Shown here piece after piece: positions 1 to 60,000 of a DNA stretch of 60,000 bases; the stretch's first letter is position 1, and each line of letters opens with the position of its first letter. Below the pieces are notes generated by a model. It made no database searches and was not told where the DNA came from. It saw only the letters and a list, made by a program, of their open reading frames with translations. This stretch comes from Membranipora membranacea. Its lineage: Eukaryota; Bryozoa; Gymnolaemata; Cheilostomatida; Membraniporidae. Location of the stretch: the NCBI GenBank assembly GCA_914767715.1, contig OU612072.1, forward strand, positions 15,626,001 through 15,686,000. The letters run 5' to 3'. A program made the translations under genes and the position numbers.

Positions 1-760
1 ATGGAAAGGCCAACAAGGTGGATAATTTCGAAGCTGTCAGCTTGTTGATTAGGTAAATTCTTGTGCAATCCTCGGCATCAAAAAGGGGCGGCAGCATATC
101 AAGGGGGAGTCACATTATAAAATACTTGGAATTCAATTCTCATGGCATGGGAGAGCATGCTGACATGCCTTTAACTATGCCAAAGTACCTGCGCTACTAC
201 ACTTGCTGTGTCCACCCTTCCATCCCTCTGTAACAGAAGTATGAATGGAATTTTGGTACTGTGTTGATTAATTACTGTGTAGATAAGAAAGGAGGGCATT
301 TTGTGCGTACCAGTTAAGTTTACAAGCGGATAAAAACAAACAAATTTTGTATAATTTTTTGCATTTTGCCGACGCACGCATCCAGCAACCTTTAAAACCC
401 AAAATCATCTGGCTGATTTTTTTGTTTGACTTTTCCGCCTGACTGAGAACCATCCGTAATTTTGCTGACTGAAGAAATAGGTGAATTAGACGCAAACTAG
501 TCATCCGCCAGCCAAGGAAAATATCCTTGTCTGAGTGAACATTTTGATGTTGATCTTGCTTGCATAATGATGTTTTGAGAGACCCACTACACCAATGCAT
601 GTTTGATAAGCTAACTGGGGTTTGCATGGTATCTTATAAAATAGTGTCTTGTACTTTATACATTTTTATTTTGACAGCAATAACCAGACACAACCACTGC
701 TGCCGATCCGTTTTGAGTACTATCTAGCCGAGCAGTCTATCGACTATACAGTATACAATC
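1..760. other. 5' flank of module VA, no gene recognised
   Basis: No coding exon could be supported. Short open frames on both strands have no recognisable protein features. The last 130 bases before the VA start codon are the natural place for a promoter or 5' UTR. Confidence 0.5.
635..641 (+). promoter_or_regulatory. Possible TATA box for module VA
   Basis: TATAAAA lies about 125 bases upstream of the VA start codon at 761. In AT-rich DNA such a match is common by chance, so this is only a candidate. Confidence 0.2.
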
Positions 761-1404
761 ATGGTGCTGTTCGATTCTTTACTCATATTTATATCTGCAA
801 GTATAAAAATAACTCTTGTAATATGTCTCATCCCCTCTGTGGACAACACACGGACTATCGCACAAGCGGCGGGTTGGAAGGAATCAAGCAATGAACCGAT
901 AGAGGATAAAATATTCGAGGGTGACTCGTATCATCATAAATTTACTTCAAGCTGGAGGCAAGAGTTAAGATCAGATCAAGACGAAATAATATCCAGTGAT
1001 ATGGAGGGTGATCTATCTCGAGCATTGACTAAATCATGGGAACAAAAGTTAGACAAAGTCAGGATGTCATCTCGGACCTTACTCACGACTCAAGAGCTAG
1101 CCTACCATAGCACAGCCACAAAGGATACTATATCTCAATATTCAGAAAGTCAGACTAGCTCAAAGCAGTGCGAGTGCATCTCCAACGTTGAGAAACGGTC
1201 TGTGACTGAGTTTTCGGAGAACAAAGACGTGACAGTTCGCAAACCACCACTGAACATAGCGCTTCTGCTGCCTACTCTTAATATGTCTGCTCTTAATACT
1301 ACCAAGTTTCCAAAATATCAGTTTGCCAAAGCCTATGTCAAACCCGCCGTTGTAATTGCTCTCAAAACTACACCGATCTTCCAGAACTATGAAGTGAATA
1401 TCAT
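761..1404 (+). CDS. Module VA exon 1: signal peptide, charged N-terminal extension, start of ANF-receptor domain
   Basis: ATG at 761 (context aatcATGg) opens a hydrophobic signal-like stretch (about residues 1-26, rich in I, L, V, S). About 135 hydrophilic residues rich in Ser, Thr, Glu, Lys and Gln follow; they have no counterpart in modules VB and VC or in vertebrate receptors. The last 55 residues start the ligand-binding fold with [13 protein letters not shown], which aligns with [11 protein letters not shown] of VC and [11 protein letters not shown] of VB. The exon ends in phase 2 at AT|GTGAGT, a strong donor. The start codon is the first in-frame ATG before a hydrophobic segment; a non-coding first exon further upstream is possible. 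Confidence 0.75.
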
Positions 1405-4400
1405 GTGAGTATTTATTTACATGTATTTATTTGTATCAATATGTGTATATATTCATATGTATTTATATGTATCGATACATATTTATATATTCATACGTAC
1501 CCTAAAATAGTATATTAGCTACAATTTAGTTTAACTGAATTTTGGGGTAATCTCATTAAAACCAGCACAAAATTTTGACTATCTGAGGTCGGACTTCATT
1601 GAGTAGATGTGAGCATAAAAAAGTTAGATTACTTTAGGCCCGCAAAAACTTTTCCGTAAAGGTTTTCAAAGTTGATAATACTTTATGGTAGATTCATATC
1701 ATCACAGAAATCCTTTTGGGATCAGGAGTGTGTTTAACTCTTTGTCATTAATCCTGAATGGTGGCTATGAAACACTTCACAAAACGTAGGTTAGATTGAT
1801 GAAGGCTCTGCTTCCTACTCACGTCTAGCGCCTCTATTCAGTCGGACCTTGACCTATATTTATGGCAGAAACTATAGTATCTATACTATCTCTGCTTTTT
1901 ACATAGCTCAAAGAAATTATTTTGACAGATTGATCTTTCTTGACCATAAGACAACTCTCATCTGTCGTCAGAAAATTAACAAATGCACTGATGTTCTATA
2001 ATAGCTCAGTCGCTTATTGTTGAAGCCCCTAAATACTGACTTGCTTGGTGGAACAGTAAAATAGAAAATATGCAAAGCGCATGGATTGTGCACTATTGCC
2101 TAATAACAACAACCAGCAATGCTAAAAATAGCTAAAGGATTAGTATAACAGCTATATTATCTTTGGTTGTTTCTTTTGGCAAAGCGATAGCAAAGGGATG
2201 TGGCTGGTTTTCACAAACAGTAGATTAGAAATGACAGCTATTAACAGCCCTGATCCAGGGCCATAGTTTAGAAATATGGTAGGGGATATAAATGTCCGAG
2301 GCATGTCCGAAGCATCACCAGCAGAGGCGCTGTAAGCTCCTTCCCAAGCAATTGAGGAATATAATTAGCAAACGGAAATTTAAGAGGAGCTGATTCTGAC
2401 ATGGATTTCCCAATTAAAGTGTTTTTAATGCACTGTATTAAGCTTTTTTAGGGGAGGCAGTGCCTCTCTGACTTTAATACAAGGCCATTAAGGCTATAAG
2501 CACCAAAGTGTCTTAGAGTTGACGCTATCTGTATGTTACATGCGCAGTTCTGATCGTTATTACCCAGCTTGTGCACACCCCTGATTTTATGATTTCGAGT
2601 GGTCACTTCAAATTAAATTTTGAAGATACTTCGGCTACATGAATTACAAAGTACAGAAAAATATCAGCATTCAAAAAATTATTATTTATCGATGATAAAA
2701 AAGTATATATTATGTATGCATAATTCTTCTATTTACTAGAATTGCAGCTTTCTAATGACATATGACACTCCTTTTCTGTTTCAATTCGGTTACCCGGTCA
2801 GAAATAATAAACCATTGTCTGGCGTCTTTTCATATTATCATACAACTACTTAATATTTAAACACTTTAATATTGTATGTTATAATAAAATATAATATTCA
2901 GATGTTTACTAGCTAAATTAAAACAATTTATAGTTGTGTATATCCGAATGAAGAAAAGCAAATAAATAAGAACATACAAATACTTACTTTACAAAAATGA
3001 AAAGACGATCTCATAGACATCATCTGGGCTCATATAAACAACAGTAGTATGCACCATTGGTTAGTGGTAAGACCATATACACATGGGTTCGGATTGGTGC
3101 CCATTATATATTTTTGTTTTGTCTCTATCCCTGTAGGTACGGTGCCTCACTGGCATTCAATACCAGGTTTTAAAAGCGTTTATTTCAAGTTTTACTGGCC
3201 AGATTTCCTTAGCTTAAAGCTAGGTATTGATAGCTAAATTTTCACTGTCCCGTAATGTATTGAAAACCTATTTTCATAAAGCCTGTAACCTCAGTTCTAA
3301 TAGTAGGTACTAAACAGGGTCAACAATTGATATGGGGCTGGGAAAGCTGAAATCCATTTGACTGAATGGGGTTTTTTGCATGGGTGTGTAAAATGTACTC
3401 CCCAACTCACTCAAGTACCAGTTACCATTCACAATGTTGCACCACTTTCACGGGAGTGGGAGGGGTATCCCGCCCTTCCTGATTCAAACAATGAATACAT
3501 GTACACTAATTATTGGTCTACTCTCATTTTGGTAATATTGATTTGATTATTTACCTGCAAGCTGTTTTTTGAGACTTTGGTTAAATAATAGAGAAAAGCT
3601 GAAAAGCAGAAATTCACATTTCAGTAGGACACTATTCTTAATCTTGACATTGCTTTGTTAAATTTAACCATCATCCATGGCCATCACTCTTATTCAATCC
3701 CAAGAGTATTCAAGATTCACAAATAATAGGTTTTTACAGGGTGAGTTGTACAGTACATGTGTAAATTAGAAATTGCCTACTCTGGGTTAAATCTTCCATC
3801 TATTATAGGTATAGATAGCCTGTCTTGACTCCGCCGAACAAAGCTTGCCAAGACAGGCTAAGGTATAGAGCGCTCTAACTCTGCTTGGAATGCACTACCA
3901 GAAACCAGTATAAACTAAGCTAAAATGTTCTACTCAAGGCGGCATTCTATCATAAGCTGGTTGGGTTCTGTTTGATAGTGTGGTATGCAACTACAAGCAA
4001 CGCAAGAATACTGTGCTTAGAAAGAATAGAGTTAGCTCAAAGTTACCCTCAATAAAACAGACTTAATCTAAACTGGTTATGATTAGCTATCACCATACTT
4101 TCAATAAATCAGCCCTCTTTGACAATTGACATTGATACCAAACTCACTTGATTAGCCTATATATATATAGCTTTACCATTTAGCTTTCTTTGCGCATGTT
4201 TTCATATGTCCAAGTTACTTGATCAGTGAATAAAATTGAAATATATACATATTATCATAAATACATAATCTCTCCATTCCTCTCCATGTTTCTTCATTGC
4301 TATATAAGCTGTATTTTACAAGCTCTTGATATTTTTCTGTAGAGATATTGACACACAAGTCCTTGCAGATGTGACTGTAAATCAGATGTTCAACGCTAAG

Positions 4401-7400
4401 ATGACGTTCGGGAATATACATCTCTATCTGGGACCCGTCTCAGACTACTGTATCAGTGTGAGCGCCAAGCAGCTTCGCTACTGGAACGAGCCAATTATAA
4501 CTCCAGGTTAGTTATACATAAAGGATCGTAAATGCTAGCTATGGTTGATTAAAATCTGATGTCATGTCACTCGCCACATCCCATGGAAAGACATGCAGAC
4601 AAGCTGGAAAGACAGCTAAACTCACTACAAGGGGTCCAAGCAATGGGCAAAGGCCAACAACCCTAATACGTACGCTGTGTTTCATAGGGTGGCAATGGTG
4701 GATTGGAATGTGTTGTGGGATGAGAGAACACAACTCCGAGGAGTGAATAGCGGGCGATCTAATTCATTTTTGTCCCAGCCCCCAGCACCCTCGGGTGTAT
4801 ACCTCTCCAGTTTGGGTTAGCTTTGTCACACAGCCACATTTTATGTTTTAGTTTTAGTTAAAACAAAAAAATGGCTGCGTGACAAAGCTGTGCTTGGGGT
4901 GACTTATTGATAGCTAGCACTAAATTCTGAATCGATGAGGGGGGGGGGGGGGTTTATGTATAGTAAAGAGGATGATTAAATGTTAGCTATATCCAGAGGA
5001 GTAGTTTAATTTAGTTTAGCTAGTGACTTAATGATAACTAACGCTTAAAGGTCAAGCCCAATGAAGTTCTAACTTACTGTATGTTTTTCGTGAGGTTCTA
5101 AGCTCTCATTTGAGTCATTGGACAAAACTCTACACCTACCACAGGCAGATCTGTTGATGCTCAAAGCTGATGCTTCATGAAAACAGTCATGGTCCCAACT
5201 CATGACGTCACAAGCTGTGTTTTCTTAAATTACTGTGATACCGGAGATATGATATATGATACCAAATATTAGGGGAGTGATGGTACAGATCCCCTCAAAA
5301 ACTTTGGAATGAGTGAATAAGATATCAGGCTACAATCACCTTCAATTTTATTTGATATCTTTGCTAGGAACAATCAAATAGCATTGGATAATACAACAGT
5401 AAAAACCATTGAGTGGCAAATGTTAAACACTGTCTATGACGTCAGAAGGTCAAGGACATTTAAATGGTTTCTCAATGTGACTGAATTTATTGACTGTTTG
5501 ATGGAGATGTCATCTTTGAGCATCAGCAGATCTGGTTGTGGTAGGTGTAGAATCTTGTCCAATGGCTCATCTGAAAGCTCATCATCTAAAGTAAAACATG
5601 ACAACACTTAGAACTTCATTGGGCTTGGCCGTCATCATATTTATTCAATATTTTCTATTGTTAGGTGGGTTAGCCTCAGATTTTAGCGATTATAGGACGA
5701 AATACTTCCCGACCCTAACACTCATAGGAGCTCAGTCTGGCACGCAGACGCTAGTGACAGCTACCGGAGCGATTTTCGATCAGTTCAAGTTTCGCCGGTA
5801 AGCACTCTATGCAACTTTTGCCTTTTTCTACTGTGCAGAACAATCCGGATAATTAATAAAATTCAACACCGGTCCGTGACACCAAATTCCATGTGATGGT
5901 ACTAAAACTAAATGGATTAATTCACACTCTATCGATCACAGATATACATGCGATAGTATATCACATGATCAGTGTGGGATAACTTCACTATTCTATAGGG
6001 CACTGCCATGAAGTTCTTGGGTTCTCCATAAACTTTGAAGTATATCTCAAACTGTGAATCTCTTTCTTTTTGTTTAATGAAAATATTATGTTAAATGTTA
6101 ATTTAAATTAGAATTCGAATGTGAATTTAAATTTGAATTTGAATTTATATTTTCTTGATTTAATTTAATTAACTGCAGGACTCTTCTGGTGTATGAGGAC
6201 ACATACGAGGGAGAGGAGGTAGACAATCAATGTTTTTTTGTAATCAAGGCTTATTACACGATGCTAAGACGTATAACCAATGTATATGAGTTTGATCACT
6301 GGAAGCTGGACGAAAACTCCAAACACTATATTAACAAACTACTCCACCAGGAGATCGCTAACAAGTTTGCTGGTGAGTTGTATATTTGTTTATTTATTAA
6401 TAGAGGCTGGCTTGAAAGTAAACAAACTATAAATAGTTTAGGGCAACTTGTTGACCTCTATGAATAAAATCTCTTCTAAGTTCAGTTTCATTTTTTCTTT
6501 GTTGATGGGCCCTATCTGAGATTTGTTAGATGGAAACACTCTTAAGAATTGGCGGTTTGTTGGTGTATTACAACTTCAGTTCTACAGAATTGTAGCTAGT
6601 CATCATTAGAACTAAGCAATTGCTATGAGCTAGGGTATGATGAATTGATAGATGTCGATTTCATTAGACTGATCACTGTAATGCAATGAATAGAATAATT
6701 GAATAGTTTTAGAAGTAGACTTATATAAAATGATAGAAAAATGTTGCATAAAAAATAGAGGTTATCGAGGAGGTTTGTCCTATGGGAATCCCAAGAAATT
6801 GCATTATGGGATACCGGTGTTCATTGATCGAATGGAAAAATAACCATCGTGATATTCAACAGCCAATAATAGTATTATACATCAATAATGATAAGTTACA
6901 CATGCTCTACAGTAGTCACAATACAGTGTTCTGTAAAATTCACACCTGTTTGTGATATTAATTTCTTCATCAACGTATGAAACCAAAACTATCGAGAATT
7001 ACGCCATCTTTTGTGCCAATGTTGAGTTATCCTACTGTTGAACGTGAGGAGAAAATTCCCAATATGATCTGCGTTCAAAGAGCAGCAGCCCAAGATGTCT
7101 CGTACTCATTGAGCTGTCTATGTTTAGATACCCTGGAATAACTCTGGGTTAGCTGTCAGCTAGCACTAAATTGTGACTAACTGAGGCGAGAGTCTTTATA
7201 ATGTAAAATGTGGTATATAAATCTTACCTAGCCCTACATTTAGCTATCTCACCCTGTGCAAAATGGCAAACTTTTCCTCTTGTGAAGACTTTACTTCTCT
7301 AGAGTAAGCTATGATATGCACATTACCAAATTATATGTTAATGGGTATGCAGATCTAAACATGATTGTCAACACGTATTGGTAAACATGAGCAGGAAGTC

Positions 7401-10400
7401 ATATAAGGCTACACAAGGCAGATATGTCAGATATCGTACTGGTTTCAAAGATCTGGCCCTATACGGCGTTACCTTCAAAATTAGTTGTGAGAAGCAAGCA
7501 TGGAAAATCACTATGTTTCAATATGTCTATGGTCAACTTCCGTTCGCATTGGTTCGTGTTCCTTCATTCGATTCAATTCGATTTGATTCGTATTGATTCG
7601 TTGATTGACATTAATAACAGCAAAGACTTCAGTGCAAAAGTTCCTGGTTCGGTTGCGGCAGTGCTTTTTTTAAGTTTAATCATCGTGGAAATTGTAAGTA
7701 TACTTGATTTGATTCGGGAGCTGACAACTCATTCGAAGCATGGGACCATAGTGAATAAGTGCTTAAAATCTGCCCGGGGCGCCGATAGTGACATTTTATT
7801 CTTGGTAACGGGATGCCTGGGCAATATTTGAGCATGATTCTGATTCCGTAGTTGGATAAATTTTTGATCCTGGCTTCAATCTATTTGGCTCTGCCAATGA
7901 GAGGAGCTTGTATGAGCGTTGACACAAACTCCAAGAGATCACTTATACCTGTTTACAACATGAAATCAATGTTTGCATTATTGCACAAAACAAATTAGTT
8001 TGTCTCCAAGTCTACAAATTCGCCCCATTTAAGTGTCATTATAGCACTATAATTATGCTGAGCGCATACAAAACTAACAAAACAAACAATACCCTTGGAT
8101 TATGTAATGTCGTGTTTGCAAAAAGTATTTGTATGCCATTTTAGAATTAACGCTTGTCAGCTCAAATATTTTATAAAAAAAACACTAGTAGTTTTGTTGT
8201 TGGGACTTTTTTAGCTAGCAGGCAATTGTACTAAGATTATCAGATATGAAAACATGGTAATATTCAGATCAGGATCTAAGTTTGATGAATCAAATTGTGA
8301 TGCATCGTGACAGTAGAGCTTGTAAAAGTTTTAATGGTTACATGAATGGATTTGGATCTTCAACTTGCTTGGATGGAGTGGATCGGCTTAAAAATAATAT
8401 TCAGTTCAGTGATTGCCAGCTGATGAAGTGTTTTATGATGTTTCAAGCTAATTTAACAATTAACCAGAAAAGCGAATTTGACGTGTGCTAAGCTGTACTA
8501 ACATAAATATACACAGGGTCTGTATAATGTATCAAAATGCCACATCTTTTATACACAGTCCAGTCCAGTATCCTGCTCAGGCTGTTGGGGGTTGGGTGTC
8601 CCCCCATCCACCCACGACAGCCTGCCCAGGATACCAGTCCAGCTCAACCTATACTCAAAAATATGCTGCTGTAAAGCTAGGGCAGCAAAGTGATGAAATA
8701 GCAACGTAAAACATATGTTTTTACCTAGCACTAGCGGCCTAACAGATGTTTCTAACCATTATCAAAAATTAACCAGGCCGGCTTTTAAAACAATATGGCT
8801 CCATGAATTTCGGCCGGATGCTGATCATTCCAAATAAGGTGAGGCACCGACACAGTTTGCTGGAGTATATACCCTGATACAGTTTTTATTGGAAGTACTT
8901 CCGGGCGGGAGCTTGTGGCATGCCATTGGAATGCCACTAATAGTGAACATTGTCAGTGCATGCTAATGGAATGCCTCTAGCAGTGACCCGGGCAAAGTCA
9001 AAGCATATAAACTAGATACTATCTCAAGTACAATGCTGTGGAATTCCGAGTCTCGGTACTCATAGCAAACTCCCACAAGGGACCTCAGTAAAGGCTTCCG
9101 CCTCAATTTGTTGCCTAAGTGCTCCGACATTGAACATCAGTGAAGGATGCATCTCGTTATTGCAAATGGATTTTCAATGAAACATGGGGGGGGGGGTGTA
9201 GGGCACTCCCTCATTTTGTTCTCTTAAATGTCAGTCTAAAGCAATCCTAAGATGTTTTTATCTTCAATCTACCGATACTACAGTCACTTCATCAGATTTC
9301 ATCTTTGAAGCAAATGATTTTATACCAACAATTATCAATAATTATGAGCAGTATTAGGAGTTAGATATTATAGCTGTAATAGTTATGACATCTAAATGAG
9401 CATACTTCTAACATAGTTTGTTTTGAGCAGCCATTAACCTAGCCTCATTTCCTGTGTTTCAACCCTGGGCAAAGCAATATGTATTTACTAGAGCTGCGCC
9501 AGTGAGTGCCATTACCTAAAGCGCTAGGTACGCTTGTACTGTACAAAGTAGAATTTAAAGTGTTGGCATTCGCCATTCACCTTGTGTGGTCTGCACTAGA
9601 TATGTACCAATGATTGATTGATGCACTGGATGAGTTTAACTGATGTGTTATATTCCCATGAATGGTGCAGCTCTAGCTTAATGCCTTGTAATCCAGAGGT
9701 GTACTAGGGCTGTACCTGTAGCTAAAATGACAATAACTACACCGTGTAATATTCGCAACATCTGCGCAGCCCTATTCTTATTCTACCTATCTAAACTAAT
9801 GCATCGTAGGAAACTTGAGGCACTCTGCAAGTTGATGAAGTGCTCTGCAAAGGGCCTCTCAAGTTAAATTAGAATTCCTTGATAGCATTGTATCTTATTT
9901 ATTTAAGCCTAATGCGTAAACATTTCTCAAATCCTTCCAACGCATTGGAAAGCAACATTTAAGTGTAAACCAACGATGTTCTTACTATGTCGTTGTCTGC
10001 TCTTCACATTATAAGAGAGTCAGCCAGTAGTTTTAATGTATTATTAGTTGAATTGGTGCTGCCGCTGACTTAGGTGATGCTGCCGACAATAAACTCAATC
10101 TGTGCTGCCACTTTAAACAGCAGCAGTCTGTTTTAAGCTGCAGTGCTCTCATTTGTATTATTGGTGTTGAACTAATAACACCAAGATTTAGATCTTAACA
10201 CCTTCAGGGCAGTTGAGCTTGAGAAGCTGAGTTGTGAAGTCAAGCGTATGGGTTGCTCCTCCGTTCAAGGTTCTTGATTTCATCCTTCATCTGTCTTTGG
10301 TTTAAACTGGAGTCCTAGACTATCACCCTACTTCAGTCAGTGAAAGAATTTGTCAACTGCAGATAAGTATCTCGTTGCACCGATAAACCTCACAAGATTT

Positions 10401-13400
10401 ATCAATCGAGACAAGGAAATTTAGAGTGATGTAGACAGTGGACTTATAGTTTGACATTGAACCATTATCGTAGCCACGTATGTAATAAAGATGTCAAACT
10501 GATTATACTCGATCTCTTTCCTACTTTTTGTATGATGCTGACATTATCTTAGCCTGGTGAAACAAAGCAATAAAATGCTAAGGACAACCTCTTGAAGGAC
10601 TAAGAAAACCTGACAACAATGGATAATAGTTACTTCGGTCGAAAATAATGACCAAATGAGTTAATCAACCTCCAAAATTTTCACATATTCATTCATCGAT
10701 AAAATCAGAAACTATAGCCAGTCTAACACGTGTCACTCATCCCATATGCTGGTGGTATGAGAGTATAGGATATATAGTAAGTGGATTGAATTTAAACAAA
10801 ACTGTGCCGGCACGTGTACCGGAATAGCACTGAGGATTAATCTACAATCGGATCAATGAGAGCGGGTGGTTAACAACTCACTGAAAACTGAAATAGGATT
10901 ATGAGTCGCTAATGTTATCAACAGCAAATTGGATCTGCTCTTCAAAGTCGAAGAGGCAAAGAGAGACCACTGGCTTGTGCCCTTTGTGTACATTTCTCTC
11001 TGGCGAGTTTGTTGACTTCCTGCGCCTTTCACAGAATCAAATATCACATCCGCGGGATTAGCTGAGAGGTTTCTAATTCTATCAAAACATTTATGCAAGC
11101 GACAGTTGACTGCATTGTTGTCAAATCACACTTGGAAAGGTTTCAATTTCAATTTTCGAGGATTAGCGATTGTTGCATAACGGATAACTTTCTGACTTCA
11201 CATAGAAAAAGCTGCCACAAGTCTGATTTACCTTTGGTGTGTTAGGAACAAAGGTACATTTTTATGTAAAACTCAAGAGGTACAACTTTCACACTCACAG
11301 GACAAATTAACTCAGGACAAAATGTATACTATTAAACCGCTGGTAAGTCTGTCACTACTGGGCCTCGTGTTTGTGACAACAGTTTACTCAATGACAACTG
11401 TCAGGGTTGCCGTTATACTTCCAGAGGATGAAAAGTACTTATTCTCTATTAAGAACTGTGTTCCTGCCATAAGGCAGGGTATCGAGAAGGCGTACTCTCT
11501 AGGTATCCTCGACAGAAACAAAACTAAGTTTGACATAGTGTCTAAAGACTCGGGCTGCGACGGTATGAACGCCCCTCTGGCTGCTTTCGATTTTGTCACT
11601 AACAAGATGGTGGATATATTCTTTGGACCTTGCTGTGACTACAGTCTTGCACCCGTGGTGCGCTACTCCAAATCATGGAATATTCCTGTTATAACTCCTG
11701 GGGGCTTTGCCAGAGACTTTGCAGAAAAAACACACGGTCGTGCAGAGTACACAATGTTGACTCGGGTCGGAACAAACCTTGGTTCGCTAAGCGATGGTGC
11801 TATCAAAATGCTACAAACCAACAAATGGTCCAAGATAATGATGATTTACGACAAAGATGGGCAAAACTCGGTGACGCTTGATTTCTGTCACCTCGCCATC
11901 TCAGCCCTCATCCGCGGGATGAACAAAGCTCAAATCACTAATGAGTTTTTCCGGATGGAACAAGACAAACTGAACGGTACGGAGTCTAAGTTCTCTGCCA
12001 GCGGCATGTTAAAAGACAGAGTCGGCATTGACTTCGGAGGTTCGTAGAAAACTAGACTTTGTTATCCTTTCACCACCATTTCCTGATAGGGTGGCGGGTT
12101 TTTGCCTGATTCCTAGTTCCAACAAACTCACTCAAGCATTTGTATCACTTTGGTCTAGATCTAGCCAGCGGAGGTCTGCAAAATAGACTGCTGTCGTTAA
12201 TTTCCTTTTCTAAGCTAAGCTAAAGTCCAAGTCCTCTTTTAGAGAGAATGTCAGTTAAAAGGGCAGGCATGGTTCACCATTGATCAGGTCAGTAATGGGC
12301 CTCCGTTCTTTTGTTACAAACTAATGTGTTAGATAGCTGTAGCTCTGAGTTGTGGAAAGAAGGCGATTACGTATCGTAAACCACAATCATTTATTGCTTC
12401 CCAAGTTTGGATGTGTGAATGTGTGAGGCTCCCAAACCAAGTCACCAGATCTCAATTTTGCAGCAAAATAGAGTAAATATTATCTCCAAATGAGTTTAGC
12501 TAGTTTGGGGTTACTTAAGGTTAGCTAGCCCCAATTTTTGGCTAGAGGAAGTGGGAGTTAATACAAAGTAAAGTGGGTGAGGAAATGTTAGCTAGCATGG
12601 CATAGACATAATAATATTAAGTCTATTAAGTCTATTATTAAGTCTATTATTAAGTCTATGGCTAGCAGTGATTTTTACTTTTCTAGCCTGGCAAAATTGC
12701 GAAATTCTCCTCCTGCAAATGCTTCTAGTTCTAGTTTGTATATTTTGCTATCATTCATGTTCTTGGCAGGTAGCTGAATTCAACAGGCCATTGTCCAGTA
12801 TATAAGGTTGGGTCACATGACTCAACCCCCTACTTTATTGTACTAACAGCGGCGTTAACATCAGACTAAGGTTCTTGTTGGGACTTTTTCATATGTTGCA
12901 TATAATATAAATGTAGTCTGAACTCAACGGAACAACATTTTGATTTTAATCTCTGTAAATATCAGCGCCGCTAACTACATCATAAATCAGCACAATTTAC
13001 ACAAGAGTACAACATTAAATTTCTCTCGTTAGAAAATAAATCAAACCATTTAGTTTGATATCTTATTTAGTAGCTTAGTCTAGTCGGGTAGTTTGTAGCC
13101 AAGTATTCTCTGCTCGCAGTCCAGGTGTTTAATATTGATAAGAGGTCAAGTTTACCTGCAGCGATAGTCCGCTTGGTTTGTTGATGTTGATGCACAGCCA
13201 GCCGTTAACAATGATTGGGAAGGCGATCGCGGCCGTATGTGGGGCACCCCCTTAACGACCGCCTACGTCTGCGATCGCCATCCCAAAAACTGTTACAGGC
13301 TGGCTGTGTGTTGATGTTGGTGAAAAAGATTTCCGTTCATTTTGCAAATTGTGGAGTTTGAATATAATTTTGCCGATTGAAAATTTCAGGGATATAGTCT

Positions 13401-16400
13401 TAATATCTTAATGCTTAGCAGACTCTGTGTGTAAATTTATAAATTTATTAGCAGCGGATAAAGGATGATCGAACCGATCTGAATAATATATATGTTTACA
13501 TTATAGTTTGTGTATATACAAGTTATGCAACTGCCTTTCCCGCTTGCTAACGCATTCTGTACTGTGGAAATTAAAATCGTTAAGATGGTTTGAGACTTGG
13601 TCGGTTTTAGCCTATCCCACAGTGCAATTTTGAGTAATTCCCGGGGGGGGGGGGGGGATCAGATGTGTGAATAAAACTTAGCATCATCTGCTCAGAAATT
13701 TGAAATTCAACTGGCTTTATGGATGAATCGTGAAAATACCTACTGTATATTTCAGTAAGATTTGCCTTGGTGCTAAGGTTCAATTTTTTCATTTCATTTC
13801 AAAATGTTTTAACAGCACGTATAGGTTCTGCTGATATTGTAGTAATAATTTAAAAGTGGAGCAAAGTGATTGAAGGCCCTGTTCTTAATTGTTAGAATGT
13901 AATATCTATTCAGCAAAACTGACATTAGTAAATATTCAATAAATAACTTTTATGAATGAATGAAACTCTCGGAAATGAATAAGTCACTTTCATCATTTTA
14001 TGCTATTTCGCTTCACTACTGAGTTATTGAATTGATCGCTTCTGTCTCTCTCGCCTGACGGAAGAGCTTGAAGTGCCGATGTTCAGTCAATCATACAAAG
14101 TGCTATAATAGGACAAGTGCTATCTCGACATTGAATTCCATATCTAGAATAGTATCAGTAGCTTTCTTTTGCCAAACAATGGGTTTGCAAAAAAGCCAGT
14201 CTCTAGAAAAGTAGCTTTCTAGAAAAGCCCAAATCATCAACAAGGAAGGCATTTTATTACTGTTTGCAGTTTTCTAAACAAGACAGATAGTAGGGACAGC
14301 CAATCAGATCAATGTCAGATGAGTCCCTGTGTTGACTGTTCTAACTGTATAATGTTATGATACTATTTCTGTTCCATGAGAAGAATTCTTTCAGTGTATT
14401 ACGAGCATCATAAAACAAATACATGTAGTGCAGAAGTTGAGTTTTTCACCCCTACAGATCTCTAATTAACTAATCCACAATGTTCTACATGTCTGTCTGC
14501 TTTCTCGAATCGATATCAACAATTTCCGCGAGTAAAGAAACACATCCAAACATACAGACTGTCATTTGCAATGTTGGCGTGTTATCACCCATGTCATTGA
14601 ACTACTAATAACTGGTCGAGATATACAGTTAATTCACTTTTTTCTCACTCCTTTGATTATCTTGAATCAACTTGTAAACGAAATTATAAGTCTCTGCTAA
14701 GCTCCCTGTCGGGCATCAAAGTAAATCTTAATCCATAGATTTTAATGCGATATATAGTTAGGAATAGTCGTAACACCTTATAATGTAAAAGAAGGCTTGT
14801 TATAAACATGGGAGTTTATTCATATACATGTGTTAATTAACACATATTATCAATAGTGCAATGCACGTGAGGCGGTCAGCGCCCTTGTGAGAAGATTACC
14901 GTATACTATATTGAGATCATTGTAATAATCTATATAACATCTATATAACATGGACTACAATGATAATCAGACAAATTTGTCTGCACGGGTTATGACTTGG
15001 AATACCAGAATATTGCTAGCACAAATACCTCATGATTAACAGTAATATGCTGTAATACATTATGATACAATCACCTCACTTAGTAACTGCGTCATTTAAC
15101 AAAGTTTTTGTTCAATTATTTTACAGGATTTGACGAAATTGTGTGAGATAGTAATAGCAAAATTAAGAAAAATCCATTAGATTTATGATAAAATTTTGTA
15201 AACCTTTAAACCAAAACTACTTTGAAATTGATATTGTTTATCTTTGACTGTTTTGGATGTGTCTGCCTTTAGATACCCAAAACTCTGGTATATCTAAATA
15301 ACAATATTTTCCCAAGCAAGTAGGTAATTTGTCATCTGATGATACATTCGACATCAAAACCACAGTCTTTCAAATGTTCCGGCCATTCGCAAGAAGTAAC
15401 ACATATCACTGAAAATAAAGCCGTCAATTTTTCCACTGGGCTGGTTATTTGAGTGAATGCAATTATCGAGAGTTGTGTTCTGGGGTTGAGGACATTATAA
15501 GATGGCAAGTCAAGCTAGCAGAAAAGATCAATGCTGTCCTTTTAATTATGGCGTCCACGACTTAGCCTTCTACTTCGCACTTCAGGTTGAGTCCTTACGC
15601 CGTCTCGCAGCCATCGGTTAGTGCCCTCGCTCTTCACTGTCTGGCGATTGGTACCATCAGTACAGGGCGGTAGATTAGAAAAAATTGTAGGGGAGGCGAA
15701 AATCCTTGAGGGTGTGAAATAACACTAGGTTGGGTTGTTAGCTCCTCCCGAGTTGATATAAATAGCAAATTGAAGTCCCGAACGCGCTGATTCTGACATG
15801 GAATATTCAATTTTAGCGATTTTAGGCCACTCTATTCAGCATTCTAGGGGAGGTAGAGCGTCCCTGCCATCTAGAATTAGGCCTGTACTTCCTGTAGAAG
15901 TACTGTGTTCAGGTCCAATCGGAAGAGGTACCTCTTTCATATTGCAAGTGCCATTTGTGGTATTGTTGACATTGTGTACCGTTGGTTAAAATTATAAGGA
16001 CTGAGAAATTAAAATGCCTAAAGGCCAAAGCAGTCATATTCAGCACCATGTTGCGCTTAGTTGGCAGCAGAGTAAACCTGGGCCCCAATGCAGCCTATTG
16101 CCAGTAGACTGCAGCATGATATGAAACTTGCACCTGCTATACTAGCATGTTAGAGGGTTCGCAAACAAACAGACTAGCTCCTACTCCTTTGTCAAAAGTC
16201 ATAGATAAGCTGGCCACTAATCTTTAGTCAGATATTTTCTGAGTTGGTTGTAATCTCTGTAGCATATCATTGGTGTGTCACATCAAATTGGTAAGGGGAC
16301 ATTTTGGTTACTTCGGAATTGTGTTTACCTTATGTAAGGGAGACAACATACCTTTACCAGCTTCTCTACTTTGTTGCATCACATTGGTTCCTAATTCCTA

Positions 16401-19400
16401 CTTCAATTGGTGATATAGTTGGAGAACAATTTTGAAGGAAGGAACAAAGAGTTGTAACGTGCTCAATGCAGTGTTCCTTGCATACATCAGTCTAGCTTCT
16501 TTGACCTCTCTCATTGCCTTGAGTTTAATCCGATTACCTGTAATCTAAGTGACTTCTGTTTTACCGACGTAAGCAAGGAGGAGGCAACTCAAAAATTGAT
16601 CTAACTTGTAGAGTTAGATCTAGAGATCCCCTTGGTTTAGTTTACTGGTCATTCAGGCGAGTCATCCCTGATAGTTTAGAAAGTTTACAACAAGTCATAC
16701 ACTTAGATAATTTTTGGATTTCTGGCTCACACTAGTTGTTTAAGAGTCAGATCAATTCGCCTAAGAAGGTTAATCTAGTAGTTGGTCAGTGTAAAGCCTG
16801 CAGGTACCTTTCCTTGAATAAACATCTAAATGTCAGCACAACACCTTGAGTATGAAAGTCTGTATTCTCAATCTCTAAACATGTTTATACAGCAGTATTG
16901 TGAGGCTCTATGTTGCTACATATGCTTTGGGGTAATGTATTGTAAACAATATTGAGGTCAATAAGAATCAAGCTGATTCTTTTGTTTTCCCACTTAACGG
17001 CATAAGCTGCCTCTGCAGCTTAGCGATCGCTCTTGGCTATTGCGGCTTGGCTATCGTATGTTCACTGGCCCTTTATTTTTTTATTCAAACGTCTTGATAT
17101 TCCAGCCCTTTGAAACCCTCAGGTAGCTCGTTGCACCTGGAAATTTCTCAACAGAAGGCCACACAGCTTGACAGCTAGAGTTTTTATTAAAAATAAAATT
17201 GATTTTTGTTCCACATTTCAAACAAAATGAAGAGTTGCCTTCTCAACAGCACAGAAGCAGACAACTTCATAAAGCAGAGTAACATCGGATGGCTATTAGG
17301 TACTCACAATTATATAGCATTACAGTACTGTGTTGATTTCAGGATGAGACCGCTGAAAGCTAAAACTCAAAAGCGTGCCAACAGATTTTCTATTTTTTAT
17401 TCAATTATTTAAACCAGAGCACTATAGTTGTCAGAACCCAAATATTAGCGTTTTTATCACAAATGATTCAGGAATGTTGAAATAAACATAACATAACACT
17501 AAAAATTTGTTGCTGAACATTTGCCACAGAATGCTGTTTCGCATGCCAGCAGGGAGGGTGGGAGGGTGGCACCCTCCCTGATGCCAGGTATCAAGGTATC
17601 TATATTTCTATAGTGCACAACTAATATTAAACATGAAACTTAGCCCTTATTAACTGACAGACTGATAAATCAATAGCAAGGTAGATATTAATTTTTTTAT
17701 TTCCATCATCACTGTGTTTGTTTTGTCGTAAGGAGAAGCCGACATCTTAAATTATACAGCGAGCTTACCTGCTGACAAGGTTCAATTAACCCTGCATGAT
17801 ACATTTTTTCAGTCTTGCCGTTCACTCTTTTTCCGACTTAGCGTATAATAAAGATGAGAGGCTGCGTAAATTTTAATCAATTTTATGAAGATCTCAAGTT
17901 GCAATAACATCAGGTGATGTGGTGCTGTGTATTTTCAATGACCTGTAATCGAGCCAGGTCCTGTCATTCCCAATATTGAAGCAAACTTCGCAGTTGGGGT
18001 GTGTCGGTCAATATATCTGTTGTTTCTAAGGGATGTGTGCAGCGAATACAATTAATTTTCATCTAAACATAGAAAATCATGTTTTGATTGTGTTTGGTTT
18101 AATTTATTTACTTTCCACATGGTTTATGTCACTACAGGCATTGATTTTCTCTCTAGTCTTGTAATATGATATTTACTGTATCATTATTTCATGGAAGCAC
18201 CGTGTATAACATAAACATCGATTCTAATTAATATTCTAGTGGCTTTCGGTTTAAATTTGTGATCATAAGGAGTTATTCTGTCATTCCTGATTGGTCGATG
18301 GACCTGGCCACCAGCCAATCAGGTTTTGCCTTGAGGCTATTATTTACAATGATTGGTCAAACAGTGCCTGAAACAGAAAAAAACTCTCCACTCTGGTAAA
18401 CATAATTACGCAGAGAGGGAAAAGAGGATAAACCTATAGCATGGTCATTCTGCAAACCTCTGAAAAATATTTACATAGAACAAAAACAGATATTGTTATT
18501 GTTTTATGCTGCTCTCAGTGAAAGTTATTCACTCTATCGCTTATTTCCTGTTCGCCCACTCGCCATAAAAAGTTTCTTGATGGCGTCGGCGAGTGGAGTA
18601 ATCGCAGTGTGTTGTCTTGCGCAGCTTATGCTATCTGCAACAGCTGTCAATTTAACGATAGGATTGATACTGCCAGAGGACAACACCTATGAATTTTCCA
18701 TTCCTAAAGTTCTACCGGCCATCGAGTATGGCTTGGATAAAGTAAAAGGTTCATTAAGTAACAGAAACATCACCATCAATGTGATCACCAGAGACTCGCA
18801 GCACAGTGACATATTAGGACCGCTCGCCGCAATCGACGTCTACAAGTCGGTTGATATCTTCTTCGGACCCGTCTACAACTTTGCGGTTGCCCCAATTGCA
18901 AGGTACGCCCCCTACTGGGATGTGCCGATAATCACCGCAGGTGCTCCGGATGTACAATTCAAGCACAAAGCCACGGAATACAAGCAGCTTACTAGAATCG
19001 GAGCCATTTACGAGACCGCTACTAAGCTCTTAAAGGCACTCAATGAGGAATACGGATGGCAGAGGTTCGGTCTGCTCTATCATAGTTTTACTGACACTTC
19101 TAAACCGAAGAGCAAATGTTACCAGCTGGTATGGGCGTTCCTCGAGTTTCTGACTGAAGAGTACCCAGAGGCAAACAAAGATATATGGAAGTCAAAGTTT
19201 GATGAGACAACTCCTAAAGAGAATAACTTCACAGAGACCTTACTAGAGGCTCATCTAAATGTCCGACGTAAGTGTTACTGTAACAGACCTGTGCTATGTC
19301 AAGGTCAGTGGTGAAAGTTAAGCTCTGATGATTTTTTTGGGAGAGATAATTGCAATTTCACTGATTTGAGGGTGAGTGCGATGTGGCTTAGCCGTTGTTG

Positions 19401-22400
19401 GTATTCCTTTCCTGGTCAGCTGGGGTGGATGGCCCACAACAGCCAAATCTGGTAGTTCACTTAGTGATCCTGGTAAGGTTTGATCCCAGGGCATTGCGGT
19501 CCACCGCTACAACCGTTGAGCTACCCCTGATTCAGAGTAAGAAGAAAGCCATTGTGATACACCTTGACAACTGCAAGATCTATTGTGCTAACTAAAACGA
19601 TTCAAGAATTGCCTCAGCCATTAGTCTGAGCCCCCCAGACTCTTGCTCTCGTCCGACAATCCCCCCCCCCCCCCCATCCATCGATGTCGACCCTGGCGTG
19701 GTGTACAAATCTTAACATGTGTTTGTTAGTCGCAATATTCGGAGGTAGCTATGCGCAGATTCAGTAGTGGCGCCCCCTCACCCATCCAGTTTGTGCTATT
19801 TCTCATTGACACAGAGAAGTTTCTCAACATGATATAATCTTTTCTCATATTTTGAATCTGGTTGGCCTGTGCTGAACACAGTATGCAATTTCCTGTTTGC
19901 TTTCAGTCTTTAGGTTCTGATTTACTGCATCTATTGATTGATATGTAATCAGGCATTCTGGGAATCTTTACAAAGTTCTACCAGTGATAAGAGAAGCGGT
20001 GCAGTTCTCTGCGGACCCTACACTGGTTTTGGCCATTCATCTTTGGAAATGAAATATGAAAAATTGGTTGATTTGCCTGCATATAAAATATCCCTTGGAA
20101 TCAAGTAGTTGCCCAGGCATTGATATGGAATTCATGACTTGTTCAATTAGTTTTACAGAGACCTGTGGCAATTCATCTTTGGAAATGGAATAGGATAAAT
20201 TTGTTGATTGGGCTGCATAGAAAGAAAAACTTTGGATGATACCTTAATTTGACTTGTTGGAATTGGAATCAAGCAGTTATCTAAGCATATTGAATAGACA
20301 CTGGATCTGTGATTCATGACTCGTTCGATTAGTCTCCAAGCAATAACGCTATCAACTGGTCGTATTCACTGACCATAGAGGTCATGTTTGGTTGTTATTA
20401 TATAAGAAGTGGGTATTGACCTCCAGTACACCACAGTTTGTGTTCCCAAACCTGTCATCAATCCGTCATGTGCACTGAATTAATACAGCATCACCCGATC
20501 CTGTCATTTAGTGATCCTTAATAAGGCTCAAAATAGCATTAATACCCATATTATTTTGTTGGGGGTCACTGCCTCCACCGCAACCTAGGCTATTTTGGGA
20601 GAAAAAACTTAGGCTTGAATCAAGGCATTATCTTATAAAGCAAAAAATTAAATCAAGACTATAGATAGATGAGCATGCTACTATATCTTGTGTGGGGGGG
20701 GGGGGGTAGTGGTTTGAGACCATACTCTCCTGAGCACCTGACACCTATAGTCCTCACAGACCGCTGGATAATTTAGATTATTACAGATAGAATACATCCT
20801 TGGTCTTAGAAGGATGACGTATTTTTCTCCATATTCATCTCTCAGACATACAACGTTTAATTGACACCAGAGCACATGTACTTGTTAGTTCTGCACTCTT
20901 CGTCTGAAAAGTACAACACCAGATGAACGAGGGGACATGTCCCATCGTAAACTAAGTTCACATGATTCGATTATCAGCACTCTGTGATATATTTAGCCTG
21001 TCTTGACAAGCTTTGTTCGGTGCGAGGGAATGGGTTCTCCCCCACCCCAACCTAACCAAGCAAAGCTTGTCAAGACAGGCTACAGTATACTAGATTTGTC
21101 GATCAGTGAGGAAGTGTTTTCTCAAACACTGGCACGTGCTTCTGAGCTCTTTAAATTTGATGCAGATTAAATTTCAAACTTAACGATTAACGAGTGAATC
21201 GGTCTGACAAAGTAGTGGCATGCTCTCTTGTAGTGATGACTTTACTGCTGATGCCAACTGTTTTACTCTCTCAAGTGGCAGTGTCAATTTACCAGAAAAG
21301 TGCGAGGGTCGGTCAAGTCGGTGGCATTGAAATGAGATGTGAAGTGGATGGGATATTTTATCTGCTCGAGGTAATGCGTCTTTTACTGTTGATGTTATCT
21401 ATGCATTTCCCTGCAATACGTATTGGCGAGATTCGCTGGATTTTACATTACATTACTTTCTGCCTCCCACGGCGGGATTGCATTTGTTAGGTATACCAAT
21501 ATCAGTTGTGGCCCCTGACTATTTAAAATATGAAAGTCAGTTATATATAGCAGGGAACTATCAGTCTTTCCAACAATTTTCCTTTGGAAGTTCTACCTTC
21601 CAACTACCTACCAGCTACATTCCAGCTATCTTTCAGCTATTAGTCTGGTGGCAGCCTACGCAAAGTGTCCCGAAAAATTCAACGTTCACCGAACTAGATC
21701 TTCCAGCTATTTTCCAGCTTGGACCTTGTGCTGGGTATAACTTGTTTGGTAGGTCTTCATCCTTTGCAGCAATACATTTAAAAAAAATACAATTTCAGCA
21801 ATGAACCATTCAATCTCTGCATTTGTCAGTAATATAGCCAGGTACTACATCAGTTGGTTAGACAACAGATTGAAAACATTCATTATATTTTAGATGAAAC
21901 TAAAGGAGCATATTTTTAAACAGCGGAAATAAGTTTTCGTTATTGATCAGCAGTAGATATGACAAAACCAATACATTTATTCAAGTTTATTTATATAACT
22001 CGACTGTGATCAACTAATCTTCAACCTTGCTGCCTTTGCATTGCGTTCTATGTATGGTGGCTGCCCTGTATATATAATCTTGGATTGTGCCACAAGTTCA
22101 GAGTTGTAATATAGCTGACCCTTGTTAACTTATTGTCAAGCAGCTTGCCTGAGTTTTTGAAGGTCGTTTCTGGGATGTCAATCAATGCATAACGAAAAAG
22201 CTGCCAGATTTTTAGCTTTATTTAGATACTGACACAAAGTTTTACACTGATGGCATATAGCCACAAATAGCCACACTATGTACTTTACCACTGATCCATA
22301 AACTCATCAATGATTGCAGTTGTAGTATCATAAGATAAGACGCTATAGTCTAAAGTCTATGGGTAACAGAAAAGAAAAGAAAAAAAATTACTGCCGATGA

Positions 22401-25400
22401 TTTTGAGTAATTTGATTAGATGCTGTCTCTATGGGGATATTAAAATGTAGCTGATTTCATTAATAAGGACGCTCTAATCTTACTTTGATGGCTATAATTT
22501 GATTGCTGACATAACCAATGTAAAAAAATAGAGGGAGTTGCTTTAGTTTTATTGCGCTCTCGGTCTTGATTGATTTGTGAATCGGCAACCTTTTAGCGGT
22601 ATGGAGTTTTAAAAACTTAAGATGTCTTAGGGTGATTTCTAAAGACAAAGAGCTATCGGCACCAATGCTCCCTATCCTCCCCCCTCCTTCCCGATTTTAG
22701 TTACATATTGCCCTGAGCTACGCAATGAGTAATGTTAGCTAGAATTAATCGTAAGTTAGTTTTGTGGTGACTTTAAGTTAGCTAGCACCAATTTTTATTT
22801 GGCTATGGAAGGGATTAATATGATGTGATGGGGTTGATTAATGTAAGCTAGCCATTAGTTTTGCTATATTACAGACATGAGTGAAGCTGCGGAGTTTTCC
22901 TCCCCAAAGACTGTCAGAAGATTTTTTAGTATTTGAATTTTTTACATCTTAGTAATGCCGTATATCTCTGAATGACTACAGCCTCATATATCTCTCTAAT
23001 ATTATTGTTTTATATTGGCTTATCCTCACACATGATAGCACAAGCATCCAACAGATAAAGCCTACTCAAAAGTTTTTTCAGCCCCAATAAAATGATACCA
23101 ATTAATTGAGCGGATATCAGACATGGGTCATGAGCGAACATCATCAAGATGTAAATATATTGTATCTCCCTAACCATGAATATGAAATAATCTCTCTTAT
23201 TGCTCCATGCTCCATGCAGCATTTTTTATTCGCTCTCTCAGAAAAAAACAGTTTAGCAGCTCAACTTGGTGAATTTGCTTTCGAGTTTATCGTAACATCT
23301 TTTTAACTATAGCCTAGTTTCCAAAAAAATAACTCTGTTATAATCGAATTGCAATATGTAAGAGCCTCAAATAACACCAGATGTTATCTTAAAACTGAGG
23401 ATCTGAGTGGACTTACGAAAGCACCTGGATATGATGTAACTGCTGCACATTATTTTAGAAACCTTCAGAGCTTTTTTTTCACCTGTGGTTTTCCAACAGT
23501 CAGATTTACATAAACTGAACTTTTCAAATCCATAAATATTGGTTCAAGCTTGCTAAATATAGACTCAACCTTGCAAAAGTCTGCAATGATCTCTTATTTT
23601 TTTTGCAGTGATAATAATGTGTGCCAGTCCGACGTCAGTACGAGATATCATGTTGGAAGCTCATAAGCTAAAGTTTACTAACGGAGAATACATCTTCTTC
23701 AACATTGATTTGTTTGGAAGGTAAGATTTTCTGTGTTTGGCTTGAGTTCTCGAGTTTACTTGGTCTAAAAGGTTGTTAGGCTGCCCTCCTCGCCATATCA
23801 ACCAAATAAATGTGGTACCGAGGCTCCCCCCCCGTCAGTTTCGTGATTGAAATGTTTAATACCAATATATGGGGTGGGTCTCCACCATACCCTGAATGAT
23901 GAATGTGAACTCAGGCTTTGCTGTAGAAGCTTCAATAACATTCATGAGGAAATAACGCACAATTATATGGCAGCAATGCGTGAGCTCCTACTCTGTCCAA
24001 TCTATTCAGAAAAAAAAACTAATCAAAACAAGATCCTTGGCCAACACAATCTTTTCATAATAATACTGTCATCATGTATAATAATGTCGCCTTGACTCAA
24101 GTCTTTCAGTTAGCAGTGAGCTCTTTCATATTCATTAAAGTAGAGGTCAGTGACCACTCAGCTATGGCATTACTTTGTATGATTCGCACATATGATGAAT
24201 AGATCAAATGTAAACTTAGAGGCCCTTGTCTGCAGAGAAGCCTGTCATTTTGTGGGCATCGACTGCAAAGCCAATGAGTCGATTTGCCTCTGATCATTGA
24301 CAGGTACAGGGCCGTAGTTAAGAATAAATAATAGGGGGTGGCAAAAGTCTGAGGCAAGACAAAGCATCCCCAGGATGGGTGCTGTCAGTTCCTCCCTAAG
24401 CAATTTGAGGCATCTAATTAGCAAATGCAAATCCCAGAGGAGCTGATTCTGACATGGATTATTCAATGAGAGTGTTTTTGGGCCACTCTATTTAGCTTAA
24501 AAGGGGAGGCAGTGCCTCCTTGCCTCCCCTAGAACTACCTCTAACCATTGACATGTATAATTACTAACATGAGCCTAGTGTTTACAGAGTTGTTTGTCGT
24601 ACTCCTACTCTCACACTTGCCTGACAATGCTCTAGTCTGAGTGCACATTGATGGTACTAGAAAATCCTGAGCGGAACCTTAAATTTTACAGGGAAAACAA
24701 AATAAGAGGGTCATATCAGGCTGTTATGTGATTCAGCTGTTTGATGCCAGGTGGATGACCACCAGCGAGTCTTGATATACCTGGATTTTTCACGCCATAT
24801 TCAGACTTTCATCTCATTATTTACCTTTCTGCAGTTACTGCAGCCCTTTGTTTGGGTTATGATCAATTTATCTATAAGTCGCAATCAAGACAAGCAGACT
24901 GGGACTATGGCAGAAAATGCAACATTTGATGTTATCAAACTTGCAATGTCCATCTTACCACGACCTGTCTCTGTTTTTATGCAATCAACTGTATCATGAA
25001 TTAGATCAACTATAGCTCAATAACCCCTCAGGGCTAGCAGAAGGAAACTGAAGTCAGTTTCCCCCACATGATAGTATTGTCTTTCGATGTAGATTGGGAA
25101 ATAACCATATAAGCCTGATACCCTTACTTATCTCTTTGCTTGGAGTTATTTTTTGGAATGTCTATCTACATGTGACTAAATCTTTTTTGTAGTCTAAGAG
25201 TATGATGTCAGGGTCAAAGATATATTGTGCAAACATTAACCAAGTTTGGTTCATTTTCCTGCGTTTGGAGTTGCTCCCCTCCACTGATCACGATGCAGGC
25301 AATGACCTGCAGCATGACCAGTTAAAGGAGAGCAACTAAAATGCAGGCAAACTTGATCCAGGCAAACTCCAACAGAAACCATTCATTCACACATCTAATT

Positions 25401-28400
25401 AGACTCGACTATTCTGAAAAAGAGCATTGCGATGGATACACCGTATTCGGGGTCTTTTTAGAGGCCAAAACTGAAATCCAGTTATATCTGACGGTCTTTT
25501 CAGTACATTTAGTTAGAAGCAATCATATGGTCTACCTTGAGTCTCAAATATGATCCTCTAATGCTGCCAAGTAAACTGAAATTGATAGTCGCACCAAAAT
25601 GCTTCACTCCATGGTGTTAACTCATAACTCCCTGGCAAATTGGTCAATCACCTGCTTACTTTCACATTATAACCATCGAAGTCTCCTATTACATTGTAAA
25701 GTTTCAATGATGGATGCAAACGACTTCCTGAGATATAGTCGTACAAAAAATGCCCCTCCAGATCTGGTTTATACATGAATGACATCTTTTTTTCAGTAAG
25801 GCAAAGTTAGAACAGCCCTGGTATGATGAGAAGAGTGATGATAACGAGGTAGCCAGAGAGGCTTTCCAATCACTTATGACGATCACTCTGAAGAAACCAA
25901 ACGATGAGAAATACAGAAACTTCTCTATGGAGGTGAAGAAGAGAGCTAAGGAGGAACAGAACGATCCCAACTTTGAGTATGGTGAAGATGAGGTAAATAG
26001 TTTACAGTGTACTCCTTTCAATTCAGACTTTATAATTCGCAACTCCTGTTAATTCAGGCAAGGAAAATTTGTCCCTCCAGCCAAACCTCAATGCATTCTG
26101 ATGTCAATTAATTCAGACAGAACAGTACAAAATTTGCTGGTCCCCAGAGGTTTGAATTAAGTGAAGTGCAATGTATTTAGTTCGAGAGAACAGGGGGGGG
26201 GGGGGTGGGGGCAAAAATTTGTCATGGATACAATAGGGCTTGTCAAAAGTTATCTAGTAATAACCCATCCTTTACATGAGAGCTCAGCTCAATATAAACA
26301 TTTGTGAAAGTTGCATTGTGGGATGTTTGCCAATACACCCTTTTGACTGAAAATTATTATGGATTGATGAAAAAATCAAAATCTCTACCATTTTCAAACT
26401 GGTAAATCATCCCTCTTTATTTACATGTCTTTGTAGCAATTGTTTGAAGTTGTCTACTCTTTCTCCATGTCAGGATAACTCACTCATAAGAACTGACAGG
26501 CAATTTTAGCTTGAGTGACACCTGAACCAGCACATATTTGTTACGTAATCACTATCTGAGGACCTTTAGTTGGGCATTATTGAGTATACCATATTATAGA
26601 AGAAATTTTGAAATGATTTTTACCTCATAGGGATAAAGTTTTATCAGAATTCCAAACCAGCTAAACCAAACTGAGCTAATATGTACATGAAATGTAATCA
26701 CATCAAGGTTTAACGCAATAGCCCTGATTTTCTCTTTGTGTAGGTGAACAGTTTTGTTGGAGCATTTCATGATGCTGTCTTGCTATACGCTCTGGCTCTG
26801 AATGAGACAGTGAACATCACGGACGGTAAAGAGGTCACTGAGAGGATGTGGAACAGAACATTTGAAGGTTTGTTGACAGCAGGGTCAGCTATAATATATC
26901 TGTAGTAGTCTTCTGTCTTATCAACACCAGACCAAGATTTTCTTTTTAATACTTTATTGGCATTTTTTATATATATATAAATATTTATGGATGATATTGT
27001 CTACCAGATAAATCACAGATTTGCTTGTATCAGTGACAGCTCAATCCCATTGTAATACCACGTTTCCAATATTAATTAAACCAAAAATGAAAAGGAAAAA
27101 AAATGAGAAATTTGAAAAAATATTTAAATCATTCAAAAACTTTCGAAAATTTGAAAAAAAGATTTGAAAAATTTGAAAAATAAATTAAATATAATAGTGT
27201 AGAAACAGAAGGTTAAGTCATTGCCCTGTTAAATGTTGTAGGCCTATTTGGATTACCACATACTATGGCTTTATATTTGTAGGGATCACAGGCAATGTGA
27301 GTATAGATGATAATGGTGATAGAAATGCAGACTATTCACTGCTGAACTACAATCGTGATACACAGAAGTTTGATGTAGCTGGTAACTATCTGGGAAGCTC
27401 TAAAGAATACCAGTAAGTCATTCTGTAGATTCAGTGATTTACTATATAACTGAATCATTGAATCATAGATTAATTGACTCATTGAGTCATTAATTGATTG
27501 TTTTATTGTATGGCTCATGATTTAGGTATTATTTAGGTGATCAAAAGACTAACATAGATATTACACTTTTTGGAATTGTTTAATAAGATTACAATAGTAA
27601 AGATTGGACACATTACGGTAGTGATTTTGAGCGCAATGTGTGACATTTAATTTTATATTTTTGTAGATATTGGTCAGACTCCTCACTCTATTAGAGCCAT
27701 AGTAGTAATACTGAATACACTATTCTAATTATAAACGTCATGATTCAGTAGAGCATGTCCAAATAATATGTGTACTTTCTTGAAATTACTGAAAACGATG
27801 TGGAGATAATTTCTATTATTAACACACCATGGTGAAGCTAATGTGTTGGCTCTGATTGGCTGATGGACGGGATTTCCCATCTATCAGCCAATCAGAACAG
27901 AGCCAGCACTGGCCACTGTGATCTCTTTGTGATTGTTTACTTCTTCTCATAGCAAAACAGTCTACTGTGCACCGTTTGGAAGCACCCAACCACTTTCTTT
28001 GTCCAGCATCAGTTTGATCCACATGACCGCTGTCAAAATCATTGCAATAGTCTTTACTACTAACATCATGTCTGGTGGCTGATGTAGATTCAGTCTATAT
28101 TTGAACAATTTTTTCAACCGTTACTAGAGTCATTAGAGGATGTTAAGATGAATCTCCGCTTGCATGTTGTACTGCACTCATTCTACTGGTCAGCGTCTTC
28201 AGGCGGAGGCTGTGATCGGTTGTTGAGATGAAGAACCGATCAGTTGCATGATATTGGCTATTAGTCGATCGATTGCGAGCAGAAAAACAAATTCAGGCAT
28301 AGCAGATTTGTTCTGACTTAACGACACACTTTCTTGTTGATTTCATAGAAGCATTTGTAATGGGTTTTTGTGAGTTGCACGACTTAGCTTCAGATTGATC

Positions 28401-31400
28401 GCACAAGTTGAAAAAATGGTGATCTGTTTTATTCTGAACTTCTGTGTCAAGCCCTAGTTTCTTTTACAGGAAGGTGAGAGAAATTCACTGGCCGGGTGGT
28501 AGAACAGAGCCCCCTCCTGATAAGCCTGTATGTGGTTACGATAACTCAGGCTGTCCAGAAAAAGGACCTCCTCAGCCTTGGATCATCTCTACCGCAGTTT
28601 TCTCTGCAGTCCTCGTAGTGCTGGTTGTAGGAGGTTTCTTTGTGTACAGGTGAGATCATATTCCCATTCAGGTCCTGGAAATCACAGAAAACCGCTAAAA
28701 CCAAAAAGCCTGTTGAAGCAGACTCATGTGTTTTCCAGGACGATTTTTCCTCTACAGCACAAAAAAAATGATGAAAGCTGTACATGGAGGTGGATCCCTT
28801 GGTTAGCAAATGAGTGGGCTCTGATTGGTTGCTTGTGTGGACCAATCAACTAATTTGCTGTTCGTGCAAGTTTATTGTTATGGTTATCATTAGTTGTGCC
28901 ATGACATTGTTGACAGTGAATAACCATCTGTCTAGAAATACGACTCAGATGTACAGTACAATCCCTAATACATGCGCAAACCCTAACAGGACATATGCTG
29001 AATAATGTCGTAACTTTTTAATATTGTTATTGTTTTTCATTATTATTATTATTACTTTTATTATCATTTTTCATCATTATACTTACTTTTGCTAGACGGT
29101 ACAAGTATGAGAATGAGCTCAATAAGATGACATGGAGGATCAGGTCGCAGGATATAATATTCGCTGGAAGGCGTGGCGGCGGCTCCATCGCAAATAAAGC
29201 CCCAGGTGAGAAACAAAATACATTACACCCAAAATCTCATCATTATAGAGAGTACATTAGTGATGTGATGATATGAGTTTGGGTGATATGAAGGTTTTGG
29301 AGGGCAGGAGGATTACTAGAGGTGTGAGTGTGTAATGATACTGTGGGTGGGGTGTTTTTAGCATCGAACCCTTAAAATTATGAGTTCACTCAAATTGTTT
29401 GCTTGATGTCGTTGGTGATGTCATTCAGATCAATACAACTGTAGGGGTGGTATCTTCATAATTTGTCTCTATTTTCTAAAATTGGCCAATAGCACTATTA
29501 TTTTATCCAGAAACCCATTGTTTACATTACACAAAAAAAATACAAGATACCACCCCTATTTGTTGTAGCGCCATCTGAATCAGCCATCATGGACACTCTG
29601 GTGGAGGAAGAAGAGGGAGAAGTGGAGGTGCTGTGTGGACCAGATTTCAAGGAGGAAGCATAACTCCAATTAACATGAAAATTAATCCCATAAAACTAAT
29701 ATTATTATATGGCTACATTTTACCATAACAGATTGGGTCGCAACATAGTTTAGATGTTAGGAATTGATTATTTATAAAACAAGGGACTTTACCGACGAAA
29801 TGTCAATGATTTTGATGTGGCATAGACATTGATAATACTCTTAGACATTCACACATTTTAGACACAAGTGGACTAAACTTTAGTTCATTTTTTCAGGCTT
29901 AACCTTTAACTTTAAACTTAAATATTTTTGTAAAATCTTACAGCTTTGTTTTGATGCCATCAGCATTACCAAAAATATGTTCCATTATATTCAAGAAGTA
30001 TTACCCCTGACTTAGAAGCTAGCACACCAAACTACACTATTTTTCATTTTAACACTTACGCAAACTGCTTCAAGCCATATTAGATTTTGCACTTATTCCC
30101 TCGCTGAAACCATGTTCTATTTTATTCTAAATAATGTTGTGAAATTAAAAAAACCTGTCTGTTATCTACATACTAGATACCAACCAATGGGGAAACGGAT
30201 ACGAGTTAAAGGCTGATAAACGCAGCAGTAATTTATTGTCTGTGTGGAGTAGCTTTTCTCAGGAAGGCGGTGAGATGTGGTCCCGTCCCCTCCCAACTCC
30301 TGCAAGGCTTAATCCTTCTCCTCATAGTCATATATAGCCTAGCCTTGGGATCCTACTGTACAATCGCATCAAGTTAGATAAACTTTGTCTGCTTTTTGGA
30401 ATTGCTCTCTCTTCACTGGTCAACCACTGACATTAATCTCGAGGAGCAGATGAAAAATGATCAAACTTGATCCATTATCTTGTTAAACGAATCTGCTTGC
30501 GCTTATTAGTTTCTTTTTAGGCGGGTCTTGCTTATAAACAGTCTATCTTGATGTTGAAAGTCCAACTAGAGCATTGTGAGAATGCTTACCTCTATATTTT
30601 TGTATTAAATCAAATACGTAACATGTTATATATATAATATATACTATATCACTGACTGACTCAATCTACTATCTCAAGATACAAATCTGCTTGCGCTTAT
30701 TAGTTTCAAGAGAACAGTCCCTTTATGCAGGTTTGGCTTTTAAACAGGCTATTGTGCTGTTGAAGATCTATCTTCTTAGATTAGCCTGCATTGTAGTAAA
30801 TATTTATGTAGTAAATTTATATATGTATATGTAGTTTATTTATATATATTAATATACATATTATACTTTTTACTGACATATATGTTTCTTATGGGGCAGC
30901 TGGATGCCTAGAGAGACCCTCATACCCAGGCTCTATATATGAACCGCTCATAAAGCTGTCTTTTGCGGCAGCTAAAATGAGCAGTGGTTCTCGCCGCAGC
31001 AGGATGTCACAGATGGGTGGTATGCAACGCCATCGTAACAGTGCCACTGGTAATAAGCTCGATCTAAGGCTAATATTAACCGGCTCTATCTGTTTGTCTC
31101 AGGGTTGAAATTATCAATGTTCTTGACCTTTTTGATCTTCATCAACCATGATTTCTTCTTTGTACAGATTGGGTATGGGTTCTAATGCTTCTGTAATGAT
31201 CTTCTCTCTTTGCTGGAAAATGCTTATCGGTTTATCAATACCTTTTGCCACCAAAACTAAATTGACACAAGATGCTCATAGACAACTGATAACTGGCCGG
31301 GGAGATTAAGTTGGATAGGTTTTGTTATTCTCTCAAGCTTTGTTGAAAAACAGAACTGACATAAAGTTGTGAAGCTTCTGTTGCGCGAGTAATTGAATTA

Positions 31401-34400
31401 AGAATCAGGAATAATCCTCACATGGAAAAAGAGAAGACAATAATCTGCATGTGATCTTAGTATTTACTCTTCACCTTGGTCAGCATAAGATAATCACATC
31501 CAGCTATGGGTCAACAAACCAGTAGGCCCAATTGAATTTTTCCCTCAATTATATCCATCTTGGTCTGCTTACTTGCCAGCAACTCCTAGATTTGGATGTT
31601 GGTTAAAATCCCAAAGTTTTGGCTGTAAGCTGCTAGCAGATTTTTTTATGCATTCCAAGTCTTCGATTGCTTTGGAATGCATTGATAACTAGAAGGAATT
31701 ATGTAGATTTTGATACACTGCTTGCTATTAGCTGGCAAATGTTCTATGCTTTGAATTTGTGCGAAGCTCACAACTGAAATGTAAGCTATTTTTTTGTCAT
31801 CTCAAACTAAGGACAAAATATTTATTTATAGTATTTTCTCAAAATAACTGAAAGATTTATTAGCTTTTCATACTCTAGAGTGTATGTCACATTCCCAAAT
31901 CTCCATTGTTCTATAACCTTGGTTCCTAAATCACAATTATAGGAGCTCGAGGTACGGATGGTGTACTCACCCGTAGAGATAGTAGGATCTCCTGTATTTC
32001 AAGGTTCTCTGTAGACAGCGTCGGTGTCATGGAGCACGGAATATTGGGTAAACAGCAACTCTTCACTCAAACAGGATTCTATAAGGTTAGTGGGTCTTAC
32101 AAGGTATACTAACAGAAAATGTATAATATGTGAAGAGTGATGCATAGGAATGTGATCAGCTCCATTGTTATTCACACAAACAATTATTTCAGTTGCGTTA
32201 GGAAAGGCTAGAATTGTTTTAAAGGATTTTGCCGCCATATCATTCTTTTAAACAGCTTTATATAGCAAGATGAGAAAAAAATAAAACAATGACATCATAT
32301 TGCTAAAAACAGGGTATTTAAGTTTTGAGTTTATAAGGTGTTGATTTATACAGAAGTAACTTCCTCTAGCAACAACTGGCTTTAATCGATTGTTGATGTT
32401 TACATTTCAGAGTGATATAGTCGCTCTGAAATCCACACCAGTGAAAAGTGTTACAGAGAACAGAGATTTCCTGAAAGAGATTAAAAGTAGGAAAGATTTA
32501 CAGCATGACCATATTGTCAGGTATGATCTTATCTCAGTCCCTCTGACCCGTTTGACAAATAAGATAAGATAAGATGGCTTTTATTGCTAAACTTTGTCAA
32601 AGACAAGTTACGATAGTGTTGAGGAAGCTCTTTTGATGTTCATACAGTCGCCATTTAAGATTTGAATGCTCGTTGGAATAAAACTGTTTAAAAAACTCTC
32701 TGATTAAATATTCGCTAAATTTTAGTTTTGCTAGTTTGAGGGTGATCTTCTATTAGTCAGTAACATTTCTATCCAAATTTAAAATTATTTTAAAGTCGGG
32801 AGATTTTGTAAATTCGAGTTTGCCATTTATTTCTCAATTTGAAGTCTGTGCGAATCGGTGAACTGGTCCTCCTGTGAATACTTCACTGCTTTAGGTGTAA
32901 GTTTAAGTTACAACATTAATAATTTTCCAAGGGCTTTATTAATTGACGATTTGTGATTCTTTTAGGTAACCCTAGTTATACAATATCGGCCACCATAATC
33001 CCAGAAGTAACATGATATGACAGTCTGTGTTTATATTCCAGATTCATAGGGATATGTTTGGACCCAGGTAATGAGTACATTGTGACTGAATATTGCCAGA
33101 AAGGAAGTCTGCAGGATATTCTAGAGAACGATCAGATTCAGCTGGACGCCATGTTCAAACACTCGCTAATACAAGATATCGCAAAGGTCGGATTACTAAT
33201 ATCAATCGTTAAAGTATTAAATTAAAGTGATTGTGAAGGAACCAGCTCTTTGGTATCATTCTGGAGTTCACAGTTTAAATTTTTTTAAACTGCCATATAA
33301 GGTTCATCAACAATATATGGCCACAGAGTAAGGATGTATATATATATCCCTACTCTGTGATATGGCCCAGTTTCAACTGATTTTCACTAGAAGTTGAAAT
33401 GTGAAGGTACTAAAAAGGTACTGTTTTAATGATAGTATATACAAAATAGTACCTAGTAGAAGTGAAAATTAGATGAAACTGGGCCACATGCTGTTCATAA
33501 ACCTTAGAAGTTTTCTAAATTAGAGAACTCTAGAATGATACCAAAAACCTGATTCCTTCCTTAGTAGGGGTTAAATAAAGCTATCTAGGTTTTAGTATGA
33601 ATGATCGTTAGGTCAATGATATTTTGCATTGAAATAAAGTGTTACCAAAACAGGATAACCTCCATGACAAGGCTTAGTTTTAATTATTGATTTTATTATC
33701 ATAATAGTAAGGTCTAGCTTCTGGTAGGCCCCATGCAAAGAGTTGCTTCTTGCCTCTAGCTAGCTATCCTAAAGGGTGAAAACTCAATTTTCGTGCAATT
33801 TTTTGTCTATGGATACCTAGCCAATGTGTTGGCCCTGATTGGTAGATGGGTGGTCTTCTCCCCACCCCCAATCAGAGCCAACACATTGGCTAATGGAGAC
33901 CTCTCAATGTTACTAGATAAACAACGTATATCCTGAGAACTCAAAATTGTGAGCCTTATTATGATATCTCTTACAGGGTATGGAGTATTTACATGGCAGC
34001 GGTATCGGTTGCCATGGAAACCTTAAAAGCACAAACTGTGTCGTAGACAGCAGATTTGTGCTAAAGCTGACGGATTTTGGTCTTAAGTCTCTAAGGAACT
34101 CTGGTCAGAAGCGCTCTCTTGAAGAGGAGGACAAATATCAAATCTGCAAACGTAAGTTTTCTAATCAAATTGAAATTGCATTCCAAAACTCACAATCATA
34201 TCAAAGTTGTCTGCCCATTCCGTAAAGAGAGATATCTTCAAATTTGGAGTGGCTTTTCATCTCCGTTACAAAGTCTTATTGGTGTGAAAAATGGCTATTT
34301 GTTGTGATGTGTTCAGATCTGTGATTTCAGCAAAGTTTGAAGGTCTAAAGTAATATGTCTTATTTTGTATCCACACTGAGGACGTGATATACTATTGCAT

Positions 34401-37400
34401 GTATATCTCTGATTGATAGAGAGTGAGCTAATTCACTTATCATGACAAGTAATTTGGCGTAACGACCTGAGTTCAATTTTACTAATTAGGGGTGGGTACA
34501 TGTTAAGTACTCATACTAAATTGACTCTAACGATCAGAGATACACATGATAATAGTGTAGTCTCGATGTCAGTAGGTTTCGTATCTGATATCATGCGGTT
34601 CCTAACATATCCTAGAATATTTCATTTGATTCAGAGTCAAGTAGCGATGGCACCAAACCAAGTAATTATCATCTCCAAATTTAGACTATTGCTCTCTTTC
34701 TGTTTTCAAAACAAGGAATGTTGAGAGGAACTTTTGCTCAGAATTCCTAGCCGATTCGTTGTCTCTGATTGGGCAATCGGTCATGAAACAACCGATCAGG
34801 GACAACGCATCGGCAAAGGCTTGTCTGTCTGCTTATACTTGAAATCAGGTGGGGTTTGTAGCACTGTAGTCTAAGTGCTCAGACAGCTGCAATGAGAGTT
34901 AGTGACAATACATTATCAACCAGTCTTTTGAGTGGTTGATAATGTAATGTGACTAAGTCACATTGAAGCTGTCTGAGCACTTAGACTAGTGGCACTCTTG
35001 TAAGACAATGGAATGCTACTAACTTCATCTTTTATCAAGTCTGAGTAATTGGACACTGCTCAGGATGCATGCAGCATATTTCATCAGACTAAGAGCGCTC
35101 ACTCATGCTTCATTGTTGCATGGCTCGCTCGAGCTTGCTTGAAAGAAATTTCCAGTGTCTAAAAGTCGACTGCAATTCGTCTTCATTTTATCTCCAATAC
35201 TGTCACAAGATGTCTGCTTCAAAACCAAACACTCTCCTAAAACTTAACTATTGTTTATGCATCGTCAACTGACTCTGGACTTCAGGTCCCTTTCTTGATA
35301 GCATGACTTGTCACTATATTATAGATAGGGCTTTATTACAAAATGCTGAGACCTAGAATTATAATTTTACTAGCTTTACTGCCCTCTGATGGATCATCAG
35401 GTAAGGTATAGAATTCAAAATCTAATCTCATGATAAACTGCCCTGCAACTGCTTGGCCCCCTCAAACACACCCATATGAACAAACAATTAACACTATCTT
35501 CTACTGGGGATCAGTTGGCCCCCAGGTGTGCTCCGACCTGCCTGCAAACAGAGAGCAAATTGGCGCAGATATTGTGGCCTAGCCAATAAGGCACAAATAT
35601 TTCGCCGCCCATGCCTCGGGATGGGCGAGTGATAAGACATCCGATTTTAATCAACCTTTAATCAACCAACGCCTCTAACGGAAAGATTGTTTGGCGAGCA
35701 GTTAAGCAGAGCAGTTTAGAGAATATGTGCTCACGTCTGCTCATTGTCAGTGCAAGTCGAAACTTTAAGACTGTTTTGAAGCAGAGGAGATAGTCTCTGC
35801 CTATGCCAATAAAAGATTTAGCACTCGACACTACAGTGTCCTACAATTTTAAATCAAAAATTACCTACTACTCTTTGTAAGAGTTCTAGTAAATGGTGGT
35901 GGGAGTCCAGAATTATGCATGTTACGTCAAATTACTCTCCAGCTGAGGACGACTGCTGTGTTTGTAGTTAATTGTCCATGAAATTACCTACGCCAGATAC
36001 TAAATTCTCAGTTGTGTTCTCAGTTGTGACTAAAGATGCATCAATTATTTGACAAAAATATCAGCCTGAGTGCATAAGCTGTTTTGTTAGGGGGGCTATA
36101 ACACCCCCTTACCATACACCTTTTGCACTCAAGCTAAATCTGTTAGTAAGTCATCACTTATTTGAAGTATATGTATCAAGAACTGTACAAAAAATACTCT
36201 ATTTGCATCTGATGCTGTTCTCAATAATTGTACGATTTATGCAATATTATTCTGTTGAAACTATACCAGTGGATTATGTTTGGGATTTCCGTAAAATTGC
36301 ATTGTGAGATACCCTTAAACCAACGAAATAGGCTAAGTCACCACACTGTTAATAAAACTTGCAATTCGATTGTTACTGTTGCAGTGTGGGATACTCTCTC
36401 ATGCATGGCCTAATGGACTAGCACTTGACCGTTACACTTTCCCTTTGTAGGTAAGTTATGGACTGCCCCAGAGTTGATTGTGATGACCGATGAACCCTCC
36501 GCTCAGGCGTATCAGAAGGGTGATGTGTACAGCTTCGCTATCATCTGTCAGGAGGTTATCTACAGACTAGGTGTATTCCACATAGAGAATGACGATAATA
36601 TGAGCCCTGAAGGTATTTATTTATTTACTACACTGCGGTATTTCTGTATTTTTACCCCATTGCTGTATTTCTGTATTTTTACCCCATTGCTGTATTTCTG
36701 TATTTTTACCCCAATGAGGTATTTCTATATTTTAACGGTATTGTAGTACATTTGTCTTAAAAACCACAGCCTGTTCGCAATTGACTGAGCTGTGCAAGGT
36801 AAAGTACCAATAGCTAAGCCAAACATTTGTGGTCCCCTCTTCACCGATTTTTCGATGAAACCATCTTGATATGGTTGTCTGGTTGGGTGTGCATCAAGGG
36901 ATTAAAATTATTGTAGAAATAATTGCTGGTTTGATTAGACCTTACATAGATTACCAAGCAGCAATTTGTGGTTGGACGAAACCTGCATTCACTCCAGGCA
37001 TTGGTTTTGTTATTACTTGTTGCAATCAACAGGCCGATCGGTCGGGACATATCAAATAATCAAAACATCCTGCTGCCAGTATTACTCATGATTGCAACTC
37101 CAACAAAGAGTTGTCCTCCCCTTGTCTTTAAAACCGACTATTCCAAATTCAACTTGTAACTTTAATTTCACAGATATTATTGGCACATTACAAGCTAACC
37201 CAGCATTTAGACCGACGCTCCACAATGCAGATTGTGATATCACTGCCGAGGCTAAGTTTATCAAGAGATGCTGGGCCGTGGAGCCGCTGGACAGACCAGA
37301 TTTTACCCTCATCAAGAATAGCTACCGCAGATTTATGAAGTAAGTGAGCGAGATTGTGATTGGAGTTTCTAAGCATTTCTATATTTGCCTCTGTAAATGC

Positions 37401-40400
37401 TGTTGTGAATGTTTTTGTTTGACGGTTTTTCCGGCTGTTAGATGGGGCTTGGGATGACAGCGATTGCCAAGGCCAGCGTTTGCCAGACTAGGCTCGCCCT
37501 AATTTGAAGGCCTGCATGGCTGTCACTGTGACATGCATAATTACCCACACTGATGCAATGAAACTGTTTATTGGTAGCTGTTTGGGCCGCAAAAATTTCA
37601 CCAGGTTTCGCTCACGCTTGGCTGTCCCTGGGATTTTCAAGGTCTTGCATAATTACCCACAATAATGCAGATGCTACTCACCACTAGCCTCGTCACGCGG
37701 CTTCTCCCCAAACCAAAGAGTAGGCGCGTGACAGGGGTAATCCATCACTGGAAGCTGTTTGGGCCATCAAACTACGTTTAAGTTAGTGTCACTCATTTTG
37801 TCTAGCCGTTATCCAATATGACATTTGACAATACCTCGTATCATCTACCCTCATGTATGCTTTTATTTCTGAATATGTCTCCAGTTTCTGGTTTATTGAA
37901 CCGCACCGATCATCTCACTGGTAGGTCTTGAGCTTCAAATTTAACATGTTTGGACACGACCGATGATTCTAATCGTAAATGATAAGATCATGATACATGG
38001 TACATGATTCAGATGACACTCTTTTTTGGACTGGTTCTGCCTCCTATTTAGCCTGTCTTGACAAGCTCTGTTGTGGGAGGGAAGGGTCCCCCCCCCCATC
38101 ACGGAGTTTGTCAAGACAGGCTACCTCCTACTTAGTAACTAATCTACATAGTATCTTAAAAGTAACAATATTTTCTATCCACATCGATTGACAATATCAA
38201 TAATATCAACATCTATTATCGAGTAGGCTTTCTGTCGAGATGATGCAATCAAAATTACAACCAGTATGTTTTCTGGTGCTCTAAACTGTTTATCCATAAT
38301 TCAAGGGGAAATGTAAAGCCAACTTCAGATCTAGAAAAATCCATTACATCAGGCAACAATATGAGGGGAAAATATGTTCAACTGTCTGTTTGACAATGGT
38401 TGGCATAGTCCTGTCAGTGCTTTTTACTATTTTTTCCAAAGAATCATAAAATTATACTTAAGTTTAGGTGAAATAGTGTTTTCCTTAGCGCCCTGGTTTG
38501 ATATTTTAATTAATTCTCCAAAGGTGTCCTTATCCATTAAAAAGTGGGTCAAACCATACTCAGCAAGAGACATAATACTTGGCTGACACAGAAAGTAAAT
38601 TTGCAAGTATGTTTATGAATGAAGTATTTATAACACAAAGTATAAGCACTGATAAGTTAAATTAAGTTAAATTAAGTTAAAACTGTATACCACTAAATCG
38701 TAATACCACCTAACATTTCTAGGCACAGCGATGCTAAGGGAGGTAACTTGGTAGATAATTTACTGTCTCGTATGGAGCAGTATGCTAATAACCTGGAGTC
38801 GCTGGTGGAGGAGAGAACCGCTGATTACCTGGAGGAGAAAAAGAGAGCGGAGGATCTACTCTATATGATGCTGCCTAAAAGTATCGCTAGTATCCTAATC
38901 AAGGTATGTAGAAATCACTGATTTATTTATTAATTGAGGTTTTCTAAAAGTTTATAATTAAAGTTAATTAAAAAAAACTTGTTGACCTCACATATATATA
39001 TATAGAAAAACGACTTGAATAAAAACATATAAGTGTTAGGTGGTAGATACTACATAGTAAGTATGATGATGAAAGCATTATAGCATAAATAACGTGAATA
39101 AAAAGAAAAGAGAAAGGAAGGAGCAGAGAGCGGCAAACAAAAATGCAAGTTCACAACATTAGGTCAGGAGCTAGTCAATGGTTAGAGCGGCGGAGTCATG
39201 ATCATGAGATCCTGTGTATTATTTTCCCATGGTCCCATGAGTGGCCATTCATCCTTACAATCACTAGTATATCATAACATGCCCAACTGCGCTGACGGGA
39301 ATACACAAACTACACAAAAAAAGCATTTGTCATGTTCCCAAATCAGACTGACCCGTGTGTTTTGAGTGATTGCACTGTAAACACTAGCGTGCCGCTGTAA
39401 AAAATGCATGAATATACAATTAGATATCAACTTAACACTAATTCTAGTATTTGAAAATATGTTTTTTATCTGTTTCTGTTTTATCTGTTTGAATCTGTGA
39501 TGTCAGGAGTTATGTACTTTATATGCAGCGCTGGATAACTCTGAGCTTGTGAACTTGATTGTCATCTATTCAATGTGTACTACTTCCCTGGGCTGTCGTA
39601 CGATATTCTGAGGATTGTATATTTATACCAGGGTGAGAATGTAGCTGCAGAATGGTTTGACGAGGTGACGATATATTTCTCTGACATTTGTGGATTCACT
39701 GCGCTATCGGCTGAGAGCTCTCCAATGCAAGTAGTAGCTCTACTCAATGACCTCTATACCGCATTCGATAACATCATAGAAGAATTTGATGTCTATAAGG
39801 TAAAAACTTCTCTTGTCAGTTTTTATTAAGAACAGTGAAAATCTATTCCCTTTTGGCGTTAGTGAGTTAGATACAAAATAACATTTCATGCTGAGCCGAC
39901 CTAATTCAAGCATGATCTAATTTCCCTGCATTTACGTTTCAAGCCTCTGGCGGCTAACCAGTAGAATAGGAAAGTACGGACTGCGGGTAAATTGGATAAA
40001 ACGTTTTAGAGCCAACCAAACCATTGGGTCATCAAGCCAAGCCTTAAGTTTTATAGTTTTTTGTCTGTCAGATGCATTGAATTCCATATCTGGAATAGCA
40101 TCATTAGCTTTCTTTTGCAAAACAAAGGGCTTGCAAAAATAGCCAGTCCCTAGTAGCAATCTAGAAATGCCCTAATCATCGACACTGTATGGGGTATAAT
40201 TACTGTTTGCAATATTGTAAACAAGACAATTTCTCAGGCTAATTATTCATGCTACTAGGGACAGCCAATCAGATAACAGTCAGATGGGTCCCTGTGTTTA
40301 GTGTCCTAACCGTATAACGCTATGATACTATTTCCATTCTAAGAGAAGAATCTAATTCAGTGGTCAGATGACATTGAAATCAGGTTGAATTGTATACTGA

Positions 40401-42033
40401 GGTTACCCACTCAAAACATCATATAAAAAAACTAGTAAGATTAAGACCAAGATTTAAGGCAAAAAGCCCAGAGACAACTTAATGTCATGTCTGCTTTATT
40501 TGATTCGATGTGGACAAAATATGCTGATAATAAGCAATAATGATGACAGCATCAACATACTTGTTTTGGCATTATAGTGCTAACAGAACTTCATTAACAA
40601 AGCAACATTTCAACCTTGTTGCGCTGTTTGGTTCCAAGTTGGAATGACTTGTAGTACAAAGTGTACAGAAAATTGTGGAGATTTTGGCCGGGTTCTTCCA
40701 ACTATTATCTACCCAATAAAAATAATGATAATTGATTTCTCTTCTTTTGAAATTCAGAATTATTCATATTTATAATACAGGTTAACCTAAATATCCAATA
40801 TCAAATTTTTTCCGTTGCCAGGTGGAGACAATTGGAGACGCATACATGGTAGTATCAGGTCTACCTAATAAGAACGGTATAAACCACGCACGGGAGATCG
40901 CACGTATGTCTCTCAAACTACTCGACTTCATCAAGACATTCAAAATAAGACACAAGTAAGTCAAGTCCGTGATTTATCTTTGACCTAGCTTCAATGCTGG
41001 GGAGGGTAATGTCGCCACTCCTCAATTACACAAACAGCTTTAAAACTCAGGTTTTATTAGCTTTGACCTAGTTTCAATGCTGGTGGGGGGGGGGGGTAAT
41101 GTCACCATCCCTCAATCGCGCAAACATCCTTAGATGGAACTCAGGGACCTAGGTTTCATTATGGGTAGTTTGATGTCACCACCCCTCAATCACGCAAACA
41201 TCCTTAGAACTAAGGCTTCAATAGTGACAGGATGTTTATTATGAGGGTACCCCTATTGTCATGAAATGGATGGGTCATTAATTGACGAAATAAATAGTTC
41301 CGCATTATGGACGCTCAGATGCCTAAAGATCAGAAATAATTGAAACCTTTTGTTCAGTTTGAACTTTGTGTTAAAACATTTGGATGGCGAGACACAATGT
41401 GCTATCGCTTCGAAAGGTGTATTGTTACACAATAATTTCTACTTCAAATTTCCTAAATATTATTATTAAGATCTTCAGCTCAAGTTTTATTCTCTCTCTC
41501 ATGCCTTATGGTGGTCTGATGTTTTTCAATCCATTCGGTGATTAGCAAATTATAGAAACAGAATTGATCTGTTTTTGATTAACATGTCCGATGTCTTCAA
41601 TTAGTTTCATTCAGGTTACACAGTGCTGTTTTTTCGCTTCTGTCCCGCCGCCCACACTGAGATTTGTTTCCGAAGGACAACCATATTGTCCCAGTCAAGT
41701 ATCTGCTGGTCAAGATGACTATTTAATTAATGATTATCTGTTTTCCGTTGCCAACTAGTACCAAAGCTGTTTTCATCCTCCAGTGAGAATAAATTCTAAA
41801 ACCAAATTTTAATTTTTTTATTCATCCCAATTGCACACTTTATTTTCAGGCCAGAAGAGAGGATTAAGTTACGTATAGGAATGCACAGCGGACCGGTGTG
41901 TGCTGGGGTCGTGGGGCTGAAGATGCCGAGGTATTGTCTGTTTGGTGATACAGTCAATACAGCCAGTCGTATGGAATCTAACGGTCTCCGTAAGTTTTCC
42001 TGCTCTCAGTATCATAAAAAATATAATAAATTG

Positions 42034-42066
<33 letters not shown>

Positions 42067-43299
42067 TTAATATGATATATAATATAATTAATTTTTCCGA
42101 TGAAAGTCATAGAAGACTAAGCTCAGAAACAGAAATTCATGTGAATTTTTCTCATCATTATTATTCAGAATAGTTGCTCTACTGAATTACCGATAGTGAA
42201 ATATCCTATCAGCGTCAATAAAAAGCGTAAAACAAAAATTTGCACCAAAGAAGCGTGAACTGAACCTCCCCCCCCCTTTTTTTTCAATCTGCTTCCCATC
42301 ATTCCCCACTATCTCACATAGTAAATAATCATCACCGTTGGTTTTTTTCAGCTCTGAAAATTCATGTGAGTCCTCTCACTAAGGAAATACTGGATAAGTT
42401 TGGATATTTTAACTTGGAGCTCAGAGGCACTGTTGAAATGAAGGTAAGGCGACTTACCTGTTATTTTAGGATTTGTCCCTTCTTATTTATCAACTAAAAG
42501 TAAATTCATATTTTTGTTGAATATTTCTTTATTTGTTATAATATGCATAACTTGGAGAAATTTCAATTCACATACTAAGGATGTATCGTGAGAATCATCT
42601 TGTCTGGTTGTCTTTAAATATTCATCCATTCTGCGCAACGTTGTATCTCAGTAATATGAGTAAATAAAAATATTTTTTTAGAGTTTAGTTCAGCTAGTTT
42701 TGGGGTGACTTAATGTTACCTAACACTGACTTTTTGCCCTCGCCTGGTGTGAGTCTAGAGTATAAAAGATCCATAAATAAATCGATTTCAACCCTGGTGA
42801 GATGACAGCATTTTCCTCCTGCAGATACGTGTCTCCTCTATGACACCTTTGTGACCAATTTGTCTCATTTTCTCAGGGCAAAGGTCTAGTCACTACTTAT
42901 TGGTTGCTAGGAGACAATTCTCCCCCACCAGCGAAACCTACTGCACAAACACCAGCAAATAATGCAACGTCATGTAACGGGACCCACCCGCCAGTAACAA
43001 CTTCCTTACCTCCTATCAGAGGCGGCTCTAAAGGGGCGCCGTACCGTAGGCGCCCTAGCCTGGTGCCTTCAATACCGGAAGAAGATAGCCTCAGTGTCCA
43101 AAACTCCTCGAATAATGATTTGAGCAAATCCCCACCGATAGCATATCAACAATTGGGGACTAGGTCTAACAATAATGAGAAAGAGAAGGTTACAAAAACG
43201 ACCAGCTTTAAGGATCTAGAGATGGATACAGCTCGGATGCCTCTGCTTAATGGACATGGGGATGGTGACGTCGATATCGAGAGGCTCACAAAGGTGTAA
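761..43299 (+). CDS. Receptor guanylate cyclase locus (natriuretic-peptide-receptor type), multi-exon, with alternative N-terminal modules
   Basis: Gene-level entry; exons follow separately. The product is a type I membrane receptor that would bind an extracellular ligand and convert GTP to cGMP in the cytoplasm. Order of domains: signal peptide, ANF-receptor (periplasmic-binding-like) domain, transmembrane helix in K5, Ser/Arg-rich linker (K7-K9), kinase-homology domain (K9-K14), coiled-coil dimerisation segment (K15), guanylate cyclase domain (K16-K20), long C-terminal tail (K20). All 20 constant exons have AG/GT borders and matching phases. Joined to the three upstream modules they give 1422 (VA), 1283 (VB) and 1273 (VC) codons before the stop when the longer K8 is used. 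Family membership is very secure from colinear similarity to vertebrate NPR1/NPR2 (for example [30 protein letters not shown]). The orthology group and ligand cannot be set from sequence alone. Use of all three first modules by one gene is inference. Confidence 0.93.
2257..2490 (+). repeat. Dispersed MITE-like element, family 1, diverged copy
   Basis: It shares the body of the copies at 24308-24543 and 48341-48578, including GAGGAGCTGATTCTGACATGG and a GGGGAGGCAGTGCCTC end. The ends are diverged and the terminal inverted repeat is only partly visible. Confidence 0.65.
3816..3860. repeat. Short hairpin element (TAGCCTG...CAGGCTA), copy 1
   Basis: The 45-bp element is almost wholly an inverted repeat with ends TAGCCTGTCTTGAC and GCCAAGACAGGCTA. 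AGGTATAG occurs on both sides, one base away on the left, and looks like an 8-bp target-site duplication. Related copies lie at 20994-21082 and 38049-38123. Confidence 0.7.
4343..4506 (+). CDS. Module VA exon 2: ANF-receptor domain, lobe 1
   Basis: Acceptor TTTTTCTGTAG and donor CCAG|GTTAGT bound an exon that continues the VA frame (phase 2 in, phase 1 out). It encodes IDIDTQV..., then [27 protein letters not shown]. This aligns with [20 protein letters not shown] of VC and [20 protein letters not shown] of VB, the segment that in NPR1 reads GPGC...APVGRF...W.VP. No stop interrupts it. Confidence 0.85.
4820..4891. repeat. Hairpin, arms about 24 bp
   Basis: AGCTTTGTCACACAGCCAC on the left is complementary to GTGGCTG-like sequence ending in GTGACAAAGCT on the right, around an A/T-rich loop. 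It reads as a MITE-type foldback. Confidence 0.65.
4891..4993. repeat. TTAGCTAGC-family repeat (family 2) with poly-G
   Basis: GATAGCTAGCACTAAATT followed by a G run (about 4939-4952) and AAATGTTAGCTA matches the pattern of copies at 7145-7310, 12488-12760, 22725-22945, 42665-42835 and 52710-52870. Confidence 0.55.
5049..5632. repeat. Large imperfect inverted repeat (about 585 bp, arms about 180-215 bp)
   Basis: The left arm begins GGTCAAGCCCAATGAAGTTC and the right arm ends GAACTTCATTGGGCTTGGCC. Further matching blocks include CTACACCTACCAC, CAGATCTG, TGATGCTCAAAG and TGACGTCA. It is a non-autonomous transposon-like foldback with no coding sequence, sitting just before VA exon 3. Confidence 0.75.
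5665..5797 (+). CDS. Module VA exon 3: ANF-receptor domain
   Basis: The acceptor is TTGTTAG and the donor GCCG|GTAAGC. The phase is 1 in, 2 out, matching its neighbours. It encodes [20 protein letters not shown]..., equivalent to [20 protein letters not shown] in VB and [20 protein letters not shown] in VC. It ends in FKFRR just before the next core strand. Confidence 0.85.
6179..6372 (+). CDS. Module VA exon 4: end of lobe-1 half, splices onward in phase 1
   Basis: The acceptor AACTGCAG follows an A/T-rich tract and the donor is GCTG|GTGAGT. It encodes [26 protein letters not shown]..., ending EIANKFAG. The QCFFVI cysteine corresponds to SKCYQLV in VC and DFCHLA in VB, the conserved cysteine of vertebrate NPRs in this position. 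Phase 1 at the exit fits K1 at 23609 (G + TG = Val). No other compatible receptor exon was found between here and K1. The preceding intron (5798-6178) is AT-rich and otherwise empty. Confidence 0.85.
7145..7310. repeat. TTAGCTAGC-family repeat (family 2)
   Basis: GGGTTAGCTGTCAGCTAGCAC, then CAAACTTTTCCTCTTGTGAAG, match the internal order of the copies at 12488-12760 and 52710-52870. Confidence 0.55.
8559..8643. repeat. Hairpin element, arms about 30 bp
   Basis: GTCCAGTATCCTGCTCAGGCTGT is complementary, with few mismatches, to ACAGCCTGCCCAGGATACCAG, around a G/C-rich loop. Confidence 0.65.
11322..12039 (+). CDS. Module VB: intronless signal peptide plus N-terminal half of ANF-receptor domain
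   Basis: ATG at 11322 starts a clear signal peptide ([20 protein letters not shown], ending near residue 23), then the fold begins [11 protein letters not shown]. Further landmarks are [46 protein letters not shown] and [10 protein letters not shown]. It keeps the cysteine after GP that vertebrate receptors have in GPGC. The whole half is one uninterrupted exon, unlike VA. It leaves in phase 1 at GGAG|GTTCGT, the same fold position and phase as VA and VC. That donor is weak. Unspliced, the frame stops at 12045-12047, giving a 241-residue secreted half domain. Confidence 0.8.
12488..12760. repeat. TTAGCTAGC-family repeat (family 2), long copy
   Basis: AGTTTAGCTAGTTTGGGGT...GGTTAGCTAGCCCCAATTTTTGG...AAATGTTAGCTAGC...TTCTCCTCCTGCAAATGC is the most complete copy. 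It is interrupted at 12600-12660 by a short tandem repeat. Confidence 0.6.
13191..13310. repeat. GC-rich hairpin (about 120 bp)
   Basis: The left arm TGCACAGCCAGCC...GGCGATCGCGG pairs with the right arm TGCGATCGCC...GGCTGGCTGTGTG. It stands out as GC-rich in AT-rich surroundings and has no coding potential. Confidence 0.7.
13643..13657 (+). repeat. Poly-G tract
   Basis: A run of about 15 G. Similar G or C runs of 9-15 bases occur near 4939, 9186, 19661, 20694, 26193, 38087 and 41084, often within or next to dispersed repeats. Confidence 0.8.
14128..14390 (+). repeat. Dispersed repeat (family 4), copy 1
   Basis: ATTGAATTCCATATCTAGAA, TAGCTTTCTTTTGC and GGGACAGCCAATCAGAT recur in the same order and orientation at 40074-40352. 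There is no coding capacity. Confidence 0.7.
15664..15895 (+). repeat. Dispersed MITE-like element, family 1
   Basis: It starts AGGGCGGTAG, contains GCTGATTCTGACATGGAAT and CTAGGGGAGG, and ends near ATCTAGAATTAGGCC. The open frame 15798-15989 lies partly in it and is not a gene. Confidence 0.65.
18580..19267 (+). CDS. Module VC: intronless signal peptide plus N-terminal half of ANF-receptor domain
   Basis: ATG at 18580 begins a signal peptide ([20 protein letters not shown], about 22 residues), directly followed by [13 protein letters not shown]. The open frame runs upstream without another ATG, so 18580 is the best start. Landmarks are [64 protein letters not shown] and [12 protein letters not shown], the closest of the three modules to vertebrate NPRs. 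The cysteine after GP is replaced (GPVY). The exon exits in phase 1 at CGAC|GTAAGT, a strong donor. It is nearest to K1 (4.3 kb intron) and gives a 1273-residue receptor. Confidence 0.9.
20994..21082. repeat. Short hairpin element (TAGCCTG...CAGGCTA), copy 2
   Basis: Arms TAGCCTGTCTTGACAAGCTT and AAGCTTGTCAAGACAGGCTA are perfectly complementary over 20 bases, with a G/C-rich loop. Target-site duplication is not clear here. Confidence 0.75.
22051..22313 (+). repeat. Dispersed repeat (family 3), copy 1
   Basis: CCACAAGTTCAGAG, ATATAGCTGACC, GCTTGCCTGAGTTTT and TTTACCACTGATCCATAA occur in the same order at 44872-45137 and 50566-50809. Confidence 0.65.
22725..22945. repeat. TTAGCTAGC-family repeat (family 2)
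   Basis: It contains AATGTTAGCTAGAATT, AAGTTAGCTAGCACCAATTTTT and GTAAGCTAGCC, ending near a TTTTCCTCCCCAAAGACT block equivalent to other copies. Confidence 0.55.
23609..23720 (+). CDS. K1: first constant exon, ANF-receptor domain lobe 2
   Basis: A long T-rich tract precedes TTTTTTTTGCAG, and the donor is GGAAG|GTAAGA. It encodes [20 protein letters not shown]...[12 protein letters not shown], matching the IYICSSPD...YVFFHLDIFG region of vertebrate NPRs. Phase is 1 in, 2 out. The two bases TG complete Val after VA or VB and Leu after VC. It appears only once in the window, so all three upstream modules must share it if they are expressed as full receptors. Confidence 0.93.
23721..25796 (+). 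other. Intron K1-K2 (2.1 kb)
   Basis: It carries a family-1 MITE (24308-24543) and a partial foldback element at 25253-25375 related to 48964-49132. Open frames on both strands here read through these repeats. Confidence 0.55.
24308..24543 (+). repeat. Dispersed MITE-like element, family 1, well preserved
   Basis: It starts AGGGCCGTAGTTAAGAATAA and ends GCCTCCCCTAGAACTAC. The ends are terminal inverted repeats of the form CCGTAGTT...AGGGGAGGC. The body matches 48341-48578 closely. Confidence 0.75.
25797..25992 (+). CDS. K2: ANF-receptor domain
   Basis: Acceptor CTTTTTTTCAG, donor GATGAG|GTAAAT, phase 2 in, 0 out. It encodes [20 protein letters not shown] then [16 protein letters not shown], matching PWE...[24 protein letters not shown] of NPR1. 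The lysine- and glutamate-rich end [11 protein letters not shown] corresponds to the loop before the FHDG helix. Confidence 0.93.
26193..26205 (+). repeat. Poly-G tract in intron K2-K3
   Basis: About 13 G in a row. The rest of this 750-base intron (25993-26743) shows no other structure. Confidence 0.7.
26744..26867 (+). CDS. K3: ANF-receptor domain
   Basis: Acceptor CTTTGTGTAG, donor TTTGAAG|GTTTGT, phase 0 in, 1 out. It encodes [20 protein letters not shown] and [12 protein letters not shown], matching the FHDGLLLYVQAV...RTFXG segment of NPRs. NETVNIT and NRT provide potential N-glycosylation sites. Confidence 0.93.
27283..27412 (+). CDS. K4: end of ANF-receptor domain
   Basis: Acceptor ATATTTGTAG, donor TACCA|GTAAGT, phase 1 in, 2 out. 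It encodes [20 protein letters not shown] and [17 protein letters not shown], matching G(V/I)TG...ID..GDR..DFSL...NY.G of the family. The preceding intron (26868-27282) has A/T-rich GAAAAATTTGAAAAA repeats; the following one (27413-28469) has the foldback at 27837-27914. Confidence 0.93.
27837..27914. repeat. CTCTGATTGG foldback element, copy 1
   Basis: GTGTTGGCTCTGATTGGCTGAT pairs with ATCAGCCAATCAGAACAGAG. The same core (CTCTGATTGG...CCAATCAGAG) recurs at 33818-33892, 34748-34816 and 28801-28860. Confidence 0.65.
28470..28649 (+). CDS. K5: extracellular juxtamembrane segment and transmembrane helix
   Basis: Acceptor TTCTTTTACAG, donor TACAG|GTGAGA, phase 2 in, 2 out. It encodes VREIHWPGG, then a CGYDNSGC pair of cysteines in a proline-rich stalk, then a hydrophobic helix of about 22 residues ([15 protein letters not shown]...GGFFVYR). 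In the VC form the helix spans roughly residues 453-476. The IHWPGG and two-cysteine stalk are typical of NPRs just outside the membrane. Confidence 0.95.
28801..28860. repeat. CTCTGATTGG foldback element, copy 2
   Basis: TTAGCAAATGAGTGGGCTCT and the partly complementary end ACTAATTTGCT flank GATTGGTTGC...ACCAATCA. Confidence 0.5.
29096..29205 (+). CDS. K6: cytoplasmic juxtamembrane segment
   Basis: Acceptor ACTTTTGCTAG follows a T/A-rich TTATTATTATT tract; the donor is CCCAG|GTGAGA; phase 2 in, 1 out. It encodes [19 protein letters not shown], the conserved EKEL..M.WRIRWEEL block, then [15 protein letters not shown]. From here splicing can go in frame to K7, K8, K9 or the terminal exon at 29569, since all four take phase 1. 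Confidence 0.92.
29569..29663 (+). CDS. Candidate alternative terminal exon: short acidic tail, no kinase or cyclase domains
   Basis: The acceptor TATTTGTTGTAG lies 363 bases after K6. In the K6 phase it reads [20 protein letters not shown], then [11 protein letters not shown] and a TAA stop at 29661-29663. Used after K6 it gives a receptor of 544 (VC) or 554 (VB) residues with a cytoplasmic tail of about 70 residues, close in size to vertebrate NPR-C, which also lacks cyclase. The following 500 bases lack AATAAA but have ATTAAA at 30144-30149. Against it: the exon is short and no family similarity supports it. Confidence 0.45.
30177..30269 (+). CDS. K7: probable cassette exon in the cytoplasmic linker
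   Basis: Acceptor ATACTAG, donor GGCG|GTGAGA, 93 bases, phase 1 both sides, so skipping keeps frame. It encodes [20 protein letters not shown] and [12 protein letters not shown]. No domain is recognised. Vertebrate NPRs have only a short linker here, so this is an insertion relative to them. Confidence 0.7.
30371..30770. repeat. Direct repeat in intron K7-K8
   Basis: AATCTGCTTGCGCTTATTAG followed by GGTTTG/GGCGGGTCTTG...TAAACAG appears twice, near 30490 and 30683. AACTTTG..TGCTTTTTGGAATTGC at 30380 resembles the foldback family of 48964-49132. Confidence 0.45.
30900..31049 (+). CDS. K8: Ser/Arg-rich linker exon with two possible donors
   Basis: The acceptor is TTATGGGGCAG. It encodes [20 protein letters not shown], then [20 protein letters not shown] and [11 protein letters not shown]. 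The donor is either GGTG|GTATGC (end 31019) or ACTG|GTAATA (end 31049). Both are phase 1 and differ by 10 codons; I list the longer. The Arg/Ser clusters suggest phosphorylation. In NPR1 and NPR2, Ser/Thr phosphorylation just before the kinase-homology domain is needed for activity. Confidence 0.7.
31943..32085 (+). CDS. K9: linker and start of kinase-homology domain
   Basis: Acceptor CACAATTATAG, donor TATAAG|GTTAGT, phase 1 in, 0 out. It encodes [20 protein letters not shown] with several R-x-x-S type sites, then [13 protein letters not shown], the counterpart of NYQVFAKTAYYKG at the start of the NPR kinase-homology domain. The glycine-rich loop of true kinases is not visible. The preceding 0.9 kb intron shows no structure. 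Confidence 0.88.
32411..32520 (+). CDS. K10: kinase-homology domain N-lobe
   Basis: Acceptor TTTACATTTCAG, donor GTCAG|GTATGA, phase 0 in, 2 out. It encodes [13 protein letters not shown] with the VALK lysine equivalent to VAVK, then [18 protein letters not shown], matching LFELKHMRDVQNEHLTRF. Confidence 0.93.
33042..33186 (+). CDS. K11: kinase-homology domain
   Basis: Acceptor TATATTCCAG, donor GCAAAG|GTCGGA (weak donor), phase 2 in, 0 out. It encodes [30 protein letters not shown] and [11 protein letters not shown], matching FVGAC...[16 protein letters not shown]...F.YSLTNDIVK of NPRs. Confidence 0.94.
33818..33892. repeat. CTCTGATTGG foldback element, copy 3
   Basis: TAGCCAATGTGTTGGCCCTG and CAGAGCCAACACATTGGCTA are near-perfect inverted repeats around GATTGG...CCAATC. 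It is located in intron K11-K12. Confidence 0.8.
33977..34151 (+). CDS. K12: kinase-homology domain, catalytic-loop region lacking HRD
   Basis: Acceptor ATCTCTTACAG, donor GCAAAC|GTAAGT, phase 0 in, 1 out. It encodes [36 protein letters not shown] and an acidic [12 protein letters not shown] stretch. HGNLKS replaces the kinase HRDLK motif, so the catalytic aspartate is missing while DFG is kept. This is the hallmark of receptor guanylate cyclase pseudokinase domains. Confidence 0.95.
34748..34816. repeat. CTCTGATTGG foldback element, copy 4
   Basis: TAGCCGATTCGTTGTCTCTG pairs with CAGGGACAACGCATCGGC around GATTGGGCAATCGGT...ACCGATC. Confidence 0.7.
34863..34991. repeat. Long foldback element (arms about 60 bp)
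   Basis: ACTGTAGTCTAAGTGCTCAG pairs with CTGAGCACTTAGACTAGTGG, and ACATTATCAACCA pairs with TGGTTGATAATGT around a 14-base loop. It is MITE-like with no coding capacity. Confidence 0.8.
36451..36612 (+). CDS. K13: kinase-homology domain C-lobe
   Basis: Acceptor TTCCCTTTGTAG, donor CTGAAG|GTATTT, phase 1 in, 1 out. It encodes [11 protein letters not shown], then [20 protein letters not shown] and [15 protein letters not shown], matching [10 protein letters not shown]...[23 protein letters not shown]..LSPKE. Confidence 0.95.
36629..36735 (+). repeat. 27-bp tandem repeat just after the K13 donor
   Basis: TATTTCTGTATTTTTACCCC is the core of a 27-base unit present about 3.5 times. The unit length is a multiple of three and the K13 frame stays open through it to 36746, so intron retention would add a nine-residue repeat, RYFCIFTPL-like. 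This is more likely plain intronic repeat. Confidence 0.8.
37174..37339 (+). CDS. K14: end of kinase-homology domain
   Basis: Acceptor TTTAATTTCACAG, donor ATGAA|GTAAGT, phase 1 in, 2 out. It encodes [35 protein letters not shown] and NSYRRFMK, matching PPFRPSL...[20 protein letters not shown]..LRKFN. Confidence 0.95.
38049..38123. repeat. Short hairpin element (TAGCCTG...CAGGCTA), copy 3
   Basis: TAGCCTGTCTTGACAAGCTC pairs with AGTTTGTCAAGACAGGCTA, around a loop with a C tract. CCTCCTAT precedes (one base away) and CCTCCTAC follows, a probable 8-bp target-site duplication as in copy 1. It lies in intron K14-K15. Confidence 0.75.
38723..38903 (+). CDS. K15: coiled-coil dimerisation segment
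   Basis: Acceptor AACATTTCTAG, donor ATCAAG|GTATGT, phase 2 in, 0 out. It encodes [40 protein letters not shown] and [11 protein letters not shown], almost identical to NPR1/NPR2 ([25 protein letters not shown]). This is the signalling helix and coiled coil linking kinase-homology and cyclase domains. Confidence 0.96.
39632..39799 (+). CDS. K16: guanylate cyclase catalytic domain, first metal site
   Basis: Acceptor TTTATACCAG, donor TATAAG|GTAAAA, phase 0 both sides. It encodes [20 protein letters not shown] and [19 protein letters not shown]. The YFSDI aspartate binds catalytic metal. The Glu of SAE is the guanine-recognising residue of guanylate cyclases. Confidence 0.97.
40074..40352 (+). 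repeat. Dispersed repeat (family 4), copy 2
   Basis: It is similar to 14128-14390 along its length (ATTGAATTCCATATCTGGAA, GGGACAGCCAATCAGAT), in the same orientation. It lies in intron K16-K17. Confidence 0.7.
40822..40955 (+). CDS. K17: guanylate cyclase catalytic domain, second metal site
   Basis: Acceptor TTCCGTTGCCAG, donor CACAA|GTAAGT, phase 0 in, 2 out. It encodes [19 protein letters not shown], containing the second metal-binding aspartate (GDAY), and [16 protein letters not shown]. Confidence 0.97.
40979..41225 (+). repeat. Imperfect tandem repeat, about 90-bp unit, three copies, with poly-G
   Basis: TTTGACCTAGCTTCAATGCT and CACCCCTCAATCACGCAAAC type blocks recur three times with changes. 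Copy 2 carries a G run at about 41084-41096. Confidence 0.7.
41850..41989 (+). CDS. K18: guanylate cyclase catalytic domain, nucleotide-specificity and transition-state residues
   Basis: Acceptor TTTATTTTCAG, donor CTCC|GTAAGT, phase 2 in, 1 out. It encodes [20 protein letters not shown] and [20 protein letters not shown]. The Cys of PRYCLF is the second guanine-recognition residue. The Asn and Arg of NTASRMES are the catalytic residues of the class. All residues needed for cGMP synthesis are present. Confidence 0.97.
42034..42066 (+). repeat. (AT)n microsatellite
   Basis: A run of alternating A and T in the intron following K18. Confidence 0.9.
42352..42443 (+). CDS. K19: guanylate cyclase domain
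   Basis: Acceptor GGTTTTTTTCAG, donor ATGAAG|GTAAGG, phase 1 in, 0 out. It encodes [20 protein letters not shown] and [10 protein letters not shown], matching LKIHLSSETK..LEEFGGFELELRGDVEMK. Confidence 0.96.
42665..42835. repeat. TTAGCTAGC-family repeat (family 2), in intron K19-K20
   Basis: GTTTAGTTCAGCTAGTTTTGGGGTGACTTAATGTTA then ATTTTCCTCCTGCAGATACG parallel the order in 12488-12760. Confidence 0.5.
42877..43299 (+). CDS. K20: end of cyclase domain, long C-terminal tail, stop
   Basis: The acceptor is TTTTCTCAG. The exon begins [13 protein letters not shown], the canonical end of the cyclase domain (GKG..TYWLLG), then runs on for about 127 residues rich in Pro, Ser, Asn and Thr, with [15 protein letters not shown] and [11 protein letters not shown] as possible phosphorylation sites. 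The stop is TAA at 43297-43299. Vertebrate NPR1/NPR2 tails are much shorter. The last four residues, LTKV, fit a class I PDZ ligand (S/T-x-V), which would tether the receptor to a scaffold. Confidence 0.95.
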   Translation, partial: GKGLVTTYWLLGDNSPPPAKPTAQTPANNATSCNGTHPPVTTSLPPIRGGSKGAPYRRRPSLVPSIPEEDSLSVQNSSNNDLSKSPPIAYQQLGTRSNNNEKEKVTKTTSFKDLEMDTARMPLLNGHGDGDVDIERLTKV

Positions 43300-43330
43300 A
43301 GAGGCTACATCAGGTGCAAATGTTAGCTAT

Positions 43331-43478
43331 GTGGGACCACACTGAAATCGAGACTACACTATTATCACGTGCATCTCTGATCATTAGAGCCAATTTAGAA
43401 AGAGTCGCTAACACCAATTTATTATCTATCGATCAGAGATATACATGCATTAGTATTGTCATCAGTGTCATGTGGGAC
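43331..43478. repeat. Foldback element in the probable 3' UTR
   Basis: GTGGGACCACACTGAAAT and GCATCTCTGATCATTAGA on the left match in inverted orientation TCTATCGATCAGAGATATAC and CATCAGTGTCATGTGGGAC on the right. Related fragments lie near 5911-5985 and 34380-34560. It begins about 30 bases after the stop codon. Confidence 0.7.
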
Positions 43479-44065
43479 TGAAACAGATCATGCATACTTA
43501 TTCGTTTCGTTTACAAAGTATATGTACCATTTATATATCAAAGAAAAAAATGTTTAACGGAAATTTATTTTTACCCTCATATATATATTAGCATCTTACA
43601 TAACAGCAAGAATTCTTGGCCTTCTTAGCACTCCAAAGCAGTGGAATAAGTGCGTCATGTCATCACAATTTCAAGTTGATCTGAACAATTAAGGTAGGAA
43701 GCGAGAGTGACTATTGTATATATTATTATTATTATACATATATTACTTTTAATAAGATTTTTTTTAAAAGCTCTATAATGCACTTTACTATTTTAACTTG
43801 TCAACGCATACAAATCTTTTTGTTTAAAATGTGGTCGCTGACAACAATTTGAGAATCACGAACTCTATTTTTAGACACTGTACTGCCTTTCATCGTAGAA
43901 ATGAATAGCATGGATTACTTAAAGTGACATTTTTTTATGTATATATTGATGTAGGCGCTTCTGTTGAATAGAAAGCGGGTATATTAAAATCTTTTTTATT
44001 TTGTTTAGTTGCAGAAAAGATGGCGCTTCGTTTATCTTTTAAAATCTCTAGTAGTCTATGGTCAA

Positions 44066-44071
44066 AATAAA
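44066..44071 (+). terminator. Candidate poly(A) signal of the receptor gene
   Basis: AATAAA lies 767 bases after the stop codon, followed by a T-rich stretch. It is the first clear signal noticed in the 3' flank, so the 3' UTR would be roughly 0.8 kb. Confidence 0.5.
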
Positions 44072-44871
44072 ACTTTTATTTTTCTTTTTTCCCTTTTCAG
44101 TTTTATAATAAAAATTTGTTTAATATTTGCCATGATTGCTATCGATAGACAAATGTCATATATCTAGGAAATGAGCCGTAATCTGGGCACTCGTATCACA
44201 AGATTGAACAAAAATTGACGGGATAAGACCAGAGGCAACACAAATAAGTTTATAATAACACATCAATAATAGGTCTATGGGTTGTGCCGATATTGATTGA
44301 AATTCTAGTGTATTTGTAACCAAACATATCATGGTTTAAACCTGTAGGTACAAGTTACCCTAGGGACAGCTATTTTAGTCATGCTTTGAGGAAGTTGCAA
44401 ATCTGTTCTTGGCACTTCTGTTACTGTATTTGTCATAAACTAACTAACTGCCTAACTTTCGAATATAACAAGACTACACAACCATGGCTGCTGGTCTAGC
44501 AGCACATGTATCGCTGGCCTTGGTGTCAACGGAATACTGGTTTGGTACTCCCTGAAAGGCAGTGCCACCGTCGCTGTGATGCAGAAATACGCATGACGCT
44601 CGACATTTCTGTTGACGGTATAATAACCAGTACCATTCTAAAACTATTACCTAATGATCTGGGCAACAAAAGTGTCAGTACTTTTATAGATGGCAGGAAT
44701 AACAATACAATAGGGCCTACCATCGGTGAGACCACCAGGGCAATAACTCAGAAGCTTGCGTCAACCTGTGGTCTGATTCTGAGTCAGCACGTCAAAATGA
44801 TGGCATACAGGTTTTTCGCTCTTTTCTCTGTTTGTTGCAGTTGGGAGAACTCAGAGCCTGAACCTGAGCAA

Positions 44872-45137
44872 GCGTATGGCTATTCCTGTATGGTTGCTGG
44901 ACCGCACATCTCATAATTTATTGGTCCACAAGTTCAGAATCTGTTATAGCTGACCTTTGTCAACTTTTGTCAAGTAGCTTGCCTGAGTTTTAAAAGGTTG
45001 TTACCAGGATGTCAACAAATACATAACAAAAAAGCCCCCAAAGTTATAGCTTGATTTAGATCTGATACTGATGGCACATCTCCACAAATAGCCATGCTAC
45101 GTATTTTACCACTGGTCCATAAGTTCATATCAATAGT
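44872..45137 (+). repeat. Dispersed repeat (family 3), copy 2
   Basis: TGTATGGTTGCTGGACCGCA, CCACAAGTTCAGAATCTG, GCTTGCCTGAGTTTT and TTTACCACTGGTCCATAA are shared in order with 50566-50809 and, from CCACAAGTTC onward, with 22051-22313. Confidence 0.7.
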
Positions 45138-46313
45138 TTCAAAATACAAGTACATGTATATTGAGATCGATCGACAGAATAATTAGTGTCTCTAAGCGGA
45201 GTTGGTGTAGGCAATGAACTAGGTGTAGGCAGGACGGAGGACACTGCGTGCCTCTTTGAGGGGCACACATAGCCTTTCACACTTGGATTAGTATAAACCA
45301 GGAATTAAAGTGTCCAGGCTGTGAATGGCTTAATAATTAGTGTCCAATCAAACGGAAAAGCCAAATTTATAATGACAATATTATTGCCTCATTAAATTGT
45401 TTATCTGTACCAGCATGCTTATAATTGGTATGTAAAAACTATAAAGCTCTTCAAGCTCTAGACACATGCAGGCCTAAGTTACATCTGACGCCTTTGTATT
45501 TGTGTTGTGGGTTACCATGAAACAGCTACTGTTTGTGAAATTGTGATTGCAAAGCCGACAGAAGTGGTTTTCTTCAAAGATGCTTTGAAAATTTTATCAT
45601 GCAGGCATAGCAAGGCATTGTTTTTTGTTTTCCTGGTTGTATGCAAATCATTAGATTGCTGATGTAGAAATTTTGAAGCGTTGAGATATGGTTTGTAAAC
45701 CTCCGCAGAGTTTGACATAAAGAAGCGCCGACAACTGCCTATGATATCCACAAAGAATGGCACACTGCCGGGAACCTGTGTTTGAAAACAGAAAGGTAAG
45801 TAGGAATTCTACACAACATATCTTTTACTGGAGTGCCGTAGTTTGTTTCACAGGGCAAAAAGTTGCGTTGAAGGTTGTTTTCGCCTATCTATTTCTCAGT
45901 TAGATCTCATTGATCCCAGTGATGATATTGAAAATGGGGTGCATAAAAGGTCGATCCTTATTCATGCCACATAAAAACATCCTGCTACTTGGATCTGCTA
46001 ATGGACTAAAGACTCCTACACGCTGTCGTTATGTGAAAAGCTAACTCACAAAATAATGACCAGCACGTCAATGCACGCAATTCGGCAGCATTTGTTTTTT
46101 TCGGACAGCGGGAATGCTCCGGCCTTGATTGATAAACGTTTCATAAGTAAGGCTATATGATGTGAAATGCCAGGTCTAATTAACCAACAACCATCACTGA
46201 ACATCAAAAAAACATTGCCACATCATTATGTTCAATTAAACATAGAAAAACAAACAAACAAACACGCCATTGCCACCTGCACACATCAACAAGGCTGACG
46301 TGTTGTCCACTGC

Positions 46314-46506
46314 AGGCCCGTAGTTCTAGGGGAGTCAACACAACATTGTAGCCATTGTATTCTAAAAACGCCGAATAATCCATGTCAGAATCAGTTCATC
46401 TGACATTTCCGTTTGCTATAGCTCATAGCTTATAGCGCCGCTCCTGGTGATGCTGTGACTCGCCTCGAACTTTTGCCTCCCCTGCCATTCTTTTAGACTA
46501 CGGCCA
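46314..46506 (-). repeat. Dispersed MITE-like element, family 1, reverse orientation
   Basis: It starts GGCCCGTAGTTCTAGGGGAG and ends TTTTGCCTCCCCTGCCATTC...ACTACGGCC. CATGTCAGAATCAGTTCATC is the reverse complement of the family's GCTGATTCTGACATG body. Confidence 0.75.
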
Positions 46507-46739
46507 TGCTGGTATCCTGGTTTGGCTGACAATCACTTTAGAAGGAGATATCAAAATGTACTTAATATGATGCACAAGTCAACAATTTCATATATTTATG
46601 ATGACTCCACAATTTCATTTATTTTTAAACGTTGCGATAGAACGAAAGTAGTGTCAATGCAATGAAGGTTGATTCATTGTACACAAAATGCTGGTCAGCA
46701 TTTAGATTTGCTGACGCTCTTCATGTCTCGTGGAAATTA

Positions 46740-48760
46740 CGTTGTGCTGTTTACCACGCGCTGCCGCATTGTGTACTGGATTGTGACACACACGAATAAA
46801 CCCAGAAATAGAACCTGTATACGCCTAAAATAGTCAGCTATATGAAAATCAGCCGTAATCAAATAACAATATCAGCATTATTGAATCAGTGACATATTTA
46901 CTGCCTCTTACTAACTTCAATTCTGGTTATAGCTATAAAACTGTTTTGTAAGAATTTAGGAAGATAGCCAAGTCATAGGAAATTAACAATTTATATTCTG
47001 TTACACTTAATATTTTTACAATCAATTTTATATCACCCCTCCCAACTAATCATGGTTAAAATGCGTTTCGTTGCCATCCAAGATTTTTGAATTTTACATA
47101 CTTGTAAGTTTGCAGATATGCGAAATGGAAATCGTCTGATAAAAGCAAGGATGGAGTTGCTCCTACCCTTTAGTTATTACCCAACCAGTATTTAGCTTTG
47201 CTCACGGTCTTCTGGTCTGGTCTCACGATGATCACATCGTTTTGAGACCATTGATGTGACCATTGTTGTGATCACATTGTTGTTTACCACTTGCTGTCAC
47301 ATTGTGTTCTAGATTGTGACACACATGAATAAACCCAGAAATAGAACCTGTAAATGCCGAAATCAGCCACAATCAAATAAATATTATATCAACATAGCTG
47401 AATCAACGACAAGTATTTATAGCTATCCTAACTCAGATTATTGTACTGGTATTGTAAGAATTTCGGAAAAATCTCAGTCATTTGAAATTAAAAAAAAATT
47501 ATTATTTGATAGGCCTACATATAGCTTCTATAACTCTGACCCCAAAAATGTTTTGATCTGGTGCATAAATATAAGGACAATATTTTTAACAACACCCTCC
47601 ACGCGAATCATGGTTAAAATGCTTTTTGTTGTCATCCAAGATTTCATATATGAAAACTAACATATAATAACAAACACAGGGGAAATGTCTGCTAAAAGCC
47701 AGAAAAATGGAGTTGCTCTCACCCTTTAGATATTACCAGCCAGTCGTAGGGTTTCCACCTCTTACCTATCATAATCCAAAATACCTCCCAGTGAAAGCCC
47801 ATAAGTTGAGTTCCATTTAGGTCACTTCTAGCCGCCGCCCACAACCGGCCGGTCTGGTAAGGTTTCTCTTACGTAACAAAATCCCTCCACGCACTGCCAC
47901 CGAATAGATCAATACTGAATGTGACAACTTGTGATAACTGAACAGCTTGGATTAATATTAGATTTAGCTTGATCATGAGGAAAGGATTAGTGGTAATTAG
48001 CCATTACTCTGTATTAATAGCCAGTGAGTTGAAATCACAGGGACTAAGGAAATCTACAAAATAGGAGTAAGGGAAACATCTGCTAAAAGCCAGAAGAAAT
48101 GGAGTTGCTCTCACCAACCAGTTGTAGGGTTTCCACTTTTTACCTATCAAGCCTATCATAGGCCAAAATACTTCCCAGTGAAAGCCCACAAGTTGACTTC
48201 CATTTTGGTAACTACTATACCCCGCCCACAACCGCCCGGTCTGGTAAGGTCTCGTTTACGTAACAAAATCCCTCCACGCACTGCCACCGAATACTGAATG
48301 TGGCAACTTGTGATAATTGAGCGGCTTGGGTTAATACTACAGGGCCGTATTTAAGAATAAATAGTAGGGGAGGCAAAAGTCTGAGGCGAGTCTGAAGCAA
48401 CACCATGAGGGGTGCTGTTAGTTCCTCCCTGAGCAATTTAAGGCATATAGTTAGCAACTGGATATCACAGAGGAGCTGATTCAGACATGTATTATTCAAA
48501 TATAGTGTTATTAGGTCAATCTATTTAGCTTTCTAGGGGAGGCCGTGCCTCCCTGCCTCCCCTACAACTACGGGCCTGCCTCCTCTCGCTGTCACCGAAT
48601 CGATCAATACTTAATGTAGCAACTTGCGATAATTGAACTGCTTGGATTAATATTAGATTTGGCTTGATCATGAGGAAAGGATTAGTGGTAATCAGGCATT
48701 ACTGCAATATTAATAGCAAGTGAGTTGAGAGCTCAGTGACTAAGGAAAAGGCAAGTAATT
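46740..48760 (+). repeat. Locally duplicated block (direct repeats)
   Basis: 46740-46860 and 47280-47410 share TTGTGACACAC..GAATAAACCCAGAAATAGAACCTGTA. 47750-48000 and 48125-48340 share AGTGAAAGCCCA, CCGGTCTGGTAAGG and AAAATCCCTCCACGCACTGC. The second copy is split by the family-1 element at 48341-48578 and resumes at about 48590 with ACCGAAT..ATCAATACT and TTGATCATGAGGAAAGGATT. Confidence 0.7.
48341..48578 (+). repeat. Dispersed MITE-like element, family 1, nested insertion
   Basis: It starts AGGGCCGTATTTAAGAATAA and ends GCCTCCCCTACAACTACGGG. It closely matches 24308-24543 and interrupts one copy of the local duplication, so it inserted after that duplication. Confidence 0.75.
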
Positions 48761-48963
48761 GTCCATTAATTAGCAAGAATAAATAACTAGCAAAAAATCA
48801 CTGATAATCCAGTTGTTGGCCATTCTTTGCTTGGTACGAAGCTTTGCAGTGCGAATCAAATTGAGTAATCATTGCTAAAACACACCCCTCTAGGGATAAT
48901 TCTCCAGATCCTGGTTGGAACACAGTTTACAATTTTGGTAGGGCTTGAGGCTTGACGGTTGAA

Positions 48964-49132
48964 TTATTATTAGATCAAGTTTGGTCCAATTGCCTTCATT
49001 CGGGGTTGCTCCCGGTCCACTGGCCGCGCTGCAGGCAAAGGGATCAAGAATTAACTACCGTTCAATCAATGGACCAGTGGAAGGGAGCAACTGGAATGCA
49101 GGCAATTGGATTAAACTTGATCAAATTATTAC
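48964..49132. repeat. Long foldback element
   Basis: GATCAAGTTTGGTCCAATTG and CAATTGGATTAAACTTGATC are the inverted ends, with GGGGTTGCTCC and GGGAGCAACTGG inside. Partial relatives lie at 25253-25375 and near 30371-30480. Confidence 0.75.
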
Positions 49133-49844
49133 TGAACAGTAAAATCTGTTAGTAATCACATAGTACCAATAGGCATTTAATACCTGCTGTTTCCTGCCCA
49201 TAGCGAATGTCCTAAAGTAAAATACATCTACTTGAATTTGATTCTGTCAATTCGAGAGTAACCAGTTCGATGATTTGCTCCTATCAGCAAATGTATCAGT
49301 GTATGTTTCAGTCAGGTGGGCGGAAAGTTGAGCGAAGAAAGTAAATATACACGCAACAAACAAATGATCCCAGCAACATAATAATTACTGGAGTCAGTGT
49401 ACTGACCGGGCAAAACCAGCCAGCTAATGGCCTCATAAGAGCAAATCAAGTATTGAGGCTATCAACAATCACCCAATGATTCTGCTGCCTACATAAATGA
49501 TGACATCTATCAATTTGCAATGATGCATCATTTGCGCACTCATAGTTTTTGAGTATATGGCAGACAGTTTAGTGGTTTACACATGCACATATTATGTCTA
49601 TCATGTGTTTACATAGTACCCCTAATGTTTTTCAGATGATTACTACAACCACAAATTAGAGGATGACCTTTTCTTTTTTATGTATCTTCTACCGCAATGT
49701 CTTCATATTGTGACGTTCAAGTTGTAACATTGTTTACCTCATGATTTTTTTATCCAAGGTCATTGCCTCGGGTTCAATGTACTCTGCAGCTTCAAAAACT
49801 TGGGGTCTTACTCCTCTTATCCAGGGGGTCCTCAATTTGAGAGA

Positions 49845-50128
49845 AAATACTGTGTCCCCATTCATCAAATTTGCATTACATGATGATAGTGCAACAACAC
49901 AGCTGTTTCTAGGATTACATCCACCAAAAATTTAGCATAAATCTGCAAAATACCTCAGGAAACAGGGGGGTCTTTCAATTAGAAAGAGTGATCCATTACT
50001 AAAGCATGTTATCATTATCACATCGCTCAAAATTATCACTCACTTGGTCTTTCAATTAGACTAATTTGTTCCCAAATCCCTCACTCAGAATATATACAGT
50101 TCCATCAATGACTGAGCGATCGTCTCAA
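49845..50128 (-). repeat. Dispersed repeat (family 5), one of an inverted pair
   Basis: Reverse complement of 54899-55181: shared blocks include ACTGTGTCCCCATTCATCAA, CAACAACACAGCTGTTTCTA and AAGAGTGATCCATTACTAAA. Confidence 0.75.
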
Positions 50129-50565
50129 ATTTTGTTGCTGTCTTGGTCTCGTCCTGTCTCCACAAAATCTGACAATTTGCCATCACTAGTTCTCCCCTGT
50201 AACAATTTCATTGTTTGCTGAGCCAAGCAATCGGACTGCACTAACTGGCTTGTGGTCAAAATTTAGGATAAAGTAGAAAAGTCCCAGTGAACTCGGCAAA
50301 GTTAACCCACATAAAAAAGTTTTACGTTTGTATCTAATATGGTGATTTATGCAAATATGAAAATTATATATTTAATTACGAGAGTTCATTGAACTCTCAT
50401 AGCTAATGCCCTGAAGGAATTTGGAATGACCGACATACTTTCTAGCAGAAAAGGGCCAAACCTGTGCAACTTAGTACAATAAGGTACATGGACGCAGAAA
50501 GAAACCCACTGTTTATAGATGGGGTACCGTCACTGATATATATTATATGGATGAGGGGAACATGT

Positions 50566-50809
50566 CTGACCCTGAACAAGGGTATGGATATTTATGTATG
50601 GTTGCTGGACCGCATTTCTTTGATTGGTCCACAAGTTCAGAAACGTAATATAGCTGACACTTGTAAACTTTTGTCAAGCGGCTAGCCCGAGTTTTTGAAA
50701 GTTGTTACTGGGATGTCAATCAATGTAAAAGCTTCCAGATACTGATGGCAATCTCCACAATTGGCCTTGCTATGTACTTTACCACTAATCCATAAATTAA
50801 TATCAATGG
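50566..50809 (+). repeat. Dispersed repeat (family 3), copy 3
   Basis: Contains TGACCCTGAACAAGGGTATGG, ATGGTTGCTGGACCGCA and CCACAAGTTCAGAAACG, in the order seen in 44872-45137. Confidence 0.7.
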
Positions 50810-51676
50810 GTACCGTGCAATGTGGCATGTTCCTCAGGGTTTCACAGCCACTTTACATCAGAGAAAAAAACTAAATACCATGTAGGATTAACACACCCAA
50901 AATGAAAGTTATCCCCTTTCATCTGATAAAAATAAGAGAATCTAATACCGAAACATAAACACAACACACCCTATATAACCCATGCGTCAGTTCTACTCAG
51001 AGCAAAAACTTTATCCAGCGTTGCCATGGATTCTGGTATGCTCTTTGGCTATATGTAGGCTATATGTTGACTATATGGCTGGTATGTTTATAGGATGATA
51101 TGCTACTTAATTATGATTGGCTAATCAGTGTTAATCAAAATATCATCAACAACTATCAATCATGTCACCAGTGAAACCAGAGACTATAGATAATATCTAT
51201 AGTCTCTGGTGAAACCATAATCATCCAACCACATCATCCAACCACATCAATAATATAAACCTGGTGAAAGGGAAGCGGGCACTGGATCTGATAACTAAAT
51301 CATTACCATATATCTGGTGGATACATCAGGTTCGTCCTGCATTCTAACTCGGTAGCCTGACGTGAAAGAAGAGGGCGCAAGTATTTGTGTCTGAGATATA
51401 AGCCTTCTTCATACTTTCATTCGCTCTCTGGATATTCTATTTTGCTACGCTCTGTCAAAGGATAACCAACATTGTGTTTCTTCTTCAGAACATTTCAAAG
51501 CATTGAGAGTTTAGTGTAAGTACACAATGAATAGAAATGTATTGTAATGTGATATATACATACTGTACAATATAATAACACTTAATTCAATCCTCCGAGT
51601 ACCACAAAATTTTGTCTTAATTAAGCAGTCTGAATAAGGTGAAATTAGAATGCATTGACTTGAGATCTGGCTGAAG

Positions 51677-51807
51677 CATGGGCCCCTTGGACTTATATGT
51701 CTTTACTTTGCCAATGTCCAGTATCAACCACCCAAAAAACACACATTTTGGGTGGTTGATACTGGACACTGTCAAAGTAAAGTCATGTAAGTCCCAGGGG
51801 CCCATGG
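51677..51807. repeat. Large near-perfect hairpin (arms about 57 bp)
   Basis: CATGGGCCCCTTGGACTTAT, CAATGTCCAGTATCAACCAC on the left pair with GTGGTTGATACTGGACACTG and AAGTCCCAGGGGCCCATG on the right, around an A/T loop. It is MITE-like and apparently recent given the arm identity. Confidence 0.85.
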
Positions 51808-52709
51808 GCTGAAGGGACTAATTTTACTTGTCTGAATTGACACGAGTCCTGAATTGTTAAGTATAATAGTTAATATACTTTAGTTGTAGTTTTATTTTGA
51901 ACCAAGTATTCGATAAATTTCCAAGCTATTTAATTAACTACCTTCCTCTTCGTCACTGGCTGATGATGTTGATTCATTCCAAACTACCGTATCTACAATG
52001 CGTAATATATCAAGTCAGCTGATTTAGTTCATTATGACCTATTTAATGATACATTTACGCTTGTTTGGTATCTCTGCAACGCAAATCAGGATAATTTGAT
52101 GACCTTGCATTCTGCGCTGACTATATATGGTGCCTGACTTGTCATGGTGAAGATCTCTATGAGGGGAAAGATCTCTGAATTATCCTAGGAGCCCCTGGCC
52201 CCTGGACCCTCAACCATGAGCAAATTAAACTTGTGACAAAAATTGTATGATACAGCTCTCCCGTATGCTAAGCTAATGCTATATAAATATTAGCACGGAC
52301 TTTCCTCACTGTGCTTGCTGGCATTCCGATTTGTTTGTCTGGTCTTGGTCGGGTTTCTTATTTGACTTTTGGGTAGCTTTTGGTACTTTGCCGTCGATCG
52401 CTCCACACAACAGATTGGTGCTATAGCTCATACAGGATGGTTATCTTGGTTGTGCACTAAATTCAAAGGCTATCTAACTATCTAGCTGGTAGAGTTTTGT
52501 AATCTTTGACATGACAGTATATTTATATAAATATAAGGGATGAAAATAGATAATTTTTGGAAAATCATACATAACTAGAAGAGCTGTCATGGCCATGCAT
52601 GATACTGTGTCTGTGAAGTGGTGGTGCTGCTTTAAGCCTCAATCCGAGAGAAACATGGCCACTAAGAAATTATAATACATGTACTCTGAAGGATTAAATA
52701 TTACCATAG

Positions 52710-52870
52710 TCCAGTTTAGCTTGTTTTCAGGTGATTTTTTGCCAGCTAGCAATAATTTTAACTAGCTTTGGGTGGAATTCTATACAGAGTAAAGAAGGAA
52801 ATTAAATGTTAGCTAGCCTGTGCGAAATAACAAACTCTTACTGCTGTGAATATTTGACACCTCTGAGGTA
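52710..52870. repeat. TTAGCTAGC-family repeat (family 2)
   Basis: AGTTTAGCTTGTTTTCAGGTG, GCCAGCTAGCAATAATTTTAA, AAATGTTAGCTAGCC and ACAAACTCTTACTGCTGTGAA follow the family order. Confidence 0.55.
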
Positions 52871-52959
52871 TAAATAATTTATAGAATAACAATTCACCTA
52901 TCACCACACTCATTGAGCAGACAGTCCACAGATATGGCTGGCTGTTGTCCAATGTAATC

Positions 52960-52995
52960 TAATCAGAGACTATAGATATCTATAGTCTCTGATCT
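52960..52995. repeat. Perfect short palindrome
   Basis: ATCAGAGACTATAGATATCTATAGTCTCTGAT is its own reverse complement over 32 bases, given here as arm ATCAGAGACTATAGAT and its complement. A close relative with a 2-4 base centre lies at about 51176-51214. Confidence 0.85.
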
Positions 52996-54011
52996 AATTA
53001 TAAATGCTGCTTTGCTCATGAAGGTTGCTTACCAAGATTTTTCAAGGCCATGTGGAAATCCATTATAACTTAGCGTGGTTAGGGGAAATATTATGGAATG
53101 TCCTTCATAGATTCATCCCATGTGCACCTTTGAAATATAATACTCTGAAAATTGAGGCTTGGCATTCCATGAAAATATGACTTGAACGGAATTTGGTTTA
53201 AGAGTTATCCTCTCATGTACAAAAATTGGCCTAAAACGTTATAACTAAAATTCATTGGTGTTCTTGTCCTACTCCTCTCCAACTGATTTTGATTTGAGAA
53301 TGTGAGTTTCATCCAGTGTGTTCTCTCACATGGCCAAATTTAAATTTGTACAAAGTGAATAATTTCACTCATAACAATCAGTTTGTGCTAATTATAGTCT
53401 TAGTTTATCACCGATCTGTATGCCCCAGTCAAAGCAGTCAAAGTCACGGAAGCTATATATGAGGCTTCAATGGTATTCAACAAGAACATATCGTACTTTC
53501 CCGTACTCCTTGAGCTACAATTTTTTCTAAAAACATGAAAAATAAACTAGTGATATACATTATAGCCAAACTACTTTTTGATGTCTTTCGCAAGAACCCC
53601 TCAAGCCATCCGACACCACAGCATGGCATAGGATTGTTGGGTCAGATACCTGACTTGTCAGTCATCTCAGGTATAACATAAACTTGGGTCCACACTTCAG
53701 CGACGGAGATTTAGCACATTGACTACTCTGGATACTACCAATATCACAGCCAGAAACGCAAATAATCTTGGTTTCTTTCATGCCACTATTTTTCAAGCAA
53801 GGTTCTTAATAAAAAACTTATAGCTCATAGCTAAGCTAGGGAAAATTCATCAAAAGTTGGGCTATGCTGAAGCCAAGGCCACAAGTTAAACCTTCACCTA
53901 GTTGAAGAAAAGTCTAGCCTCGATGGCTTCCACAGTTTGACTTGCAATATATTCATGTAATCCCTTCTTATGATCTGATTATCACCATGGCTGGCTTTTC
54001 ACACATTTCAG

Positions 54012-54249
54012 GGGTCAACAACTGCACATCAGGCGATCATAAAAAAGAGCAGCTCCGGACTGTTCCGGCAGTCCGTCAGACAGCACAGAGCTGGCAGCAT
54101 GAGTAGGAGAAGTAAGACTTTAGTAGTGGTCGGAGACAGAGCTGTCGGTAAATCTAGTCTGGTACATCGCCTGCTTGAGGAGCCCGTAGACTTCACCACA
54201 TACAATCCTACCATAGACGACAACTACAGCGCCGCATGGAAGTTACCAA
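54012..54249 (+). CDS. Ras-family small GTPase, exon with G1 (P-loop) and switch I
   Basis: The first in-frame ATG is at 54099 and starts SRRSKTLVVVGDRAVGKSS, with P-loop GDRAVGKS (G1) and YNPTIDDNY (G2, switch I threonine present). The frame is also open upstream to an acceptor-like ACACATTTCAG at 54001-54011, adding 29 basic, Ser-rich residues. The listed start is that acceptor; if translation begins at the ATG, coding starts at 54099. The donor is CCAA|GTAAGT, phase 1. The protein would bind GTP at membranes or in cytosol like Ras, Rap or Rerg. The subfamily is not resolved. Confidence 0.75.
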
Positions 54250-54814
54250 GTAAGTTAAAAGGGTTAAAACTGAAAAGGGAAAAAGATCTGTGTTTTGTAC
54301 CACTGCTCACTACTTTGGTGAGCGCGCTTGTGCGTCTCCTGTTGACCAGTTTGAAGGGGCTGTCCCAACTCTAGTTTCCAACTATCTGACAAGCCTCTTG
54401 TTGCATTTTTAGTAACCATTTTTAACATATGCACTCATAAATCATAATGACATAAAAAAAGCCTTTTACTGTTGGATTATTTTTTTTGTGGTTTTGTGGC
54501 ATTTGGAGTACTGTTAGTCTGCTCATGAGTGAGCTGACATCTTTAGCATGATGCAGTGGTGTAGTAACAAAGGGTAACATATCGAAATTAAATATGAAAT
54601 TGCTTTTGGCGACATTGCACTTTTGGAAGCTTGCGATGCATGCAGGGGAAAGTTTGAAGCTGACAGGTTTAACAGAAGCGCTTGACTGCAATTTTCGCTT
54701 GATTCAAATCTTGATTTGTTTTGGCTGAAACTGTATGGGCAATTTAGATAAAATGATAACGGAAACCATCAAAAAGGAGGGGGGAAGGAGGTAATGTGCC
54801 TAATGTTATCCTGG

Positions 54815-55063
54815 GGGGTCTTTCAATTAGAAACAGCCAATATCGCAATTTGATCGCTCACTCACTGAGTGAGCAATAGCTGCTAGGCTCTTGCTTTCAG
54901 ATCGCTCAGTCACTAGATGGAACTATATACATTCTGAGGGAGCGATTTGGGAGCCATTTTGTCTAATTGAGAGATCAAGTGAGTGATAATTTTGAGCGAT
55001 GCGATAGTGATAACTTGCTTTAGTAATGGATCACTCTTTCTAATTGAAAGACCCCCCTGTTTC
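54815..55063. repeat. MITE with GGGGGGTCTTTCAATTAGAAA terminal inverted repeats
   Basis: GGGGGGTCTTTCAATTAGAAA at the left end and TTTCTAATTGAAAGACCCCC at the right end are terminal inverted repeats of about 20 bases; the interior is rich in GAGCGAT/ATCGCTC motifs. The homologous element at 49964-50060 is shorter. Confidence 0.75.
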
Positions 55064-55181
55064 CTGAGTTATTTTGCAGATTTATGCTCAATTTTTGGTG
55101 GACGTTATCCTAGAAACAGCTGTGTTGTTGCACTATCATCATGTAATGCAAAGTTGATGAATGGGGACACAGTATTTACTA
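54899..55181 (+). repeat. Dispersed repeat (family 5), partner of the inverted pair
   Basis: Reverse complement of 49845-50128. Similarity extends past the MITE end into flanking sequence (55064-55181), so the two copies come from duplication of a larger unit. Confidence 0.75.
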
Positions 55182-56534
55182 AAATTAGCATGTCAAAATT
55201 ATTATCAATTACAATGTTGAGTCAGGCTTTGATTTCCTTCAGAACTGTTTTTTTGTTTCACGTCAACAACAAACCGTGTTGTGACAACTTAAATTTACTG
55301 CTTTATGAAATCAAAGAAATGATCACCATCCTGAAAACGTAAAATGTGTCCAATGACTAATATTAGTAATTGCCGTTTTTCTATGGAAAACCACAGATAG
55401 AGGGCCAAACATTTATTCTTTCTGCAGAAAAACGCTTTGTTTAAATTTATAATTAACCCAATTTGCGTGTACGATGAGGCCTTATATGTTATTCCCAAGC
55501 TGAGAAGTCATGTTATGGTGATCTTCACTTCCTCATCTGACTGGGTGAAGTTTTGCAAGTAGTGTGACATACTATAGTGAGCGTCAGGTGACATGACAAG
55601 CTATAAGGAAATTTTCTGTGAGGTCTACTAAATTTGATCTTATGACATGTTGCAAACGTGAAAACAGTCACAATGCTATTAGTATTCAATCATCATTCTC
55701 TATCAATTTGGTTACCGTGCCAAGACGGAAAAAGATGCACTTTCTATCAAGAGGAGCGTCGTCGTTGGAGGGAAATTAAAATGGTATGATGGTAATCGAT
55801 CAAATTCATTACGGTATTATGTCAGGGAAAGTCATGAGCAAGCACGTCTTCATTTAATAATTTTCCTGCCTTACAGGTGCACGGGGAAAGAATTATTTAA
55901 CACAAGGAAATCAACCACATGAGTAATGCACTAAGAGTTGTCTTGCAGATGCAATAACTATTAATATACATTAAAATACAATAATATGAGGATGGCACCC
56001 TGCAAAATATGTCAGAATATAGAACATTACAGTACAACAGTCTGAATAGGTAGAGCAAGGACAAAATGAAGTATTTGCATTGCATTCTGGGATATTTTGC
56101 GCTATTAATTGTCTTCTCATCATCATGATGGCACGATGTTCCAAAACATGTTGCAGAACACTACACAATGCGCAATCACATATGATATACCCAGTGCTCA
56201 TGTACTTGCTATACATGTCTCATAGCTCGCTTGACCAAATTTCTAACATGGTCACCTGTCAATCACTCCGCTACATGACTTGATGGTACATTTTGCTCAT
56301 TTTGTACCAATTCACGAAAACAATGCAACTGTCTACATCTCACCCGTACTAGACTCACAGACCTTTAAAATAATGGAAAAAGCTATAATAAGTGGCAGTG
56401 CATTGAGATGATAGCTTGCGCCCACCGCTTCCGCTACCAGCTCTCAAATTTGCTGTAAGTGGGGTGGGTTGGGTGGGGGAGAGGGGAGGGAGGCAATAGT
56501 CTGAGGAGCTCAGACTAGCTAGATTAGTAATTTT

Positions 56535-58560
56535 GGTCTTACTCTTAACTAAATATTTGAATAATTACATGACTCATGTATCAGATTCTCTGAAATTTAC
56601 CTCAGCAACAGAATGTTCCTAAGAGTACTCCAGTTAATACTTCATATTCCAATAAGGCATAGAAAATTATAGTAAAAGTGTTTAATTGATTTTAGGTATT
56701 GCCACTTTGTAGGGCCTAGTTAGCCCTGTTCACACGGCCAAAACCCGTGGCCGTGTGAAAAGGGCTAGGGCCTAGTAGTTATGTTGAAGACGCTGGTTCT
56801 TCTTATCAAATATGATATCTAGACATTTCTGCAATAGTTGTTATGTAACGTCATGCATGTTTCCTTGAATATGCATATCAATTTCTCGGAATGTTGACTG
56901 AATCACAGAAATTTAAAATTATACTTCATTCACAAATCATGCAAAGAAAACTTTACGCTGACATCATCAAAATCTTCTCTGACGGTTGATATTTGGGCTA
57001 CTTAGCCAGATCAACTTGATAACTTAGTCCGTCCCCTTCTATGAAAGTCAGCCGCTTATTATTTACTCTCGCATTGGGCTATAACATGCATTTAAATTCT
57101 TGCTGCCAATTTAAGACTTCGCTCTGAGGCTAAACAAAGTAGTTGTGTAAGCTACATACCCAGTACTGATTTTCTGCTAAACTCAACGACAAAAATTCCA
57201 AATTCGAGCTCTTCGAGCTGCCAGATGAAATCTTGGTCTTGGCATAATATTTCAATAATTACGTAAACTAGTGATGGGTGATTCAAACATCAGTTTCAGT
57301 GAAATTTACCTCAATAACAGGAATTTGGAAGCATTGAAGTTAAAACTTCATATCCCAATTAGGCATAGAAAATTATAGTTGAAGTATTCGACTAAATTCC
57401 AACCCAAGCTTGCCGTGTTGAAATGATTTAAGGTATTGTCACTTAGTAGGGCCTAGTAGTTATGTTGAAGACACCGGTTCTTCTTATCAAAGGTAAAATC
57501 TTCACATTTCTGTAATAATTGTTATGTAACGTCATGTTTCCTTGAATCTGCGTATCAATTTCTCGGAATGTTGACTGAATCACAGAAATTTAAAATTATA
57601 CTTCATTCACAAATCATGCAAAGAAAACTTTACGCTGACATCATCAAAATCATCTCTGACGGTTGATATTTGGGCTACTTAGCCAGATCAACTTGATAAC
57701 TTAGTCCGTCCCCTTCTATGAAAGTCAGCCGCTTATTATTTACTCTCGCATTGGGCTATAACATGCATTTAAATTTTTGCTGCCAATTTAAGACTTCGTT
57801 CTGAGGCTAAACAAAGTAGTTGTGTAAGCTACATACCCAGAACTGATTTTCTGCTAAACTCAACAACAAAAATTCCAAATTTGAGCTCTTCGAGCTGCCA
57901 GATGAAATCTTGGTCTTGGCATAATATTTCAATAATTACGTAAACTAGTGATGGGTGATTCAAACATCAGTTTCAGTGAAATTTACCTCAACAACAGGAA
58001 TTTGGAAGCATTGAAGTTAAAACTTCATATCCCAATTAGGCATAGAAAATTATAGTTGAAGTATTCGACTAAATTCCAACCCATGCTTGCCGTGTTGGAA
58101 TGATTTAAGGTATTGTCACTTAGTAGGGCCTAGTAGTTATGTTGAAGACACCGGTTCTTCTTATCAAAGGTACAATCTTCACATTTCTGTAATAATTGTT
58201 ATGTAACGTCATGTTTCCTTGAATATGCATATCAATTTCTCGGAATGTTGACTGAATCACAGAAATTTAAAATTATACTTCATTCACAAATCATGCAAAG
58301 AAAACTTTACGCTGACATCATCAAAATCATCTCTGACGGTTGATATTTGAACTTCTTAGCCAGATGAACTTGATAACTTAGTCCGTCCCCTTCCATGAAA
58401 GTTAGCCGCTTACTATTTACTGTAGCATTAGGCTAAATACCTTTCCATTCAGCTGCCAATTTAAGACTTCGCTCTGAGGCAAAGCAAAGTAATTTTGAAA
58501 CCTACATACCAGGAACCGATTTTCTGCTAAACCCATTGACATAAATTCAGAATACCAAAT
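56535..58560 (+). repeat. Tandem repeat, about 677-bp unit, three copies
   Basis: TCTCGGAATGTTGACTGAAT occurs at 56884, 57561 and 58238, exactly 677 bases apart each time. Copies 2 and 3 are nearly identical; copy 1 is diverged at its start and copy 3 at its end. No open frame is conserved between copies. Confidence 0.92.
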
Positions 58561-58990
58561 TTTGTATCTCTATCCCATTGGCCTTGGCTCCTTGGACAGT
58601 GCCCACAGACTTATTATTAGGTCTATGACAGTGCCCTACTTCCTTATCTTCGAAAATGTAAGTTGTGTCAGGCCTTCAGCGATGGCTCTTCCTCGAAATA
58701 GGAGCTGTAGAGATCCGACCCCTAATTGTATCCATGCATTGTTCACCATTTGAAAAGATGAAGAAGAGAATTATCTTGATATTATTTGACCAAAGTATCT
58801 TTATACAGACCAAAATTTCATATACCTTGTGATTTGATTGCCGCTTTTACCAAGGACTGTCATGCAGTATGTCATATGCTACAAAAGTAATCTATAACCA
58901 TTCAGTCATATTTATTTTTTCGAGTTATTATTATTATGTCGAGAAATGATATAGATGCCAATAAAGTTATAATTTCATTACCGTTTATAG

Positions 58991-59164
58991 ATGGGCAGAT
59001 GTTACAGTTACAGATCGTGGACACTGCGGCCTGGAATGAGTTTCCAGCTATGCAAAGTCTCTTTGTCAAGATGTCACATCTGGTTCTCATCGTGTATGAC
59101 GTGACGTCACCGACGTGGAGACAATCACTGCTTGATACGATGGAGCAAGTGAGAGTGATCAAAG
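58991..59164 (+). CDS. Ras-family small GTPase, exon with altered switch II (DTAAW)
   Basis: Acceptor CCGTTTATAG, donor ATCAAAG|GTAAGG, phase 1 in, 1 out. It encodes GQMLQLQIVDTAAWNEFPAM, QSLFVKMSHLVLIVYDVTSP and TWRQSLLDTMEQVRVIKG. This acceptor gives the normal Ras/Rab spacing between switch I and the DTA motif; a more upstream acceptor at 58924 would insert about 22 residues. G3 reads DTAAW instead of DTAGQ: the positions of Ras Gly60 and Gln61 are Ala and Trp. The G4 (NKxD) and G5 motifs and C terminus must lie in later exons, outside or at the very edge of the window. Confidence 0.8.
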
Positions 59165-60000
59165 GTAAGGTGCAGTGATTTATTTAATATTAAAAGTCCA
59201 CCCATAGACCAAAGCATGTTATAGTCAGCCAGTTACTTATGACAAAATTTGACAAGATTTGTATGGTAAGAAATTGCACTACTTGGCATGAACTACTGAT
59301 GGTGGCAAAAATGCCTTCCATAAGCGTCATTTCAAACAAATTTTTAATTAAAACGGTGTCTTCGACCAGCAAAAGTAAAAACAGGCTATGTCTCATTAAT
59401 TGATTCAGATAGGAAAACAAGTTTTGTTTGTTAAATTTGATTTTTGTCATGGAACAAAAATTTACTTTAAATGTACTGAATGAACATACATTACACATGA
59501 TAATAGCAATAATAACCGCATTGATGATTGTGCAAATAATAAAATACGACAGGGCAAAGGAGATAACCTTGCTCAAGGGTAAAGTCATGATCTATTTCCT
59601 AATCCAACTAGGGTTGTTGTCAATACGAACACAACAATAACCAGCTTTTTACACCTTTAGTTTACCATGTGGCATCGCGCCATGGTGGCAACATGTTTAC
59701 TGCAAGATTTGGCTCACAATGTGTGAAAATATGACTGTTCAACAGCAAACAGGGTTTTTATTGACAGTGTTTTCCATATTTTAACGACACTGACACTAGT
59801 AAAGGTTGGTAGCCATATGCTCGGCGTTGCTCGGAGTTGCGCTTTTGCCAAGACACTCTGCATGTGATCACCACATGGCCCGTATTGACGCCGTAGACCG
59901 CCGTCAAACCTGATATATGGGCACCAACCTTTTTTAGGGTCTGAAAAATTAATAAAATAGAAATTTTTTTAACACTTTTATTGGCAGTCTATTTGCTCTC
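59165..60000 (+). other. GTPase intron to the window edge
   Basis: Mostly AT-rich intron. TTATTGGCAG at 59978-59987 could be an acceptor with the next exon starting at 59988 (VYLL in phase), but only 13 bases remain, too few to judge. Confidence 0.4.

Follow-up and report, generated by a model that had tools for sequence, protein, structure and literature searches.

The natriuretic-type receptors of vertebrates, NPR-A, NPR-B and NPR-C, come from separate genes. NPRs act as dimers that bind the hormone between their two protomers. The UGT1 locus uses alternative first exons for the substrate-binding half of its protein and common exons for the remainder. Clustered protocadherins and sDscam, in turn, are adhesion molecules and not hormone receptors. 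The tandem 5' cassettes of chelicerate sDscam are described as being used through alternating promoters combined with splicing (PMC4835542). Three isoforms are described for NPR-A, and these reflect small internal splice changes rather than alternative binding halves (PMC10665444). A related receptor, Drosophila Gyc76C, has been proposed as an ITP hormone receptor in a report that sorts receptor cyclases into six clades (PMC12611267).

Isoforms of the C. elegans gene gcy-28 provide a precedent for alternative starts on an NPR-type receptor. They reportedly differ in their extracellular domain. The gene is called an ANP-receptor ortholog, and its gcy-28.c and gcy-28.d cDNAs are described with different start primers and one common end primer (PMC9249223). 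The same source gives isoform promoters of 3.2 and 2.9 kb, with wide expression of the.c form and restricted expression of the.d form, and gcy-28.d is elsewhere described as an AIA-specific splicing isoform (PMC3842693).

Here we describe a locus of the bryozoan Membranipora membranacea that resembles the vertebrate NPRs in domain order, fold family and some of the conserved cysteines, and that, like clustered protocadherins and sDscam, carries tandem variable 5' cassettes before a constant part. Unlike those loci, it has just three modules, and these are very different from one another. UGT1 differs in that it is an enzyme, a protein unrelated to the receptor found here. The likeness to gcy-28 consists of different starts and a shared end on an NPR-type receptor. 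At the present locus, by contrast, the predicted swap covers precisely the N-terminal half of the binding domain and comes in three versions, one encoded by a multi-exon module and two by single-exon modules. An earlier note on this DNA had known of no natriuretic-type receptor with such a layout, which is too strong a claim given the alternative starts of gcy-28 (PMC9249223, PMC3842693). Literature searches for receptor cyclases with alternative first exons or with extracellular domains that differ gave no paper, and the exact layout on an NPR was not recognized among the matches listed from the broader literature; gcy-28 partly contradicts this negative. What appears to be new is the anatomy, in which three N-terminal halves of a binding domain, highly unlike one another and each with an exact boundary, stand in tandem before one body.

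Anatomy of the locus

The window, by which we mean the whole stretch of 60,000 nucleotides that was analyzed (C8:15626001-15686000), lies within a 339-Mb assembly of 18 contigs. It carries one receptor guanylate cyclase body of 19 exons (K1 to K19) that runs on the forward (+) strand from 23609 to a stop at 43299, with AG/GT borders and agreeing phases throughout. On the same strand, 5' of K1, lie three N-terminal modules designated VA, VB and VC. Comparison of all pieces with both strands of the window by tblastn gave three N-terminal modules and a single set of body exons; neither a second body in the window nor an extra module in the gaps between the known pieces was found. An Rfam search of the window returned no matches.

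K1 (23609-23720) is entered in phase 1 through an acceptor that scores 13.2, carries the equivalent of Cys213, and is the sole shared continuation for the modules. The remaining ligand-binding domain is encoded by K2-K4 (25797-25992, 26744-26867, 27283-27412), and K5 (28470-28649), whose translation was judged by eye, carries a juxtamembrane cysteine motif and a transmembrane segment. The cytoplasmic linker and the kinase-homology domain occupy K6-K9 (29096-29205, 30900-31049, 31943-32085, 32411-32520) together with K10-K13 (33042-33186, 33977-34151, 36451-36612, 37174-37339), among which the exon at 30900-31049 is 150 nt long and has phase 1 at both ends. The linker to the cyclase, the guanylate cyclase domain, the tail and the stop are found in K14-K19 (38723-38903, 39632-39799, 40822-40955, 41850-41989, 42352-42443, 42877-43299). 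In Pfam, the joined body matches ANF_receptor with 109 bits at profile positions 180-352, PK_Tyr_Ser-Thr with 135 bits, which is the basis for naming the kinase-homology domain, and Guanylate_cyc with 237 bits. The best solved relative of its extracellular part is NPR-A (E 1.5e-43), and the alignment starts at residue 209 of NPR-A and at residue 214 of NPR-C. The predicted order of binding domain, single membrane span, kinase-homology domain and cyclase is that of an NPR-type receptor guanylate cyclase.

VA is spread over four exons. Exon 1 (761-1404) has an ATG, a hydrophobic N-terminal segment, an open frame and a GT donor (score 5.48) that leaves phase 2. Exons 2 (4343-4506) and 3 (5665-5797) have AG/GT sites and frames that join, with exon 2 lying within the match of VA to NPR-C, and exon 4 (6179-6372) bears the Cys164-equivalent and ends in phase 1. 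The receptor part begins at residue 161, and the 160 residues that precede it, the signal-like segment included, match no other domain in Pfam. VA reaches 24.5 bits against ANF_receptor (profile 26-135), just under the cut-off of 25.4, and its best solved relative is NPR-C (E 1.4e-5). The 5' start of VA is provisional, because a strong acceptor-like site (score 11.2) ends at 677, which suggests that a further upstream exon is possible.

VB (11322-12039) and VC (18580-19267) are single exons on the + strand, each with an ATG, a signal-like segment and the N-terminal half of an ANF_receptor domain, and each ending in phase 1, VB at a weak donor and VC at a good one. Their Pfam scores against ANF_receptor are 60.8 bits (profile 5-130) and 55.2 bits (profile 2-129), respectively. 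NPR-C is again the best solved relative, with E 5.7e-19 for VB and, in two comparisons, E 6e-13 and 1.2e-22 for VC. Predicted structures of VB and VC have mean pLDDT values of 50.2 and 38.5, and these low-confidence models are too poor for use. In all three modules the hydrophobic segment lies within the first 40 residues and was called signal-like from its sequence.

Conceptual joins of VA, VB and VC to K1 and onward give proteins of 1391, 1252 and 1242 amino acids, respectively, with no internal stop. The locus has several homologous 5' modules in tandem, ending in a common phase before one constant exon set. The earlier note had already described three 5' modules with an ATG, a signal peptide and the N-terminal half of an ANF-receptor domain, and its coordinates, phases and order hold. 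Its further statements also agree with our analysis: every module leaves in phase 1, the single continuation K1 is entered in phase 1, no duplicated downstream half lies between the modules, and the modules are highly divergent yet free of stops. In each module the exit site is a GT donor.

The joint between modules and body

When the alignments are carried to the last residue of each module, the end of VA falls on residue 209 and that of VB on residue 215 of the NPR-A chain 8tg9, on which K1 starts at 209, and VC ends at residue 219 of the NPR-C chain 1jdn, on which K1 starts at 214. Thus, all three modules give way to K1 at a single point of the fold, within about six residues, which bears out the shared structural endpoint proposed for them.

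The joint falls inside a predicted disulphide. NPR-A is described as having the disulphides 60-86, 164-213 and 423-432 (PMC4049422). The column equated here with Cys164 holds a cysteine in VA, VB, VC and NPR-C, and is one of 19 invariant columns in the four-row alignment. In VC, this is the sole cysteine outside the signal-like segment. The Cys213-equivalent is the fifth residue of the stretch encoded by K1, so each of the three modules would supply one half of the bond and K1 the other, a comparison of positions only that indicates fit and not expression. By eye, both cysteines of the 60-86 pair are present in the VB row of the alignment and both are missing from VA and VC, and the two cysteines of the 423-432 motif are found in the body.

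Hormone contacts can be placed relative to the same boundary. Among the table entries of a docking study that were covered here, the NPR-A contacts, such as Asp62, Tyr88, Arg95, Tyr154, Phe165, Glu169 and Glu187, lie before residue 209, and some of the contacts given for NPR-B and NPR-C fall after it (PMC9699598). With an inferred numbering offset, the equivalent of NPR-C Tyr92 in the alignment is a Tyr in both VA and VB and a Phe in VC, and that of Arg99 is an Arg in both VB and VC and a Lys in VA. Because these residues vary across the modules, the ligand contact surface probably differs between them.

The splice signals at the joint are of uneven quality. Donors of 18 body exons score from 5.52 to 12.14, and the final donors of VA and VC score 7.53 and 8.90. 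The VB donor, GAG/GTTCGT, scores 4.77, which is below all 18 body donors and above 93% of the GTs in the window. The first internal donor of VA is likewise below all 18 body donors and above 95% of window GTs. An alternative VB donor at the next GT, 4 nt on, was rejected, as it leaves phase 2 and is incompatible with K1. Two of the three internal acceptors of VA score low (1.9 and 0.7, versus 5.8-13.2 for the body), as judged on a small, home-made matrix built from the body's own sites.

Divergence of the modules and their place in the genome

Pairwise BLASTP identities among VA, VB and VC are 23, 26 and 28%. At the level of codons, VB and VC are identical at 44.5% of first, 55.5% of second and 28.6% of third positions, versus 27, 27 and 25% in shuffles. 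The corresponding values are 40.9, 53.0 and 24.2% for VB and VA, and 43.0, 47.7 and 32.6% for VC and VA. At third positions, VB/VC and VB/VA agree no more, or little more, often than shuffles do, and VC/VA exceeds the shuffled level by 2.6 standard deviations. The splits are therefore old, yet the modules retain a protein-level signal. GC3 is 0.466 in VA, 0.519 in VB, 0.520 in VC and 0.470 in the body, with an overall GC content of 0.382 for the window. Judged on such features, VA, VB and VC are unlikely to be dead fragments.

Whole-genome searches, which score only the best candidates, with few passing a first look, and which may miss distant relatives, returned VC and VB alone for VC (two of two candidates scored), VB and VC alone for VB (two of two), and VA exon 4 alone for VA exon 4 at E<=0.1 (one of one). 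A query of K1-K6 against the 339-Mb genome found the six exons of this locus and, on C4, two weakly matching places with E 9.8e-4 and 1.15e-3 (nine candidates scored). K1 itself is the only genome match for its part at E<=0.01. One of the two C4 places, near 34.53 Mb, was read and belongs to another receptor cyclase, which has a body of its own. The 43 ANF_receptor matches listed genome-wide include two on C8, which correspond to VB and VC, and VA is absent from them. For a group of three such matches on C2, the surroundings of two were searched and held no body or module match below E 0.2. The idea of a separate body for VA or VB at another place in the genome is unsupported in the searches with VB, VC, VA exon 4 and K1-K6.

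The 40 kb located 5' of the window contain no N and no further module (best E 0.62). Because no added module was found there or in the gaps between the known pieces, the array looks bounded. The reading frames, the phases, the splice-site consensus, the protein-level signal between modules and the single strongly matching body are all read directly from the DNA.

Possible use of the three 5' ends

Given this anatomy, we consider it likely that three alternative 5' ends feed one shared body, however their starts are made. Every module would likely have its own transcription start and would supply a signal peptide and the hormone-binding domain up to about residue 210 of that domain. The module's phase-1 donor would then be spliced to the single shared acceptor at 23608/23609, and modules located further 3' would be skipped. 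The three receptors would have in common the rest of the binding domain, the membrane span, the kinase-homology domain and the cyclase, and the swapped half would alter the ligand, leaving the signalling part unchanged. Through this shared part, different hormones or cell types would feed one cGMP output. One gene would probably give rise to three receptors that sense different signals. Separate promoters, the splicing of each module to K1 and the different ligands are the components of this proposal that we infer. The reading of the earlier note, in which alternative promoters and first-exon splicing swap the ligand-binding half, fares well where the swapped half is concerned, as the anatomy and the genome-unique body support it. 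Its proposed promoters have no distinctive CpG signal. Observed/expected CpG values 5' of the ATGs of VA, VB and VC fall at the 79th, 58th and 64th percentiles of the window, and promoters are therefore not visible by CpG.

The same ordinary CpG values would also suit a single long transcript that begins 5' of VA, with module choice made by alternative splicing, an arrangement that overlaps our preferred reading except for the promoters. The acceptor-like site ending at 677 points in this direction as well, since VA may have an upstream exon. However, VB and VC each begin with an ATG that leads into a signal-like segment, and the acceptor-like sites near them (7.6 for VB; 7.0 and 6.6 for VC) score below the body median of 10.7, and we regard a single long transcript as unlikely. 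Quite unlikely, in our estimation, is that VC, the module closest to K1, alone works as a first exon and that VA, VB or both are silent or dying leftovers of tandem duplication. The weakness of the VB donor would fit this view, as would the divergence of VA and its score under the Pfam cut-off. Yet the frames of VA and VB are intact and end in GT donors despite only 23-28% identity to the other modules, and codon positions 1 and 2 are conserved with third positions at or slightly above the shuffled level. In a simulation of neutral decay with one short indel per ten substitutions, 5% substitution left intact none of 500 copies of VA, 1.4% of VB and 1.0% of VC, an outcome that speaks against leftovers unless their death was very recent.

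If VA and VB instead ended within their introns through readthrough and early polyadenylation, they would make truncated, secreted half-domains that act as decoys rather than receptors. An AATAAA at 6463, about 90 nt past the VA donor, would fit such a product, but these hexamers are frequent in the AT-rich sequence of this region. With its Cys164-equivalent left unpaired, a half domain would also be unlikely to fold, and the phase-1 donors would be left without explanation, which makes decoys very unlikely. We consider it extremely improbable that the assembly has put fragments of separate genes side by side, since the 339-Mb assembly comprises 18 contigs, the 40 kb upstream are free of N, the body has no strong match elsewhere, and modules and body are collinear in order and strand.

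Returning to three alternative 5' ends on one body, a bolder extension is possible, although we hold it to be doubtful. The hormone-contact half could be wholly exchangeable, and because the hormone of an NPR sits between two protomers, a cell that uses two or three of the starts could form mixed dimers, so that one gene would yield up to six different binding sites, each acting through the same cyclase.

Many invertebrate receptor guanylate cyclases are, to our knowledge, without a known ligand. If the proposed use of the modules is true, ligands for such genes must be sought for each isoform, and gene counts underestimate the number of hormone systems. The locus would also offer a set of naturally occurring domain swaps, useful for finding out which NPR half determines specificity and how the signal is relayed by the half that is shared. 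If the contact half is indeed exchangeable, this locus together with gcy-28 would suggest that alternative starts are old in invertebrate members of the family.

Possible neighboring genes and a second ANF_receptor group

Downstream of the receptor gene, two exon-like open stretches on the forward strand (54111-54374 and 58939-59178) match the Pfam Ras profile with scores of 24.7 and 31.9 bits, respectively, and look like exons of a gene for a small Ras-like GTPase. A further gene may be partly represented about 20 kb to the left of the window on the same contig (C8), judging by the appearance of an open frame of 422 codons, also on the forward strand (-20845 to -19580 relative to the window).

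Another contig of the assembly, C2, carries three matches to ANF_receptor, the Pfam ligand-binding domain that modules VA, VB and VC partly encode. These matches are located on the reverse strand (G000:C2:28487497-28547110) about 30 kb apart, each covers profile positions 76-129 or 76-137, and the trio possibly represents tandem genes or another array. Comparison of the stretches around two of the three with the receptor modules and body pieces gave no match below E 0.2.

Dispersed repeats in the window

One dispersed repeat is present in three copies (2359-2471, 15756-15868 and 24412-24524). With one copy taken as reference, the identities of the other two are 61% and 78%. Similar sequence was noticed by eye near 46320-46500 and 48350-48580. 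The two copies of another dispersed repeat (14129-14386 and 40075-40351) share two blocks with identities of 91% and 85%.

Candidate variants of the receptor body

The forward-strand body exon at 30900-31049 (150 nt, phase 1-1) codes for a stretch rich in serine and arginine between the membrane span and the kinase-homology domain. This exon could be skipped with the frame kept.

The stretch at 29569-29663, which follows body exon K6, is a possible alternative last exon of the receptor gene. Its acceptor-like site ranks at the 94th percentile of AGs and has a phase that fits K6, and the open frame continues for 31 codons before a stop. A Pfam search with the candidate exon returned no match, and the first AATAAA or ATTAAA beyond it is at 30144. 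If the exon is real, the resulting receptor would lack the cyclase and end in a short tail, a predicted layout that resembles that of NPR-C.
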